Origin: Isoetes taiwanensis | Taxonomy: Eukaryota; Streptophyta; Lycopodiopsida; Isoetales; Isoetaceae | Length of the DNA stretch: 64,000 bases | Direction: 5' to 3' | Assembly: GCA_021234155.1 (NCBI GenBank) | Contig: JAJEKV010000060.1 | Span: 6,160,323 to 6,224,322 of the forward strand | In this document: piece after piece, positions 1 to 64,000 of the stretch | Layout: each line of letters opens with the position of its first letter | How positions within the stretch are numbered: the stretch's first letter is position 1 | Position numbers and translations under genes: made by a program | The notes under the pieces: model-generated | Database searches by the model: none | What the model saw: the letters and a program-made list of their open reading frames with translations, nothing else | What the model was told of the DNA's origin: nothing

Positions 1-40
1 ACGGAACGGTGTTTCAACAAAAATGAAAATTTTTTTATTC

Positions 41-1440
41 ATCCCTTCAAGTTTATGGTTGTTGCTAGGGAAGGCATTACGGTAACCTGGGGCAAAACTT
101 TTCTCGTGCATTTGCCACCCAGGTAAATGTGCATTCATGCATATGGGCATATCATTATATGTATGCTTGTTTGTTTTGAAGGCCGAATACAGAGTTCATT
201 AGAAATTTAATACCCCTCCTGACAAAGAGTGCTGCAGATTGTAATCCTTAGATGCCAAGTGGTTATATATGCCCAACTTTTATAGTATGCTCCCCCATCA
301 TAATTTTGTATATCTTATCCCAGAACGGTAGAACCTGATCAGGATAAGGAAGTAAAGAATTAGTGTTTAAATCTTCAAGCTCAGTTGCGAAGGTTTTCCC
401 GCTGATATGCATGAGAATATGTCTGTTCTTGAATATGTCTAGAGGTATAGGTTCATTCATAGCTGGCATGGAAAGTGCAGAATTTATGCCTGTAAGGTTT
501 GCAAATTTGCAGTGAATAGACTGAAATTCTTTGGTTTAGAACTTGCTGCTTATAGCCCGAAAAACACATGAAGGAGGAGCAACCGCTAATTTTTTAATCT
601 TCAATGTGACTAATTTAGCTTGCAGTTTTAACCTCTCCTGTCTTTGGAAGCTATCCATAAACTATATTTTATCGAGGATTGCATGTTTTACATACGTGAC
701 CGGCTTCTTAAAAGCACAAACAACTAGAGTCAAACAAATGAATTTGCATTGGCAGTACATGTATAACAGCAACAAAGTCCTAAAAGATGCTGGTACTATT
801 ATGAAGCCTTACAGACATACACACTGAAGAAGAGGTACATGAAACTTCGGATGCATAGTTTCTATTGTCCCAAGAGTCATAAATAATGTGGACTAATTTA
901 TATACTCCTTTAAGCATAGCGAAATGGGGTGAGAGCCAGAAAAATTGTATTCAAGCTCATTGCTTTATTCGCCCTTGAAGTCTATCTTTGTTTATTTTGC
1001 AGTTACTTCTTTTTTGTATTAGTAGCACTACTTCCATGATGCTGATTAATTCTGACAGGAATTAAGAACAGTTCACAGATGAAAATGGAGAAAACCAATT
1101 TGTTTGGCAAACGTCATGGGGGATGCGCACCCGAATGGTTGGTGGAATTATAATGACACATGGAGCTTGCGCCAATACAGGTTAGTAAAGCGAATCCACG
1201 TGAGCCATTTTCTATGGGTTCTCATAGTCGTGATACTTATTAGGTGGTACTTATTCCAATTTGGAAAAGTGATGATGAGAAAGAAGCTGTTCTAAGTGGA
1301 GCATTGAAAGTCCAGACTGTCTTGAAGGAGGCAGCAATACAATACGATGTTTCCCGTTTGACCAGTCCAATACTGTTATGCCTTGCTTAATGACAGGAAA
1401 GGTGTCAGAAGAGGTTGCAATCTTTGCTAAGTCTAATTGA
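41..1440 (+). pseudogene. Organellar prolyl-tRNA synthetase, 3' fragment (copy 1)
   Basis: Prolyl-tRNA synthetase charges tRNA-Pro; this matches the organellar (OVA6-like) plant form. Three exon-like blocks are visible. Block 41-122 encodes HYGNLGQNFSRAFATQ, the class II motif region, and ends at a GTAAAT donor. Block 1072-1180 encodes FTDENGENQFVWQTSWG in one frame and continues, with indels, to the exon end before a GTTAGT donor. Block 1244-1440 opens with VVLIPIWKSDDEKEAVLSGA, the start of the anticodon-binding domain. It then jumps, across a deletion that removes most of that domain, to the native C-terminus CLMTGKVSEEVAIFAKSN and stop. The upstream catalytic exons are absent. Block 1072-1180 has also lost bases that copy 2 keeps at 11046-11080. 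The fragment cannot make a working enzyme. Confidence 0.85.
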
Positions 1441-3199
1441 CTCAAGCAATTGATAGTGGCCATTTCATTACACATATTTCAGCACTATAATGCCAACCGC
1501 ATCCTGAATGTAATGCCAACCGCATCCGGAATAAATTCTTTGTTGTCTTTATAGTCCCAAGAAAATGATGAATAACTACCTCCACCAGTAACGTTGTCTA
1601 GTGCCGTTCCTATAGCTCCATGGAAACAATTTTTCCCAAAATATGGTTATATACGGCATGTCTGACTATAATGAGCATGCTGTGCTCTGCCTCAAGACAC
1701 ATTGTAGCTTTGAGTCCTAGGATCTGTTAAGCATGACAAATCGTGATATTGTATTTTGAACATTCAAGATGGGAGCTATTATTCTGTACAATTGAGATAT
1801 TCAAGGGATTGAATGCGTTTTAAACCTTAAAGTTTATAGGCCATTGTATACTGGGCCGTTATGTGGGAATAAATTTAATGTGAATTTATAAATCAAATAT
1901 GTGATATTTGTCCGCTGAAGTAGATAGCTTAGAGGCTACAAAACAAAAATGTTTCTTCTTCGCTTTTATGGAGTTGTTCATCTGGTGGACATTGCAACAA
2001 GTTTGTCGAACCATCTACTATTTGGTTTATCGATCCACTAGTAAATTATGCTCGATTACATGCTGGGTTTGGAATACGAAACACATTGTCCGGTTGTAAG
2101 ATCGTTCCTGTTCCTGTTAGGATTAGTTTAGTTTCTCAAATAATTTCCAGTTTCTTTTGCATTGTGCATCATTTCTAGTTTCTTAAATATAAGCATAAGC
2201 ATTTGGCATAACTGCATTCAACTCGTCTTAAAAGAAAACAAGGTGCTGCGCACGAAGGGTTGCCCTCCATGGCCGGAGAGTGAAGTGGCTTAAGTTGTAG
2301 TTGTAGACAATAGAGTGTTTGAATCGAAACTGCTATTTTAAGACATTGACATTTTGTGAGCGTGTTGAACGCGCATTTGCATTACTAAGTTACGCTTAGG
2401 CGTTGAGGTGTTGTTGGGAGTAGGTTGTAGTTGGACATATGGACTTTGGGATTTGAGCGCAAGGTATTGGTGTTTGGTGCTTGGTATGGAACTAGGATGG
2501 CAGAAGCATAAAGAGAAGTGTAATAAAGGAGAGAATGGATGTACATGTTTTGTGAAGTGGCTTAAATCGTAGTTGAAAGTTATGTTTTGACATTTTATTG
2601 AAATTGGTACTTTTAGACAATAGAGTACTTGAAACCATGAGTTTATTAATAGGATGATATACATTGGAGTACTTGATAGTTGATAACATACGAAACAATT
2701 TATGAAGAATCGAAATAGAGGAACAAGAGATCAATTTTTTTTTGTCGATCCTTCTCAGGTGAGCTGTAATACAAGTACTCTTTTGTGAATACGACTTTTG
2801 ATGTCACGGAGACAAAGTATACTCAATGCCTCATTAATGCCTAAGTAGGACTACAACTTGTTGTAATATACATTTTCCAATACAATGTTTTTTGTTGTTT
2901 GGTGGGACTTAAGTTGTTGTGGTAGGTGTTTATTCCAAGAGACAAGTAACAGTGGGCAAGAGCACAAATTGAATGGCAGGAGCAATGTTTGTTTGTGCCA
3001 TAATTTGCAGATCCTACAATAATATACTGTAAAAATGTAGAGACAGTATGCCTAGACAAGGTATTGACGTATGACTGCTATATGCATATCTTCTTAGCAT
3101 GCGGTTATTGAAGTTGTTTCTCTTGGTAAGTAAATAATGCATTCCTGAAACAAATGCTTTATAGCTCAATCAAAGTTATCCATACAACATGGCAAATCA
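1441..3199. other. Non-coding part of the duplicated unit
   Basis: No supportable gene. The stretch is AT-rich and repeated at 11351-13170. It contains a short dispersed motif (2235-2268) and two imperfect copies of a block with GTGGCTTAA and TAGACAATAGAGT (about 2281-2330 and 2554-2640), which suggest an old internal duplication. Short ORFs here carry no recognisable domain. Confidence 0.6.
2235..2268 (+). repeat. Dispersed GGTGCTGCGCAC motif, copy in unit 1
   Basis: A block of about 33 bp, with core AAGGTGCTGCGCAC followed by AGGGTTGCCCTCC. It recurs at 12225-12257 and, inverted, at 20539-20571 outside the duplication. It is probably the terminus of a repeat family. The copies differ at CACGAAGG versus CACAGAGG. 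Confidence 0.6.
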
Positions 3200-3223
3200 C
3201 TGTTTTATCTTTTTAACCCGTGG

Positions 3224-3305
3224 TCTGTTGAAGATGGAAGTTGGAAAGCAAATTCATCTCCATCTTCAAATGCAAGATTGGCTCCTTGTCCAAGGGAAGG
3301 AGATA
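3224..3305 (-). pseudogene. Possible flavin-monooxygenase fragment (copy 1)
   Basis: The minus strand reads SPSLGQGANLAFEDGDEFAF followed by QL. This resembles the C-terminal FAD-binding motif of flavoprotein aromatic hydroxylases and zeaxanthin-epoxidase-type monooxygenases (typically NLGQGxxxAxEDA). Only about 27 codons match and no flanking exon was recognised. The same block is at about 13213-13297 in copy 2. A captured exon scrap is the favoured reading, but chance resemblance is possible because the match is short. Confidence 0.35.
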
Positions 3306-3329
3306 CAACATGCACAACATCTAAGACGC

Positions 3330-5215
3330 AAGAATATTGACTGCTTGCTTGTTAAGAAAAGGAACACATTCATATATTTTTTATACCTTCCAAGAGCACT
3401 ACAAAACTTTTATACCCTTGAAGAAGCACAGGCACATCAAGTATTCTCCTTTTAAAGATCAACTCTGGTTCCGTAGCCTAGTAGACAATTGAATGAGATT
3501 TCATTAGGTAATTCAACCAAATAAATTAGTGGGGAATAAGAACCCTGAATTATTTGTTTTGCAAGTCCCTAGTTCTTGAAGGCATTTAGCAAGCTCTGCT
3601 TGGCCTCTTGAGATTCCTTAGCAGCAGTTCCACCATGTCCATCTCTGATGCTGAGGCATCAGTATTTCATGAACTCCATTAACCAAGGACATGGTAGATG
3701 AGGAAACGACACCCAAGAAGGAGATCGACTTAAAAAACCAAAGTAAAACGCTTATAGACACAGAGGTCGTCGGAAACCGCGTGAGAACCCGAGGTTTGCG
3801 GGGTTCGCAAGTTTTATCCCAAAACTCCTCTCCAATCGATCACCCCAACAACTCATGCAATTTGAGACTTTCCACACATATTCGGCGAGCTCGATGTGGA
3901 AATAAACCTAGTACAACATCTTTTTTCTTTTCTACTATCTCTAGCCCTCCACTTGGGATATTCTCTTCCTATTCCTTTCTACACCTAATCTATGCCATTA
4001 AAAGTCACACATATTACAAGCATATTCCAAATTCACCTAGGGTTTGCCCTTTGGGCAACCCAAAACCAACACTTATATTAGGATCTTGAATTGAATAGTT
4101 TTGTCTCGTGCCATTGGCCGATGTTTAAGACATCGGCGTAATGCTTGTTTATGATGTCGAGTAATCGGGCATTCCGCTATAGCTAATTTCGAGCAAGGTG
4201 TAGAGTGCAGCCCGAAATGAGACTCATTATGGGTTTTCTTGCCAAAGCTTACATAAGCGTGCTAGAGGCTGACCTTTATCGATCAGGGACTAATCACGAC
4301 TCAAGAACAATGGTTTCCGACCCTTTTTGCTTGGTCTAGATCGATCTTTTATCGAATTTCTTACTTTCTTCGCCAGCTGAGGGTTTTAATCTAGCTGATT
4401 TTTGAATTAGATTGATCCACATAGGGAGCCATAAGCACACTCTGGTAAATTTTAGGGCTAGCAGAGTACGAGCCTTTCAACAAGCTGGCTATACCATTCA
4501 CTATAACCTCCAGTTTGCATAATTCCGAGATCTGACTTAATCCAAAGCAGGCAGTGTGTAAGGAATACAAAAACCACAAGTGGAAAAAAGGTATGCTAAA
4601 ATATACTATGCAACAATTTGCATCCTTTACAACGGGATAAATGCTAGTAGTTTATCTACAACAGCCAGGAACTAGGTAAGCTCACCACAATCAAGCTGCT
4701 AAGGATGTTCAAACCATTTGCTTGTTAAGGATACGCCATGAACCCATTACAATTTGATGAATATTCACCTTGTAATTATATCCTTTGCAATTTCAGTCAA
4801 ATAGAAGCTACCTTGAAAAGCTTCAATAACACAAGGAAATTTTTTTGATATCGTTTAAGGGAGTTTGTTAGCACTAGAATAACGTCATTTGTCATGGCCA
4901 GACCATGGACAATGTCGTGTGACTCTACATGTCCATTTAAATATTTAGTAGTTTGTTTTGCGACTTTGATGCAAAACCATTTGACAGACTTGTTATTTGA
5001 CCAATGCCATCATCAATTACCAAAGATTAAGAGGATTATAGTACATAATATAAATGCGGATGCCGAAATCGAATTTAAAAATGCAAAAAAAATGAATGCC
5101 TTATCATGTCGGGGCATTCTAGCCTCACAAAAACAAATGTTCACATCGACCTTAAGCCTAACCTTGAGACTCTAGATGCTTGTGGAGTAAGGATTAGAGC
5201 TTCAGCTCAAGGATC
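3330..5215. other. Non-coding stretch with possible transposase relic
   Basis: No gene is supportable. At 4031-4062 a short inverted pair GGGTTTGCCC/GGGCAACCC resembles termini of repeats seen at 8.1 and 18.4 kb. The minus strand at about 4800-4980 has weak similarity in style to hAT/zf-MYM-type transposase helices (LAMTNDVILVLTNSLKRYQK), too weak to name. The block repeats at about 13310-15210. Confidence 0.45.
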
Positions 5216-5772
5216 TGAGAGGAAGATGAAGCAAGAGGTGCTGCTGTGAGAGAAAAGGCTCATTGGTATGAGCATGCAAATAAAGAAAGTTCGAAAGTGC
5301 TCTTTAGGCTGGCTGGAAACATACTGATCAGCAATGGAATAACATTAGTTATGGATGCCAATCTTTATTGAATATTTCTTCCAAGAGTACGAGAAACTTT
5401 TTGCTGAAAAGCCTTTGCCTAGTACCTATCGCAAATGGACCTTGAAAGGTTCCTACCCGGCCCTTCAACCCGAAATCTCGGAAGAGGATAATAGTGCCCT
5501 TCTTAGGAACATTACGTTTGATGAGGTTCATAGAACTCTGAAATCCATGCCGCATGAGAAAACACCAAGCACTGACGGTTTTCCACCGGAATTCCTCCGT
5601 TTGGCACAAGCTCAAGGAATATATGCTGCTAGCAATCAAGGGTGTTTGGGCGGGAAAAGTACTGCACCCGATTCTTTGCCTTCGTTGCCTTAGTTCTCTG
5701 GGAGAGGCCCTAATCCATATTAGAATGGAGGCCCATAGCTCCGACAGGAACAATATACAAAATACTAGCTAA
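5216..5772 (+). mobile_element. LINE reverse-transcriptase fragment (copy 1)
   Basis: Broken frames encode VREKAHWYEHANKESSKVLF, then LFAEKPLPSTY, then NITFDEVHRTLKSMPHEKTP and STDGFPPEF. This order matches plant L1-type ORF2 between endonuclease and RT: the V+E+A+W/S+FF linker and the first RT block (usually KSPGPDGF). RT motifs A to E are missing, so it is a short internal scrap. It lies antisense to, and just downstream of, the HISN1 fragment, and is repeated at 15215-15769. Confidence 0.8.
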
Positions 5773-5926
5773 GCAGTTGGCATTCAAATTAATAAACTGG
5801 TGTGCAAAGTGAGAACCAGCCGAGAATTCGAAATACATGATGACCAAAAATAGTGCCATCTTCTCCATGGCTAATAAATATTCTTAAATACCACCACGCG
5901 TACTCTTGCGCAATGAAATTACTTAT

Positions 5927-6860
5927 TCAACGTTTCAACCGGTCGTGCCATCGTGGGCGCTCTTCCTCAAATATATAGGTCAAAGGGTGCCACAAGCACA
6001 CCACTTCCAGACATCTGGGAAGGTTTTAGAAATAAGGATTTCAGAGATAAAGGAACTGATTATTATAATTCACAAACAACCAACATATGGCTTACCCCTC
6101 TTGGTTTCTTCACAGAACTGTATAAATCTTTCTTATTTACACAAATTAATATTGTAGAATAATTGACTTTAAGACTATCCTCTTGACTATACACTGGACT
6201 CACAGTCAGACCCTGCATGATGTAACTTCAAGGTTGTTAAAACATCTTTGACCCTCCATGATTGTGCCCCCTTTATAGCCGATAGCTTTTTACAAAACCT
6301 AAAAACTTGTGAACTCTTCAACACTCGCAAAGCGACATCTTTAGCAGAGTCACCCCGCATGTTAGCTGTCACCTACATGGCATCCAAAACCAGTGATGAG
6401 AATAGTAAAATAGAAAGCCACAGGTTTTGGAAAAAAATTAGCCAATACTCTCATTGATAGTTATATAAAGTAATTGAACTCTCTACCAATAATTGATTCC
6501 TAGCTCTAAGATGTGTATCCAGACGTTCAAGCATTTCATGGACAACCTCCAAGGCTCTGGCTCCAATGGTGCTTTCCTACTAGCAATTAGAATGCACGAA
6601 ATATTAAGATCTTTGGCCTTCGGTTTAAAAAGAGATTACAACATATTTTCCGGAAGTAAAAGCTCACCTAACTAGACATAACTTTGTCACCTTCTATTTC
6701 CTTAAGATTATTTTTGTGAAGTGTTGTCCCACTGCTAACAAGGTCCAGAATGGCATCTGCAGTACCCATCTGTCATAAATAGAACACCATCAATGAAATA
6801 TGCAAATCCTTCATAACCGAAAAGTTTGGGGCTATTAGTTGATCTGTAAGTGCTTTGGTA
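5927..6860 (-). pseudogene. HISN1: ATP phosphoribosyltransferase HISN1, 3' half (copy 1)
   Basis: ATP phosphoribosyltransferase catalyses the first step of histidine synthesis in plastids. Blocks run in gene order on the minus strand. 6770-6668 encodes [20 protein letters not shown] then NLKEIEG, the PRPP-binding region, followed by a GTGAGC donor. About 6595-6505 encodes ASRKA and VVHEMLERLDTHLRA. 6371 downward encodes VTANMRGDSAKDVALRVL, the start of the regulatory C-terminal domain. About 6160-6085 encodes TILICVNKKDLYSSVKK. 6019-5927 encodes SGSGVLVAP and, in another frame, EEERPRWHDRLK then stop. The N-terminal half and transit peptide were not found. Frameshifts, and TAG where the exon-final CAG is expected (6668-6670), mark it as decayed. 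Confidence 0.85.
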
Positions 6861-7689
6861 AAGCCGAGCTTTTAGTTTGGGGCCACGGTATCATATAGAA
6901 ATGTAGTTTACAGAATAAGAGCTTATTAAAAACAAAACTGGGAACTACAATATACAGAAAGATAATGAGTTTTAACATACCTCAACCATCTCGACTGTCA
7001 CGTCCTTCAAAAACTTGAGACAACACCATCTAGTGAGGTGGATGGTGCGCACCAATTAAATATCTTTGCGGCGCCATTAGATGTAAGATGGCCACTAAAA
7101 ATCTTGAAAGTTATGCCCTGCAATGTAATCATGGTAATCTTCTCCACCATAGGTCGCATTCATGCCATCCTATTTCGACCTTCATGTTCCAAAGAGAAAG
7201 ACCAAATAGACATTACAATATATAATCTCTCATTCTCATTCATAAGGAAGTTACAATATCGTAAAAGTACTAGATTGATCTTATATGATTTTCCCTGCAT
7301 GTTTATTCCCATGAAAATTTCGACAAAGAACTCAAATCTGGTTTCTATCTGCTTCTTTCCCTTTTCTCATATGATGGTTCTGGCATGCCATATCACCAAC
7401 ATTTTACGTGTACAAACATAAGCAAGGAATATGTAACTAAAAAATGGATATGATCAATATGGTTGTCATGCATGGGCACTATAGAACATGTGGAACCATG
7501 CTTTAGGACTTTTTCATTTTGTGATGAGTCTTCCAAAGTTGGCCCTTATAATAATCATTTAAGTATTAGCACAACCCAATCCTCTTAATATCCTATAAGA
7601 ACCAATCAAATAAATCCATGAACTTGTAGGAGGGTGAAATGGCATGTTTCCAACCAAATCATGTACAGCGTCTAACTGCCCCGCGTCCA

Positions 7690-7950
7690 AGCATATCATC
7701 CGCGACTCAACAAATTCCCAGCTCCATGGGCGTGTATATTCCTCCTAATTTTGTCCATTTGTTTTCTCGACTTCACTTTCGCTCGAAGAAATTTCCAAAC
7801 AGGTAGCATGTTACCTCTGCGGATCTTCTTCGGGACTTCACCGATGGAAGAGAGCTTACGTAGAAGAATATTGAGACGGGCGATCCCAGCCCATTTCTGC
7901 TGAAGCCATTCGGATACTAAATCCCACACTCTTATGCACAGTTTGCCCGG
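7690..7950 (-). pseudogene. AUG5: Augmin subunit AUG5 (HAUS5-like), first coding exon (copy 1)
   Basis: AUG5 is a subunit of the augmin complex, which recruits gamma-tubulin to existing microtubules. The minus strand encodes DLVSEWLQ, then KKIRRGNMLPVWKFL, then DKIRRNIHAHG. These match the N-terminus of plant AUG5 (EWLQKEMGY ... RKICRGNMIPIWNFL ... ERIRRNITVHG). Frame slips relative to copy 2 sit at CAG/CTG positions. No later AUG5 exon was recognised downstream, where HISN1 blocks follow instead, so this is an isolated exon. Repeat units interrupt the sequence immediately 5' of it. Confidence 0.82.
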
Positions 7951-8228
7951 CGAGCAGCCTCTCCCGGTTAGCCCGTTTCAAGAGTGGCTGCCCAACAACA
8001 AAAACGACCGAGCATTTACAGGTAATAAGGGGTTTTAGCGGTCATAGGCATATTTCAAGCATATCTTGGCATATACCTATAATATGCCACAAACCCACAT
8101 AAACAAGGGTTTGCCCCCTTAGGGTAGCCCATTTCCTGCTGAAGCCATTCCAGATACTAAATCCCACACTCTTATGCCTGGTTGCCCAGAGCAGGCCTCT
8201 CCGGTTAGCTAGTTTCAAGAGTGGCTGC
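7890..8228 (+). repeat. Composite tandem repeat upstream of AUG5 exon (copy 1)
   Basis: A unit of about 238 bp is present about 1.4 times. One part starts with TGCTGAAGCCATTC, overlaps the AUG5 exon 5' end and includes TTTCAAGAGTGGCTGCCC. The second part is GGTCATAGGCATATTTCAAG ... ATATGCC ... AACAAGGGTTTGCCCC. The second part also occurs at 18061-18146, 18299-18385 and, inverted, 18531-18615, so it is a dispersed repeat that has expanded in tandem with adjoining exon DNA. Confidence 0.7.
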
Positions 8229-9258
8229 CCAAGATGATAGAAATTGTTCCATCCGAAGAGGTTAAAAAGCAAAGCTTTGGAATGGAGATATGGTCATCGA
8301 TGCGGGTCATGTGAGGAGTGTGCGTAAGATAATGCCGGATTATCCGGGGCGCCTCAAAACTGAAACCTGCATCTTCTTCCTCTTCCAAATGGAGGGTTGT
8401 TTGCCAAATGTATAAGATGTTTGCCATCTACTTGTGTTACGGTTTCAATCATAATATATCTTTTATGCTCTTTTTAACACTTTCTCGTTGCTGCATGCAG
8501 AGGGTACTGCTGTCTTCACTTCTTTCTGTTGGGTATATTTCCGAAATAGCAACAACAATGAACGATCTTCTTTTGGACCTTCAAGAGGAGGAGGCTTCAT
8601 CACTTGACTAGGAATCCACGAAACTAGTGGGAAAATGACACCGTAAGAAGTTCACTACTTGAGTACGCTAATAGAGGTAGTCAAGTGTTCTTGTATTTTC
8701 AATCGAGGGTTGATTGGTGAAACCCATAAGGAAGTTTATCTCGCTTTGTCGCTCCACTCCGTGTCAAAATATTGCATACGTAAGTCGTCTTGAAAGCAAG
8801 GAAAGAAAGCGACCTTGCTGCACTTTTTGAAGTTCTCAATGTATTATCGAACTATATCCTTCTAATAATGAACGAATGCTAATTCCTTGGCTTTTTGGCA
8901 GATAGATGGGTCCCTTCAGATTTGGCAATATCAAATCCATGCTTACCGGCTTTGAAACCCAAGTATCGAATTCCATTTATGATGGCCTTGATCAATCAAA
9001 CAAGGTAGTCACTTTGCTGCTTCAATGTCTATTTTACTTGGAATTAGATATGACTCTGGAAGGAAATTTGTTGTCTTCAGGAGATACTATTACAGAATTT
9101 GATATCTTTGACTACATCTGATGATGATGCAATACGTAATACTGCTCGAGAAGCACTGAAGCGATTCCAAGTCAGCTCTCCTTCTTACTTTTACTGTTGT
9201 CACATATACCATTTGAAGATTTTACTAGAGAGTTTTTGGTACTTTATTTTGTACTTTG
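8229..9258 (+). other. Single-copy spacer between the tandem copies, exon-like pieces
   Basis: This stretch separates the two duplicated units and has no counterpart after copy 2. Two pieces look exonic. 8502-8611 follows a GCTGCATGCAG acceptor and encodes LLSSLLSVGYISEIATTMND and on to a stop. About 9097-9172 follows an ATTACAG acceptor and encodes LISLTTSDDDAIRNTAREAL then KRF, which resembles a helical HEAT/ARM-type repeat. They were not assigned to a family and may be further captured gene scraps. Confidence 0.4.
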
Positions 9259-11350
9259 CATCCCTTCAAGTTTATGGTTGTTGCTAGGGAAGGCATTACG
9301 GTAACCTGGGGCAAAACTTTTCTCGTGCATTTGCCACCCAGGTAAATGTGCATTCATGCATATGGGCATATCATTATATGCATGCTTGTTTGTTTTGAAG
9401 GCCGAATACAGAGTTCATTAGAAATTTAATACCCCTCCTGACAAAGAGTGCTGCAGATTGTAATCCTTAGATGCCAAGTGGTTATATATGCCCAACTTTT
9501 ATAGTATGCTCCCCCATCAGAATTAGTGTTTAAATCTTCAAGCTCAGTTGCGAAGGTTTTCCCGCTAATATGCATGAGAATATGTCTGTTCTTGAATATG
9601 TCTAGAGGTATAGGTTCATCCATAGCTGGCATGGAAAGAGCAGAATTTATGCCTGTAAGGTTTGCAAATTTGCAGTGAATAGACTGAATTTCTTTGGTTT
9701 AGAACTTGCTGCTTATAGCCCGAAAAACACATGAAGGAGGAGCAACCGCTAATTTTTAATCTTCAATGTGACTAATTTAGCTTGCAGTTTTAAGCTCTCC
9801 TGTCTTTGGAAGCTATCCATAAACTATATTTTATCGAGGATTGCATGTTTTACATACGTGACCAGCTTCTTAAAAGCACAAACAACTAGAGTCAAACAAA
9901 TGAATTTGCATTGGCAGTACATGTATAACAGCAACAAAGTCCTAAAAGATGCTGGTACTATTATGAAGCCTTACAGACATACACACTGAAGAAGAGGTAC
10001 ATGAAACTTCGGATGCATAGTTTCTATTGTCCCAAGAGTCATAAATAATGTGGACTAATTTATATACTCCTTTAAGCATAGCGAAATGGGGTGAGAGCCA
10101 GAAAAATTGTATTCAAGCTCATTGCTTTATTCGCCCTTGAAGTCTATCTTTGTTTATTTTGCAGTTACTTCTTTTTTGTATTAGTAGCACTACTTCCATG
10201 ATGCTGATTAATTCTGACAGGAATTAAGAACAGTTCACAGATGAAAATGGAGAAAACCAATTTGTTTGGCAAACGTCATGGGGGATGAGCACCCGAATGG
10301 TTGGTGGAATTATAATGACACCAGGGTTGCCCTTAAGGCCAAATTTGTCTAAGCATAATTTAGAAGGTCGGGCGAATAATAGAGTTGCAAGATTAGCTAT
10401 GCTGGCGAATGTTTTCTAGACGTGAATGCTTTTTATAGAAATCTTGGCGAATCATGGCCAATATTATTTTGCCAAGATTTAAGTGTCTTTATTTTCCAAG
10501 TGCAATTTCGGTGGTGAAATTTTATTCATCGGCATCTATATTTAATCAAGGACACAAAAACATTATAACTATAGTTGCATGATGCAATACCACAACTTAA
10601 CCTTTGCAAATGAGAACGTGGCTTATCCTTGTAGATAAAACAAATCTATTAAAAGGGAGGTCTGTAAAAAAAATGCTCTCCAGTGCATCCTTAAAAGTAT
10701 TTGAAACACAATAGCTACAAAAACAACTCTTAAAATTATCATATATATCTGGATGGATATAGAGAATAGATTAGGTTATGAAGAAAGCCTGGAATACTAG
10801 GCAATTCTTTAAGAAATCTTCGAGAAGGAGGGTAGAGGATAAGGCGAATCCATAGTTATGATGCTTAGTGGATGTGGCGAATTTTCAAGTGGAGTGAGAT
10901 TTGTTTGTAGAAAAGTTGGCTAATTTTATTTTTTTCATCTATAACGGGCCCTACTAAACCATAGCATCAAAATTTCTCGATACCCTTAAAAAATAGCCTT
11001 TTGGCGAACTTTCGTCCTTAAGGGCTACCCTGAATGACACATGGAGATGATAAAGGACTGACACTTCCGTCAAATGTTGCGCCAATACAGGTTAGTAAAG
11101 CGAATCCACGTGAGCCATTTTCTATGGGTTCTCATAGTCGTGATACTTATTAGGTGGTACTTATTCCAATTTGGAAAAGTGATGATGAGAAAGAAGCTGT
11201 TCTAAGTGGAGCATTGAAAGTCCAGACTGTCTTGAAGGAGGCAGCAATACAATACGATGTTTCCCGTTTGACCAGTCCAATACTGTTATGCCTTGCTTAA
11301 TGATAGGAAAGGTGTCAGAAGAGGTTGCAATCTTTGCTAAGTCTAATTGA
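9259..11350 (+). pseudogene. Organellar prolyl-tRNA synthetase, 3' fragment (copy 2)
   Basis: Same three blocks as copy 1: 9259-9341, 10234-11090 and 11154-11350. The middle exon keeps bases lost in copy 1 (THGDDKGLTLPSNVAPIQ at about 11036-11090), matching the family sequence before the anticodon-binding domain, but it is split by a 711-bp transposon. The last exon has the same internal deletion as copy 1, jumping from LKEAAIQYDV to the C-terminus. The deletion therefore predates the duplication, while the transposon came later. Confidence 0.85.
10322..11032. mobile_element. Non-autonomous hAT-type transposon, 711 bp
   Basis: The element starts CAGGGTTGCCCTTAAGG and ends with the inverted complement CCTTAAGGGCTACCCTG, a 17-bp terminal inverted repeat with one mismatch. 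It is bounded by a perfect 8-bp target duplication AATGACAC (10314-10321 and 11033-11040). Copy 1 carries the empty site ATAATGACACATGG. CAGGG-type ends and 8-bp duplications are hallmarks of hAT elements. There is no transposase ORF, so it needs a helper. Terminal motifs GGGTTGCCC and GGGCAACCC elsewhere in the window may belong to relatives. Confidence 0.92.
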
Positions 11351-14300
11351 CTCAAGCAATTGATAGTGGCCATTTCATTACACATATTTCAGCACTATAA
11401 TGCCAACCGCATCCTGAATGTAATGCCAACCGCATCCGGAATGAATTCTTTGTTGTCTTTGTTGTCTAGTGCCGTTCCTATAGCTCCTTAAACGTGGAAA
11501 CAATTTTTCCCAAAATATGGTTATATATGGCATGTCTGACTATAATGAGCATGCTGTGCTCTGCCTCAAGACACATTGTAGCTTTGAGTCCTAGGATCTG
11601 TTAAGCATGACAAATCGTGATATTGTATTTTGAACATTCAAGCTGGGAGCTATTATTCTGTACAATTGAGATATTCAAAGGATTGAATGTGTTTTAAACC
11701 TTAAAGTTTACAGGCCATTGTATACTGGGCCGTTATGTGGGAATAAATTTAAGGACATGTTTTGGGAAAATTTGTTCCATGTTTAAGGAGCTATATGGGC
11801 GATACATGCAGTATGGGTAGAAGCATCCATTAAAAAAAAATTCACGTTATGCACTCCGTTGGAATCATGTGAATTTATAAATCAAATATGTGATATTTGT
11901 CCGCTGAAGTAGATAGCTTAGAGGCTACAAAACAAAAATGTTTCTTCTTCGCTTTTATGGAGTTGTTCATCTGGTGGACCTTGCAACAAGTTTGTCGAAC
12001 CATCTACTATTTGGTTTATCGATCCACTAGTAAATTATGCTCGATTACATGCTGGGTTTGGAATACGAAACACATTGTCCGGTTGTAAGATCGTTCCTGT
12101 TCCTGTTAGGATTAGTTTAGTTTCTCAAATAATTTCCAGTTTCTTTTGCATTGTGCATCATTTCTAGTTTCTTAAATATAAGCATAAGCATTTGGCATAA
12201 CTGCATTCAACTCGTCTTAAAAGAAAACAAGGTGCTGCGCACGAAGGGTTGCCCTCCATGGCCGGAGAGTGAAGTGGCTTAAGTTGTAGTTGTAGACAAT
12301 AGAGTGTTTGAATCGAAACTGCTATTTTAAGACATTGACATTTTGTGAACGTGTTGGTACGCATTTGCATTACTAAGTTCTGCTTAGGCGTTGAGGTGTT
12401 GTTGGAGTAGGTTGTAGTTGGACATATGGACTTTGGGATTTGAGCGCAAGGTATTGGTGTTTGGTGCTTGGTATGGAACTAGGATGGCAGAAGCATAAAG
12501 AGAAGTGTAATAAAGGAGAGAATGGATGTACATGTTTTGTGAAGTGGCTTAAATCGTAGTTGAAAGTTATGTTTTGACATTTTATTGAAATTGGTACTTT
12601 TAGACAATAGAGTACTTGAAACCATGAGTTTATTAATAGGATGATATACATTGGAGTACTTGATAGTTGATAACATACGAAACAATTTATGAAGAATCGA
12701 AATAGAGGAACAAGAGATCAATTTTTTTTGTCAGATCCTTCTCCGTGAGCTGTAATACAAGTACTCTTTTTGTGGTACGACTTTTGATGTACGTGAGACA
12801 AAGTATACTCAATGCCTCATTAATGCCTAAGTAGGACTACAACTTGTTGTAATATACATTTTCCAATACAATGTTTTTGTTGTTTGGTGGGACTTAAGTT
12901 GTTGTGGTAGGTGTTTATTCCAAGAGACAAGTAACAAAGGGCAAGAGCACAAATTGAATGGCGGGAGCAATGTTTGTTTGTGCCATAATTTGCAGATCCT
13001 ACAATAATATCTTTGTAAAATGTAGAGACATGCCTAGACAAGGTATTGACGTATGACCGCTATATGCATATCTTCTTAGCATGCGGTTATTGAAGTTGTT
13101 TCTCTTGGTAAGTAAATAATGCATTCCTGAAACAAATGCTTTATAGCTCAATCAAAGTTATCCATACAACATGGCAAATCAACTTTGTTTTATCTTTTTA
13201 ACCCAGTGGTCCATTGAAGATGGAAGTTGGAAAGCAAATTCATCTCCATCTTCAAATGCAAGATTGGCTCCTTGTCCAAGGGAAGGAGATACAACATGCA
13301 ATAACATCTAAGACGCAAGAATATTGATCGCTTGCTTGTTAAGAAAAAGAACACATTCTCGCATATATTTTTATACCTTCCAAGAGCACTACAAAACTTT
13401 TATACCCTTTTGAAGAAGCACAGGCACATCAAGTATTCTCCTTTTAAAGATCAACTCGTTCCGTAGCCTAGTAGACAATTGAATGAGATTTCATTAGGTA
13501 ATTCAACCAAATAAATTAGTGGGGAATAAGAACCCTGAATTATTTGTTTTGCAAGTCCCTAGTTCTTGAAGGGCATTTAGCAAGCTCGCTTGGCCTCTTG
13601 AGATTCCTTAGCGGCCCACCATGTCCATCTCTCTTTGAGGCATCAAGATTTCATGAACTCCATTAACCAAGGACATGGTAGATGAGGAAACGACACCCAA
13701 GAAGGAGATCGACTTAAAAACCAAAGTAAAACGCTTATAGACACAGAGAGGTCGCCGAAAACCAACGTGAACGAGGGTTTTTGCAGGTTCGCAAGTTTTT
13801 ATCCCAAAACTCCTCTCAATCGATCACCCCAACAACTCATGCAATTTGAGACTTTCCACACATATTCGGGCGAGCTCGATGTGGAAATAAACTGCTAGTA
13901 CAACATCTTTTTTCTTTTCTACTATCTCTAGCCCTCCACTTGGGATATTCTCTTCCTATTCCTTTCTACACCCTAATCTATGCCATTCGTCACACATATT
14001 ACAAGCATATTCCAAATTCACCTAGGGTTTGCCCTTTGGGCAACCCAAAAACCAACACTTATATTAGGATCTTGAATTGAATAGTTTTGTCTCAGGCCAT
14101 TGACGATGTTTAAGACATCGAGCAGAATGCTTGTTTATGATGTCAGAGTAATCGGGCATTCCGCTATAGCTAATTTCTGAGCAAGGTGTAGAGTGCAGCC
14201 TGGAAATGAGACTCATTATGGGTTTTCTTGCCAAAGCTTACATAACTGTGCTAGAGGCTGACCTTTATCCAGTCTGGGACTAATCACAGCTCAAGAACAA

Positions 14301-15214
14301 TGGTTTCCGACCCTTTTTTGCTTGGTCTAGATCGATCTTTTTATCGAATTTCTTACTTTCTTCGCCAGCTGAGGGTTTTAATCTAGCTGATTTTTGAATT
14401 AGATTGATCCACATAGGGAGCCATAAGCACAGTCTGGTAAATTTTAGGGCTAGCAGAGTACGAGCCTTTCAACAAGCTGGCTATACCATTCACTATAACC
14501 TCCAGTTTGCATAATTCCGAGATCTGACTTAATCCAAAGCAGGCAGTGTGTAAGGAATACAAAAACCACAAGTGGAAAAAAGGTATGCTAAAATATACTA
14601 TGCAACAATTTGCATCCTTTACAACGGGATAAATGCTAGTAGTTTATCTACAACAGCCAGGAACTAGGTAAGCTCACCACAATCAAGCTGCTAAGGATGT
14701 TCAAACCATTTGCTTGTTAAGGATACGCCATGAACCCATTACAATTTGATGAATATTCACCTTGTAATTATATCCTTTGCAATTTCAGTCAAATAGAAGC
14801 TACCTTGAAAAGCTTCAATAACACAAGGAAATTTTTTTGATATCGTTTAAGGGAGTTTGTTAGCACTAGAATAACGTCATTTGTCATGGCCAGACCATGG
14901 ACAATGTCGTGTGACTCTACATGTCCATTTAAATATTTAGTAGTTTGTTTGCGACTTTGATGCAAAACCATTTGATGAACTTGTTATTTGACCAATGCCA
15001 TCATCAATTACCAGCATTAAGAGGATTATAGTACATAATATAAATCTGCATGCCGAAATCGACCGTTAAAAATGCAAAAAAAATGAATGCCTTATCATGT
15101 CCAGGGCATTCTAGCCTCCTAAAACAAATGTTCACATCGACCTTAAAGCCTAACCTTGAGACTCTAGATGCTTGTTGAGTAAGGATTAGAGCTTCAGCTC
15201 AAGGATCTGAGAGG
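11351..15214. other. Non-coding part of copy 2
   Basis: Counterpart of 1441-5215. It holds the dispersed motif at 12225-12257 and the flavin-monooxygenase-like scrap at about 13213-13297 (-). Nothing else is supportable. Differences from copy 1 cluster at CAG/CTG, for example near 13185, 13455, 13588 and 14180. Confidence 0.6.
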
Positions 15215-15769
15215 AAGATGAAGCAAGAGGTCTTTCTTTGTGAGAGAAAAGGCTCATTGGTATGAGCATGCAAATAAAGAAAGTTCGAAGTGCTCTTTAG
15301 GTCTGGCCGGAAACATCTTGACGACAATGGAATAACATTAGTTATGGATGCCAATCTTTATTGAATATTTCTTCCAAGAGTACGAAAACTTTTTTTTGAA
15401 AAGCCTTTGCCTAGTACCTATGCAGCGGACCTTCAGCAGTTCCTACCGGCCCTTCAACCAGAAATCTCAGAAGAGGATAATAGTGCCCTTCTTAGGAACA
15501 TTACGTTTGATGAGGTTCATAGAACTCTGAAATCCATGCCGCATGAGAAAACACCAAGCACTGACGGTTTTCCACCGGAATTCCTCCGTTTGGCACAAGC
15601 TCAAGGAATATATGCTGCTAGCAATCAAGGGTGTTTGGGCGGGAAAAGTACTGCACCCGAGCCTGATTGCTGTCTTCGTTGCCTTAGTTCTACAGGTGGA
15701 GAGGCCCTAATCCATATTAGAATGGAGGCCCATAGCTCCGACAGGAACAATATACAAAATACTAGCTAA
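15215..15769 (+). mobile_element. LINE reverse-transcriptase fragment (copy 2)
   Basis: Duplicate of 5216-5772. It encodes QFLPALQPEISEEDNSALLR then NITFDEVHRTLKSMPHEKTP. Around 15420-15460 this copy reads CTTCAGCAGTTCC where copy 1 reads CTTGAAAGGTTCC. The version here fits the LINE linker (LQQFLPAL) better, so copy 1 appears to carry the altered reading. Confidence 0.8.
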
Positions 15770-15923
15770 GCAGTTGGCATTCAAATTAATAAACTGGTGT
15801 GCAAAAGTGAGAACCAGCCGAGAATTCGAAATACATGATGACCAAAAATAGTGCCATCTTCTCCATGGCTAATAAATATTCTTAAATACCACCTGGCAGA
15901 CTCTTGCGCAGTAAATTACTTAT

Positions 15924-16880
15924 TCAACGTTTCAACCAAGGCGTGCCATCGTGGGACGCTTCTTCCTCAAATATATAGGTCAAGGGTGCCACAAGCACAC
16001 CACTTCCAGACATCTGGGAAGGTTTTAGAAATAAGGATTTGAGAGATAAAGGAACTGATTATTATAATTCACAAACAACCAACATATGGCTTACCCCTCT
16101 TGGTTTCTTCACGTAATCGTATAAATCTTTCTTATTTACACAAATTAATATTGTAGAATAATTGACTTTAAGACTATCCTCTTGACTATACCTTTCGGAC
16201 TCACAATCCGGACCACGCATGATGTAACTTCAAGGTTGTTAAAACATCTTTGACCCTCCATGATTGTGCCCCTTTATAGCCGATAGCTTTTACCAGAATC
16301 GAAAACTTGTGAACTCTTCAACACTTCGCAAGCGACATCTTTAGCAGAGTCACCCCATGTGTTAGTTTGTCACCTACATGGCATCCAAAACCGGTGATGA
16401 GAATAGTAAAATAGAAAGCCACGGGTTTGGAAAAAAAAAATTAGCCAATACTCTCATTGATAGTTATATAAAGTAATTGAACTCTCTACCAATAATTGAT
16501 TCCTAGCTCTAAGATGTGTATCCGTGACGTTCAAGCATTTCATGGACAACCTCCAAGGCTCACAGGCTCCAATGGTGCTTTCCTACTAGCAATTAGAACA
16601 TACGAAATATTAAGATCTTGGCCTTGGTTTAAAAAGAGATTACAACATATTTTCCAAGTAAAAGCTCACCTAACTAGACATAACTTTGTCACCTTCTATT
16701 TCCTTAAGATTATTTTTTGTGAAGTGTTGTCCCACCGCTAACAAGGTCCGAATGGCATCTGCAGCACCCATCTCATCATAAATAGAACACCATCAATGAA
16801 ATATGCAAATCCTTCATAACCGAAAAGTTTGGGGCTATTAGTTGATCTGTAAGTGCTTTGGTAAAGCCGAAGCTTTTAGT
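15924..16880 (-). pseudogene. HISN1: ATP phosphoribosyltransferase HISN1, 3' half (copy 2)
   Basis: Same blocks as copy 1 in the same order. Some are better preserved: VAPLTYIFEEE is in frame near 15960-15985, where copy 1 has an extra base. Others are worse: copy 1 keeps RPRW, while this copy has an extra base there. The TAG in place of the exon-final glutamine codon is shared, so it predates the duplication. The two copies complement each other at differing CAG/CTG sites, so part of the apparent decay may be sequencing error. Confidence 0.85.
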
Positions 16881-17679
16881 TTGGGGCCCGCGGTATCATA
16901 TATAGAAATGTAGTTTACAGAATAAGAGCTTATTAAAAACAAAACTGGGAACTACAATATACAGAAAGATAATGAGTTTTAACATACCTCAACCATCTCG
17001 ACCTGTCCACGTCCTTCAAAAACTTGAGACAACACCATCTAGTGAGGTGGATGGTGCGCACCAATTAAATATACTGCAGCGCCCATTAGATGTAAGATGG
17101 CCACTAAAAATCTTCGAAAGTTATGCCCTGCAATGTAATCATGGTAATCTTCTCCACCATAGGCTGCATTCATGCCATCCTATTTCTGACCTTCATGTTC
17201 CAGCAGAAAGACCAAATAGACATTACAATATATAATCTCTCATTCTCATTCATAAGGAAGTTACAATATCGTAAAGTACTAGATTGATCTTATATGATTT
17301 TCCTGTGCATGTTTATTCCCATGAAAATTCTGACAGCAACTCAAATCTGGTTTCTATCTGCTTCTTTCCCTTTTCTCATATGATGGTTCTGGCATGCCAT
17401 ATCACCAACATTTTACGTGTACAAACATAAGCAAGGAATATGTAACTAAAAAATGGATATGATCAATATGGTTGTCATGCATGGGCACTATAGAACATGT
17501 GGAACCATGCTTTAGGACTTTTTCATTTTGTGATGAGTCTTCCAAAGTTGGCCCTTATAATAATCATTTAAGTATTAGCACAACCCAATCCTCTTAATAT
17601 CCTATAAGAACCAATCAAATAAATCCATGAACTTGTAGGAGGGTGAAATGGCATGTTTCCAACCAAATCATGTACAATC

Positions 17680-17957
17680 TAACCGCGCCTCGCTGCCGTC
17701 CAAGCATATCATCCGCACTCAACAAATTCCCAGCTCCATGGGCGTGTATATTCCTCCTAATTTTGTCCACTGTTTTCTCGGACTTCACTCGCTCCAGAAG
17801 AAATTTCCAAACAGGTAGCATGTTACCTCTGCAGATCTTCTTCAGGACTTCAGCTGATGGAAGAGAGCGGTCTGTAGAAGAATATTGAGACGGCGACCAG
17901 TAGCCCATTTCTCCTTGAAGCCATTCCGGATACTAAATCCCACACTCTTATGCACGG
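17680..17957 (-). pseudogene. AUG5: Augmin subunit AUG5 (HAUS5-like), first coding exon (copy 2)
   Basis: Better preserved than copy 1. The frame from EMGY-like MGYWSPSQYSSTDRSLPSAE continues to VLKKICRGNMLPVWKFLLER and VKSEKTVDKIRRNIHAHG. These align residue for residue with the N-terminal calponin-homology-like region of plant AUG5. The preceding DLVSEWLQ segment is out of frame here but in frame in copy 1. The frame runs out in non-homologous sequence after HAHGAGNLLSADDMLG and no downstream exon is seen. Confidence 0.85.
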
Positions 17958-18385
17958 TTGCCCGGCGCAGCCCTCTCCTAGCTTAGCCGGTTTCAAGAGT
18001 GGCTGCCCAACAACGAAAACGACTGAAAGCATTCATGACCAATAAGGGGTTTTTAGCGGTCATAGGCATATTTCAAGCATATCTTGGCATATACCTATAA
18101 TATGCCACAAACCCACATAAACAAGGGTTTGCCCCTTAGGGTAGCCCATTTCCTCGCTTTGAAGCCATTCCGGATACTAAATCCCACACTCTTATGCACT
18201 GTTTGCCCGTGAGCAGGCCTCTCCTGTTAGCTAGTTTCAAGAGTGGCTGCCCAACAACGAAAAACGACCGAGCATTCTGACCAATAAGGGGTTTTAGCGG
18301 TCATAGGCATATTTCAAGCATATCGGCATATACCTATAATATGCCACAAACCCACATAAACAAGGGTTTGCCCCCTAGGGGCAAC
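17905..18385 (+). repeat. Composite tandem repeat, two units (copy 2)
   Basis: Two units of about 240 bp: TTGAAGCCATTCCGGATACT ... GTGGCTGCCCAACAACG ... GGGGTTTTAGCGGTCATAGG ... AACAAGGGTTTGCCCC. The duplicated segment loses homology with copy 1 inside the second unit. This suggests the repeat took part in the duplication breakpoint. Confidence 0.75.
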
Positions 18386-18960
18386 CCAAAAAATGCCATT
18401 GTCGAGGATCTATCATGCGTTCTAATAGTTATACATGCCGAAGTTATGTGATTCATCCCCCCTTTTTTTTTAAATCATCCCATTTAGCAAAAATTACCAA
18501 AACAACGTGTTTAAACTAAGGAGTAATATTTTTGGGTTGCCCCTGGAGGGCAAACCCTCGTTCATGTGGGTTTTCGGCATATTTTGAGCATATGTTGGAA
18601 TATGCCTAGATTATGCCTAAAACTACTTCAAACTGGCGGTATCCTGTAAACTGGCGGTCGTCAGTGTTGCTGGGCGGCCGCTGTGCAAACCGGCTAACTG
18701 GCACCGCCAAAATCGATGCATTCTTGCTCTTTCTACTGAATCTGAGAGCAGAGCTCTTTGCCAAGGGCCAATGTTTCAAAGAAGAGATAAGCTCATCAAG
18801 ATGTTTTTCTGCGCCGTTGGAAAAAGCCCAGTAGTTTTCAGCTCAAATCCGGCGACAATGTTTTTGGTGCAAAGGTTAGCTAATGTAACTGCAGAGGACT
18901 GGAGCACAACATATGAGAATCATCGTAGAATATAGGACTATATTATGGCAGAGTCTGGGG
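18386..18960. repeat. Inverted copy of the ATATGCC repeat and flanks
   Basis: 18531-18615 is the reverse complement of the repeat body at 18299-18385 (GGGTTGCCCC ... GGGCAAACCC ... CATGTGGGTTTTCGGCATAT). 18640-18710 (GTTGCTGGGCGGCC ... AACCGGCTAACTGGC) resembles the inverted exon-adjacent part of the same composite unit. The arrangement is therefore a large imperfect palindrome centred near 18455. No gene is seen. Confidence 0.55.
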
Positions 18961-19179
18961 AGGATCTGAACAAGAAGAGAAATGAAGATCAAGATCAGAT
19001 TAGATGGAGCAGTAGCATCAAGGCCTTGCACGCTTAAATTTGTAAGTTTCATCGACTTTATTTACAGTCATAGAGTAGCTTTGATTTGTTAGATAGTTAA
19101 AGTGAAACAGAACTATCACCACTGCCATCTTATCAAGATTTCTCCTGTAAAGAAAGGGAACTAGAGAAAAAGAAAAATG

Positions 19180-20120
19180 GGGCATGTTCATGCAAAAGCT
19201 GCAATTGTTACAAGCATCGGCTTGTGAGGCTGCATCTGTCGTCCCAAGGGAGGCACCTGAGGTGCTTGAAAAATTGGCAAAGACAATACAGATAAGCTTA
19301 CACCAGGAATGAAAACCAGAACAGATGCCAGTTATCCAAACCCTTTTAGACAAGCGATCATGCATTGGGGTGTTTGGCAATGGATTGGGCTCAAGACGAA
19401 TTGCTGCCTAGCTTCCATTTGACATTTTTATGGAGGATGCGATGGAAGGAAGGAGAGTGCCTGCAACATCAACAGCAAAAGCACTTGCTGGTTACTTTGC
19501 TGTTGGATTCTATATAGTTTTGTGAGTTTCATTTCAACCACATTCTGGCATATGAATAACAAATCTTTGGCAATACAAGGAAAGATGCATCTTTTTGAAC
19601 TTGTGGTCATACTTTTACCATGGTTTTGAAACACCCCTATGTCAGTTTCTGATGTATACTTGTGGGCATAGACTTGATGAGATCACTACAGGCTGTTCAA
19701 GCACATGGTTATCATGGTTTCACACTGGGTTTTTGAGTGTAATTTTTCAGGAACGAGAGCATGTTGATGGTCCGAAGCCTCATATTGAGTCCCGTTTATG
19801 TATGGTATTGTCTATTGTGCCGCTGGCTTCGGCGGCAGTTATTGATGAAGAGGAAGGTTTAATCAGTATGCTATGGATGGAAATGGAGAAGACAATGAGA
19901 GGAAGTTCCTTAACACTCGCCATGCAGCTTTTATAAGCAGTCTGCAAGTCTTGGGATAGTTTGAAAGCTTACTTTCTCCCCCACAATTAGCAATTGCGGC
20001 ATCTAACCAAGCTGCGGCTACAACATCTTCATATGCTGTCGGTATTCGTATAGCTGGAACTCGCGATGGATATATGTCAAGTGACAGTTCGTCCAATAAA
20101 ATAAGTTTGTGCTAGCGGGA
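19180..20120 (+). pseudogene. Degenerate unidentified gene pieces
   Basis: Exon-like blocks: about 19190-19300 encodes QASACEAASVVPREAPEVLE then KLAKTIQ. 19420-19520 encodes GRRVPATSTAKALAGYFAVG. 19751-19935 follows a TTTTTCAG acceptor and encodes DGPKPHIESRLCMVLSIVPL, then after a one-base shift DGNGEDNERKFLNTRHAAFI. About 19965-20105 encodes SLLSPPQLAIAASNQAAATT and TRDGYMSSDSSSNK, with an in-frame TAG before it. Alanine-rich helical composition suggests a soluble eukaryotic protein. I do not recognise the family. Confidence 0.4.
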
Positions 20121-20626
20121 GTCCATGGTCTAGCATGGCAATTGTTGCGGCTCTTTGGGTGGCTATAAAAAGATAAAGTTCTAGCTACAAAATGAGTTAT
20201 GGCGAGTTGTTTTTCCTTATCTGGAAGTTTCGTGATGCAGAGCTGTCTTACGAGGATGAGAGCACAAATTTGTCTGAGATGGTCAATCCCGTTGTTGACA
20301 AAAAACGGGGATGCGATGCCACAGAGACATAAATTCAAGATTCTATCCACGAAAACACTAAACTACTCAATTACATACACAATTTGATCACGGGGCACTT
20401 ATGGACGAGTTTGTATATGAATGTAGGGGAACTACAAACTGATTATAAGAACATGGTAGGGGTCTACTTTAATTTAAATATAGATTATGAAAACATGACT
20501 TTACGTTTAGATTTAGGCCACCTCTCCCTCAAGAAACTGGAGGGCAACCCTCTGTGCGCAGCACCTTGTTTGATATCGATATTCTTCAACTGTTTCAGCA
20601 CTGAAAGCACTTAGAGCACTAAGCAC

Positions 20627-21328
20627 TTGTGCAGGTACTTCTGGGAAATTGATCCCTCAAAAATAGATAGATCTGAGAGATTTGACTGTCATACTTTGAA
20701 AGGAACTACACAACTCCATTGCATAAGACCATGTGACAAGGACAACACTCTAAAGGTAGCTTATAGACCTCTCTTATGCTTCGAGAATTGTGTTCAATTC
20801 CAATGGGACTCCCCGCACCACCTAAGTCAATGCATTGGTGGTTGGGAAACCATCAACTAAAAACCAAGGAGATTAAAGCAACTAATGATGCTAATAAAGC
20901 ATCGATGAAGACTTGCGATAGAAGATGAACATGAAGAAGAGGATGATGAGGAAGACTATGACATAGCTAGTTCTATGGTAGAGGTTGGAGATAATTTTCT
21001 GTCAATGCAAGAGGGAAGGTAATGAAGAGGGGGTTGATTTTTATGTATTGAAGTGCACAGAAGCAAAGAACACTTTGCTTGAGGATTATGTGGATGGATG
21101 GGGAAATGTATTTGGAGTTGAATCTATTATTGTCTCAGGATATTACTATAACAGGTGGGTGGTCTCAAATTTGAGCTACTGGATGACCAGCCTGTGGCTA
21201 GTGTATATAGCCACCTTGTAAGATTAGCTAACTTTGAAATGATTGCAGATGAAGAGGATGGTATGTTGTATACTATGGTTGAAGACACTTGCCAACAGAT
21301 TATATGTAGCCTCCCAAACTCAGCTTAA
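20627..21328 (+). pseudogene. Degenerate unidentified coding sequence with acidic segment
   Basis: Three frames are needed. 20627-20860 includes CIRPCDKDNTLKVAYRPLLC and HHLSQCIGGWE. About 20915-21020 is acidic (EDEHEEEDDEEDYDIASSMV). 21005-21160 encodes EEGVDFYVLKCTEAKNTLLE then DYVDGWGNVFGV. After another shift, 21165-21328 encodes FELLDDQPVASVYSHLVRLA and ends CSLPNSA and stop. A chromatin-associated or transposon-borne protein is conceivable from the acidic stretch. The family is not recognised. Confidence 0.35.
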
Positions 21329-21637
21329 ATTCATTATTCATTTGGTATTCAGTCAAAATACTGTTCATATGGTATTGACTCAATTACTATTCATAGTTTG
21401 ACTATTAAAGCAAAAGCACTCACACAAAAACATCAATGCAATTGTAACCTGAAAATCATGTATTTATGTTCCTCAGACATTAAAAATTGTGGCATATCTC
21501 ACTTTGATAACATGTATAAAATTGTGGCATGTCCGCCTCGAAAGTTATATATAAGTCTTCACTATTTCAATATATAACCTCAGAACCTCGCATGAATCTG
21601 GTCTCAGATCAACTTAACTGAATCAACTTAACATTTG
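21329..21637. other. AT-rich gap
   Basis: No gene or structured repeat is seen between the degenerate plus-strand remnant and the 3' end of the minus-strand RING/phosphatase gene. It probably holds that gene's 3' untranslated region. Confidence 0.4.
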
Positions 21638-24264
21638 TTAATCCTGAATCAACTTCTGCATTCTATCTCTGTGTCCTGAAGTATGAAAGGTCTCCCTTAA
21701 CCATTGTAGCTGACCTTTGCAATATTGTTTTACCATTTCAGTGGTTTCCTTTCCCAATTCAAACTCTGACATTGTTTCTAGAATTCTGAGAGCATCCTCT
21801 GTGTACTGATCTAGCCTACAATGCTCCTTTAGAATGTTAGAGAAATCATCAACCATTGCCACATCCTTAAGCACTGGCAGGAATTGGTCCAATACATAAT
21901 CATCTGCATCCAAATTAAAGCCTGGAATCAAAAGAGATGTGAAAGGTGGAGAGGCAAATGTTTTATGAATACTATCATCCAACAATATGCAATTGACCTC
22001 ATATTGTGGGTATTCACTAAAAACTGTAGATAAAGGTTTTAAGTACAATGGTTTTTCAGATCGGATGGGCCACTTGAAAGGCATCTCTAAGCAACGGGTC
22101 TGATCCCAAATAAATACAAAATCATGTCTAATAACTGGTGCTATGACATCCACAACTTCATTTACATTAACCTTGTTCATGGATGACCAAATTGCTATGT
22201 CAAAGTGTACCATTGCTGCCTGCAGAAATTCCCGTGCATGAGGCCTTAAAACAACCAATTTCTTGCTTGTTTTTGAAATCCACAATCTGTTGTCCACACG
22301 TACAGGATTGTTCCTACTGTATGTCCTTACTAGAACACCATTCACATCTAAAATAAGAAGTTTCCTCTTCCAAGAGGACTTTGTTGTACACCCTATCATT
22401 CAAAAAATATAAAGTAAACACCAACTCAAACACAAACACAAACACAAGAAATTTAAAATACTAAAATAATAATAACCTGTCAACATTTTGGTCAACATTT
22501 TGATCAACCATTTGTTCAACATTTTGGTCTTGAAATACAATTGTACATGAACATTCAAACATTTATAGTTAAATCAAAGATTTTATAGACACATTTGAAT
22601 TGCCTCTTAAGACCTCCATAATTGCATTCATTTTGGTACCTGTGTCTTCCTTTTCTAGTTCTTCCTTTTCTGGTCCTTCCTTTTCTGTTTCTTCCTTTTC
22701 TAGTTCTTCATTTTCTGGTCTTGTTTCATCCTTTTCAGATTCAACCTCAACGTCCTTTACAGATTCCATATCCTTTGCCAATGCCCTCCTTCTAAAATTG
22801 TACTTCCTGCCTTCTTGACCTGTGTTCTTTGCCTTTTTAATGTTTTTGCTCTTCTTTGGTGCAACCTCTCCATCTTTCCTTTTCCTTTTGTTGGCTGCTT
22901 TCTTCTCTCTCGAAGGGGTACTTTGTACATCCTTACTACATCCTACATCATCCTGTATAACAACAGTTTCATCCTGCTCACTTGCATAAAATTCAGTGGA
23001 TGCTGCTCTTTGCCTTAACTGCTTTTTAGGACTACACAATGCATCTTTCAGCACTTTTTCAATTCCAGAAGGTGGCACATAGTCTTCAGTAGCAGAAGAG
23101 GACCTAACAAGTGAATCATGCTGATTTGTAGGTATATCTACTGTAGGCATATCTACTATTTTATTTCCTTCTGCTGCTGTCACATGCATGCCAAGCTCAA
23201 GAAATAAATCTGGATGAATTACACCCTCACATACCTTGCATTTACCTTCCTTCAACAAGGCTGCACAAGCCACATGGTACTCATGATCACAACTCAAAAT
23301 CAAAGACAATTTGTACCTATCATGAAAAAGTAGGCCACAAGCACAGCAAGCACCAAAGTTGCAGATTCCTGGTAGTCTTCTGCTGATAGTGTTGATGCAG
23401 AATGGATTACAACTTATATTCTTCAGTTCTGTAAGATTAGAAAGATTAGCTCTGAGTTCTGAAATTCTGGCCTCTTTCTCTTTGATCTCCACTTCCAAGG
23501 TATTCTTCCTCGAGCTGCTTCCTTCTGTATCTGGAGACTTGAAAAGGTTTTTAACTCGGTTACAGTAATATGTCTCCATTTGTAGTGTCAGCTCCAATTC
23601 CTTCATCAGATCAGAATCCTCCTTCAACTCAGATATTGAGGTCTTCAAATCCTCAACTTTCTTCATGCTCTCTTCAAGTTCCACACTGAATTTTTTCATT
23701 AGACTTAGCCTCTGCAGCTAAACTAACCTCAATTGCATGCACCTCTTCTAACATGCTTGCCCTTTCATTCTCAAGCTTATTTACAGCTTCCTTAATCAAT
23801 TCAAAGTTCTCTTTTAAAGCAGAGTGGTCTAATTTTGAACTTTCTAAGCAAGTAACTTTGCTAGAAGTGGCAACATGGACATCCTTTCCCCTAGACCTGC
23901 AATTTCTATACTTCATAACTTGAGCTCCAAAAGAGGCTCAATTGATCTTGTGCTTTGCAGGGTTTGATATGGCAGTATCACAATTTTCCCATGCAAAAGC
24001 ATAAGCCACCTGCTTTCTCACTTCATTGTTTCGCATAGTTTCCTTTTGATATAATTTTTTCAACAATCTGTCCAATTTTTCTCGGAACCGAGGCTGGATC
24101 ATAGAAACTTTCATCTTATTGCTTGGGCCTTCTTGCCAAACCGAGGCCCATTGTGCATCTGTTACATTCTCTTCCAACCATTTTACTTTCAAAGCAGGCT
24201 GCAATCCTTCACCAGAAAGTCCATGAATGTCTATGAAATCTTGCTCGGTCACCGCTTCGGCCAT
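21638..24264 (-). CDS. RING-H2 and FCP1-like HAD phosphatase-domain fusion (two apparent lesions)
   Basis: Exon 1 runs from 24264 to 22640 and exon 2 from 22392 to 21638. A 247-bp GT-AG intron (CACAG^GTACC ... TGATAG^GGTG) joins them in phase 1. Order: N-terminal helical region (TDAQWASVWQEG); coiled coil (about 23850-23500); RING-H2 pattern CCAC ... CDHEYHVAC ... CKVC (about 23370-23235); basic nuclear-localisation-like run (KRKRKDGEVAPKKSKNIKKA); acidic EKEE repeats; C-terminal NIF/FCP1-type HAD domain with LLILDVNGVLV, AIWSSMN and ILLDDS. The nucleophile Asp is present, but the usual second Asp of DxDxT is Asn. Lesions: an in-frame TGA (about 23939) and a one-base slip at an A-run near 23690. 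Likely nuclear; possibly ubiquitin ligase plus phosphatase or phosphopeptide binder. Could be a pseudogene or contain undetected short introns. Confidence 0.65.
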
Positions 24265-24449
24265 TGTAAATTGAACGGATCAAAGGATTGTGTGACGGAA
24301 TTGGTGATCTAGGAAGAGGATTCAGAAATAGGGGATTCGAAATTGGGGCTGAATAAAGAAAGGGTGCGCGGGAAACGAGGCAAATGATGTCCTCTGAAAA
24401 AAAACTGTCACTGCTCGAATTTAGGTGCTTGGTGCTTTCGCGCATTTTG
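24265..24449 (-). other. Upstream region of RING/phosphatase gene meeting the LINE
   Basis: Short stretch between the MAEAV start (24264, minus strand) and the beginning of LINE-like sequence on the plus strand. The 5' boundary of the LINE is not sharp and no target duplication was found, so where the promoter ends and the LINE begins is uncertain. Confidence 0.3.
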
Positions 24450-27400
24450 AGGTACCACTATCAAATTTACACCCTCATGTCCTCATGTCAGTTCAGACCT
24501 CATATGCCTATAGAGTGCTCTTTTGGACAGGCTTCACCTAATAGTGTTGCACAGGCGGCACCTCCAATACAGGTTAGAAGTTCCTTGGCATGGACTACTC
24601 CTAGAGGTAGTGCTTGGATGGTGGTGCAACCTCCACAAATTGGTGTACCCACAGGGCAAGTTGTTCGTCCAACACACGTTGGAGGTTCCTCAGGGCAGGA
24701 GGAGTTTCCCCCTCTTCCCCACGGCAACCTGAGGCGACATCCTCTTCCATCCCCCGAGCTGCATTGACCACACCTTGGAGATCATCTGACACAGTCACTC
24801 GAGTTACAGGTATGTGGTTCTCTGAGTGGCTTTGCAAGGGCTTGACGATTCCCGCCACCTCGACTCGTGTCTCAAAGGCCATTGCCACCATGGTGGATAA
24901 TAACAGGAAAGAAGTTGTGTCCTATCTCCAGCAATTGCAAGCCAAGCAAGACTCTATGGATGTCCAGCTTCCATTAGATGAAATTTCTTATGAGGTTCAA
25001 GAGTGCAGGGCAACTTTTGAGCATTTTGGCTCCAGTGGTGCAGATTAGCCATGAGAATCATCGACGACATGTAAAGCAGTTGGTTGCATGTTCCGTGTTC
25101 TGCCACTTCACTAGCCCTTTCTTGGATCTGAAGCATGTGGGATCTTGGCTACCTGGGCACCTTCACAGCTAGGGCTTCCTGCTTATCAATCTATCAAGCT
25201 TGTGGCAAAAGATCAACGTTGCTTTCTTTTGATGTTTGAATCTCCTGAGCCGGCTGCTCAACTCATAGATCGAGGTGTTGATCCTCTTTGGAAACATTTC
25301 TTGCTCTATTAGCAGTATGTTCCTGGATCCTTTCCAGCTAAACCAGATGTCTTATGTGCCCCTTTCTGGTTTGCCATTGAAGATTTTCCTCTAGAGTTAC
25401 AGGATTCCAAGTTCATTTCTGCCATTGCTAATGAGATTGGACTCCATTTGCAACACTTCATAACCAATAGCATCACCAAGATTTGTGTGGCAAGGCCCAT
25501 TCATCGTGATTTGCCTCAAACAATTGTTGTCCAGAGCGAGCCCATGTTCTTTTCGTTTAAGCTGTCCTTGTTGAATGGTCCTGAGCTAGCTCTCATGTTT
25601 CCCGAAGCCCCTCTCTTTGCTCAATATCGTAGGATTCACCAACAGGATCCTCTATCTGCACCTCCGACACTCCATGCTCCTAGATCAACTCATACCTCAA
25701 TGGATATCTCTCACATCTCTGTGCCTGTGGCTGCCCCCCGCTCTTCCAGTTGCAGCTCCCCCCACCTCAGTCTCTGGATCACCAAATGTTGAGACTGGCT
25801 GAAATCCAGAAATCGCAAGAGCAAAATGAAGAGGCTCGTGGACAGTATATGGATATTGATTGGCGTGGCATCCACCCACCACCAAAACATCCACTGACTC
25901 TTCGTCAACCACGAAAATCAGATAAGGGATCTAATTCCTCTGCATTCCAACCCTCAGTTCCTGCTTCAGGTAGCATTACCTCCCATTGCATCCCATTGTG
26001 GTCGCTTTAATCCACTTCAGTGGGCTGATTTGGTTGATGAGGTTACTGCCATGCCAGATGCTTATGAAACATCCTCAAATTCCCTTGAGACACTGGCGTA
26101 CTCATCTGAATTGGCCCCATCACAAGATTAATGCGGTTAGTCTCTGGAATGTTCAGGGGATAACATCCTTCCCCCTTCAAGCGGAGTCGCATTTCTTTAT
26201 ACTTATCTAGATTGGATGCTCAGTTTGTATGTCTTCAAGAGCACAAGTGTCGTAAAGGAGATGTATCAAAGCTTGCAGACATGATTGGTCGAAGGTTTAA
26301 TGCCCTTATCGCATCAGCTGATTCTGCCAGTGCAGGGGTGCTGATAGCATGGCTTCCTTCCCTGCCAGTCATCTTTACTCAGGCTGATTGTTTTGGTCGG
26401 TGGGCCCTAATTGTATGGCAGGAACAAGGGGTTAAATATGGTCTAATTAATGTTTACGCCCATAACAAGCCCCATCAGAGAGCTTCACCGTGGGCCTCTT
26501 TGCGAGAGAAGATGCTCAGCTTGGGCTGCCACATTTTATGGCTTCTTGTTGGGGATCTTAATATGGTGAAAATGGAGTCTGATCGGTTGGAGGCGACCTC
26601 TACAGTGGTGTCTGGTTTTGAACGTCAGCAGTGGCTCCATCTACTCCATGACTGTAACCTCTCGGAGATTGATGGTGAAGGTGCCTTTACTTGGTGTAAT
26701 GGTCAAGCTGGTGGGGGTCATGCAAGCTCTCGGTTAGATAGAGCTTACTGGAATGTAGATGCAGTTGCGGCACTTCCAAATCTTTTTAAGAATACTTGGA
26801 CAATTGCCTTCAACCGACGTCGAGGCATGACTGGCATAGTGGATGCAATTTGCGGCAGTCAAAGGTTTTGCCAAACAGCGGGGTCGAGAGTCTGCAGCAA
26901 CATGTCGTGCTTTACTGGACACCTTGTATCAGGACCTGCTCTATTCTCGACAAGGACGTCTTCCAGGTGTTCATGATCGTGATATTTTGGCACAGATCCA
27001 AGCATTGGAGGAGGAGCAAATTCAGCAGGCAAAGGCGAAGGCAGGTCTGCAGTGGTTTCGTGATGGGGACCGTTGTACGGGCTTCTTTTTCCGTGCGGCT
27101 AAGAAGCATCGCATCACATCAACCATGTCCTCATTGCTTTTGCCGAATGGTTCGGTGCTAACAGATCCAACTGAACTCAAGCAACATCTGCATAACCACT
27201 TCCAGACTTTTTTCGCTGAGAAACATCTTTGCTTTCAATAAAAAATGCGAGATACTATTTTATCTAGGATTTCTCCCATCATCTCTGATGAGCAGCGCGA
27301 GTCAATAGAGGTGGCTATGACAGCTGATAATTTAGGTTCGGCAGTCTTTGAACTAAAAAGAGGCAAATGCCCAGGTTTGGATGGTTTGCCAATTGAGTCC

Positions 27401-29664
27401 TTCCAGGAGTATTGGGAATGGTTGGAGCTAGATGTGTATGATGCTTTCTGTGACTTTCGGTGGTCCACTGCTTTGGATAGAATTCTAAACACAGGTGCCA
27501 TCTCACTCATCCCCAAAGTCAAGGATCCTCAGACTATTTCAGACTGGCAGCCCATCACCTTATTATCATCCGTACATAAGATTTTCGCCAAAGCTTTTGC
27601 AGAGCGGGTAAAGGACATCTTAGCAGAGTCCATCTCAACAACCCAGTTAGGTTTTCTTCCAAAAACGGTACATTCTGAACAATGTTGCTGCTGCTTACGA
27701 GGGAATTTATTGGGCACGTAAGCAAAACCTTCCAGTTGTATACCTTAAGCTTGATTTTACAAAGGCTCATGACAGTGTCAGCTGGAAATTCATGCGTCGA
27801 TGTATGCTAAGGCTGGAATTTGGGGAACAATTCACATCAGATATTATGAAGCTGCATATCTCTGCTTGGGCGACTGTTATGTTCCATGGTGAGCTGTCAG
27901 ATGCCTTCTCACTCGGTCGTGGTATTCGCCAGGGATTCATGGTATTCGTGGTATTCGTGGTATTGTGCTTTTCACAATTGTTGCAGAGGGACTTCTCCAT
28001 GGTCTTGCAATGGAGGACGGCACACAAGAGGTTTGCAATCAATATGCAGACGTTCTGTGGACATTGGAGACTCCGGCTCCGGCGTGTGTTCATGATTATC
28101 CATGGAAATTACTTGCGCATGGACATGCCATCAAGTTGTTAGGGATTCCAGTTGGCATCCATGTTACTATGGGAGCTGCATGGGAGGAGATCATTAGGGG
28201 TTTGGAGAAGCACTTGTTTTGGTGTTCCACCGCAAAGTTGTCTCTTGCGGGTCGTATTGCAGTGGCCAAGTCAGTCCTTAGTAGTACCCATGTTTATATG
28301 GCGTCCTTACTGCTAGCACCACAGATCAAAGTGCGTGAGCTCATTGCAATAGTTCGGAACTTTAGTTGGGCAGGTACCGAGGAAGGTGTTGTGGTTAAGG
28401 TGGCTTGGTCAAAGTGCATCCTTCCAAAGTGGGCAAGTGGTCTGGGTATGATGGACTTCTTACTGCAGAGCAAAATGCTTATTTCAAAGTTCATTTGGAG
28501 ACTCCTGAATGGTGAGGATGACTCTCCTGGTTCACACCCTCTTAGACAAGCTCTTGGTCACTGTATCCCTCTAAGCAAGAAGGCTGTCAAACCAGTCCTC
28601 CCTTGGGCTTTATTTCATACTTTGCAGCCTTTTCCAAGTGCTTCTCCATTTTTGCGTGGCTTGTTGACAGTATGGGAGGCAGTCGGATATCTTTTCTGGC
28701 CATGCCCCTCTATCCACACCCTATTGGAGACTCCATGGTGGTGGGCATCACTGCCTTTAGACCCCTCAGCACCTCCATTGGCAGATCAGTTCATCCCCTT
28801 ACACAGAGACGATGGGTTCTTGCAGGTGTTGTCTCATTCAAGCATTTTATGCAGCGGGTCGCCTATTGTCTTGGCCTGAATTTCAGGCAAAGTTCCTGCT
28901 CTCTCGTTGGGATGTGTCTCTATGGAAGAAGGTTGCAGAAAATTTGCCTCTTTATAGTGCAAGTTGGTGTTGCTGAAAGGGTGCCATGGGACTGACATGA
29001 AAATATTCACAAAGGCAAGCACTTTGTCAGATCAGTATATCGCCTTCTTTTAGCACCATAGCCCCTCCAGTTGCCAGATGGGTGGCACCTACAGATTCTT
29101 CAGGCCACTTTGTGTCGTATATGGCGATGGCTTTGGGATAGGTTGCTCCACCCTCTTTGTACTGTGGTGGCAGGTTATCCACAGGTGCCTGCAGATTAAT
29201 GCCTTCCGACATTGCTATGATCCTCGCATATCTGCAGTATGCCCGCTCTGTCTTTCAGACGTTGAGACTCTTGAGTATTGTCTCTTTGATTGTCCTGAGG
29301 TTCAACCAGCGTGGTCCTGGCTACAAGGTTTGTTTAACAGTACATTGGACTGCCGATGCATGGCCTCCAGCTAAACAAAGGGCATTCCACCTTGGTTCCG
29401 GGTGGCTCCTATGGCCCAGAAAAAGATCTTGACAGCCTACGAGTGTTCCTCCCTTGAATCTGAAATGATAGAACAAATATGGATTCAGTATTTTCGAATT
29501 GATTCTTATCGTTAGTCTCCTATTCTGGAGTAAGCACATTGTGCTCCAAGCTCGTGTTCTTGTGGCATCTTTTTGTGCTTGCACAGTTAGATGAGACATG
29601 TAAATTTTGTATTTTTTATCTGTTTAATAAACGTTTTGGCTTTTGTCCTTAACAAAAAAAAAAA
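24450..29664 (+). mobile_element. L1-like LINE, defective, with poly(A) tail
   Basis: Order: a proline/glycine-rich start and gag-like ORF1 (24.5-26.1 kb) in several frames, including FWFAIEDFPLELQD and FISAIANEIGLHL as in plant LINE nucleic-acid-binding ORF1 (DUF4283-like); then ORF2. The 3' end is CTGTTTAATAAACG ... CCTTAAC followed by 11 A. The tail abuts an older minus-strand LINE fragment, so this copy probably inserted into it. Target duplication was not identifiable and the 5' end is diffuse. Confidence 0.85.
26130..29600 (+). pseudogene. LINE ORF2: endonuclease, reverse transcriptase, zinc knuckle (broken)
   Basis: APE-type endonuclease at 26145-26790: LWNVQGI, VCLQEHKC, VGDLNMV, FTWCNG and SRLDRA. 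The best single frame is 26212-26976. RT begins at 27320 with GKCPGLDGLP, then WQPITLLSSVHKIFAK, motif A VVYLKLDFTKAHDSVSW (about 27735-27790) and motif B GRGIRQGF, followed by expanded GTATTCGTG repeats at 27940-27962. Motif C is destroyed: NQYAD at about 28035 runs directly into the post-RT segment ending KLLGIPVG, so the second Asp and about 60 to 80 residues are deleted. The C-terminal zinc knuckle CPLC ... ETLEYCLFDCP is at about 29250-29300. The element is dead for retrotransposition. Confidence 0.85.
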
Positions 29665-29667
29665 CAA

Positions 29668-30220
29668 ATTGCCAGAATTATGTGTATCTCCTGACTTACG
29701 AATTGGAGTCATTCTATTCACTTTCCAAATGGTAGGAAGGCCACTCATTAATGCATCATTTAACATCTTTGTGATTTTGCTAAAAATCGTGAAATCGGCC
29801 CATTTGGTCATCTTTGCAACTAAACATATGGTATCTACAGCCTTTCCATTGAAAATTTTCTTTATTCCATGAGATGATCTTATGCTTTGCCTCATTCTTA
29901 GGCATGGTTCCATCAATATCATTTATGCGATACAATCTATGTAGCTGCTCCTGTCACCTATATCCAGGTCACATGCTTGGTGCTTCCTAAGCTTTATGCG
30001 TGCCGAAAATCTCCTTGGGTTTCAACCATCTCATCCAAAATTTCTTGCCTCTTGCAAGTAACTCTTCTTTTTATCTTGACAAGCTTGCAGTATTCCTTTC
30101 TAAAGCATATACTCGCTCCATTGCTTGCATTGTATAGCTCTTTCCTTTTAGCATTGCATTCTCCATCATACCAACCATTGCATGGTAATCCCTTGGATTT
30201 GCATTGCTTTTTTTGTTGAA
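29668..30220 (-). mobile_element. Older non-LTR retrotransposon RT fragment
   Basis: The minus strand encodes GWYDGECNAKRKELYNAS, then YCKLVKIKRR, FWMRWLKPKE, and LMSGLPTIWKVNRMTPIRKS then GDTHNSGN. This is the segment after the endonuclease and the start of RT (W..N.V.PI.KSGD..D..NYR). Frameshifts are frequent. It belongs to a different non-LTR lineage from the LINE that ends at 29664; that LINE's tail cuts it just before the expected NYR block. Confidence 0.75.
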
Positions 30221-30271
30221 GTTATTTAATCGGAAGTCAAGCACAAGCAAAGATGCAAGGACGAGAATGTC

Positions 30272-30316
30272 TAGGGTTTAGGGTTTAGGGTTTAGGGTTT
30301 AGGGTTTAGGGTTTAG
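30272..30316 (+). repeat. Interstitial telomere repeat (TTTAGGG)n
   Basis: 45 bp of perfect plant telomere heptamers, about 6.4 units, G-rich strand on plus. It sits between an old LINE fragment and a LINE 3' scrap, about 330 bp left of the Penelope-like element's left repeat. Confidence 0.97.
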
Positions 30317-30404
30317 TCTCAGAGGATAAGCATTGACCCACTGAGTGAAACTACCTATCTATGCATAAGACTACACATCCCAATACTCCTCAAAGATCAA
30401 GCGC

Positions 30405-30598
30405 CTCATACGAGGGACAAGTAACAATGGAATGGCTTAGCAATGATACCTTGCGCATCTTGGAGAACACGATTATCTGCCACATACAGACCTTTGAAGA
30501 CTACCAGTCTTCGTCTTTCCCAGATAGTCCATAACAACCAACCTACTGCTAAATGAAAGCTTATCTTTGTAACTTCTTTTTTTTTTTTTTTTTTTTTT
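30405..30598 (-). mobile_element. LINE C-terminal scrap with 22-bp poly(T)
   Basis: The minus strand 30570-30406 encodes AVGWLLWTIWERRRLVVFKG then LYVADNRVLQDAQGIIAKPF, the tryptophan-rich C-terminal end of plant LINE ORF2. A run of 22 T (30577-30598) lies on its right. On the minus strand the A-run precedes the coding scrap, so it is not this fragment's own tail and may be the tail of another insertion. Confidence 0.6.
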
Positions 30599-30600
30599 AG

Positions 30601-30790
30601 CATTTGGTTGCAGATGAACAACATGGATTGGGCACAGGCAAAGCCATATGGAGAGCAACTTACAGGAATATGAAGATGACAATTCAACCAATAAATATTC
30701 ATGATGGCCGCATTTGGATGCAGATAAGCAACATAGATTGTACATACTTGCAATGCCATAAGGGTGGGCAACTTACAGGAACAAGAAGAT
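30601..30790 (+). repeat. 110-bp imperfect tandem repeat at left edge of Penelope-like element
   Basis: CATTTGG(T/A)TGCAGAT ... CAACAT(G/A)GATTG recurs at 30601 and 30711, and GCAACTTACAGGAA recurs at 30655 and 30769. The right-hand direct repeat (from 36857) begins inside unit 1, so only the left end has nearly two whole units. Confidence 0.7.
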
Positions 30791-32745
30791 GGGGCTGCAA
30801 CTAATGAAAGGTATGGCTTATACTATAGATGTAATGATGATGTCTAAGAGTATTCTAAGAAATGGATACCGAAAATGTTAAAAGCACAATATTGATACTA
30901 GGGATAAAGGATAAACGGTTAACCCAATACAAAATTAAGGTCTGTTCTGGCCTTAGGTATTGAAGCAGAATATGAAGGTGTATGATATATAGGTAGTTTT
31001 ATCTAAAGTTGGAAGCAGATTGGGAACTTGGTTGGAACATTGGCAATAACACAAGATGGTCAGCATACAAGGGTAAAATTAGCATGGGGCTAACATACCC
31101 GCAAGTAAGGATGGTTGTGGCATCAAAGCATAGGGGCTGGTGAAACCATGGGCACTAATATTATCGGCAAATGTAACGAAAATAAAAAACAATGCAAAAG
31201 ACAATGGTTCTAACTATTAGCAATTGCAATATTAGGTTTTTTGGATTACAGATGAAGGCGACATCGTGAATGGAATAAACAGATAACTAAAACTTACAGG
31301 TGAAATCATGAGGACGACTGGAGGAGATGCATGCATGAGCCGTAGCAGACCAGACTGCCGGATATTGCTGGAAAAAGGTATGACGAGGCAATCTTTTAGG
31401 ACTGTCGGTAGCATGAACAAAAGTTATTTGGTCGGTAGTGTTCTTAAGTTTTGCTTTTATAGACAAGTAAGGCATTGGCGCTAAATTAGAGCTCTCCTAT
31501 GCTTGGGATCATTTTGGCCCCTAATATGGGCAGAAAGAAGGGAGATCTTAACATGGCTACAAGAAAGAGAATTGCTGAGGAGAAGCAGAAATCCTCTGGC
31601 AATAAGAAGATCTTTCAATATAGATCTTCTGCTGTTCCTTCCAAATGCAGTAATGCTGGGCAGAGGAATGTTGATATTGAAGGTAGTAGGATGGAGAAGG
31701 AAGTGGTTGAACCCAATAGCAATCTCATTCCTAAGGCCATGGAGGAGTCTTCTGGGATTGACAAAGCAGTAAAGATAGGTGCAGATCTGGACAAAGCAGA
31801 CAGTATGGTGGATAGCATGGAGTTTACATACAATAACAAGATGGCAAGCAGATCTGAAGACATCAACATGGAGAAAACAAACATGAAGGGACGTCCAACA
31901 AAGGTTTGATCTAGAATTATATGTAGTGGCTGAGTAGACAGAATTAAATGTATATAAATCTTGTAGATCCTGCAGTTTTTAGTAATAATCTGCTGAGGCA
32001 TGGGCCTAATTTAGAGTTATCTACTAATGATGCAAGACTGATGCAAAGCATGCATAGGACATGAGATGGCGATAAATTGAGAAAGATTTTAAGTAGATGT
32101 GTTGGTAAGATAATAAGTTTCATAGCAAGCTTTAAGAATAATTTAGATATGTATAATCTGGCATTATGGCATGAATGCAGGCAGGGTGAAGGGGGAAGAC
32201 CTCAAAGAAACTTATGACACACTGCTAGTAGCTTAGGCTTTTACCCATTTCCATGGCTAACCGTCCCTTTGATTTTACCGCAAAATGCAGGGTTTTTTGC
32301 TCCTTGTTTCGTATTCTTTTATGGACTTGGAACTTGAAGATGATTTCTCAATTGTTAAAGCAGCAACATATGGCTATATGTTTCAGAAAATTGCTACTAA
32401 AACTTGTAAGACAGTAGTATCATGCTGGTATATCAGACCTCTCATGGTAATAAATGACTTCTACGCTAAATTTATAGTGTTACAATGGAACATATAATAT
32501 GTAATGCATTTCTTATTCGTATTGATGAGACAATACGTCTATTAAATATGTATTGTTGTTTTTTAATATGAAGATGGGTTCAAGATTTAAAAACTGTGTT
32601 TATCATGAATACCAAGTCTTGGCCTGAACATAAGGCTACCTGGTTATGTTCAGGACTGCTAATTGAACTTTCTTGTTTACTTTCTAAGGTTGCAAGGAAG
32701 TTGTAGTCTGTTCTAGTTTTCTGGAGTAGATTAGAAGGTTTTTTT
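30648..32745 (+). repeat. Pseudo-LTR A of Penelope-like element
   Basis: About 2.1 kb, near-identical to 36857-38909. Differences are few and mostly at CAG/CTG (for example GCAGAA versus GCGTAA, ACAAAAG versus ACAGG, CCGCAAAA versus CTGCAGG). It contains the presumed 5' untranslated region, ORF1 exon 1 (31526-31903) and putative exon 2 (32291-32446). It does not begin TG or end CA like a true LTR. Confidence 0.93.
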
Positions 32746-34473
32746 ATCCATAAATCAGTTTATTAGTTATACTAATAACCATGACTGTGGTATTTGAAAA
32801 TGCAGGTAGTATTTCATATTATTAATTATTTTCCTTAAAAATGCTTACAGGAAAAACATGAGGAAATAGCAGATATTTACAAGCAGTGGATGAAGGAGTT
32901 GGTGATCCTTAACTATGACAAATGCAATATCTGTAGCCCTAATGTTGCTGTGCAGACCATATTAGGCTGCATAAAAAATAAGGAGATTCATTCCTTTATT
33001 ACTTTTAAGGAAATGAATTTATGTGACAAAGACATGTCTCCGGTTTCATACCTGGGTTTCAGTGGATGGTTTAGAGTTTTCCAAAGCATGAAGAAACTCA
33101 ACTTTGAGTTCGGGGAATGCAAGAAAATATTGATTGAGCTTTACAACGACATGGGCAGTATTTTATACAAAAGAACCTGCTTGGAAGACGAGGCAGCAAT
33201 CATGTTCATGTCTGGTATGCCTATTTTAGAAAAAGCTAATGATATAGTTCAATCTTTTGACAAGGATGATGAAAACAAGGACCAGGATACTGTGGAGGCA
33301 TTAGCTGAACTTGATGATATGCAGGGCTGTCTTTTCTCGGACAGTGACTTAATTGAAGATGACATGGCAAATTCAGAAGTTGGAAATAAGGAAAATACTG
33401 CCAATACTACTTCTGCCAGTCAAGATGATGAAAAAGTCCCTGTTCTTACACTTTCTAATTCCACTTGTTTTCCTGTTATTACTGAGCAGACAGTGGAATG
33501 CTATGCAGCAGTCCATGACCAAGCTATTTGGAAGAGTCTCAATTTTGGGGCTCTAGCCCCTATGGACATTGACACATGGATTGCATTAGCAGGCATCAAC
33601 AACAATGAAATCAAACAGGCAAAAACTGCCGCACATAAACTGGAGAAAACTTTTGACACTATTGAGGTAAATATTCCTTTCAAGATGGATTTCTTTGAAC
33701 AGGTCTGCATCAAGGATGCACCTATTGTCATTAGCCAAAAAGGCCATATGGCCTTTCCAAATATTTCAAGGAATGATTACTATCTAAAACGTATTTGGAG
33801 AGCACATTGTCCATACTTTAGGTGCCCTTGTGAGAAGGAAAAATTTAACAAGAAGAACAAAGAAGATGCATGTGGTTGTGGCATAATATGGTTTGACCAT
33901 GGAATATGGTATTTACTCAATCATATGGAAATGATTTTACCTGGGGCAGCTCCAATACTCAAAATGGTCACTCTGACCAAACTTCTGAATAAAACAATGA
34001 GGAAAGCAGTCTTAGCGTACATATCATACCTTGAGGTACGCAAGAATATGATTAACATGACCATTGCATATGCAAACAATCCTACAAAGAATCTGAAGAT
34101 GGCATTTGGAAACAATAAAATGGCAGACATAGCTGAAAAAATGATCAGGCCAGTTTCATTCTTGAAAGAGAGGAACTCTGCTAACAGGGCTGCTTATTTT
34201 GAAAAATCATATGCTGGCAGTAGCAGCAGCAAAAACATACAAGTTTCTATGACTGCACCTAAGATGCCACCACGGATTACCAAAGATCCCAAAGGGAGCA
34301 GCATGATTACTGACCAGGCAAGGACGCCTTCTGCAAATACCTCTACCAAGTGTCAAGATGAATATTCAGTCAACAAAAGCTGCAACAAGATCATATCCTT
34401 GGAGGATAATGCACCACTTAAACTTGATTTTGTGGCAGACTCCCAGGAGGGATCTGAAAATATGGATACTTAA
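31526..34473 (+). CDS. Penelope-like element ORF1, predicted three exons
   Basis: Predicted exons 31526-31903, 32291-32446 and 32851-34473 (126, 52 and 540 codons plus stop). All junctions are phase 0: AAG^GTTTGA ... TGCAG^G and CATG^GTAATA ... TTACAG^GAA. The start MGRKKGDLNMATRKR is chosen because sequence upstream differs between the two pseudo-LTRs while the frame is conserved from here. Exon 1 is basic then acidic; exon 3 has an acidic middle, a Cys/His cluster HCPYFRCPCEK ... ACGCGIIWFDHG ... LLNH (33801-33924) that could bind zinc, then a Ser/Lys-rich tail. No known domain is recognised. A role in RNA binding or targeting is inferred only from its place before the RT. Without exon 2 the frame also stays open, so it may be a cassette exon. 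Confidence 0.7.
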
Positions 34474-34642
34474 ATGTGCTCTTTTGGGCAAAGTATTTTG
34501 GAAAATAGATGACAGTCTTTATGACTCTTGCCATTTGGCTTTGGTTCCATGAACCACAAACATTAATGAAAAGTTTTTTGAATCTTATGAGTATACAATA
34601 AGTTCAAATGCTAACTTAGATTTATTTATGTAGGATAAAAAC

Positions 34643-36691
34643 ATGAAGAAAAGGACCATTACTAGAGACATCAATAGATATAGACATCTGAACAGTAATG
34701 GCAAAGAGATGGAATCTCGGATTGTACATATGAAATTTTTATCTAAGGCTCTTGATGCCTTCAACATTAGGAAAATTTTCCACACAGTTCTATATGAAGT
34801 CTTCCAAGAAAGGGGACAGGAACTAGTTGATTGTACAACATTTGCCTGGAAATATGTGGAACAGATCAGAGACAAAGTATACAAACCTTTTATGATTTTC
34901 TCTAGTGAAAGGACCAATAAATGTCCATGTCAGAACCCCAATCTAAGAAAATACATTGACCATAGGATTGGCCACATTCGGACTACACGTTTGGATATTA
35001 TACACAGTCCAAAACTGAAAAAAGCATTTGCATATGGGCTGAACCATATACCAGACCAACCATTGAGTATTCAGGAATTTATGGAAGAATTCAAATCATT
35101 ATGTCAGGAGTTCTTTTGTGTCCACAAATATGACTTACTGGATCTTAATGATCAAGATGTTGATAATATCATTAGCATGCTGGAAAATGCTGCTCATGCA
35201 GAAATAGTTTGTCTCAAAAGCACTCTCCAAACAAAGAGATTTCTATGGCAAGATCTGGATGTTAAAAAGAATTTGGAATGGCTGAACAGAAATCTATATG
35301 TGGCTGGATTGGACAAAGCTGCTAATAATGCTGTCTTTATTTGTCCAAAACATATTGCAGACATGGCCAGATGCAGACTCAACAGTGCTGATTTTCAGAA
35401 ACAGGAAGTAAATGTAGAAGGGATTAAATGCAAATGCTTAACTGAAATAGAAAAGCTCATTGGGACTGTGTATATTAAGAGCAAAAACCTGCCATATCTT
35501 ATGGCTACATACAAGGCTCATAAAGGGGAATACCGGTGGCTTACAAATGCGCACAACACCATATATACAGAAATTGCTGGCATAATCACAAGTATTCTAA
35601 ATGATTTCATTAGGATATGGCCAGAAATATGTTTTAGGATGACGGCCAAATACAGGATTTGGAGTCCAAAAAGGATTAATGCTTGTTGGATTGTAAACTC
35701 GGCATATGACGTGATTCTCAATCTGCCAAATAGAATATACAATGTATTTTCTGCAGACATAATGAAATGCTACGAAAATATCCCCATATTTGGGGAGGAA
35801 GGGATTATTGAAATAATGAATGAAATTGCAGATATGGTATGGGAATTTCAAATGGAAGTTCATAGATGTTTCGATCTGCTTATTAAAACAAAGAATGAAG
35901 AAATGCTATGTAAATGGGCCAGATCCTACAAAGACAAAGAGAATGTCAGCTGGCAGCTAATTACAAGGGAAAAGTTCAAAGAAATGAATGCTTGGCTGTT
36001 GAGCAATTGCCTTCTGCAGATGGGTAAAGAAATATGGAAACAAATCAAAGGTATACCCATGGGATTTGCATGTAGCCCTGCTTGGTGCAATATGTATCTT
36101 GCTTGGTATGAACTGAGATTTATTCTTAATCTTGCACATAAAGGTAGACTTTCGGATATTTACAGGTTTCAAAATGCTGCTAGATACATAGATGATCTCA
36201 ACATTATCAATGGAGACAATGTGATGGAATTCCTTACAATAGGAGCAGAGGTAACAATTTATAACCTGGATTTTCTTAGTATAAAGGATGAAACGGAGTA
36301 TCTACATAACAGGAAAGTGGATAAGGATATTGGCAGCAAATGCAATTTTCTCAACATCACAATCAAGGGGGGACTGTTCTCTTTAACAAGATATGATAAA
36401 AGGTCAAATCTGCCATTTAGTGTGAATAAATTCATAAGTGCAAACAGTTGTAGGCCTTATAAACAGGCCTCAAAAGTCATCATATCGCAAATCATGCCAT
36501 ATGTGTATGCACATTCTGAGGTTGTTACTGCTGCACAAGACATACATGGACTAATTGATGCCTTTGCCAACAAAGGGTTTGGAAAGTTAAAGATTACAAA
36601 CCTGGTTCTGAAAGTACTGCAGGAAGAAGAATTCCCTGGAACATTGTATGCAATTAAGGACATGATCAAGCTTTTAAAAGATTCAATATAA
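34643..36691 (+). CDS. Penelope-like reverse transcriptase, 682 codons, no GIY-YIG
   Basis: Uninterrupted ORF. N-terminal region with DKAANNAVFICPKHIADMA (about 226-244; compare the ADKG block of Penelope-like elements). RT blocks: MATYKAHKGEYRW and NTIYTEIAG (about 285-312), motif A FSADIMKCYENIPI with Asp372, motif B GIPMGFACSPAWCNMYLAWY (470-489), motif C RYIDD with Asp517 and Asp518, then CNFLNITIKGGLFSLTRYDK and NKFISANSCRPYKQASK, matching the FLD..., YRKP... and HP...K blocks after the palm in this class. Only about 165 residues follow motif C, enough for a thumb but not for a GIY-YIG nuclease. The ATG follows a TTTATTTATGTAG^G acceptor-like site, so splicing from upstream is possible. 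A domesticated RT-related (rvt) gene is the alternative, but the flanking repeats argue for an element. Confidence 0.88.
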   Translation: MKKRTITRDINRYRHLNSNGKEMESRIVHMKFLSKALDAFNIRKIFHTVLYEVFQERGQELVDCTTFAWKYVEQIRDKVYKPFMIFSSERTNKCPCQNPNLRKYIDHRIGHIRTTRLDIIHSPKLKKAFAYGLNHIPDQPLSIQEFMEEFKSLCQEFFCVHKYDLLDLNDQDVDNIISMLENAAHAEIVCLKSTLQTKRFLWQDLDVKKNLEWLNRNLYVAGLDKAANNAVFICPKHIADMARCRLNSADFQKQEVNVEGIKCKCLTEIEKLIGTVYIKSKNLPYLMATYKAHKGEYRWLTNAHNTIYTEIAGIITSILNDFIRIWPEICFRMTAKYRIWSPKRINACWIVNSAYDVILNLPNRIYNVFSADIMKCYENIPIFGEEGIIEIMNEIADMVWEFQMEVHRCFDLLIKTKNEEMLCKWARSYKDKENVSWQLITREKFKEMNAWLLSNCLLQMGKEIWKQIKGIPMGFACSPAWCNMYLAWYELRFILNLAHKGRLSDIYRFQNAARYIDDLNIINGDNVMEFLTIGAEVTIYNLDFLSIKDETEYLHNRKVDKDIGSKCNFLNITIKGGLFSLTRYDKRSNLPFSVNKFISANSCRPYKQASKVIISQIMPYVYAHSEVVTAAQDIHGLIDAFANKGFGKLKITNLVLKVLQEEEFPGTLYAIKDMIKLLKDSI

Positions 36692-36769
36692 TTTCTCTTT
36701 TATCAATTGTATTGGAAGTATTGAAGAAGAATAAAGAGTAGAAAGGCATAGGAAGGGTAGGGTCTTGTG

Positions 36770-36840
36770 AGACAACAAGGCCCTACTCTCCTTGTTGTCT
36801 ACAAAAGATTATCCTGACCCACCCACTCCTACGGTAGGAG
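36770..36840 (+). other. Two hairpins between RT stop and pseudo-LTR B
   Basis: 36770-36780 (AGACAACAAGG) pairs perfectly with 36790-36800 (CCTTGTTGTCT) around a 9-nt loop. 36826-36831 (CTCCTA) pairs with 36835-36840 (TAGGAG) around CGG. They lie in the short 3' untranslated region and could serve as an RT recognition structure or processing signal. This is inference only; no hammerhead core (CTGATGA ... GAAA) was seen. Confidence 0.55.
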
Positions 36841-36856
36841 GCAGGATGTTAAAAGC

Positions 36857-38898
36857 ATGGAGAGCAACTTACAGGAATATGAAGATGACAATTCAACCAA
36901 TAAATATTCATGATGGCCGCATTTGGATGCAGATAAGCAACATAGATTGTACATACTTGCAATGCCATAAGGGTGGGCAACTTACAGGAACAAGAAGATG
37001 GGGCTGCAATAATGAAAGGTGTATGATATATAGATGTAATGATGATGTTAAGAGTATTCTAAGAAATGGATAAGCACAATATTGATACTAGGGATAAAGG
37101 ATAAATTAACCCAATACAAAATTAAGGTGGTCATTGAAGCGTAATATGAAGGTGTATGATATATAGGTAGTTTTATCTAAAGTTGGCAGCCGATTGGGAA
37201 CTTGGTTGGAACATTGGCAAATAACACAAGATGGTTGGATACAAGGGTAAAATTAGCATGGGGCTAACATACCCGCAAGTAAGGATGGTTGTGGCATCAA
37301 AGCATAGGGGCTGGTGAAACCATGGGCACTAATATTATCGGCAAATGTAACGAAAATAAAAAACAATGCAAAAGACAATGGTTCTAACTATTAGCAATTG
37401 CAATATTAGGTTTTTTGGATTACAGATGAAGGCGACATCGTGAATGGAATAAACAGATAACTAAAACTTACAGGTGAAATCATGAGGACGACTGGAGGAG
37501 ATGCATGCATGAGCCGTAGCAGACCAGACTGCCGGATATTGCTGGAAAAAGGTATGACGAGGCAATCTTTTAGGACTGTCGGTAGCATGAACAGGTTATT
37601 TGCTGGTAGTGTTCTTAAGTTTTGCTTTTATAGACAGTAAGGCATTGCGCAGAATTAGAGCTCTCCTATGCCGGATCATTCTGGCCCTAATATGGGCAGA
37701 AAGAAGGGAGATCTTAACATGGCTACAAGAAAGAGAATTGCTGAGGAGAAGCAGAAATCCTCTGGCAATAAGAAGATCTTTCAATATAGATCTTCTGCTG
37801 TTCCTTCCAAATGCAATAATACTGGGCAGAGGAATGTTGATATTGAAGGTAGTAGGATGGAGAAGGAAGTGGTTGAACCCAATAGCAATCTCATTCCTAA
37901 GGCCATGGAGGAGTCTTCTGGGATTGACAAAGCAGTAAAGATAGGTGCAGATCTGGACAAAGCAGACAGTATGGTGGATAGCATGGAGTTTACATACAAT
38001 AACAAGATGGCAAGCAGATCTGAAGACATCAACATGGAGAAAACAAACATGAAGGGACGTCCAACAAAGGTTTGATCTAGAATTATATGTAGTGGCTGAG
38101 TAGACAGAATTAAATGTATATAAATCTTGTAGATCCTGCAGCTTTTAGTAATAATCTGCTGAGGCATGGGCCTAATTTAGAGTTATCTACTAATGATGCA
38201 AGACTGATGCAAAGCATGCATAGGACATGAGATGGCGATAAATTGAGAAAGATTTTAAGTAGATGTGTTGGTAAGATAATAAGTTTCATAGCAAGCTTTA
38301 AGAATAATTTAGATATGTATAATCTGGCATTATGGCATGAATGCAGGCAGGGTGAAGGGGGAAGACCTCAAAGAAACTTATGACACCTGCTAGTAGCTTA
38401 GGCTTTTACCCATTTCCATGGCTAACTGTCCTTTGATTTTACTGCAGGTAACAGGTTTCTTTGCTCCTTGTTTCGTATTCTTTTATGGACTTGGAACTTG
38501 AAGATGATTTCTCAATTGTTAAAGCAGCAACATATGGCTATATGTTTCAGAAAATTGCTACTAAAACTTGTAAGACAGTAGTATCATGCTGGTATATCAG
38601 ACCTCTCATGGTAATAAATGACTTCTACGCTAAATTTATAGTGTTACAATGGAACATATAATATGTAATGCATTTCTTATTCGTATTGATGAGACAATAC
38701 GTCTATTAAATATGTATTGTTGTTTTTTAATATGAAGATGGGTTCAAGATTTAAAAACTGTGTTTATCATGAATACCAAGTCTTGGCCTGAACATAAGGC
38801 TACCTGGTTATGTTCAGGACTGCTAATTGAACTTTCTTGTTTACTTTCTAAGGTTGCAAGGAAGTTGTAGTCTGTTCTAGTTTTCTGGAGCAGATTAG

Positions 38899-38909
<11 letters not shown>
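36857..38909 (+). repeat. Pseudo-LTR B of Penelope-like element
   Basis: Direct repeat of 30648-32745, stopping in the GGTTTTTTT present at 32737-32745, where a LINE poly(T) tract of 30 starts (38903-38932). It is truncated there, or interrupted by the LINE. The sequence that should follow (ATCCATAAATCAG) was not found on the far side of the LINE. Confidence 0.93.
37692..38610 (+). pseudogene. ORF1 exons 1 and 2 duplicated in pseudo-LTR B
   Basis: 37692-38069 is the second copy of exon 1 (378 nt, open) and 38455-38610 of putative exon 2 (156 nt, open). Splice-site dinucleotides (AAG^GTTTGA, AACAG^GTT, CATG^GTAATA) and phase are conserved. No downstream exon 3 follows because the unit is cut at 38909, so this copy cannot make full ORF1. 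Equal length and an open frame in both copies support the exon model. Confidence 0.75.
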
Positions 38910-38933
<24 letters not shown>

Positions 38934-40850
38934 AAGGTAAGAAATTTTTTATATTAAACAGATAGGAAGAATTACAACATATGGCCTCTCACAGACCAGA
39001 TAAAGTTTAAGCACAGAGATCCCATATGGATCAGATCTCATATCCGTAGCTTCTGTACTAATGTGCTTTACTCAACCTCTTCTTCTATCCATCCAGTACT
39101 ACATGATAAATACCAATCTTCCCAGCTAGATAGAGTACTATAGGAGCCCAATACAAACTTTCCAAAGGCTGCAGATAAATCTTTACTGCTCAAAAGAAAA
39201 CCTCTTGCAAGAGTGGAGAAGAAGAGGGAAGAAGTGAAGAGTAATATGAGTAGCCTGCCACGCTGCTCAAAGAAGCTGCACATGCTTCCACAATTTGAAC
39301 AAAACCTGCAATTTCATCAACCACTAAACTTGACAAGCTGATGTATGACACCATAAGAGAAGCTGCATTGTCGGGATATGAATAGTTAGCCTGTAATTAG
39401 CTAGACACAAAGCCCAGCCACCAAACTTCTCCTCTCTGAAGTCCGGCTCAAGATATATAAGCGTCATCCTATTCAGAAATTCCCTAGCTCGGCATCTCAA
39501 ATGGTCCCATATATTATGGAAACTGTAAATTTTAGATCAAAGCACTCTATTCTTTCCCAAGAATTCTGCTTCAAACCTTTCTGCTAGAAAGAAAGAGCAA
39601 GAGGAAAGGGAGAAGACCAAATGTGAAAGAACCTGATAATTAAAATTTGAAACTGCAAGAAACTGGAACTGCACCACTATCTAGATCTGCCTAGAAATTT
39701 ACTCCATCTTATAGCCATCCACGCCTTTTCGATGTGATTTTGCTTGGAGGGAAAAGCATCCAGGCAAAACATAATGCCTCGAAGAAGCAGAAGAGAAATT
39801 GCCACGTTAGAGGCTTACCGGCAAGAAACTAGAAGAACTGCCCTGATGCTGCTTCAAAATCCTGACTTCAAAAGAAAACCAAATTCCTCCAGCAAACTGG
39901 CCGATTCCCTGCTAGCACCTAAAGATCTTGGAAGGAAAGCCCCTCGTCAACAGCAGTGCCGGATTTGGAGAACAGGGGCAGCGGCCTGTCTCCAGAACTG
40001 CCCTAGCCTGGCGCCCACGTCCGCATTTTCCAAGGTATATCTTTGTAACTTCCTCCAAGTATTTGGATAAATTGCCAAAAGCACTTGTTGACTTGATAGT
40101 GAGACTTCAAAAAGAGAGAACAATCCCATACATATCTAAGGTGGCCACACATGAAAAATCAATGCTTAATGGCCTCAGAACTGCGTATATACTGGACATA
40201 GATCTGATATTCTAGGGCCAACCTCTTAAGCACATGAACCCGAAGACATCTGTGAAGAATCTGCCACCAAGTACTGCCACTTTAGGATGAAATAGCTTAC
40301 CTAATGCCCAAGTCCACATCTGCAACCATTATGAGGAGGGAATTGAAAGGGCTTAGTATCAAGCAGCATTTTATAAATAGAGTTCACAAATCTGCATTTC
40401 TTAACCTCGTAATGACACACCCATACCAAATATCTCCTTGTTGTGGCAGAATAGGCTGTAGATAATCAACAACTGTCTGCCAAAGAGCTCTGTCCCATCG
40501 CCCAAACAAAAGCGTTAACTGAAAAGCCTCCCAAGTAATATTATGCTGCAATGGTTGAGACTCCAGTCATTTTCCAATATCTTTGAGTCAATAGATGCAC
40601 AATAAGGCAAAGTGGTGCATTGTCACCCAGGGGAATCCACCAACAAGGTGCAGTCAGTTAAGCACACGCGGTTGGGTTGATGTAAAATAAAATTTTGACT
40701 GTACACCAGGGACAATCCCATTAAAAAGGGAGAAGCATTGGGATAAGGCTGCAAATCATAGATTTGGGCAAAAGTATACTGGTGGGTATCAAAAGCAGGT
40801 GTCCGGACACATGCTGACAGCACTCATATAGCACCCCATATGGCAGCTTG
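38903..40850 (-). mobile_element. 5'-truncated LINE, minus strand, with poly(A)
   Basis: On the minus strand the element ends TCTGTTTAATATAAAAAATT ... TTCTTACCTTC then 30 A (T-run 38903-38932). Coding remnants, in several frames: FAQIYDLQPYPNASPFLMGL (about 40760-40700), matching FHTLQPFPSASPFLRGL of the LINE at 28.6 kb; GRWDRALWQTVVDYLQPIL (about 40500); the zinc-knuckle approach WWQILHRCLRVHVLKRL (about 40270); and CLDAFPSKQNHIEKAWMAI near 39750. It is the same general LINE type as 24.4-29.7 kb. The 5' end is truncated near 40850. Confidence 0.75.
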
Positions 40851-41441
40851 TTTAAGGTGTTACTGGTACTAGCACATGGTAATTAGGTAATCAATAGAAA
40901 TATGTAACAACTCCAACTAATAACAAGTGGAATACTATGATAGAATAGTACATCCAGGGTGCTGATCTAAGTGCTGGGGCCGCGTTTTTTTGATACCCAC
41001 TAGCATACTTTTGCCCATTTGCATTGTGACATGAAGCAATGCTTAGCAGCATCTAGAAGCAGGGATGTTTGTATTTCATTTGAATACTTATGCCATTAGA
41101 AAATTGTTTGTATTGGATGATCTACACGTTCAGTTAAAGTTTTGGAATATGAAATACATAGACATCTCGAGAATACGCAATAGGGAGATTTGAACCTCTA
41201 CCAAAATAATTCAATATCCTTTTGAAAATGCTTTAACTAATGCAACAACGAGCTAACATGCTTATTTTTTAAATTGAACCTATTTTTTTTTTTTTTTTTT
41301 TTTTTAATGATAACACAATCAATTGTTTTATGGGTATGATCTATGGTGATTTATGCATCCATATTAAACCCCTTAAAACCTCCAGTTATTGTGACATATA
41401 TGGATAAATATGTGAAAGGAAGGCGGTTGAAATTATTTCAC
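40851..41441. other. AT-rich stretch with poly(T) and SINE-like scrap
   Basis: No gene. A 23-bp T-run at 41283-41305 marks a possible retroposon tail on the minus strand. On the minus strand at 41265-41175, TTAGCTCGTTG is followed about 60 nt later by GGTAGAGGTTCAAATCTCC. This resembles tRNA A- and B-box promoter elements and suggests a decayed tRNA-derived SINE. Confidence 0.35.
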
Positions 41442-41825
41442 AATTAAAATCCCCTTGAAACCCCTTTTGGTTTGGGTACATATTCGCACACTCCAGGCAT
41501 CGAGAGCTATTGGATGGAAATATTTGCCAGTTATTCCTAGATCTAGACCGTAGATAGTAATCCTCATTTCTGGCATATGCTTATAAATTTTGGTATACTG
41601 TATAACGAGGTTTGCAAAATACTATAAATTTTGAGCCAATGTATTTAATGGTGTTGATTTTATACATGTATTATATGGTTTTAGAGAGTACAAAAGGGGT
41701 TCTCATTGTCATACGTCAACCCCTGTTATAGTTTTAGAGAGTACAAAAGGGGTTCTCATTGTCATACGTCAACCCCTGTGCGAATATGCACCAAACCAAA
41801 GGGGATTTCAGGCGGATTTTAATTA
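41442..41825. mobile_element. MITE-like inverted-repeat element
   Basis: The left end AATTAAAATCCCCTTGAAAC ... GGTTTGGGTACATATTCGCA (41442-41491) is inverted at the right end (41777-41825; TGCGAATATGCACCAAACCA ... GGATTTTAATT), about 48 bp imperfect. The interior has no coding capacity and includes a 53-bp tandem duplication. Target-site duplication is unclear, so the superfamily is not assigned. Confidence 0.6.
41678..41779 (+). repeat. 53-bp tandem duplication
   Basis: GTTTTAGAGAGTACAAAAGG ... CATACGTCAACCCCTGT occurs at 41678-41730 and again from 41731, essentially identical, inside the MITE-like element. Confidence 0.93.
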
Positions 41826-42411
41826 AAAAATGTCGGACGTAATGGCTTGTGTTCAAATGATTCAAAAGTTTTGGGCTTCTTCAGGGCCCTTTAAGAAATG
41901 GCCCCAGAGAAAGAGAATAACTATAGAAATACAATAATAAGGGATCATAAATCACAAAAAATTAGATTATAATTATTTTTTCAATTTAATAGGTGAAACT
42001 ATTGTAATGAACATAAGCAATTGCATGAGCATCGTAGAGATAAACAATTTTCAGAGCATGATATAGGTATCAATGGGGGCATATGTGCATGACATATGTA
42101 TCAATGGGAGCATATGTGCAATCTCTTGAGTTTGTAGGAGTCCCAATTGAACTGTTTGATACCGATAAAGAACAATAAAGGAGAGACCCATACACTAAAA
42201 AACACACATTTATTGAAAGAACTCAAATAAAGCATATCTCTAGCATTCACAATATCTCAAAGCCATAGTCCAAGTATAGTAGGGTTCCATGAATGCCATA
42301 ATCAATAACTAATATATTTTGCAGATAATGGATAATATATCACATAATAAATTATCAGCTTAAAATATTATATTTAAGCTTCTGCAGTTTGTTGGAGATA
42401 CTTATTGTATC

Positions 42412-42485
42412 TCCCTAGGGATTTGAACCCTAGACAACTCCATGAGAATCATTGGAGCATAATGTTAAACTAACCTACAATGTTT
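42412..42485 (-). repeat. tRNA-derived SINE-like scrap
   Basis: The minus strand contains a perfect T-arm shape, TAGGG TTCAAAT CCCTA, preceded by GGTTAGTTTAAC (A-box-like) and a CTCCA/TGGAG stem with a 10-nt loop. The anticodon loop is too long and the acceptor stem does not pair, so this is not a functional tRNA. A SINE or tRNA pseudogene is more likely. Confidence 0.35.
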
Positions 42486-42530
42486 TTGAAGAATTTAAAT
42501 AAGCCAAGTTCCCGAATCCACCAAAGGAGC

Positions 42531-42720
42531 TTGACTTGGACATTCAGAGTAAACACATCCAGTGTAAGTGCAAATTTAGCACGAAACTATCTGTCTTTAT
42601 GAACAAACTGTATGTGCATGTACATTGACTTGGACATTCAGAGTAAACACATCCAGTGTAAGTGCAAATTTGGCACGAAACTATCTGTCTTTATGAACAA
42701 ACTGTATATGTGCATGTACA
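42531..42720 (+). repeat. 94-bp tandem duplication
   Basis: TTGACTTGGACATTCAGAGT ... ACTGTATGTGCATGTACA occurs at 42531-42624 and again at 42625-42720, with a one-base substitution (TTTAGC/TTTGGC) and a 2-bp insertion (GTATGTG/GTATATGTG). This implies recent replication slippage or unequal exchange. Confidence 0.95.
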
Positions 42721-43689
42721 GGCTATGGCTATGGCTAAAAAACCCTTCTTTTTTTTTATTCCTTAAATCTTAAAGTAGAAACTAGAATTTGGCACAAATC
42801 TATTAGCAGCTGCAAGCTTTAAAGAAGGTGATTGCCATGGTATGGAACTTTAAGAATCTCTGCAACAACAATCCATGCAAAGAATGTTAGCTTATGTAAG
42901 TGTTTTAGCTAGTAAGAATTTAGTGTTAATTTCCTAGACCAAAGCTAGAAAACATAAGGAATTTCTTACCTTTCTTTAGAAACCATACAATGCTTCTATT
43001 CTATTCTATTCTATTTAGAAACCATACAATGCTTCTGAAAACCTAACATTTTCGAAGCCAGACTTGAGAAAGAGGCAATTTGCAGCAAGACATCAACAAA
43101 AAATACAAAGAAGATAATGATCTTGATGAAACTAACTTGATGAATGACCAATGTAAGGTGCTGCAATTGAGTTCCCAATTATCGGTCTGGATAATACATT
43201 AGAAATTTGCAAATGAGCCAATGAAGTAGGCTTAGTAATTTGTGAGGCATTAGCTAATGATTTACCTGGAGCTATCCACACCGACATTTGATTTGTCTTG
43301 CAAACGATCGAAACCTGAATGAGATGGCTAAGTTAGTATTTCCTCCTCAATGGAGTTGTTAAAATTACAAAGTATGATGAGATGATGTACTCGTTGAAGG
43401 CTTATCGCCAGGATTAAAAAACCATGTCCTTTTGGATTTTCAAAGAAAAACCCTAGTGATAAGCCCGCAGCAAAGGGCTTGGACAATCTTCAGGCTACTA
43501 CAAGGGTTCCCAAAAAATATGAATATCGATAAAGCCAGAAAGTGCGTGTTAACTAAATCCCTGCACAACATAAACACTAAAAAAAACTTCAAAATAAAAA
43601 GGCCTGGTCATGTCTGCCACGCGAAATAATAAACAAAACATAAATAAAGAGAGAAGGAGAGAATTAACTAATTATACATAATTAAAAGG

Positions 43690-44250
43690 GAGAGGGAGGA
43701 TGGGTTCAAGAGGAAGAGAAAAGGAAACTGCTGAGACAAAGACGCCGATTTGTGAAGCTGAAGAAGACCCATGCTATAAAAACCTAAACCAGAGGTCTAA
43801 AACTGTATGCAAAACATGCATGCATGCATGCTCCTCCTCCTGAGAATCTCGATCCTACAAAGTGGATCGATCTCCATTCTCATGAGGACTCGCATCATGC
43901 ATCTAAAACTGTCGATAAGAAGAGAACTCTGCTTAACTTTTAAGAATCGCAAAGGACGAAAGAGAATTGACTCAATCCAAACAACCAGGCCAGGATGAAA
44001 AGAGGAGAATGAAAAACGTCAGAATTGTCTATCCATATAGAAAGAAGCCCCTCCCCTGCATATCACGAGGAAGAGAAAAGAAAACTGCCGAGACGAAGAA
44101 GAAACACCAATTTGAGAAGCTGAAGAAGTCTCCTGCTATAAAAAACCTAAAGCAGAGGTTCAAAATTGCATGCAAAACATGCATACATGCATGCATGCTC
44201 CTCCTCCCGAGAATCACGACCCTACGGAGTGGATCGATTTGCAATCTTCT
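43690..44250 (+). repeat. Pair of diverged direct repeats about 363 bp apart
   Basis: About 180 bp (AGAGGAAGAGAAAAGGAAAC ... GCTATAAAAACCTAAA ... GCATGCATGCATGCTCCTCC ... GTGGATCGAT) at about 43700-43880 recurs at 44060-44240 with scattered changes. Each copy has a TATA-like CTATAAAAA about 45 bp before an alternating GCATGC palindrome run, so a duplicated small promoter is possible but unproven. No ORF with a known domain follows. Confidence 0.7.
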
Positions 44251-47200
44251 AATTAATTCAATGTCCAATAAAGCTAAAAAATATATCATTGGAAAGATGA
44301 TACCTCAAGGTATCCAAAAAATAGACTTTTTGGTTCAATCTATAACTTGTAGACAAAGCTACATTGTCCCAAAGTTTGTCTATTTCAAGACTGCTTTGGT
44401 TCAAAATTTGGTCACTTTTGTGGTTCATATATCATCCTAATATGGTTCAATTTCAATTCCTATATTTATTCCACAGAAATTTACAGCCCTTATTCACCCA
44501 GTAACCTAATAATAGCATGCAAATAACTTAAGAAATTCACAATGTATACCTCATCTTAATTTCTAGAGTAGTTCATACAAAGTCTAGGGAATTTAGTATT
44601 TAAGGCATGATTTAGAGATCAACCTGCACACACAAACAAAATTAGAGTTGCACAGCATAGGTAAAGCTAAGTTACAATTCCATTGTATATAGCCTCTGCA
44701 ACAGAGCGATATAAACAGATTCCAGATTAAATTTGCAGTAGGTAAATAAGATATTAAAGCCTTGATAAAGACACATTTACATTATATAATCTTGAAGATA
44801 CAAAAGAATTGAGAGATTTTTCTAATCTCTTTCTTTGAGTCCTATTAACAATTGAATCAATACTTACCCATGATCACATTCATGAAGTATCTTCAAGGCT
44901 ACAATCAATTTACCAATTAGTTTAGCCCCAAAACATGGAATAAAGGCAAGCTAAGTTTAGCCAAATGGCTATTTGCTTTTCCCAGGAAAAATGGCTAAAA
45001 CTAAATAGGAAAAAATGCAAAAAATAAAATTTTAGCCCAAAGTTTTGCATTAGAAGTAGAAATTGTGGGTTGAATAATGAAACCTCCACCTCCGGATAAC
45101 CCACTAGAACGCTCGATTAATTTCAACCTAAGAAAGGGTTTGAAAAAATGGATGGATTAGCCTACATGCGAACACACTAAGATCACGTAGGAACTTTGAA
45201 ACTTACAAATACCTAGGGGTCCAATTTTTGTTTTTATTTTTTCTTATTCTAGATATGAAGTTGAAGCATTCATAGAGTTGATCATATCTAGAAGGAACAA
45301 TGTACTTCCTTTTTCTTTTTAGTTTTGAGCGTATTCATATTGTATACGCTTTGTTGTTTCTTTGTATCCAAGGAGGTATAACAATGACTAAAATTGTCAT
45401 TATACATTGTTGAGTTAGTTTACTTTGTCCATATTTTAAATTATGTTAGCCAATAATGAATTCAATGCCTTTGTCCAAAAGCTTGGACTTTTAAGTGGCG
45501 TAATGTGATGGCTAATATTTGCTCCCCCATATTTTTGAAGTTTAGCCAAAGCCAAGAAATAGTGATGGAAAAATCATCTAGTTTAGCCAAGTGCTAAAAA
45601 CGTCAGCTCCAGACTTGAGGTGGTTTGGCCAAACTTATTTTGGCTACTAAAATATAAAATTAGTAATTTATTCCATGGTCCCTAAATCTGGATTTTCAGG
45701 TCCCTTCTTCTCTATTTTGAATTTTCACCCAGTCATTCTCATCATCAAAATGATCCTGACATCATCAAAGCATTTGTGTCGGTATTTGCTATTGGAATAT
45801 GTACGCCAAATTTCCAGGAATTAGCTTCATTATTGCATCAAGTTTATTATAATTATCAGGTTTGGTATTTCTAAATTTCATCTTCCTCTTCACAGTCTAA
45901 TTTATCATCCTCATCACTAACATATTTCTAAATCTAGATTTGTATCGGATTCGGCTGAATCAAGATCTTAAGCTGCAATTTGAGTTGTTAGATGAACTTT
46001 AAATAAAAACAAATAAAGAAGGAAAATAAACTATGAACTTGTAAAATATAAAATACAAATTCTGTGCCTTCTCTCTTCACTTTCCTTTGCCTTTCTTGCC
46101 TCGGATTTCTTGTAATTTTGCCTCCTTAAGCCCTTTGCTTTTACTCCTCTTTCTCACGAATTTTTAGCTGCTTATTTTATTCTTTACTCTTCACGAGTTT
46201 GCCTTCTTTGCCTTAGTAACTTCCTCCCTTACATTCTTCTTTTCTTTCTTCTCTATTTCTTCTTGCTAGCTAGCTATAATATCTATAGTCATGAAATGTA
46301 CATGATATCTCACGGGCATAAAAGTTCTCCTACCTCTTTGCCTAATCTAAATTTGTGCCTCTCTGACAGAAATCCTCATTATCTCACGCCGCATTACGAT
46401 CTGCGTTTTCCTACAGCACTCATTCACGGCATCGCCAGTTGATCCGGAGGTGTATCAGCCACTGTTTATTAAAATACTCAAAGTCTCTACCACTAAGTTT
46501 TGTACACATTTCGAAACATAGCGAGAACACGTTGACCCTCCATATTTCTTCAATGTTCTTTTCAATCTTCTTTGCACCCTTCCTTGAGAATGACCTAAGG
46601 CCAAATTCTTTCTTGCTGCCTCGGATTCATCACAATTCATATGTGATTTGCATCAAATTGTATGACCAGAATAAAAGCATCTATAAATTTGGGAAGTGCA
46701 GTTATCGGGCATTATCAACAACTGCTTTCCTCAAAAACTAGTCACGGATGTCTGCCCTTGAAGCAAATTTTCCACCATTTCATGTCCAAGAATGCCATCG
46801 ATTGAAAGAGGGAGTGGCTGCCATTAACAGATGCAACCTTATCTCTAAGCATCCAAGTAACTCGGGTTCCATCGGTATACGCAAGCGCGAACAACAATAT
46901 CCTCCTCATCCTTTGTGAAGGGTCGGACAGGCTGCTTCCCATTTTCACACTTAAAAATGAGCAGATAGTTTCTGGTTGTATGAGGGATGTCATGTTTTCT
47001 TCGGTACTTCGTTCAGTTACGTATTGCTCCATGCAAACGCAAGCAGCAATATCTCACTCCTCGCTGTGAGTGGGCGGAAGCTTCTTCATTTTCACCTTAA
47101 AATATCAAGCGGATAGTTTCTTAGGGTTGTATGAGGATGTCATGTTTCTAGCAATCTTAGAATGTTGAATAACTCTCTTCTACGCCTTCTTCCAAGCTGA

Positions 47201-50200
47201 CATCCATACGATTTCTTTTGTCCATGACCCTCTCTTCATATTCTCAATTTCTTATCTTTCTACATCCGGGGAGGAGGGGCAAGCAAGTGGGGAGCCAGCG
47301 AGGAAGGAGTGTAGCAGCCCGGGATCTTCATCTCAACATGAAGAAGAAGCGAGGATTTGGATGGATGGAAGTAAAGCGAGTTTTAAGAGCCACTGAATAG
47401 CATTCTAAATGAAAGCGAAGCGAAAATTTGATTACGAAGATGCATAGAAATATTGTGATTTATAGAGTGAAGTGTTGCATTTAGTTATGTGGTACATGGT
47501 CAAGTAATATAAGCAGAAGGTTGGATTGCATGCCTTATCAATGATCTGAGGAGAAATACGGATCATTCATATTTGGGGGTAAAAAGATTCTTGTGTGGGA
47601 AAAGTAAGATGGACCAGCTCTCAAGACGGCTCGAGACTAATTCTTGCGGAGGTATTGTTTGCATGCATCTGCTAAAAGCATAATTCGAGGCATGATTTCC
47701 AACCATAGAGCAGAGAAAAGAAATAAAAAAAGGAGAAAAATTATGGGATAAGGAGTGAACTAACTATGGAAAGATCCTTGTTCTAGTAGTAGCGTTTACT
47801 CTAAAATAAGAGTGTGCGTTTCAAATAGGAAAAGAGATGAATTTATACAAAAGCCACATGTTGAACCATGGGATACCTTTGCACAATCCACTTTGAAACT
47901 TCCCTTTGGACGAACAATGTCGATTTCTTTGCCTTCAATAGCACTAAAAAGCGTCAACAATGGATTTAAAACTACATGCCGTTGGATCTAAGGGCTATCG
48001 AGATGGCAAACAATTTGTCCAAATTTTGGATGGGATGTGGTATCGGAAGCGAATAATAGTTCTTCTTTAATTTTAAAACATAGGGATATTTGGAAGAACA
48101 TGTCACAGTTGGTATTTGGAAAAGAACATGTGCTTACTGAATGATGTACACCAAAGGTTTTTTTTTTAGAAGTGGCATTTCAAAGAGTTAATGCGAATAG
48201 ATGTAGAAGTCATTAGGACCCTTGGCTGGGAAAACAAATTGTTGTATCCAAATGAAGGAAGAATCATTAAAACTTTTGCATGCATTATAAGTCTTCACAG
48301 TAGATGCAATGCTAGATATAGAAAAAATTTGTTAGTTGGATGATTATGTGAGAAATATTTAGAAATATGGCTATTACTTGAAACTATGTGTTTTAAATCT
48401 TACGGATGGAGTGCCATTTTTTCTCTTAAGGTGCATTATTCTCCTTCTTCCTATAGATCAAAGAAATATTAGAAATTAGATTTTCATTTTATACGAGATA
48501 CTCCACATTGCAATGGATCTTTGCATGATTTTTGAACATATGCTTGCTCACGTATGCATCTTGCTAGTGAAGATTTATTAATACCATTACGAGTGGCTAG
48601 CATGAAGCATATTCTTCCTTTTTGCCTTGGGTGCCATGATATTTTCTTTAGCAAAGGTTGGCCTTGAGTTCAGCAGGTATGGATATGCGTGTCAAATTGC
48701 CTATGCTTCTCCAATAAAGAATTTTTGAATTACGTATTACTGCATTTATAGAATGAGCTAAATAGGAAGTGTTGGGGAACAAATGAAACTCCTAAATGTA
48801 AATGCAAGCAATCTCTCTTTAAACAAAACATTCAAGTGGAACAATGAGAGAAAACTCCAAAGAGCCAACTCAAGATCAAAGTTCTGAGCTCTCATGATGT
48901 GCATTGTCTTTGACATGAATTCCTTCTATCTATTACAATTTTCAATTTGGAAAGTCTGATGGCATTGCATTGTCTTTATCATTTAATTTCTTCAGGTCAT
49001 TTTGAGTGGGCCGAGAGCTTTTGTTATTTGAGATATCTATTCTAGGCAAAAATTCATGAATTCAGATAAATTATCATGTGATAGATTAAACCTTAATTCG
49101 AGATTCTTCCCCTACCATTCTTCACAGGCATACCAATGTTTGTAAAACCATAAGGGACATCTTAGAGCGCAGCATGGGGGCCTCTTTTATGATAGACACA
49201 CATATTTCATGCTGAATATTTTATATTTTTGTGGGAAACTTGATAAAACGGCATCAAAATGCACATTTGTTATCAAATGCAAAAATTCTTTTTTAGTAGG
49301 GTAGAAAGGAGATTATGGAATGGAACTTGCCACTTTTCAGACTCATATTCTAGCCATTTGAGGACAAGACAAAGATGCTAACCTCCTATTTCCAATCTCT
49401 AAATATTTACTTTATTAGCGATTGCTTGGCGTTCTTTGGTGTTAGATTAGTGATTATGTGTTAGTAGTATTATTATTCAGACGATGGGGCATCACAAGAT
49501 TATTATTAATAGGGCATGGTGGTACAACTTCGAACTTTATGCATATGATGGTAGCAATATGTTGGGGATTGAGCTACATAAACACGGTATCTACGGGGAT
49601 ATATGTAGTAGATAAGATTTAGATCTTAATTTCTTTTCCTTTTGATCATTCCATGGAGTCACAAAGCACAATATAGGCTCTTTTTGTTCTTTCTTGCTAA
49701 AGAAGAATGTTTGCAAAGGCTACCGTTCTATGAAAGTAGCACCGACTTGGCCATGGAACCCAGGAGCAAATAGCCTTTTATTAATAAGAAAAAATGGCCT
49801 CCAGCAAGGCTTGCATCACCCAGGGTGAATTTACACAGCCAGTCAAGCATCCTAGACACCTACATCTAACACCTAAAAGTGAGAGTTATATCTCAGTTTA
49901 AAGTGCGCACAAATATCCCCTAAAATGAGTTATATCTGGAGTTTAAGGTGTACACAAATGTTTCAGTGGAAGTGACCTTAGATGTGACAAAATAGTGGAG
50001 TCTTTGAACTCAAAATGGTGGCATATTATGGATTGTACAATTTGGTGACATACATTGCGGGAATATAACCAACAATTGCTTGTTTGCCCTTATTACATTT
50101 TGTTATTGTTTGGGTATTGTAAAAAATCCATCTTGTTAACTTAAATCTGAGGAGATTATATATCTGGTGATGCCGAGAATATTGTGGCGGGAGGTACTTG

Positions 50201-53200
50201 AAGTGCAATATTAGAGAATGCCAAGAGGCTAATTATAAAATAACCGTTTCGCACGGTACAATGTTGGAAGATATTACTGTCGAGTTTGACTTTAAGCAAC
50301 TTATAGTTGCATGTTCAAATTTAAAACATTAACAACTTTCTTTACCTTTGCATGCTTCTTTGGAACTTAGAAAGAGATAAAAACAGTTCCCAAGCTCTGC
50401 TTGACCATTGGGGTATTTTGCAAGATCAGGCAATAAACAACGGCATAAGTGCTTTTTAATCAATAGCATATTGAACTATGCCTCTCATCAAAAAGCACAA
50501 TATTTACGCAAAATACCATTTCCACAGTAGTATAACTTCAGAGGCTTCTTGCAGAGATAAAATGTGGAAGCTAGGACAATCATGCAAGGACCTCTGTCAT
50601 AGCATCCGTACTCATCTCCAAATCTATAAGCCACAATGCATAGAGGTCTTGAAAAAAGAAATGAAAGAACTGGCAGAAAAAATGGGCCGATCATTTGGGA
50701 CCCTATCACTCTGCAATAGAAGGATGGAGATACTGCTGGAAGTAAAGCCACAGGAATGTCTTCACAAATAACTCCTCCTGAAATAGAACAGCAGCTATCA
50801 ATCTGAAAAAGAAGAAGTAAAATGAAAATGGGCTCCCCGGAATATTACTCTATTAATACACAGATGGCCTCATGCAAACAGGGCGAAACATGCAGCTTGC
50901 CATGCCGGAATTTCTGGCATGCCTAGAACGAACAGATGCATACGATCCAGCACAACAGAGACTCAGGTCAACCAGCAAGGGAAATGCCCAAGTAGAAATT
51001 ATAAAATGCAAGGCCGGATCCCCTGTTCGGATTTCGTTGCCATGATTCAAGTGCTGGAGGCGACACATTGACAGTTAATGAGCATAGTTGGGACAGAACC
51101 TCTAAAGGATAGGGGTGACTCTGCCTCTGGCTTGGCGAAGAGTATTAGATAGATGTTCTACTCTTCTCTCTGTACAAAAAGCAAGCAAATGCATTTAGAA
51201 ATAAATCTATCTGCAACTGCTTGAAACATTATAAGTGTCTGTATTGTGCCCAAGGAACTGGCTATGGTGAAATTTGGAATCTGCAAACATAAACAAAACA
51301 TTGAGCGTACAGAAAAAATGAATAGATGAGAAATAAAAGCCCAAGATCAAAGATGCAGATGGAGGCTACTAAAGGAGGTATACATTGAATAATCCGGGGC
51401 ACAGTTTCAGAAGTATGAACAAAATTGCTATGCAAAGAAGCTCCTAACCACTTGATTCCATTCATATCATATTACTGAACTTAATTTGCTTGTGCAAAAA
51501 CTCCACAACAACGTTATTCCTGTTTTAATTCAGGGTCCAATTGACATAAACCTGTGCAAATTTAGTGGGCAAAAACTATACCCAAAAGCCCACGATACTT
51601 TAACATAAGAAAAACAACGACATAATAAAAAATCAGCGTGCTTATAGTTATGACCAAAACTTTGCATAGGCCTTGCAGAACATAGTTGTCTCATCCCAAT
51701 TATTCACAATACTATGCATGTTACTCCAAATGATCAAGCTAATCACGAGGTCAAATGACAAAAAGTGAAATAAATCGTTAAGTCTGAACTTGCAGTTTAG
51801 GGCTAAGGTAAGCGGCCGACTCTTAGGATCTTGAGACAACACAGAAAATGTGAAGTTGAGTAAGCAACCCCATAGCCACAACACTTGAAGTAGTAAATTT
51901 TTGAAAGCCTGGATAGAGAAGTGTTCCACTAAGACTTATAGCTAGATTGATTCATGGCTACGGCTGGCGTGACATATGGTGTGGGATATCTTTAGGATAT
52001 GCCTTTGCTCTTTTATGTTACGAGGGTGCAAAACATAAGCATCTAGGCGGCATCTGAGACAAAGCACCATATCGTAGGGCTCCATGACTTTGTACAGGCA
52101 AGAATGCCTTTGTGAAACAAGCCATGCATGGCTTCTAGCGAGAAAGTGAAATTAGGTGGGGCCAAAAGAAACCAAAACGCCAATGCCCGCGACCTTCCAT
52201 TCTCACCGATTATTCTAATTTGATTCAATGCTTGAGTAAAGCCAACACGTCGTTGAATAGCGGCTCACGAGGAAGCAAGCATTTCCCATGAAGGAGAAAG
52301 CAGTAAGAAAGGTATGTTGGAAAAAAAGTCAAAAAATCAAGCCGTTCAATTTAGAGTCGTTTAAAACCAGAACCTTACATTAAAATTTTATAATATAGGA
52401 TGAAAAGTTTTAGTCATACAAAGCCATCTATTGATATACATGATTTATTAAAGCTTTACGGCTCAAACAATCACGAAGTAAATCATCTTCTCACCATAAA
52501 ACTTGGGTGTGATATTAGTAATCTTAAGTTAAAGCATCTTAGATATGCCAATATAAATCTTATCAAATCATTGAAATGTGGTCTTAAAATTAACCACAGG
52601 CGTCACGCTGGGACTAGTGCCATAGTATTACCAAGACAAAGTAATATAGATAGTTCTTTATTGCGAGGAAGTGTGGAAGTGACTTGTCTTCTCCATTGGC
52701 TTACCCGGGCTCTAGATGGAGTCTGAGCATTCCATCGACATTGCTTACAAAGCAAGTGTATTGTAAAGTGTGATACAATTTTTGCATGTATGAGGCTTCA
52801 TCATCTTTTTTTTTCAATATCGTGTTGCCATTTGAGTCCACGTTTCCAATAACTGGAAGCAAGCATAAACACATTTGGTGAGATATGCGCTTAGATTCAC
52901 GTGGAATAGATAGTACATGCATTACCTAGTGACCGTAAATTTGGAGTCGAGTGGCTAATTAGAGCTAGAACAAGATATTGTCAGGCATCAGTTTAGTTCA
53001 ATTGTCTCGTATTGCATCAATTGTGTCTTCTAAACAGCTAATTCTCAAGTGGATGTTAAAATGCTATTTCATTTTTCTATTCTAGTCTCTTAAATTGAAA
53101 TACGCTCCCACAACTTCTGAGATACATGGTGCTACATGGTACGTACTTGGGTGAATGTTAATACAACTCACAACTACAAATACATGAATTGCTACATAAA

Positions 53201-53900
53201 TTCTTGCGACACGAGGTTGGGCCGTTAATAGTGGGTTCAACCCCGCGGGTTTAGAAGCTGAAGAAGAAATGTTCCATGGTGACGCTTGGCTGGCGCGTCA
53301 TCTTTAACATGTTTAAAAGACATATCCTCCAAGGAAGCATACGATAAATTTCATGTATGTTTCATATGTCCTTCAAAAAAGCCACAGCATACATACACCA
53401 TTTAATTTAACATTTGCAGGCATAGACGATCGTAACTAAGTAAAATCGATATGGGTAGATGTTTATTATAGGTCCCAACGACTAATAACATAGACGTGAG
53501 TAGATGTTTATTATAGATCCCAAGTCCTATGAGACCGAATGAAATATGTCTGGGGCCTATAAGTCAAATTCATCCTTTGTCCAAGGATAGTGTTGGTAGC
53601 TAACACTCTTTATCCAAAGTCTATTGACACATTGGCTTTGGGTGGCTTACTTTACTTTGATGAAACTTTGGGTACTTTAATACTTTTGATGATTGTTTTT
53701 GGGTTGAACTTCGGTTGCCATAATGCTTCTGTGATACTTAGGTGTTTCCAATGAGGGTTTGCATGAGAGACACATTGTAGGAGCAATTGGAGTTTGCAAA
53801 TTTTGCAGCATTAGTGGGATTGCATAATCCTTATTGATGCGTGATCACACACCTTGGAGCATATTATCCTTGCAAATCCTTGAAGCCCCCTCCGCATTAC
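44251..53900. other. Long AT-rich region without recognisable genes
   Basis: Short ORFs of up to about 100 codons show no domain. Recurrent GTTTAGCCAAA-type words occur at 44920-45650 without clear ends. A TA-rich segment AGCCTTTTATTAATAAG near 49776 resembles a LINE 3' end on the minus strand. 53440-53530 carries a diverged duplication of GTAGATGTTTATTATAG. Nothing stronger is seen; plant non-coding or ancient transposon DNA. Confidence 0.5.
46860..47160 (+). repeat. Diverged tandem repeat of about 150 bp
   Basis: ACGCAAGC ... AGCAGATAGTTTCTGGTTGT then ATGAGGGATGTCATGTTTTC (46876-47000) recurs at about 47036-47156. The minus strand of unit 1 is an open 96-codon frame (46742-47032), including RILLFALAYTDGTRVTWMLR. 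It was not assigned and could be a decayed plant gene. Confidence 0.5.
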
Positions 53901-53947
53901 ATTAGCAGTATCTTTTGTAGATCCCAACAAAGCGGCAAGGCGGCCAT

Positions 53948-54191
53948 TTAGCAATCCTTTCTGCATGAAGTAGACGTTTCTCCCTGCATTGCATCGCGGC
54001 TGGCCTCAGTGGTATATAGAAATGGACTACCTTCAGGGAAATACATGGGTTTGTGATTCCCTCCCCAGCACATTGGGCCCATTCCAATGTACCCATGGGG
54101 GCATGAGGGGTAGCATAATCCCTCATACAAATCCTGTGACAAAACAAAGCATGATGAGTCTATATCATAGTCGCCGTATGTAGTCATATGT
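53948..54191 (-). pseudogene. Cysteine-rich coding fragment
   Basis: After a TTTTGTCACAG acceptor-like site the minus strand reads DLYEGLCYPSCPHGYIGMGP then MCWGG. The pattern CYxxCxxGYxGxGPxCW has the look of a conserved cysteine-rich extracellular or lysosomal-type module. The frame ends in CRKDC and a stop just left of this block. No signal peptide or neighbouring exon was identified. An exon scrap or decayed gene; the family is not named. Confidence 0.35.
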
Positions 54192-54744
54192 CCTAAGGGA
54201 TGCTGCCAAAGTGGAATAAGGATATAAGCTACTAAGTAATAGGATGGCGCCAAGTGGTATGGTGTGGAAGTCACTCGCTAACTAATAATTGATTGATCTT
54301 TCTTAGTCTAGAGTAGTTGCACCCACTCACTAATTAATAATTGATTGATCTTTTCTTTGACAAATTGATATAGAAATTGATCAATTCACAATTGACAATT
54401 GACGTAAAAATACCATCTATCTATCTATAATTCTATGCATTGTGAAGAAAACAGCAATGAAATAATAATAAACTTTCTGTCACGGAGACCATGGCGATGA
54501 GGACCCGCGAGGATAGAAATGGCTGATATGGATGGATTGGCGAGAAGCAAACCAATGCGTAGGTCAGGTAGGAATGACCATTCTGACATCGTCTGTGGCT
54601 GACCTTTGGCCCACATTTTAGTGCGGTAATGACCCATTAGGCTTAAATTAGGGCGTATTAGTTAAAATTATATGTCATAAAACTTCTCACGAATTTCTGG
54701 GCGGCACTTTTATTCTCTGATTTTTTTTTTTTTATCAGGACTTC
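54192..54744. other. AT-rich junction with short repeats
   Basis: ACTAATAATTGATTGATCTT is present twice (about 54282 and 54335). A T-run (54722-54733) sits just before an abrupt change to GC-rich sequence at about 54745, a likely insertion boundary. No gene. Confidence 0.5.
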
Positions 54745-57700
54745 CCGAGCCGGGGGTCCCTCACAGGAGTTCATAGTCATTTGCGGCAGTCGCGAGGCGA
54801 GATATGCTTGGCCGAGCTCACGCAAGAGGCGTGCTCCAGAGCCTCACGGGGCGAAGCGGCTCAGGGCCGCTATCATACGGCCTCCGCAGCGTGACCACGC
54901 CCCGCGCTGCTTGCCCCCCTCTCCAGCCACTCCACGCCATCCGGCCACTCCGGTCACTCCACGCCATCCCGGCCACCACCACCACCCCCGGCCACGGGAC
55001 GGCCTTACCGCCCACCTTGACCTTGGTAGCGGGGGAACTCCCGAGGCCTTGGCGGAAGGCCTATCCTGGCCGGATTGAGGCATGCGGAAACAGCCGAGGG
55101 GAAAGTCGCCCACAACATCCCGAACACACATTCACCGTCCGGATGACGGCATTCCGAGGCGATTCACATTTCTCCGGCGGCGGCATGAGGGCACCGGCGC
55201 GGCGTGGCCGCATTGTCATATTCCGCGGTTCGCGGATGCACCCGGGTGCGTGATGCCACATATTGCGCCCGAGCGGATGTTGAAGGAGTTATCCGCATGC
55301 GTGGGCGGGACCTCACACACGCGTCGCGGCGAGCGCGAGACGGGGAGCTTATGCGGTGGAAGGCGTGCCGCCAGCGAGTCGCGAGTTGGTTGAAGCGAGG
55401 ATGCACATTTTGGAAAGGCAGGCGCACTGCTGCTGCGGTCCCGCGAGAGGAAAGCCCCAACCCTTTGGTTGCCTTTTAGCGGCCCACCCTTCTGCTTCTA
55501 CTACCCACGGCCCCCTTCTCTGCTCCTACTCACCGCCCACTCGCGGCCACGCCCTCTCGGCCACATCTTTGCCCTCCGCTCCATCTACTTCTCCCTTTCC
55601 CGGCCCTCGCTTCGGAGTCCTCCCGCTGACTTCGGTGCGCATACCATCCTGTGACAAATAGGAATTGCCTTGGTGGTCTCATGGAGTGTCGAGGCTTCCT
55701 TAGCGAGAAGGGGCGGTCCCGAACTTTCGCGTGGCGTACGTTATGGATCTCATCTTCCTCATGGAGACATGGGGTATGAGCCGCAGTACGATTCTTGGGG
55801 TTACCAACATTTCTCACCGGTCTTCAACGCATACCGGGGCGGCCGGGGTCATGAATTGAGTAGCTTTGCTACTCTGCGGACAACCTTGGCATTTGATGCG
55901 GTTACCCTCAGAAAACCAGACGGGAACACAACCCGTACTTGCAGGTTGTGTACCTGCTCACCGGTGGCAACCCTCTTTTACGGCGCTTTGTTATTTCCCT
56001 CACCTTGACAGCACACTTCTCGCGGCCACCCGTCTTGGATAGGATGAACTTGTATGTCGTCTATATGATGACACTCTGGCGGTATGTCGGCGCTTGATTG
56101 GGTAAATTAGTCCTTCTTGGAAATTTCAATACTTGCAGGGCGAAGTGAAGCGGCCCATGCGACTTGGCCCTATTGTGATATCCTGCGGCCGCGAAGTAGC
56201 ACAGCCCGCGCTGGTCCAGGACGGCATTTGAGTCCTTCGCTTTGTGACGATTTATGCTATGTGGCGTACAGCTTGATAATTTGCAATAGCCTTTCCACGG
56301 TATTTGCGATTCTGCGCCAAGTGCACATGCGAGGCAGGGACAATGAGAGGGGTCTAGTGTAAGTGGACTATATTGTGCTTGTAGTTACTTGTGAAGATAT
56401 GCATCATCGATTCGTTTAGGGTGAGCGCAGGCCGGTCGGGATGAGAGGTGACTTCAGATCACCTCCCACTTTATTTGGACGCGGTTTTGGCGGCGCGGGG
56501 AGCCCCCCCACTATATGCGGCCCATCGCGGAGTCCTCGGTTGAGACTACGATTATGGCCCGAGGCGGAGGACTACTGTGAGATGCTCATGGGCCCTCCCG
56601 GTAGTGCTGAGACCTCACACTGAAGCGTGAAACAGAACAGTGACCAGCTATTACGGGATCGGCCAGGGCCGAGGTGCTGTGAGACCCCCTTGTCGCCCTT
56701 CAGGTCAACAACATTCCCTAAATGTAGATGGTTTGATGCTGATTTGTAAAAACCTTAATGGCAGCTTCCAAATCTGTCACAGATCAGTGCAGCTTATGAG
56801 CCACCACGATCTGCGCCCATCCCGGAAGGACACAAAAGTACGATTACCTTACTTTATCGAGGAAGATGACCCGACTTTCTTTGGACCTCATCCTCGAACC
56901 TTGCAGCGAGTGCTTGAGCCAGCCCGACCTACGGGGACATCACACGAGGCGATTAGGAGCGATTGCTGGCGGCTCTATGAAAGGCCCCGCCGAGGGAGGC
57001 AGCGATAACGCCCATACCCCCGCAAGGATGGCCCCCATTGGTTCTGTGGGTGAGGATGTTGAGGAGGCACGCAGCGACACAACTAATGGAAGGCGGTGAC
57101 CGCCGATGGTATCTCTGAGGCCAAGTTACTCCAAGTGGGCGAGGCGGCCCGCTTGTCGCCGTCCTCACTACCTGTTCCAGCGAGCATTGCGGAGGTTTCC
57201 CGACAATGGACCACAAAGCGGGGGTTGTTCCCATTCTGGTATTTGCCCATCCCGGTAATTCTGGGGCGATCATGGTAGTTGTGTTACTAATTGTTGCATT
57301 TTGGCATTCTCGGCCCGTGATTGACGCATTTGGCGGGGAAGCGTAGGATGCGAGCCCTCACCGCGAGACTTCGACCAGCCACTCCAGCGATTGACCATAT
57401 CTTTCTGGCTGCGGGCCGCTGATTGAAGGCGGTAGGAATCATGGTACGGACATATTCTTTGCTGTGGACCGCTTAAAGGCTTTTGTCACGGTCCCGAGGA
57501 AAAATTTGTGGGCTTCAGAAGCTAGCGTCGGCCTGGGGCTCCGCTGCACGTGCGCGAATGCCATATACGAGGTTGTATAGAGAGTTGTTTGGCGAGGATC
57601 TGGCCAGAGCCAGACAAGCATTCTGATGAAGTATCGAGGTCGGCGGGGTTGCCCCCTCTCGCTAACTTACTTTTTAGCCTCTACATTGGTCAGTTAGAGC

Positions 57701-57830
57701 CACGAACTGAGAATGGGGATGACATCACCGGCGCGCGCGGTCATCCGCCCGGCTCATCTATCTCGCGGGCGATGTTGGCTGGCGGCCCACACCCAGGCTA
57801 TGCGGTCTCACTGGATACCTAGACACATTT
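54745..57830 (+). mobile_element. GC-rich decayed LINE with endonuclease and RT remnants
   Basis: Base composition jumps from AT-rich to strongly GC-rich at about 54745 and falls again after about 57830. In broken frames: VMDLIFLMETWG (about 55735-55775; endonuclease motif PD..FLMET), a GNFN-like LLGNFNTC (about 56110), and VTSDHLPLYLD (about 56445-56480; the SDH.P motif). Then RT: ATPAIDHIFLAAG (about 57375-57420) and GLPPLANLLFSLYIGQLEP, a degraded GxxQGxPLSPLLFxLYIxxLE motif B at 57640-57700. Motif C is absent. The GC-rich 54.8-55.65 kb part would be the 5' region or ORF1. It differs in composition and type from the other LINEs here. Confidence 0.65.
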
Positions 57831-58479
57831 TGTCGGGGCTACATTCTAGCGTTTAGATGAACATCCATGATGTGCGATAAAACTATGTTTCTTCCTCTCT
57901 TTTTTTTTCTTTTTTTTTTGGTACGGTTTTCTTTTGACTTGGGTTATGGCATTTTTGTGTGGATTGTCCCAGGAAAGGCCGGCCCATTCCTCTCAGGAAT
58001 CAAGACCCGGTTTTTCGCGTTAGAGGGCATCTCTTTTTTTCTGTAGATAGTCTTAGTGTTCGACACCTTCATTTTATTATTTGGTCTTTGTAGGCATTCA
58101 TTGCGCCGATGAAGAGATTAGAAGGCCTACGATCGGTATTTTGCTTGACTTGGAAGAAACTTCCATAAGTCATTTTTCTTACTAGCGGCGCTTTGTTGGA
58201 AGATCGAACATGGCTTATGGAGGGCGAAATGGCTCTTTGCATAATTAGCATTACTGCCGATTCATTTATTAGTTTGACAGCGTGAGCATTGTGTACATAT
58301 CGGCACAAATTTGTAAGAGTTCACTCTCTTAAGCGGTTGTCATCATACATGTCATTCTTATGTAGAGGCACTCCTAAGTCAATAGAGCATTGTTTTTAAG
58401 TCAATAGAGCATTGTTTTGTCACTTAGGTCAATAGAGCATTGTAATTCAAACATGCCACCTTTATCAAACATGTTAGAT
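57831..58479. other. Spacer with pyrimidine tract and 21-bp triplication
   Basis: No gene. A T-rich tract lies at 57887-57920. (A)AGTCAATAGAGCATTGTTTT is present three times (58377, 58398, 58426), immediately left of the gypsy LTR. Confidence 0.6.
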
Positions 58480-60178
58480 TGTGACGTCCCCTACTCAGAT
58501 ACGGTGCACTCCACCGTGATACAAACAGGAGTTCATCCCCATACCGCCTCATGCTAATACAGGGGCCCTCCACATGACACTTTAACCATGTAGCGGGTTC
58601 GATTGGGAAGAGTGGAAGGGTCATTGCACCCGTCTCTCCTCGGGGCCTACCTAGCCGCTGAAGCGTAAACATACATGTCATTAGCACATACATCAACATC
58701 ATATGACCATCACGAAGGATGGTCCTCCACATATCTGCATAGACAAAGATCAAGACATCACATGGGAATCCTACCCAAGGCTCGAACCTCGGGGATGGAC
58801 CGACAAGCTTGGGGTCCAGAGTTCATTGTGCATTTAATTCATGGCAATGGATTTGGTCGGCATATGAACATGGCCTAGGGTTGTCCACTCCATCCGCCCC
58901 CCCATGCACACTTTGCGTGAGTAGGTTGAAAAGTGTTGGGACCGGATTAGGCCCATGGGATGCATAGCCAAGAGGGCTATATCTGGGCTACATCTCCCAG
59001 CCCGATGGGGCGGTAGGGATTTCTCCCTCCAGAGATCTACAATGTGACTCAAGGTGACTAGAGGGCCACCGCCTCGTGATTGGAACTTGAACTCAATGGA
59101 AGGTCATATTCACCACCCCACGAGTGTCGAGCCCATGCCTTGCCCGCACGCAGTTGGCAAGCCATTAGACCTAGCCACAATGGACCCCGTGATCTTTACA
59201 CACCGGAGGAACCGCTCATGAGTCGAAACATGAACCTCCTTATAACCCCGGTCCGCCCCTTCACCCACATCCCTGTGGCTCTTGTGCACGTGCCTAATCT
59301 ATAGTGTGCTAGAGAGGCTACTCTAGGAGCATCAACTACAAAGCTTTAGGTCTCTACCCCCTTCCCAATACAAGGAGTTCATAGAGATGCATCATCCATA
59401 TACATCACAAGGAACTAAAGAACAAGATCTAATCTATATCATAGAGTTAGGTTCTTTAGTTAGAATCCGCCACCTAGAGTTCTAGAGGGCTGCTATGGCC
59501 AATCTAATAGGCTAAACCCTCTTCGATTCAATGCCTAAGATAGGGTTTAGACTATCTAATTGGCCAAATACTGATCCTTGAGGGGCTCCTCCGACTGAGC
59601 TCGACCATCATTGAGGCAAACGCCAATCTAGAGAAACTAAGGTTGCAATTCCCGGTCAGTTCGGGATGCGGTTTTGGCTGTTGAGGCGGCCAAAAAGAGT
59701 TCTAAAGCCCTAAAATCGAAAATTAGGTTAGTTAGGGTTTCCAACCCTATATAGACAAGGGGTGGTTAGGGTTTCCAATTATCCCCTTTGGCATGTGGGA
59801 TAATTGGTAATGGGCCCCACTTGCCTTTAAGGGCTAGGTGGCCAAATGTGCCCACATGGAAATGTGTGCACCCAAATGTGCTCACATGGAAATGTGTGCA
59901 CATTAATGAATGTGTACATTGGAAAATGTGCACATTACTTTGCACCTATGGGTATGGCCCACTTGGCATGAAGTGTCCACATGGAAATGTGTGCCCACAT
60001 TAATGTGTACATTGGAAAATGTGCACATTAATACTAATGCACATTCTTAGCAAAGTTGCCCCCTAGGGCTACCCACCTATCGTTGGCGTAGCCGCATACA
60101 CGCCACCGGAGTGGCGGTACTGGCGGACGTGGCAAAGACAAATACGTCCCCGGGCGTATATCGCGGCCGAACGTCACA
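58480..60178 (-). mobile_element. 3' LTR of Ty3/gypsy chromovirus, 1699 bp
   Basis: Read on the minus strand the LTR starts TGTGACGT (60178) and ends ACGTCACA (58480), an 8-bp terminal inversion. A purine-rich tract AAGGTGGGGAGAA lies just outside its start, which is the expected polypurine-tract position relative to the pol gene to the right. The first 350 bp on this strand contain a repeat-rich zone. The partner 5' LTR lies beyond the right window edge, so the target duplication cannot be checked. Confidence 0.8.
59828..60045. repeat. Degenerate repeats inside the LTR
   Basis: CACATGGAAATGTGTGC occurs at about 59852, 59885 and 59978, and TGTACATTGGAAAATGTGCA twice (59924 and 60006). This is a tandem array of short palindrome-like words built from CACAT/ATGTG. 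Confidence 0.85.
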
Positions 60179-60191
60179 TTCTCCCCACCTT
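60179..60191 (-). promoter_or_regulatory. Polypurine tract of gypsy element
   Basis: The minus strand reads AAGGTGGGGAGAA directly against TGTGACG of the LTR. This is the usual GGGGGAGAA-type plus-strand primer site of plant chromoviruses. Confidence 0.8.
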
Positions 60192-63100
60192 GAAATGATG
60201 TCGTCCGCAAAGATCGTGGTTCTCCCACCTTGGAATCTTCCTAACCGCAATCAACCCGATGCATACGATATACTCCTATAATACTTACACATTTATTAAA
60301 ATTACCTCAAGGTAATATTTTTGACATTATTACATCATTATATTATGAAATAACTTATCAATTCACAACATTACTAAACAGATTACTCCAAACTTCACTT
60401 AACATTACGATTAAGTTTATCAAAATTTAAAATTAACGTTCCGAGGTATTTTTTTGATTCCTTGCAACACATTCCAACAAAATTTGTGTTGCAAGTCTTC
60501 TTAGCTCGACCTCCTTGCCCTCCGGGGCGCTTTTATTGGCCTGCGGTGTCGACACCACGTTAGTACCATTTAATTATTAATAAAATTTTTTGGTTATATG
60601 GTGACCACCCCACCTATCTACATGGATGCATGGCTAATCTCCTACAGTAGGGAAGGGGTGAATCTTCCATTATGGCCGCGGAGACGATGCCTACATGCCT
60701 ATATGCCGCCATGCCTACACCTCTAGTTGCCCCAGTGGAGGATATCCTTTCAAGGGGGCGCCAAGGATAGATTCCTCCTATCAAAGCATATATGGGGCTA
60801 AAGGTGCTTTTCCTATCAATGCATTCCTCAATGACCTCCTTTCTCTCGAGGTCGCCTTACTGTGGGACAGTAGACTTTCTAATCTACCTTCCACTCGCCC
60901 AAGCTGAAACGCTTGGTCATGCCTACATTGACATTACACCACGCCCTAGAGATCACCGTAGTGGTCCCATCATCGGTGACAACGCATGCGACCCATACTA
61001 AGCGTAGGTGGCATCGCGAGATTAATCTTAACTATACAAGAATTAACCTACACAAATCGACATGCCTCGAGCCGACATTTCTTGGAGATGACCTTGCCGT
61101 CCCATTGCTCCATAAAGCGGGTACTTGCTTTACTAAATCTTTCTTAAGTACCCGTGGCGTCTTCCAGCGGTAAGTGTTTCCACTTGACCAAAATTTGGAG
61201 GAATTCTCGATCTCCTCGTTTTCTTGAAAGCTTTATCAAGAATCAATTCGAACTATTTATTTCCGTGTTCTCGCCATTTCCAACAACGTTGGTATAATCC
61301 AAGACTTCGATGCGGATTTGGGGTATGCTTCTTGACAAACTCACGTGGAAGACCTTATGAATCTTTAGGTGTCTTTGGCAAGTCTAGCTTGTAGGCTTGA
61401 TTGCCTAGTTTCTCGACTATTACGAAAGGTCCAGCCCACCTTGGAGCAAGCTTCTTGCAATTGCCGATCCCGAGCCACTGCTTCACCTTAATCTTGAGCC
61501 AAACATCATCTCCAACTTTGAACTCTCTTACTGTTCGATGCTTGTCGGCGATGCTCTTTTGACGACTTCTTGCTGCTAGCAGATAGCCACGAACTTCCTC
61601 TACAAGCCGCCGCATATCGGCCAACATCTGCGCTTGAAACTTCCACTTTTGACACGAGGGGGTTGTGCCAAGTAATGCGAGTTAGGCAATCGATAGCCGT
61701 AATTGATCATAAACGCGACATTTGGGATGATTCTGCTTGGTGCTATTGTATGCAAACTCCACCAAGTGAATAAATTCTTCCCACATACTTTGCTTATTCC
61801 GCACATAGTTTCAGAGCATGTCCTCTAAAATCTGTTGGTCCGCTCCCGTCGGCCCATCCGCTTGAGGATGATATGCGTGCTCATGGATAGCCGTGCGGAT
61901 CGTCGCCAAAGAGGTCTTGCCAAAAGGCGCCATGAACCGGATCACTAGCCGGAGATGATCTCCCTTGGCATGCCATGAAGCCTGAAGATCTCTTTGGTGA
62001 AGAGCTTTGCTGTATCCATGGCTGTATCTGTGGTTCTGCAAGGCACAAAATGTGCCATCTTCGACAACTTGTCGACCACTACCATTAAGGCATCCTTGCC
62101 TCTCGGCCGTTCTTGGGAGTCCCGTGATGAAATCCATGTTGATTACCTCCCACTTAGCGTTTGGCACCGCTTAATGGCTCTAATGCCCTCGAATTTGCTG
62201 CTCGCCGTCTGGCGGCATAGCCGACATTCCTTGATGTAGCGAGCTACCGCTTCTTCATTCCTGGCCAATAGTAGCTGCTGCGTACTTTGAAATATGTTTT
62301 CATGAATCATGGCCGGCTATTGGGTCAAGCATGCGTGTCATGGAGGATCAACTTCCTTACACCGATGATTCGATACGTACAACTTGTTCTTATGGTATAA
62401 CAAGGTTGCCTTCTTTCTTATAATGCTTGAAGGCCTCCCGCTCTTTATCTGTTCTAGCCTCTTTAGAAAGGCTTTGCCCATACCTCCTTGAAATCCACGT
62501 CCATTGGCAAGGACTCTTCAATCCTCTTACCAAAGTCATTTGGAGAGCATCGAAATTGCATTGCAATGCACTCTAGTTGTCGGGGATGCCTTGAAAGATC
62601 TGCTACCACATTGAGCTTCCCGCTTGTAGACTATATGAAAGTCATATTCTTGAGGAACTCCATCCATCTCCGCCGAATTAAGGTGTGGTTGCGTGAATAC
62701 ATATTGGAGGCTCATGGTGGTATCCAATTGGAACTTCCTTCCCAAGAGATAATGCCTCCATATTCTTAATGCCACGACAACCGCCAAGCAACTCCCGATC
62801 GTGGCGTTGGTAGCGGCGTCTCGGCGTCGTTCATCTTCCGAATCATACGCTACCACACGCTCTTCTTGCATAAGCACCGCTTTTTGTAGCTATCTTACTG
62901 CGCATCTGTTGCTACAAGCTTATCTTTCTCCCGGTCCCGAGGGAGGTTAAGCGGGGCTGTTGTTAAAGCTTCCTTCAACAATTCAAACCCCTTTTGGGCT
63001 TTCTTTGTGCCAATGCTCTACCCAATCTTTTCACCTTCTACCGCCTCGTCAGTGCGTTAATCGGGGCTGCTATCTTAGCAAAGTTCTTCCACTAACTTCC

Positions 63101-64000
63101 TCTGAAAGTACCGCTAGGCCGAGGAAACTTCCGACTTCATGCACATTCTTGGCGCCCGGCCTTGAATGACGGCCTCAATCTTGGCGGGTCTGCGTTGAGA
63201 TGCCTTCACTGAGATCACATGACCTAGATACTCCACTTTTTCAAGGCGGCGGCACCGACAACTTGGCGCATAACCGGTGCCTCTTCAACTTCTCTAGCAC
63301 TTCTCTCAATTGTTGTACGTGCTTTTCAAGGGATCTGCTATACACCAAAATGTCATCAAAGAAAAACAATCACAAAGGTGTCGGGGAATTCCTCGAAGAT
63401 ATCGCTCATGAGCCTCATGAACGCTATGGGGCATTTGATAAGCCGAAAGGCATTACTGCGGAACTCATAATGCCCATACCGCGTTCCGAAGGCGGTCTTA
63501 TGGATATCCTCTTCCTTTATCCCCGACCGATGATATCCCTGACCTTAAGTCGATTTTTGGAGAAGATCTTTGCACCTTGGAGCCGATCCATCAAGTCGTC
63601 GATCTTGGGAGCGCATACTTGTTCTTAATGGTGTGCTTATTCAACTGTCTATAGTCTATGCACATTCTCAAAGATCCATCCTTCTTCTTGACAAAAAGAA
63701 TGGGGCCTAAACGGCGAGACACTAGGTCTAATGAAACCTAGGTCGGCGCTCCCGCAGAATCGCTTCTTCACTCACAACAACTCCCCCGTGTTGTCATTCT
63801 ATATGGAGCCTTGCTTGTTGGTTTTGTTCTGGTTCGAAAAGCTATCTCGCACTCGACTCCTATAAGGAGGGAGCCGCTTGATCTCATCCGAAAGAGATCA
63901 TGGAACTCCGTGATTAGCTGAGATATTTGCTTCCGGCAACTTTGTCGAGGCCGTTGTCCTCTTTTGCTTCCTTCCGATTCCGCTCACTAATCTCAAGCTT
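60192..64000 (-). pseudogene. Ty3/gypsy chromovirus pol (RT, RNase H, integrase, chromodomain), decayed
   Basis: Read right to left. RT: a MPFGLSNAP-like block and FFDDILVYSRSLEKHVQQL (about 63440-63290), with the YxDD position reading FFDD. RNase H: LMQEERVVAYDS, LAVVVALRIWRHYLLGRKFQ and YVFTQPHLNS (62877-62650). Integrase core: [15 protein letters not shown] (about 62155-62110), FMAPFGKT, YHPQADG (about 61870) and LEDML. C-terminal GPY/F-like segment WLKIKVKQW and LAPRWAGPFVIVEKLGNQAY (61627-61355). Chromodomain-like ILVKWKHLPLEDA and EQWDGKVISKK (about 61200-61075), placing it among chromoviruses. Many small frameshifts break every domain. gag and protease lie beyond the window. Some frameshifts may be sequence errors, since domain order and spacing are intact. 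Confidence 0.85.

Follow-up and report, generated by a model that had tools for sequence, protein, structure and literature searches.

How endonuclease-deficient relatives of telomerase move is an open question, and the ones described so far are tied to telomeres. The locus analysed here, on a stretch of 64,000 nucleotides of the Isoetes taiwanensis genome (C1068:6160323-6224322, called the window below, with all positions counted from its first base), raises this question because the element it holds may show the spread of a telomerase relative inside chromosomes rather than at their ends. An earlier note had described the locus as an apparently intact two-ORF Penelope-like retroelement of the endonuclease-deficient kind. 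We examined where the element ends, what it encodes, how its parts may be expressed, and which model of insertion fits these features.

Element structure and ends

The observation of the earlier note was confirmed: the positions it gave for the frame of the reverse transcriptase (RT), for the exons of ORF1 and for the direct repeats all held. The 2.1-kb direct repeats, described as being of the pseudo-LTR type, were 96.4% identical between 30648-32745 and 36857-38909. However, the ends proposed at 30648 and 38909 were not the true ends but the limits of the repeat alignment, since ~70 bases are missing from the start of the downstream repeat. The element ends at two T-runs:

30577..30598, plus strand: T-run of 22 T, 5' end of the element
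30599..32745, plus strand: upstream pseudo-LTR, terminating in ...AAGG-T7
36857..38902, plus strand: downstream pseudo-LTR, placed by the direct-repeat alignment, with its first ~70 bases missing in the window copy
38903..38932, plus strand: T-run of 30 T, 3' end, common to the tail of the adjoining repeat

We compared the window copy with 20 further copies fetched with their flanks (21 in all). Long direct repeats were present in 18/21, and coding pieces of a second unit, in tandem or partial tandem arrangement, in L018, L019, L026 and L028. In 15 copies the repeats allowed the ends to be mapped. At least 14 T were found at 14/15 of the 5' ends and 13-30 T at 13/13 of the 3' ends, counts that include the element-encoded T6-T7. 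T-runs of at least 12 occurred only four times in the window, two of them being the element ends, and A-runs of 12 were absent. No telomeric joint was seen at the 15 5' and 13 3' ends mapped. The mapped ends also do not read TG...CA as those of an LTR retrotransposon do, and neither integrase nor protease gave a match in the four frames scanned.

The right flank of the element is a dispersed repeat (best 40 scored of 815 candidates), and 36/40 of the scored matches, the window's included, reach query base 1 or 2, that is, the T-run. Five other fetched copies of this repeat lack the element but likewise have a T-run (T8-T23) in front of the boundary, with different sequence ahead of that run. 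This boundary indicates that the target on the right was a T tract belonging to the tail of another repeat. The left flank is likewise a dispersed repeat, of ~260 bases, for which the best 40 among 1976 candidates were scored; it comes to within two bases of the other T-run. The left side and the other copies presumably also targeted T tracts of other repeats.

The window has further features of its own. The dispersed repeat at 30317-30576 is SINE-like, and 30 of its 40 listed matches share an identical score (83% to the window's), which suggests a recently amplified, uniform family; it is adjoined by an interstitial array of ~six TTTAGGG units at 30271-30316. By eye, endonuclease-like and RT-like frames upstream of the element at 26212-29400 look like the remains of an L1-like LINE, and frames on the minus strand at 21638-23699 resemble a plant FCP1-type phosphatase and a RING-like protein. 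A large direct duplication spans 1-18254, with 1878-8232 matching 11867-18254 at 95% and shorter pieces at 99%.

Genomic copies and selection

We searched the whole assembly (1,658,258,908 bases in 1110 contigs). With the RT protein, the best 66 matches (65 copies) were scored out of 4761 first-look candidates, and with the ORF1 exon the best 82 out of 3845; since the best candidates alone were scored, intact copies are over-represented and the candidate counts are not copy totals. The scored RT copies were 57-97% identical to the window RT, and 51/66 of the scored stretches were stop-free. This high copy number excludes an outcome that the earlier note had named as fatal to its reading, a single-copy locus with no repeats elsewhere.

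Both ORF1 exon 2 and RT were conserved beyond chance in other genomic copies. For RT, 19/21 frames were used (the broken L009 and L015 were left out), and dropping the stop-bearing L012 gave a set of 18. Synonymous divergence was saturated in 138/153 pairs of these 18 copies, and the median omega was 0.10 in the 7 pairs with dS of 0.05-2. For ORF1 exon 2, the 14/21 copies that yielded a single clean match, which did not include L009, gave 67/91 saturated pairs and a median omega of 0.13 in 5 pairs. Saturated dS together with an omega of about 0.1 points to several old lineages kept by purifying selection on both proteins.

The reverse transcriptase and its likeness to telomerase

The RT frame at 34643-36691 is stop-free over 682 codons, as had been claimed, and its motifs (D372, GIPMGFACSP, RYIDD with D517 and D518, FLN and YDKR) all fall in conserved columns, with D372 and D518 invariant among the 21 aligned rows. 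Its domains follow the order of a telomerase-like RNA-binding domain (~residues 69-250), palm and thumb. When the predicted structure was compared by Foldseek and VIA, telomerases ranked first, with matches spanning all three domains. A sequence comparison against the PDB gave no match. The modelled RT thus belongs to the telomerase/Penelope class at the level of the fold only.

Protein searches returned 54 relatives of the RT, and a deeper profile search returned the same 54. Pfam profiles run on the RT and these 54 relatives detected RVT_1 in 49/55 at E 0.1 and otherwise scattered chance matches. Profile searches found no GIY-YIG or other endonuclease domain in the RT or the 54 relatives, and no endonuclease domain in ORF1. 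One metagenome relative (P0015) carries a precomputed PF26215 match, which was absent from the families of the Pfam scan at E 0.1. A viral or phage origin was considered and rejected: in viral_contigs one search gave no pattern match and another gave 96 pattern-matched stretches with 0 confirmed, and no relative turned up in phage records.

Predicted splicing of ORF1 and RT

The coding parts of the element are the following:

31526..31903, plus strand: exon 1, 126 aa from the inner ATG, with a conserved basic N-terminal block, inside the upstream pseudo-LTR
31904..32850, plus strand: intron of 947 bases, which begins in the pseudo-LTR and runs on into the internal region
32851..34473, plus strand: ORF1 exon 2, 540 aa, with a cysteine-rich block and no known domain
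34634..36691, plus strand: RT exon (frame 34643-36691), with catalytic D372, D517 and D518

The spliced ORF1 measures 666 aa from the inner ATG, in agreement with the earlier description of more than 650 residues lacking a recognisable domain. No relative of ORF1 was found at E 0.01 among 6118 candidates, and its single-sequence structure model was unusable (pLDDT 33.5). Exon 1 ends at the phase-0 donor AAAG/GTTTGA (slash at the exon boundary). AAG/GT stood at the exon end in 8/9 copies whose match reached it, L015 having AT, and a pattern search found AAG/GTTTG or AAG/GTCTG in 13/21 copies. The introns are retained in the genomic copies, so that exon 1 and exon 2 stand apart.

The RT frame is preceded by a phase-0 acceptor of the TGTAG or TATAG type in 21/21 copies, 9 nt before codon 1 (6 nt in L025), and the in-frame stop just upstream of the frame is the TAG of this acceptor. 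In many copies a branch-point-like CTAAC or CTGAC was seen by eye upstream of the acceptor. Codon 1 is not ATG in 14/21 copies. Given this acceptor in every copy and the frequent non-ATG start, the RT frame of the family is, judged from sequence, most simply a splice exon rather than a free-standing ORF, although translation in the window copy could still begin at its ATG. The proposed two-ORF layout is too simple a description, as the RT appears to be a splice exon that starts at 34634.

There are two candidate donors for the RT exon. One is a donor-like site in phase 0 within ORF1 exon 2, where a Glu-Val codon pair is conserved; it scored at least 4 in 11/14 copies and would give an ORF1-RT fusion, but conserved coding alone may preserve this site. 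The exon 1 donor is weak, conserved and in phase 0, and its use for RT would give both proteins a shared leader. We think exon 1, with its shared basic leader, somewhat more likely to be the RT donor than the ORF1 site with its ORF1-RT fusion.

RNA signals

Five short features on the same strand were predicted or found around the pseudo-LTR boundaries:

32706..32731, plus strand: predicted hairpin at the pseudo-LTR 3' end, directly before AAGG-T7
32739..32745, plus strand: T7 (U7 in RNA), the inserted 3' end and proposed internal start of reverse transcription
32760..32778, plus strand: hairpin TTATTAGT-TAT-ACTAATAA, where the internal region starts
36747..36804, plus strand: RNA of the 3' UTR in which two covarying helices overlap, as a pseudoknot or a switch
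36826..36846, plus strand: hairpin ..CCTACGGTAGG.., followed in other copies by a T-run and ATT, the pseudo-LTR start

The T7 lies between the predicted hairpin and the internal hairpin with a GGTT(A/T)TACC core in 18/21 copies, of which 13 were placed by the repeat ends and 5 by a pattern already containing the inner core. No such arrangement was obtained for L009, L014 and L017.

The 3' UTR block was present in 40/41 copies examined, L009 being the one without it. Downstream of the block the order is hairpin, T-run and ATT; the whole was complete by script pattern in 36 copies and by eye in L057, the window copy has no following T-run, and L011 and L060 are visible only up to the block. In helix I, 96.0% of cells were paired and both-side changes occurred in 7 cells against 1.3 in shuffles, with no excess of pair types. 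In helix II, 94.3% of cells were paired and both-side changes occurred in 12 cells against 4.9; its outer part formed 5.04 pairs with its own partner against 3.67 with swapped partners (0/5000 shuffles, 28 distinct pairs), and tests of this kind can be inflated by the relatedness of the copies. The two helices have CAAGG in common and are joined by a short loop, so a single pseudoknot of the H type containing both in full was rejected, which leaves a partial pseudoknot or a switch. Hammerhead ribozymes are common, though not universal, in the terminal repeats of Penelope-like elements; Rfam gave no hammerhead match in the window stretch or in the 7 copies searched of the 20 fetched, a search that may miss unusual types. 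Known RNAs in the repeats were limited to weak matches below curated scores, none of them a ribozyme.

Proposed mechanism and rival explanations

The telomerase-type fold, pseudo-LTRs, tandem copies, retained intron, high copy number and lack of a GIY-YIG match support the earlier identification of an endonuclease-deficient Penelope-like element in a plant, apart from its two-ORF layout, and we regard this as the best reading of the element. We consider it probable, taken as a whole, that the element is an autonomous lycophyte member of this group that uses splicing and inserts by U7 priming. The pseudo-LTR transcript would be spliced from exon 1 to ORF1 exon 2 to give ORF1, and from an upstream donor (exon 1 or the site inside ORF1) to the RT exon to give RT. 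The telomerase-like RT would bind the element RNA, probably via the 3' UTR pseudoknot and hairpins. The template RNA would be unspliced at the intron, because genomic copies keep it. With a 3' end released where other factors had nicked or broken the DNA, the A-strand of a pre-existing poly(A/T) tract may then pair with U7, which is exposed between the two hairpins, and this pairing would prime cDNA synthesis from inside the element RNA. The other end of the cDNA, at the second T-run, would join the rest of the tract by homology. Together these steps would account for a T-run at each end, for the fixed orientation and for the copy that is truncated at its 5' end. The model, with U7 as a tag, is suggested by the internal start of PAc (PMC11167929) and the complementary repeats of Terminons (PMC6431247).

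A broader idea, which we hold tentatively as possible but short of probable, is that a telomerase-like mobile RNP left the chromosome ends. Its telomere-complementary tag would have been replaced by U7 between hairpins, and it would prime on poly(A/T) tracts anywhere, including the tails of other retroposons. Through its telomerase-type RNA-binding domain it would recognise the pseudoknot of its own 3' UTR, and both proteins would arise from one leader exon by alternative splicing.

T tracts are the targets that L1-type nicking would expose, and they count in favour of a different source for the break, in which the same element is supplied with an endonuclease in trans, for example by L1 LINEs or by the genome's GIY-YIG proteins. 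LINE-like frames adjoin the element (by eye), and the genome holds 121 scored GIY-YIG stretches. However, when the lists were compared by eye, no listed GIY-YIG stretch lay within 40 kb of the 65 RT copies, and no RT frame was seen in the six 3.2-kb GIY-YIG loci inspected of 12 fetched. We judge supply in trans rather unlikely as a separate explanation; nicking in trans by LINEs is compatible with U7 priming. Among the GIY-YIG loci, L029-L031 have their frames in a repeat family, and L031 also lies near a PIF1-type-helicase-like frame.

The element could instead be a telomere-associated one of the Athena/Coprina type, its interstitial copies being old remnants of chromosome ends with secondary T-runs. 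Endonuclease-deficient elements have been described at telomeric overhangs (PMC6431247) and as telomere-associated in Selaginella (PMC12477314), and the TTTAGGG array stands 0.3 kb upstream of the window copy. This account is nevertheless improbable, as the mapped ends carry T-runs or, once, a truncation, and at least two tandem telomeric units occur in 1/21 copies, there beyond the unrelated 260-base repeat. Moreover, 19/20 fetched copies are on contigs of more than 3 Mb and at least 0.5 Mb from a contig end. A domesticated, immobile rvt-like RT gene family would agree with long-lived lineages under strong purifying selection, but is very hard to reconcile with direct repeats, T-tract ends, tandem copies, thousands of candidates, and truncated and stop-bearing copies, and we give it almost no credence.

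Comparison with known systems

Beyond the earlier note, the new points are the T-run ends, the U7 between hairpins, the 3' UTR structure, the RT splice exon and ends free of telomeric repeats. The element also serves as a warning that the RT frame may be an exon in elements of this kind. Its many stop-free copies, mapped ends, candidate start, conserved RNA structure and RNA-binding domain make in-vitro tests possible, in which RNA recognition and internal priming could be compared with telomerase.

The word Penelope is absent from the available main text of the I. taiwanensis genome paper (PMC8566536), and the available part of PMC2864245, which sampled Isoetes for Gypsy elements, mentions Penelope-like elements merely as an order. 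We found no description of the Isoetes element or its RNA structure in the parts of the Penelope-like literature at hand, including PMC11630846 and PMC11722881; as this coverage is without the key 2007, 2014, 2016, 2017 and 2021 papers, priority is not established.

Endonuclease-deficient Penelope-like elements are recorded in Selaginella and conifers (PMC9033089). Athena, Coprina and the Selaginella and conifer elements share with the Isoetes element a telomerase-related RT without GIY-YIG and two coding units (PMC9033089, PMC6431247). Compared by description rather than by sequence, they have telomeric-repeat ends and a telomere-complementary 3' RNA tag, where the Isoetes element has T-run ends and U7; Terminons attach to telomeric overhangs via complementary repeats beside a 3' ribozyme fold (PMC6431247), whereas T-runs stand at the mapped Isoetes ends in place of telomeric joining of the Athena/Coprina type. 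The Isoetes element further differs in that no hammerhead was found, its RT appears to come from a splice exon, and its ORF1 had no relatives at the sensitivity used.

PAc, the Poseidon element of Anolis and a canonical Penelope-like element, has pseudo-LTRs, tandem units, an internal stem-loop start and AT-rich targets (PMC11167929). The pseudo-LTRs, tandem units and AT-rich targets are shared with the Isoetes element, and the internal stem-loop start is a proposed likeness. However, PAc has a GIY-YIG endonuclease, none being found in the Isoetes element, and it starts at RNA that is not homologous to the cut DNA, while the proposed U7 start agrees in sequence with the tract it targets. Published work on Penelope elements also discusses how they retain introns and show oddities of self-priming (PMC3846280).

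In telomerase (TERT plus TER) the RNA-binding domain is followed by palm and thumb, as in the modelled Isoetes RT. A pseudoknotted RNA partner as in telomerase is suggested, with a presumed contact between pseudoknot and protein. Unlike telomerase, the Isoetes element is mobile and multi-copy, and copies its own long RNA.
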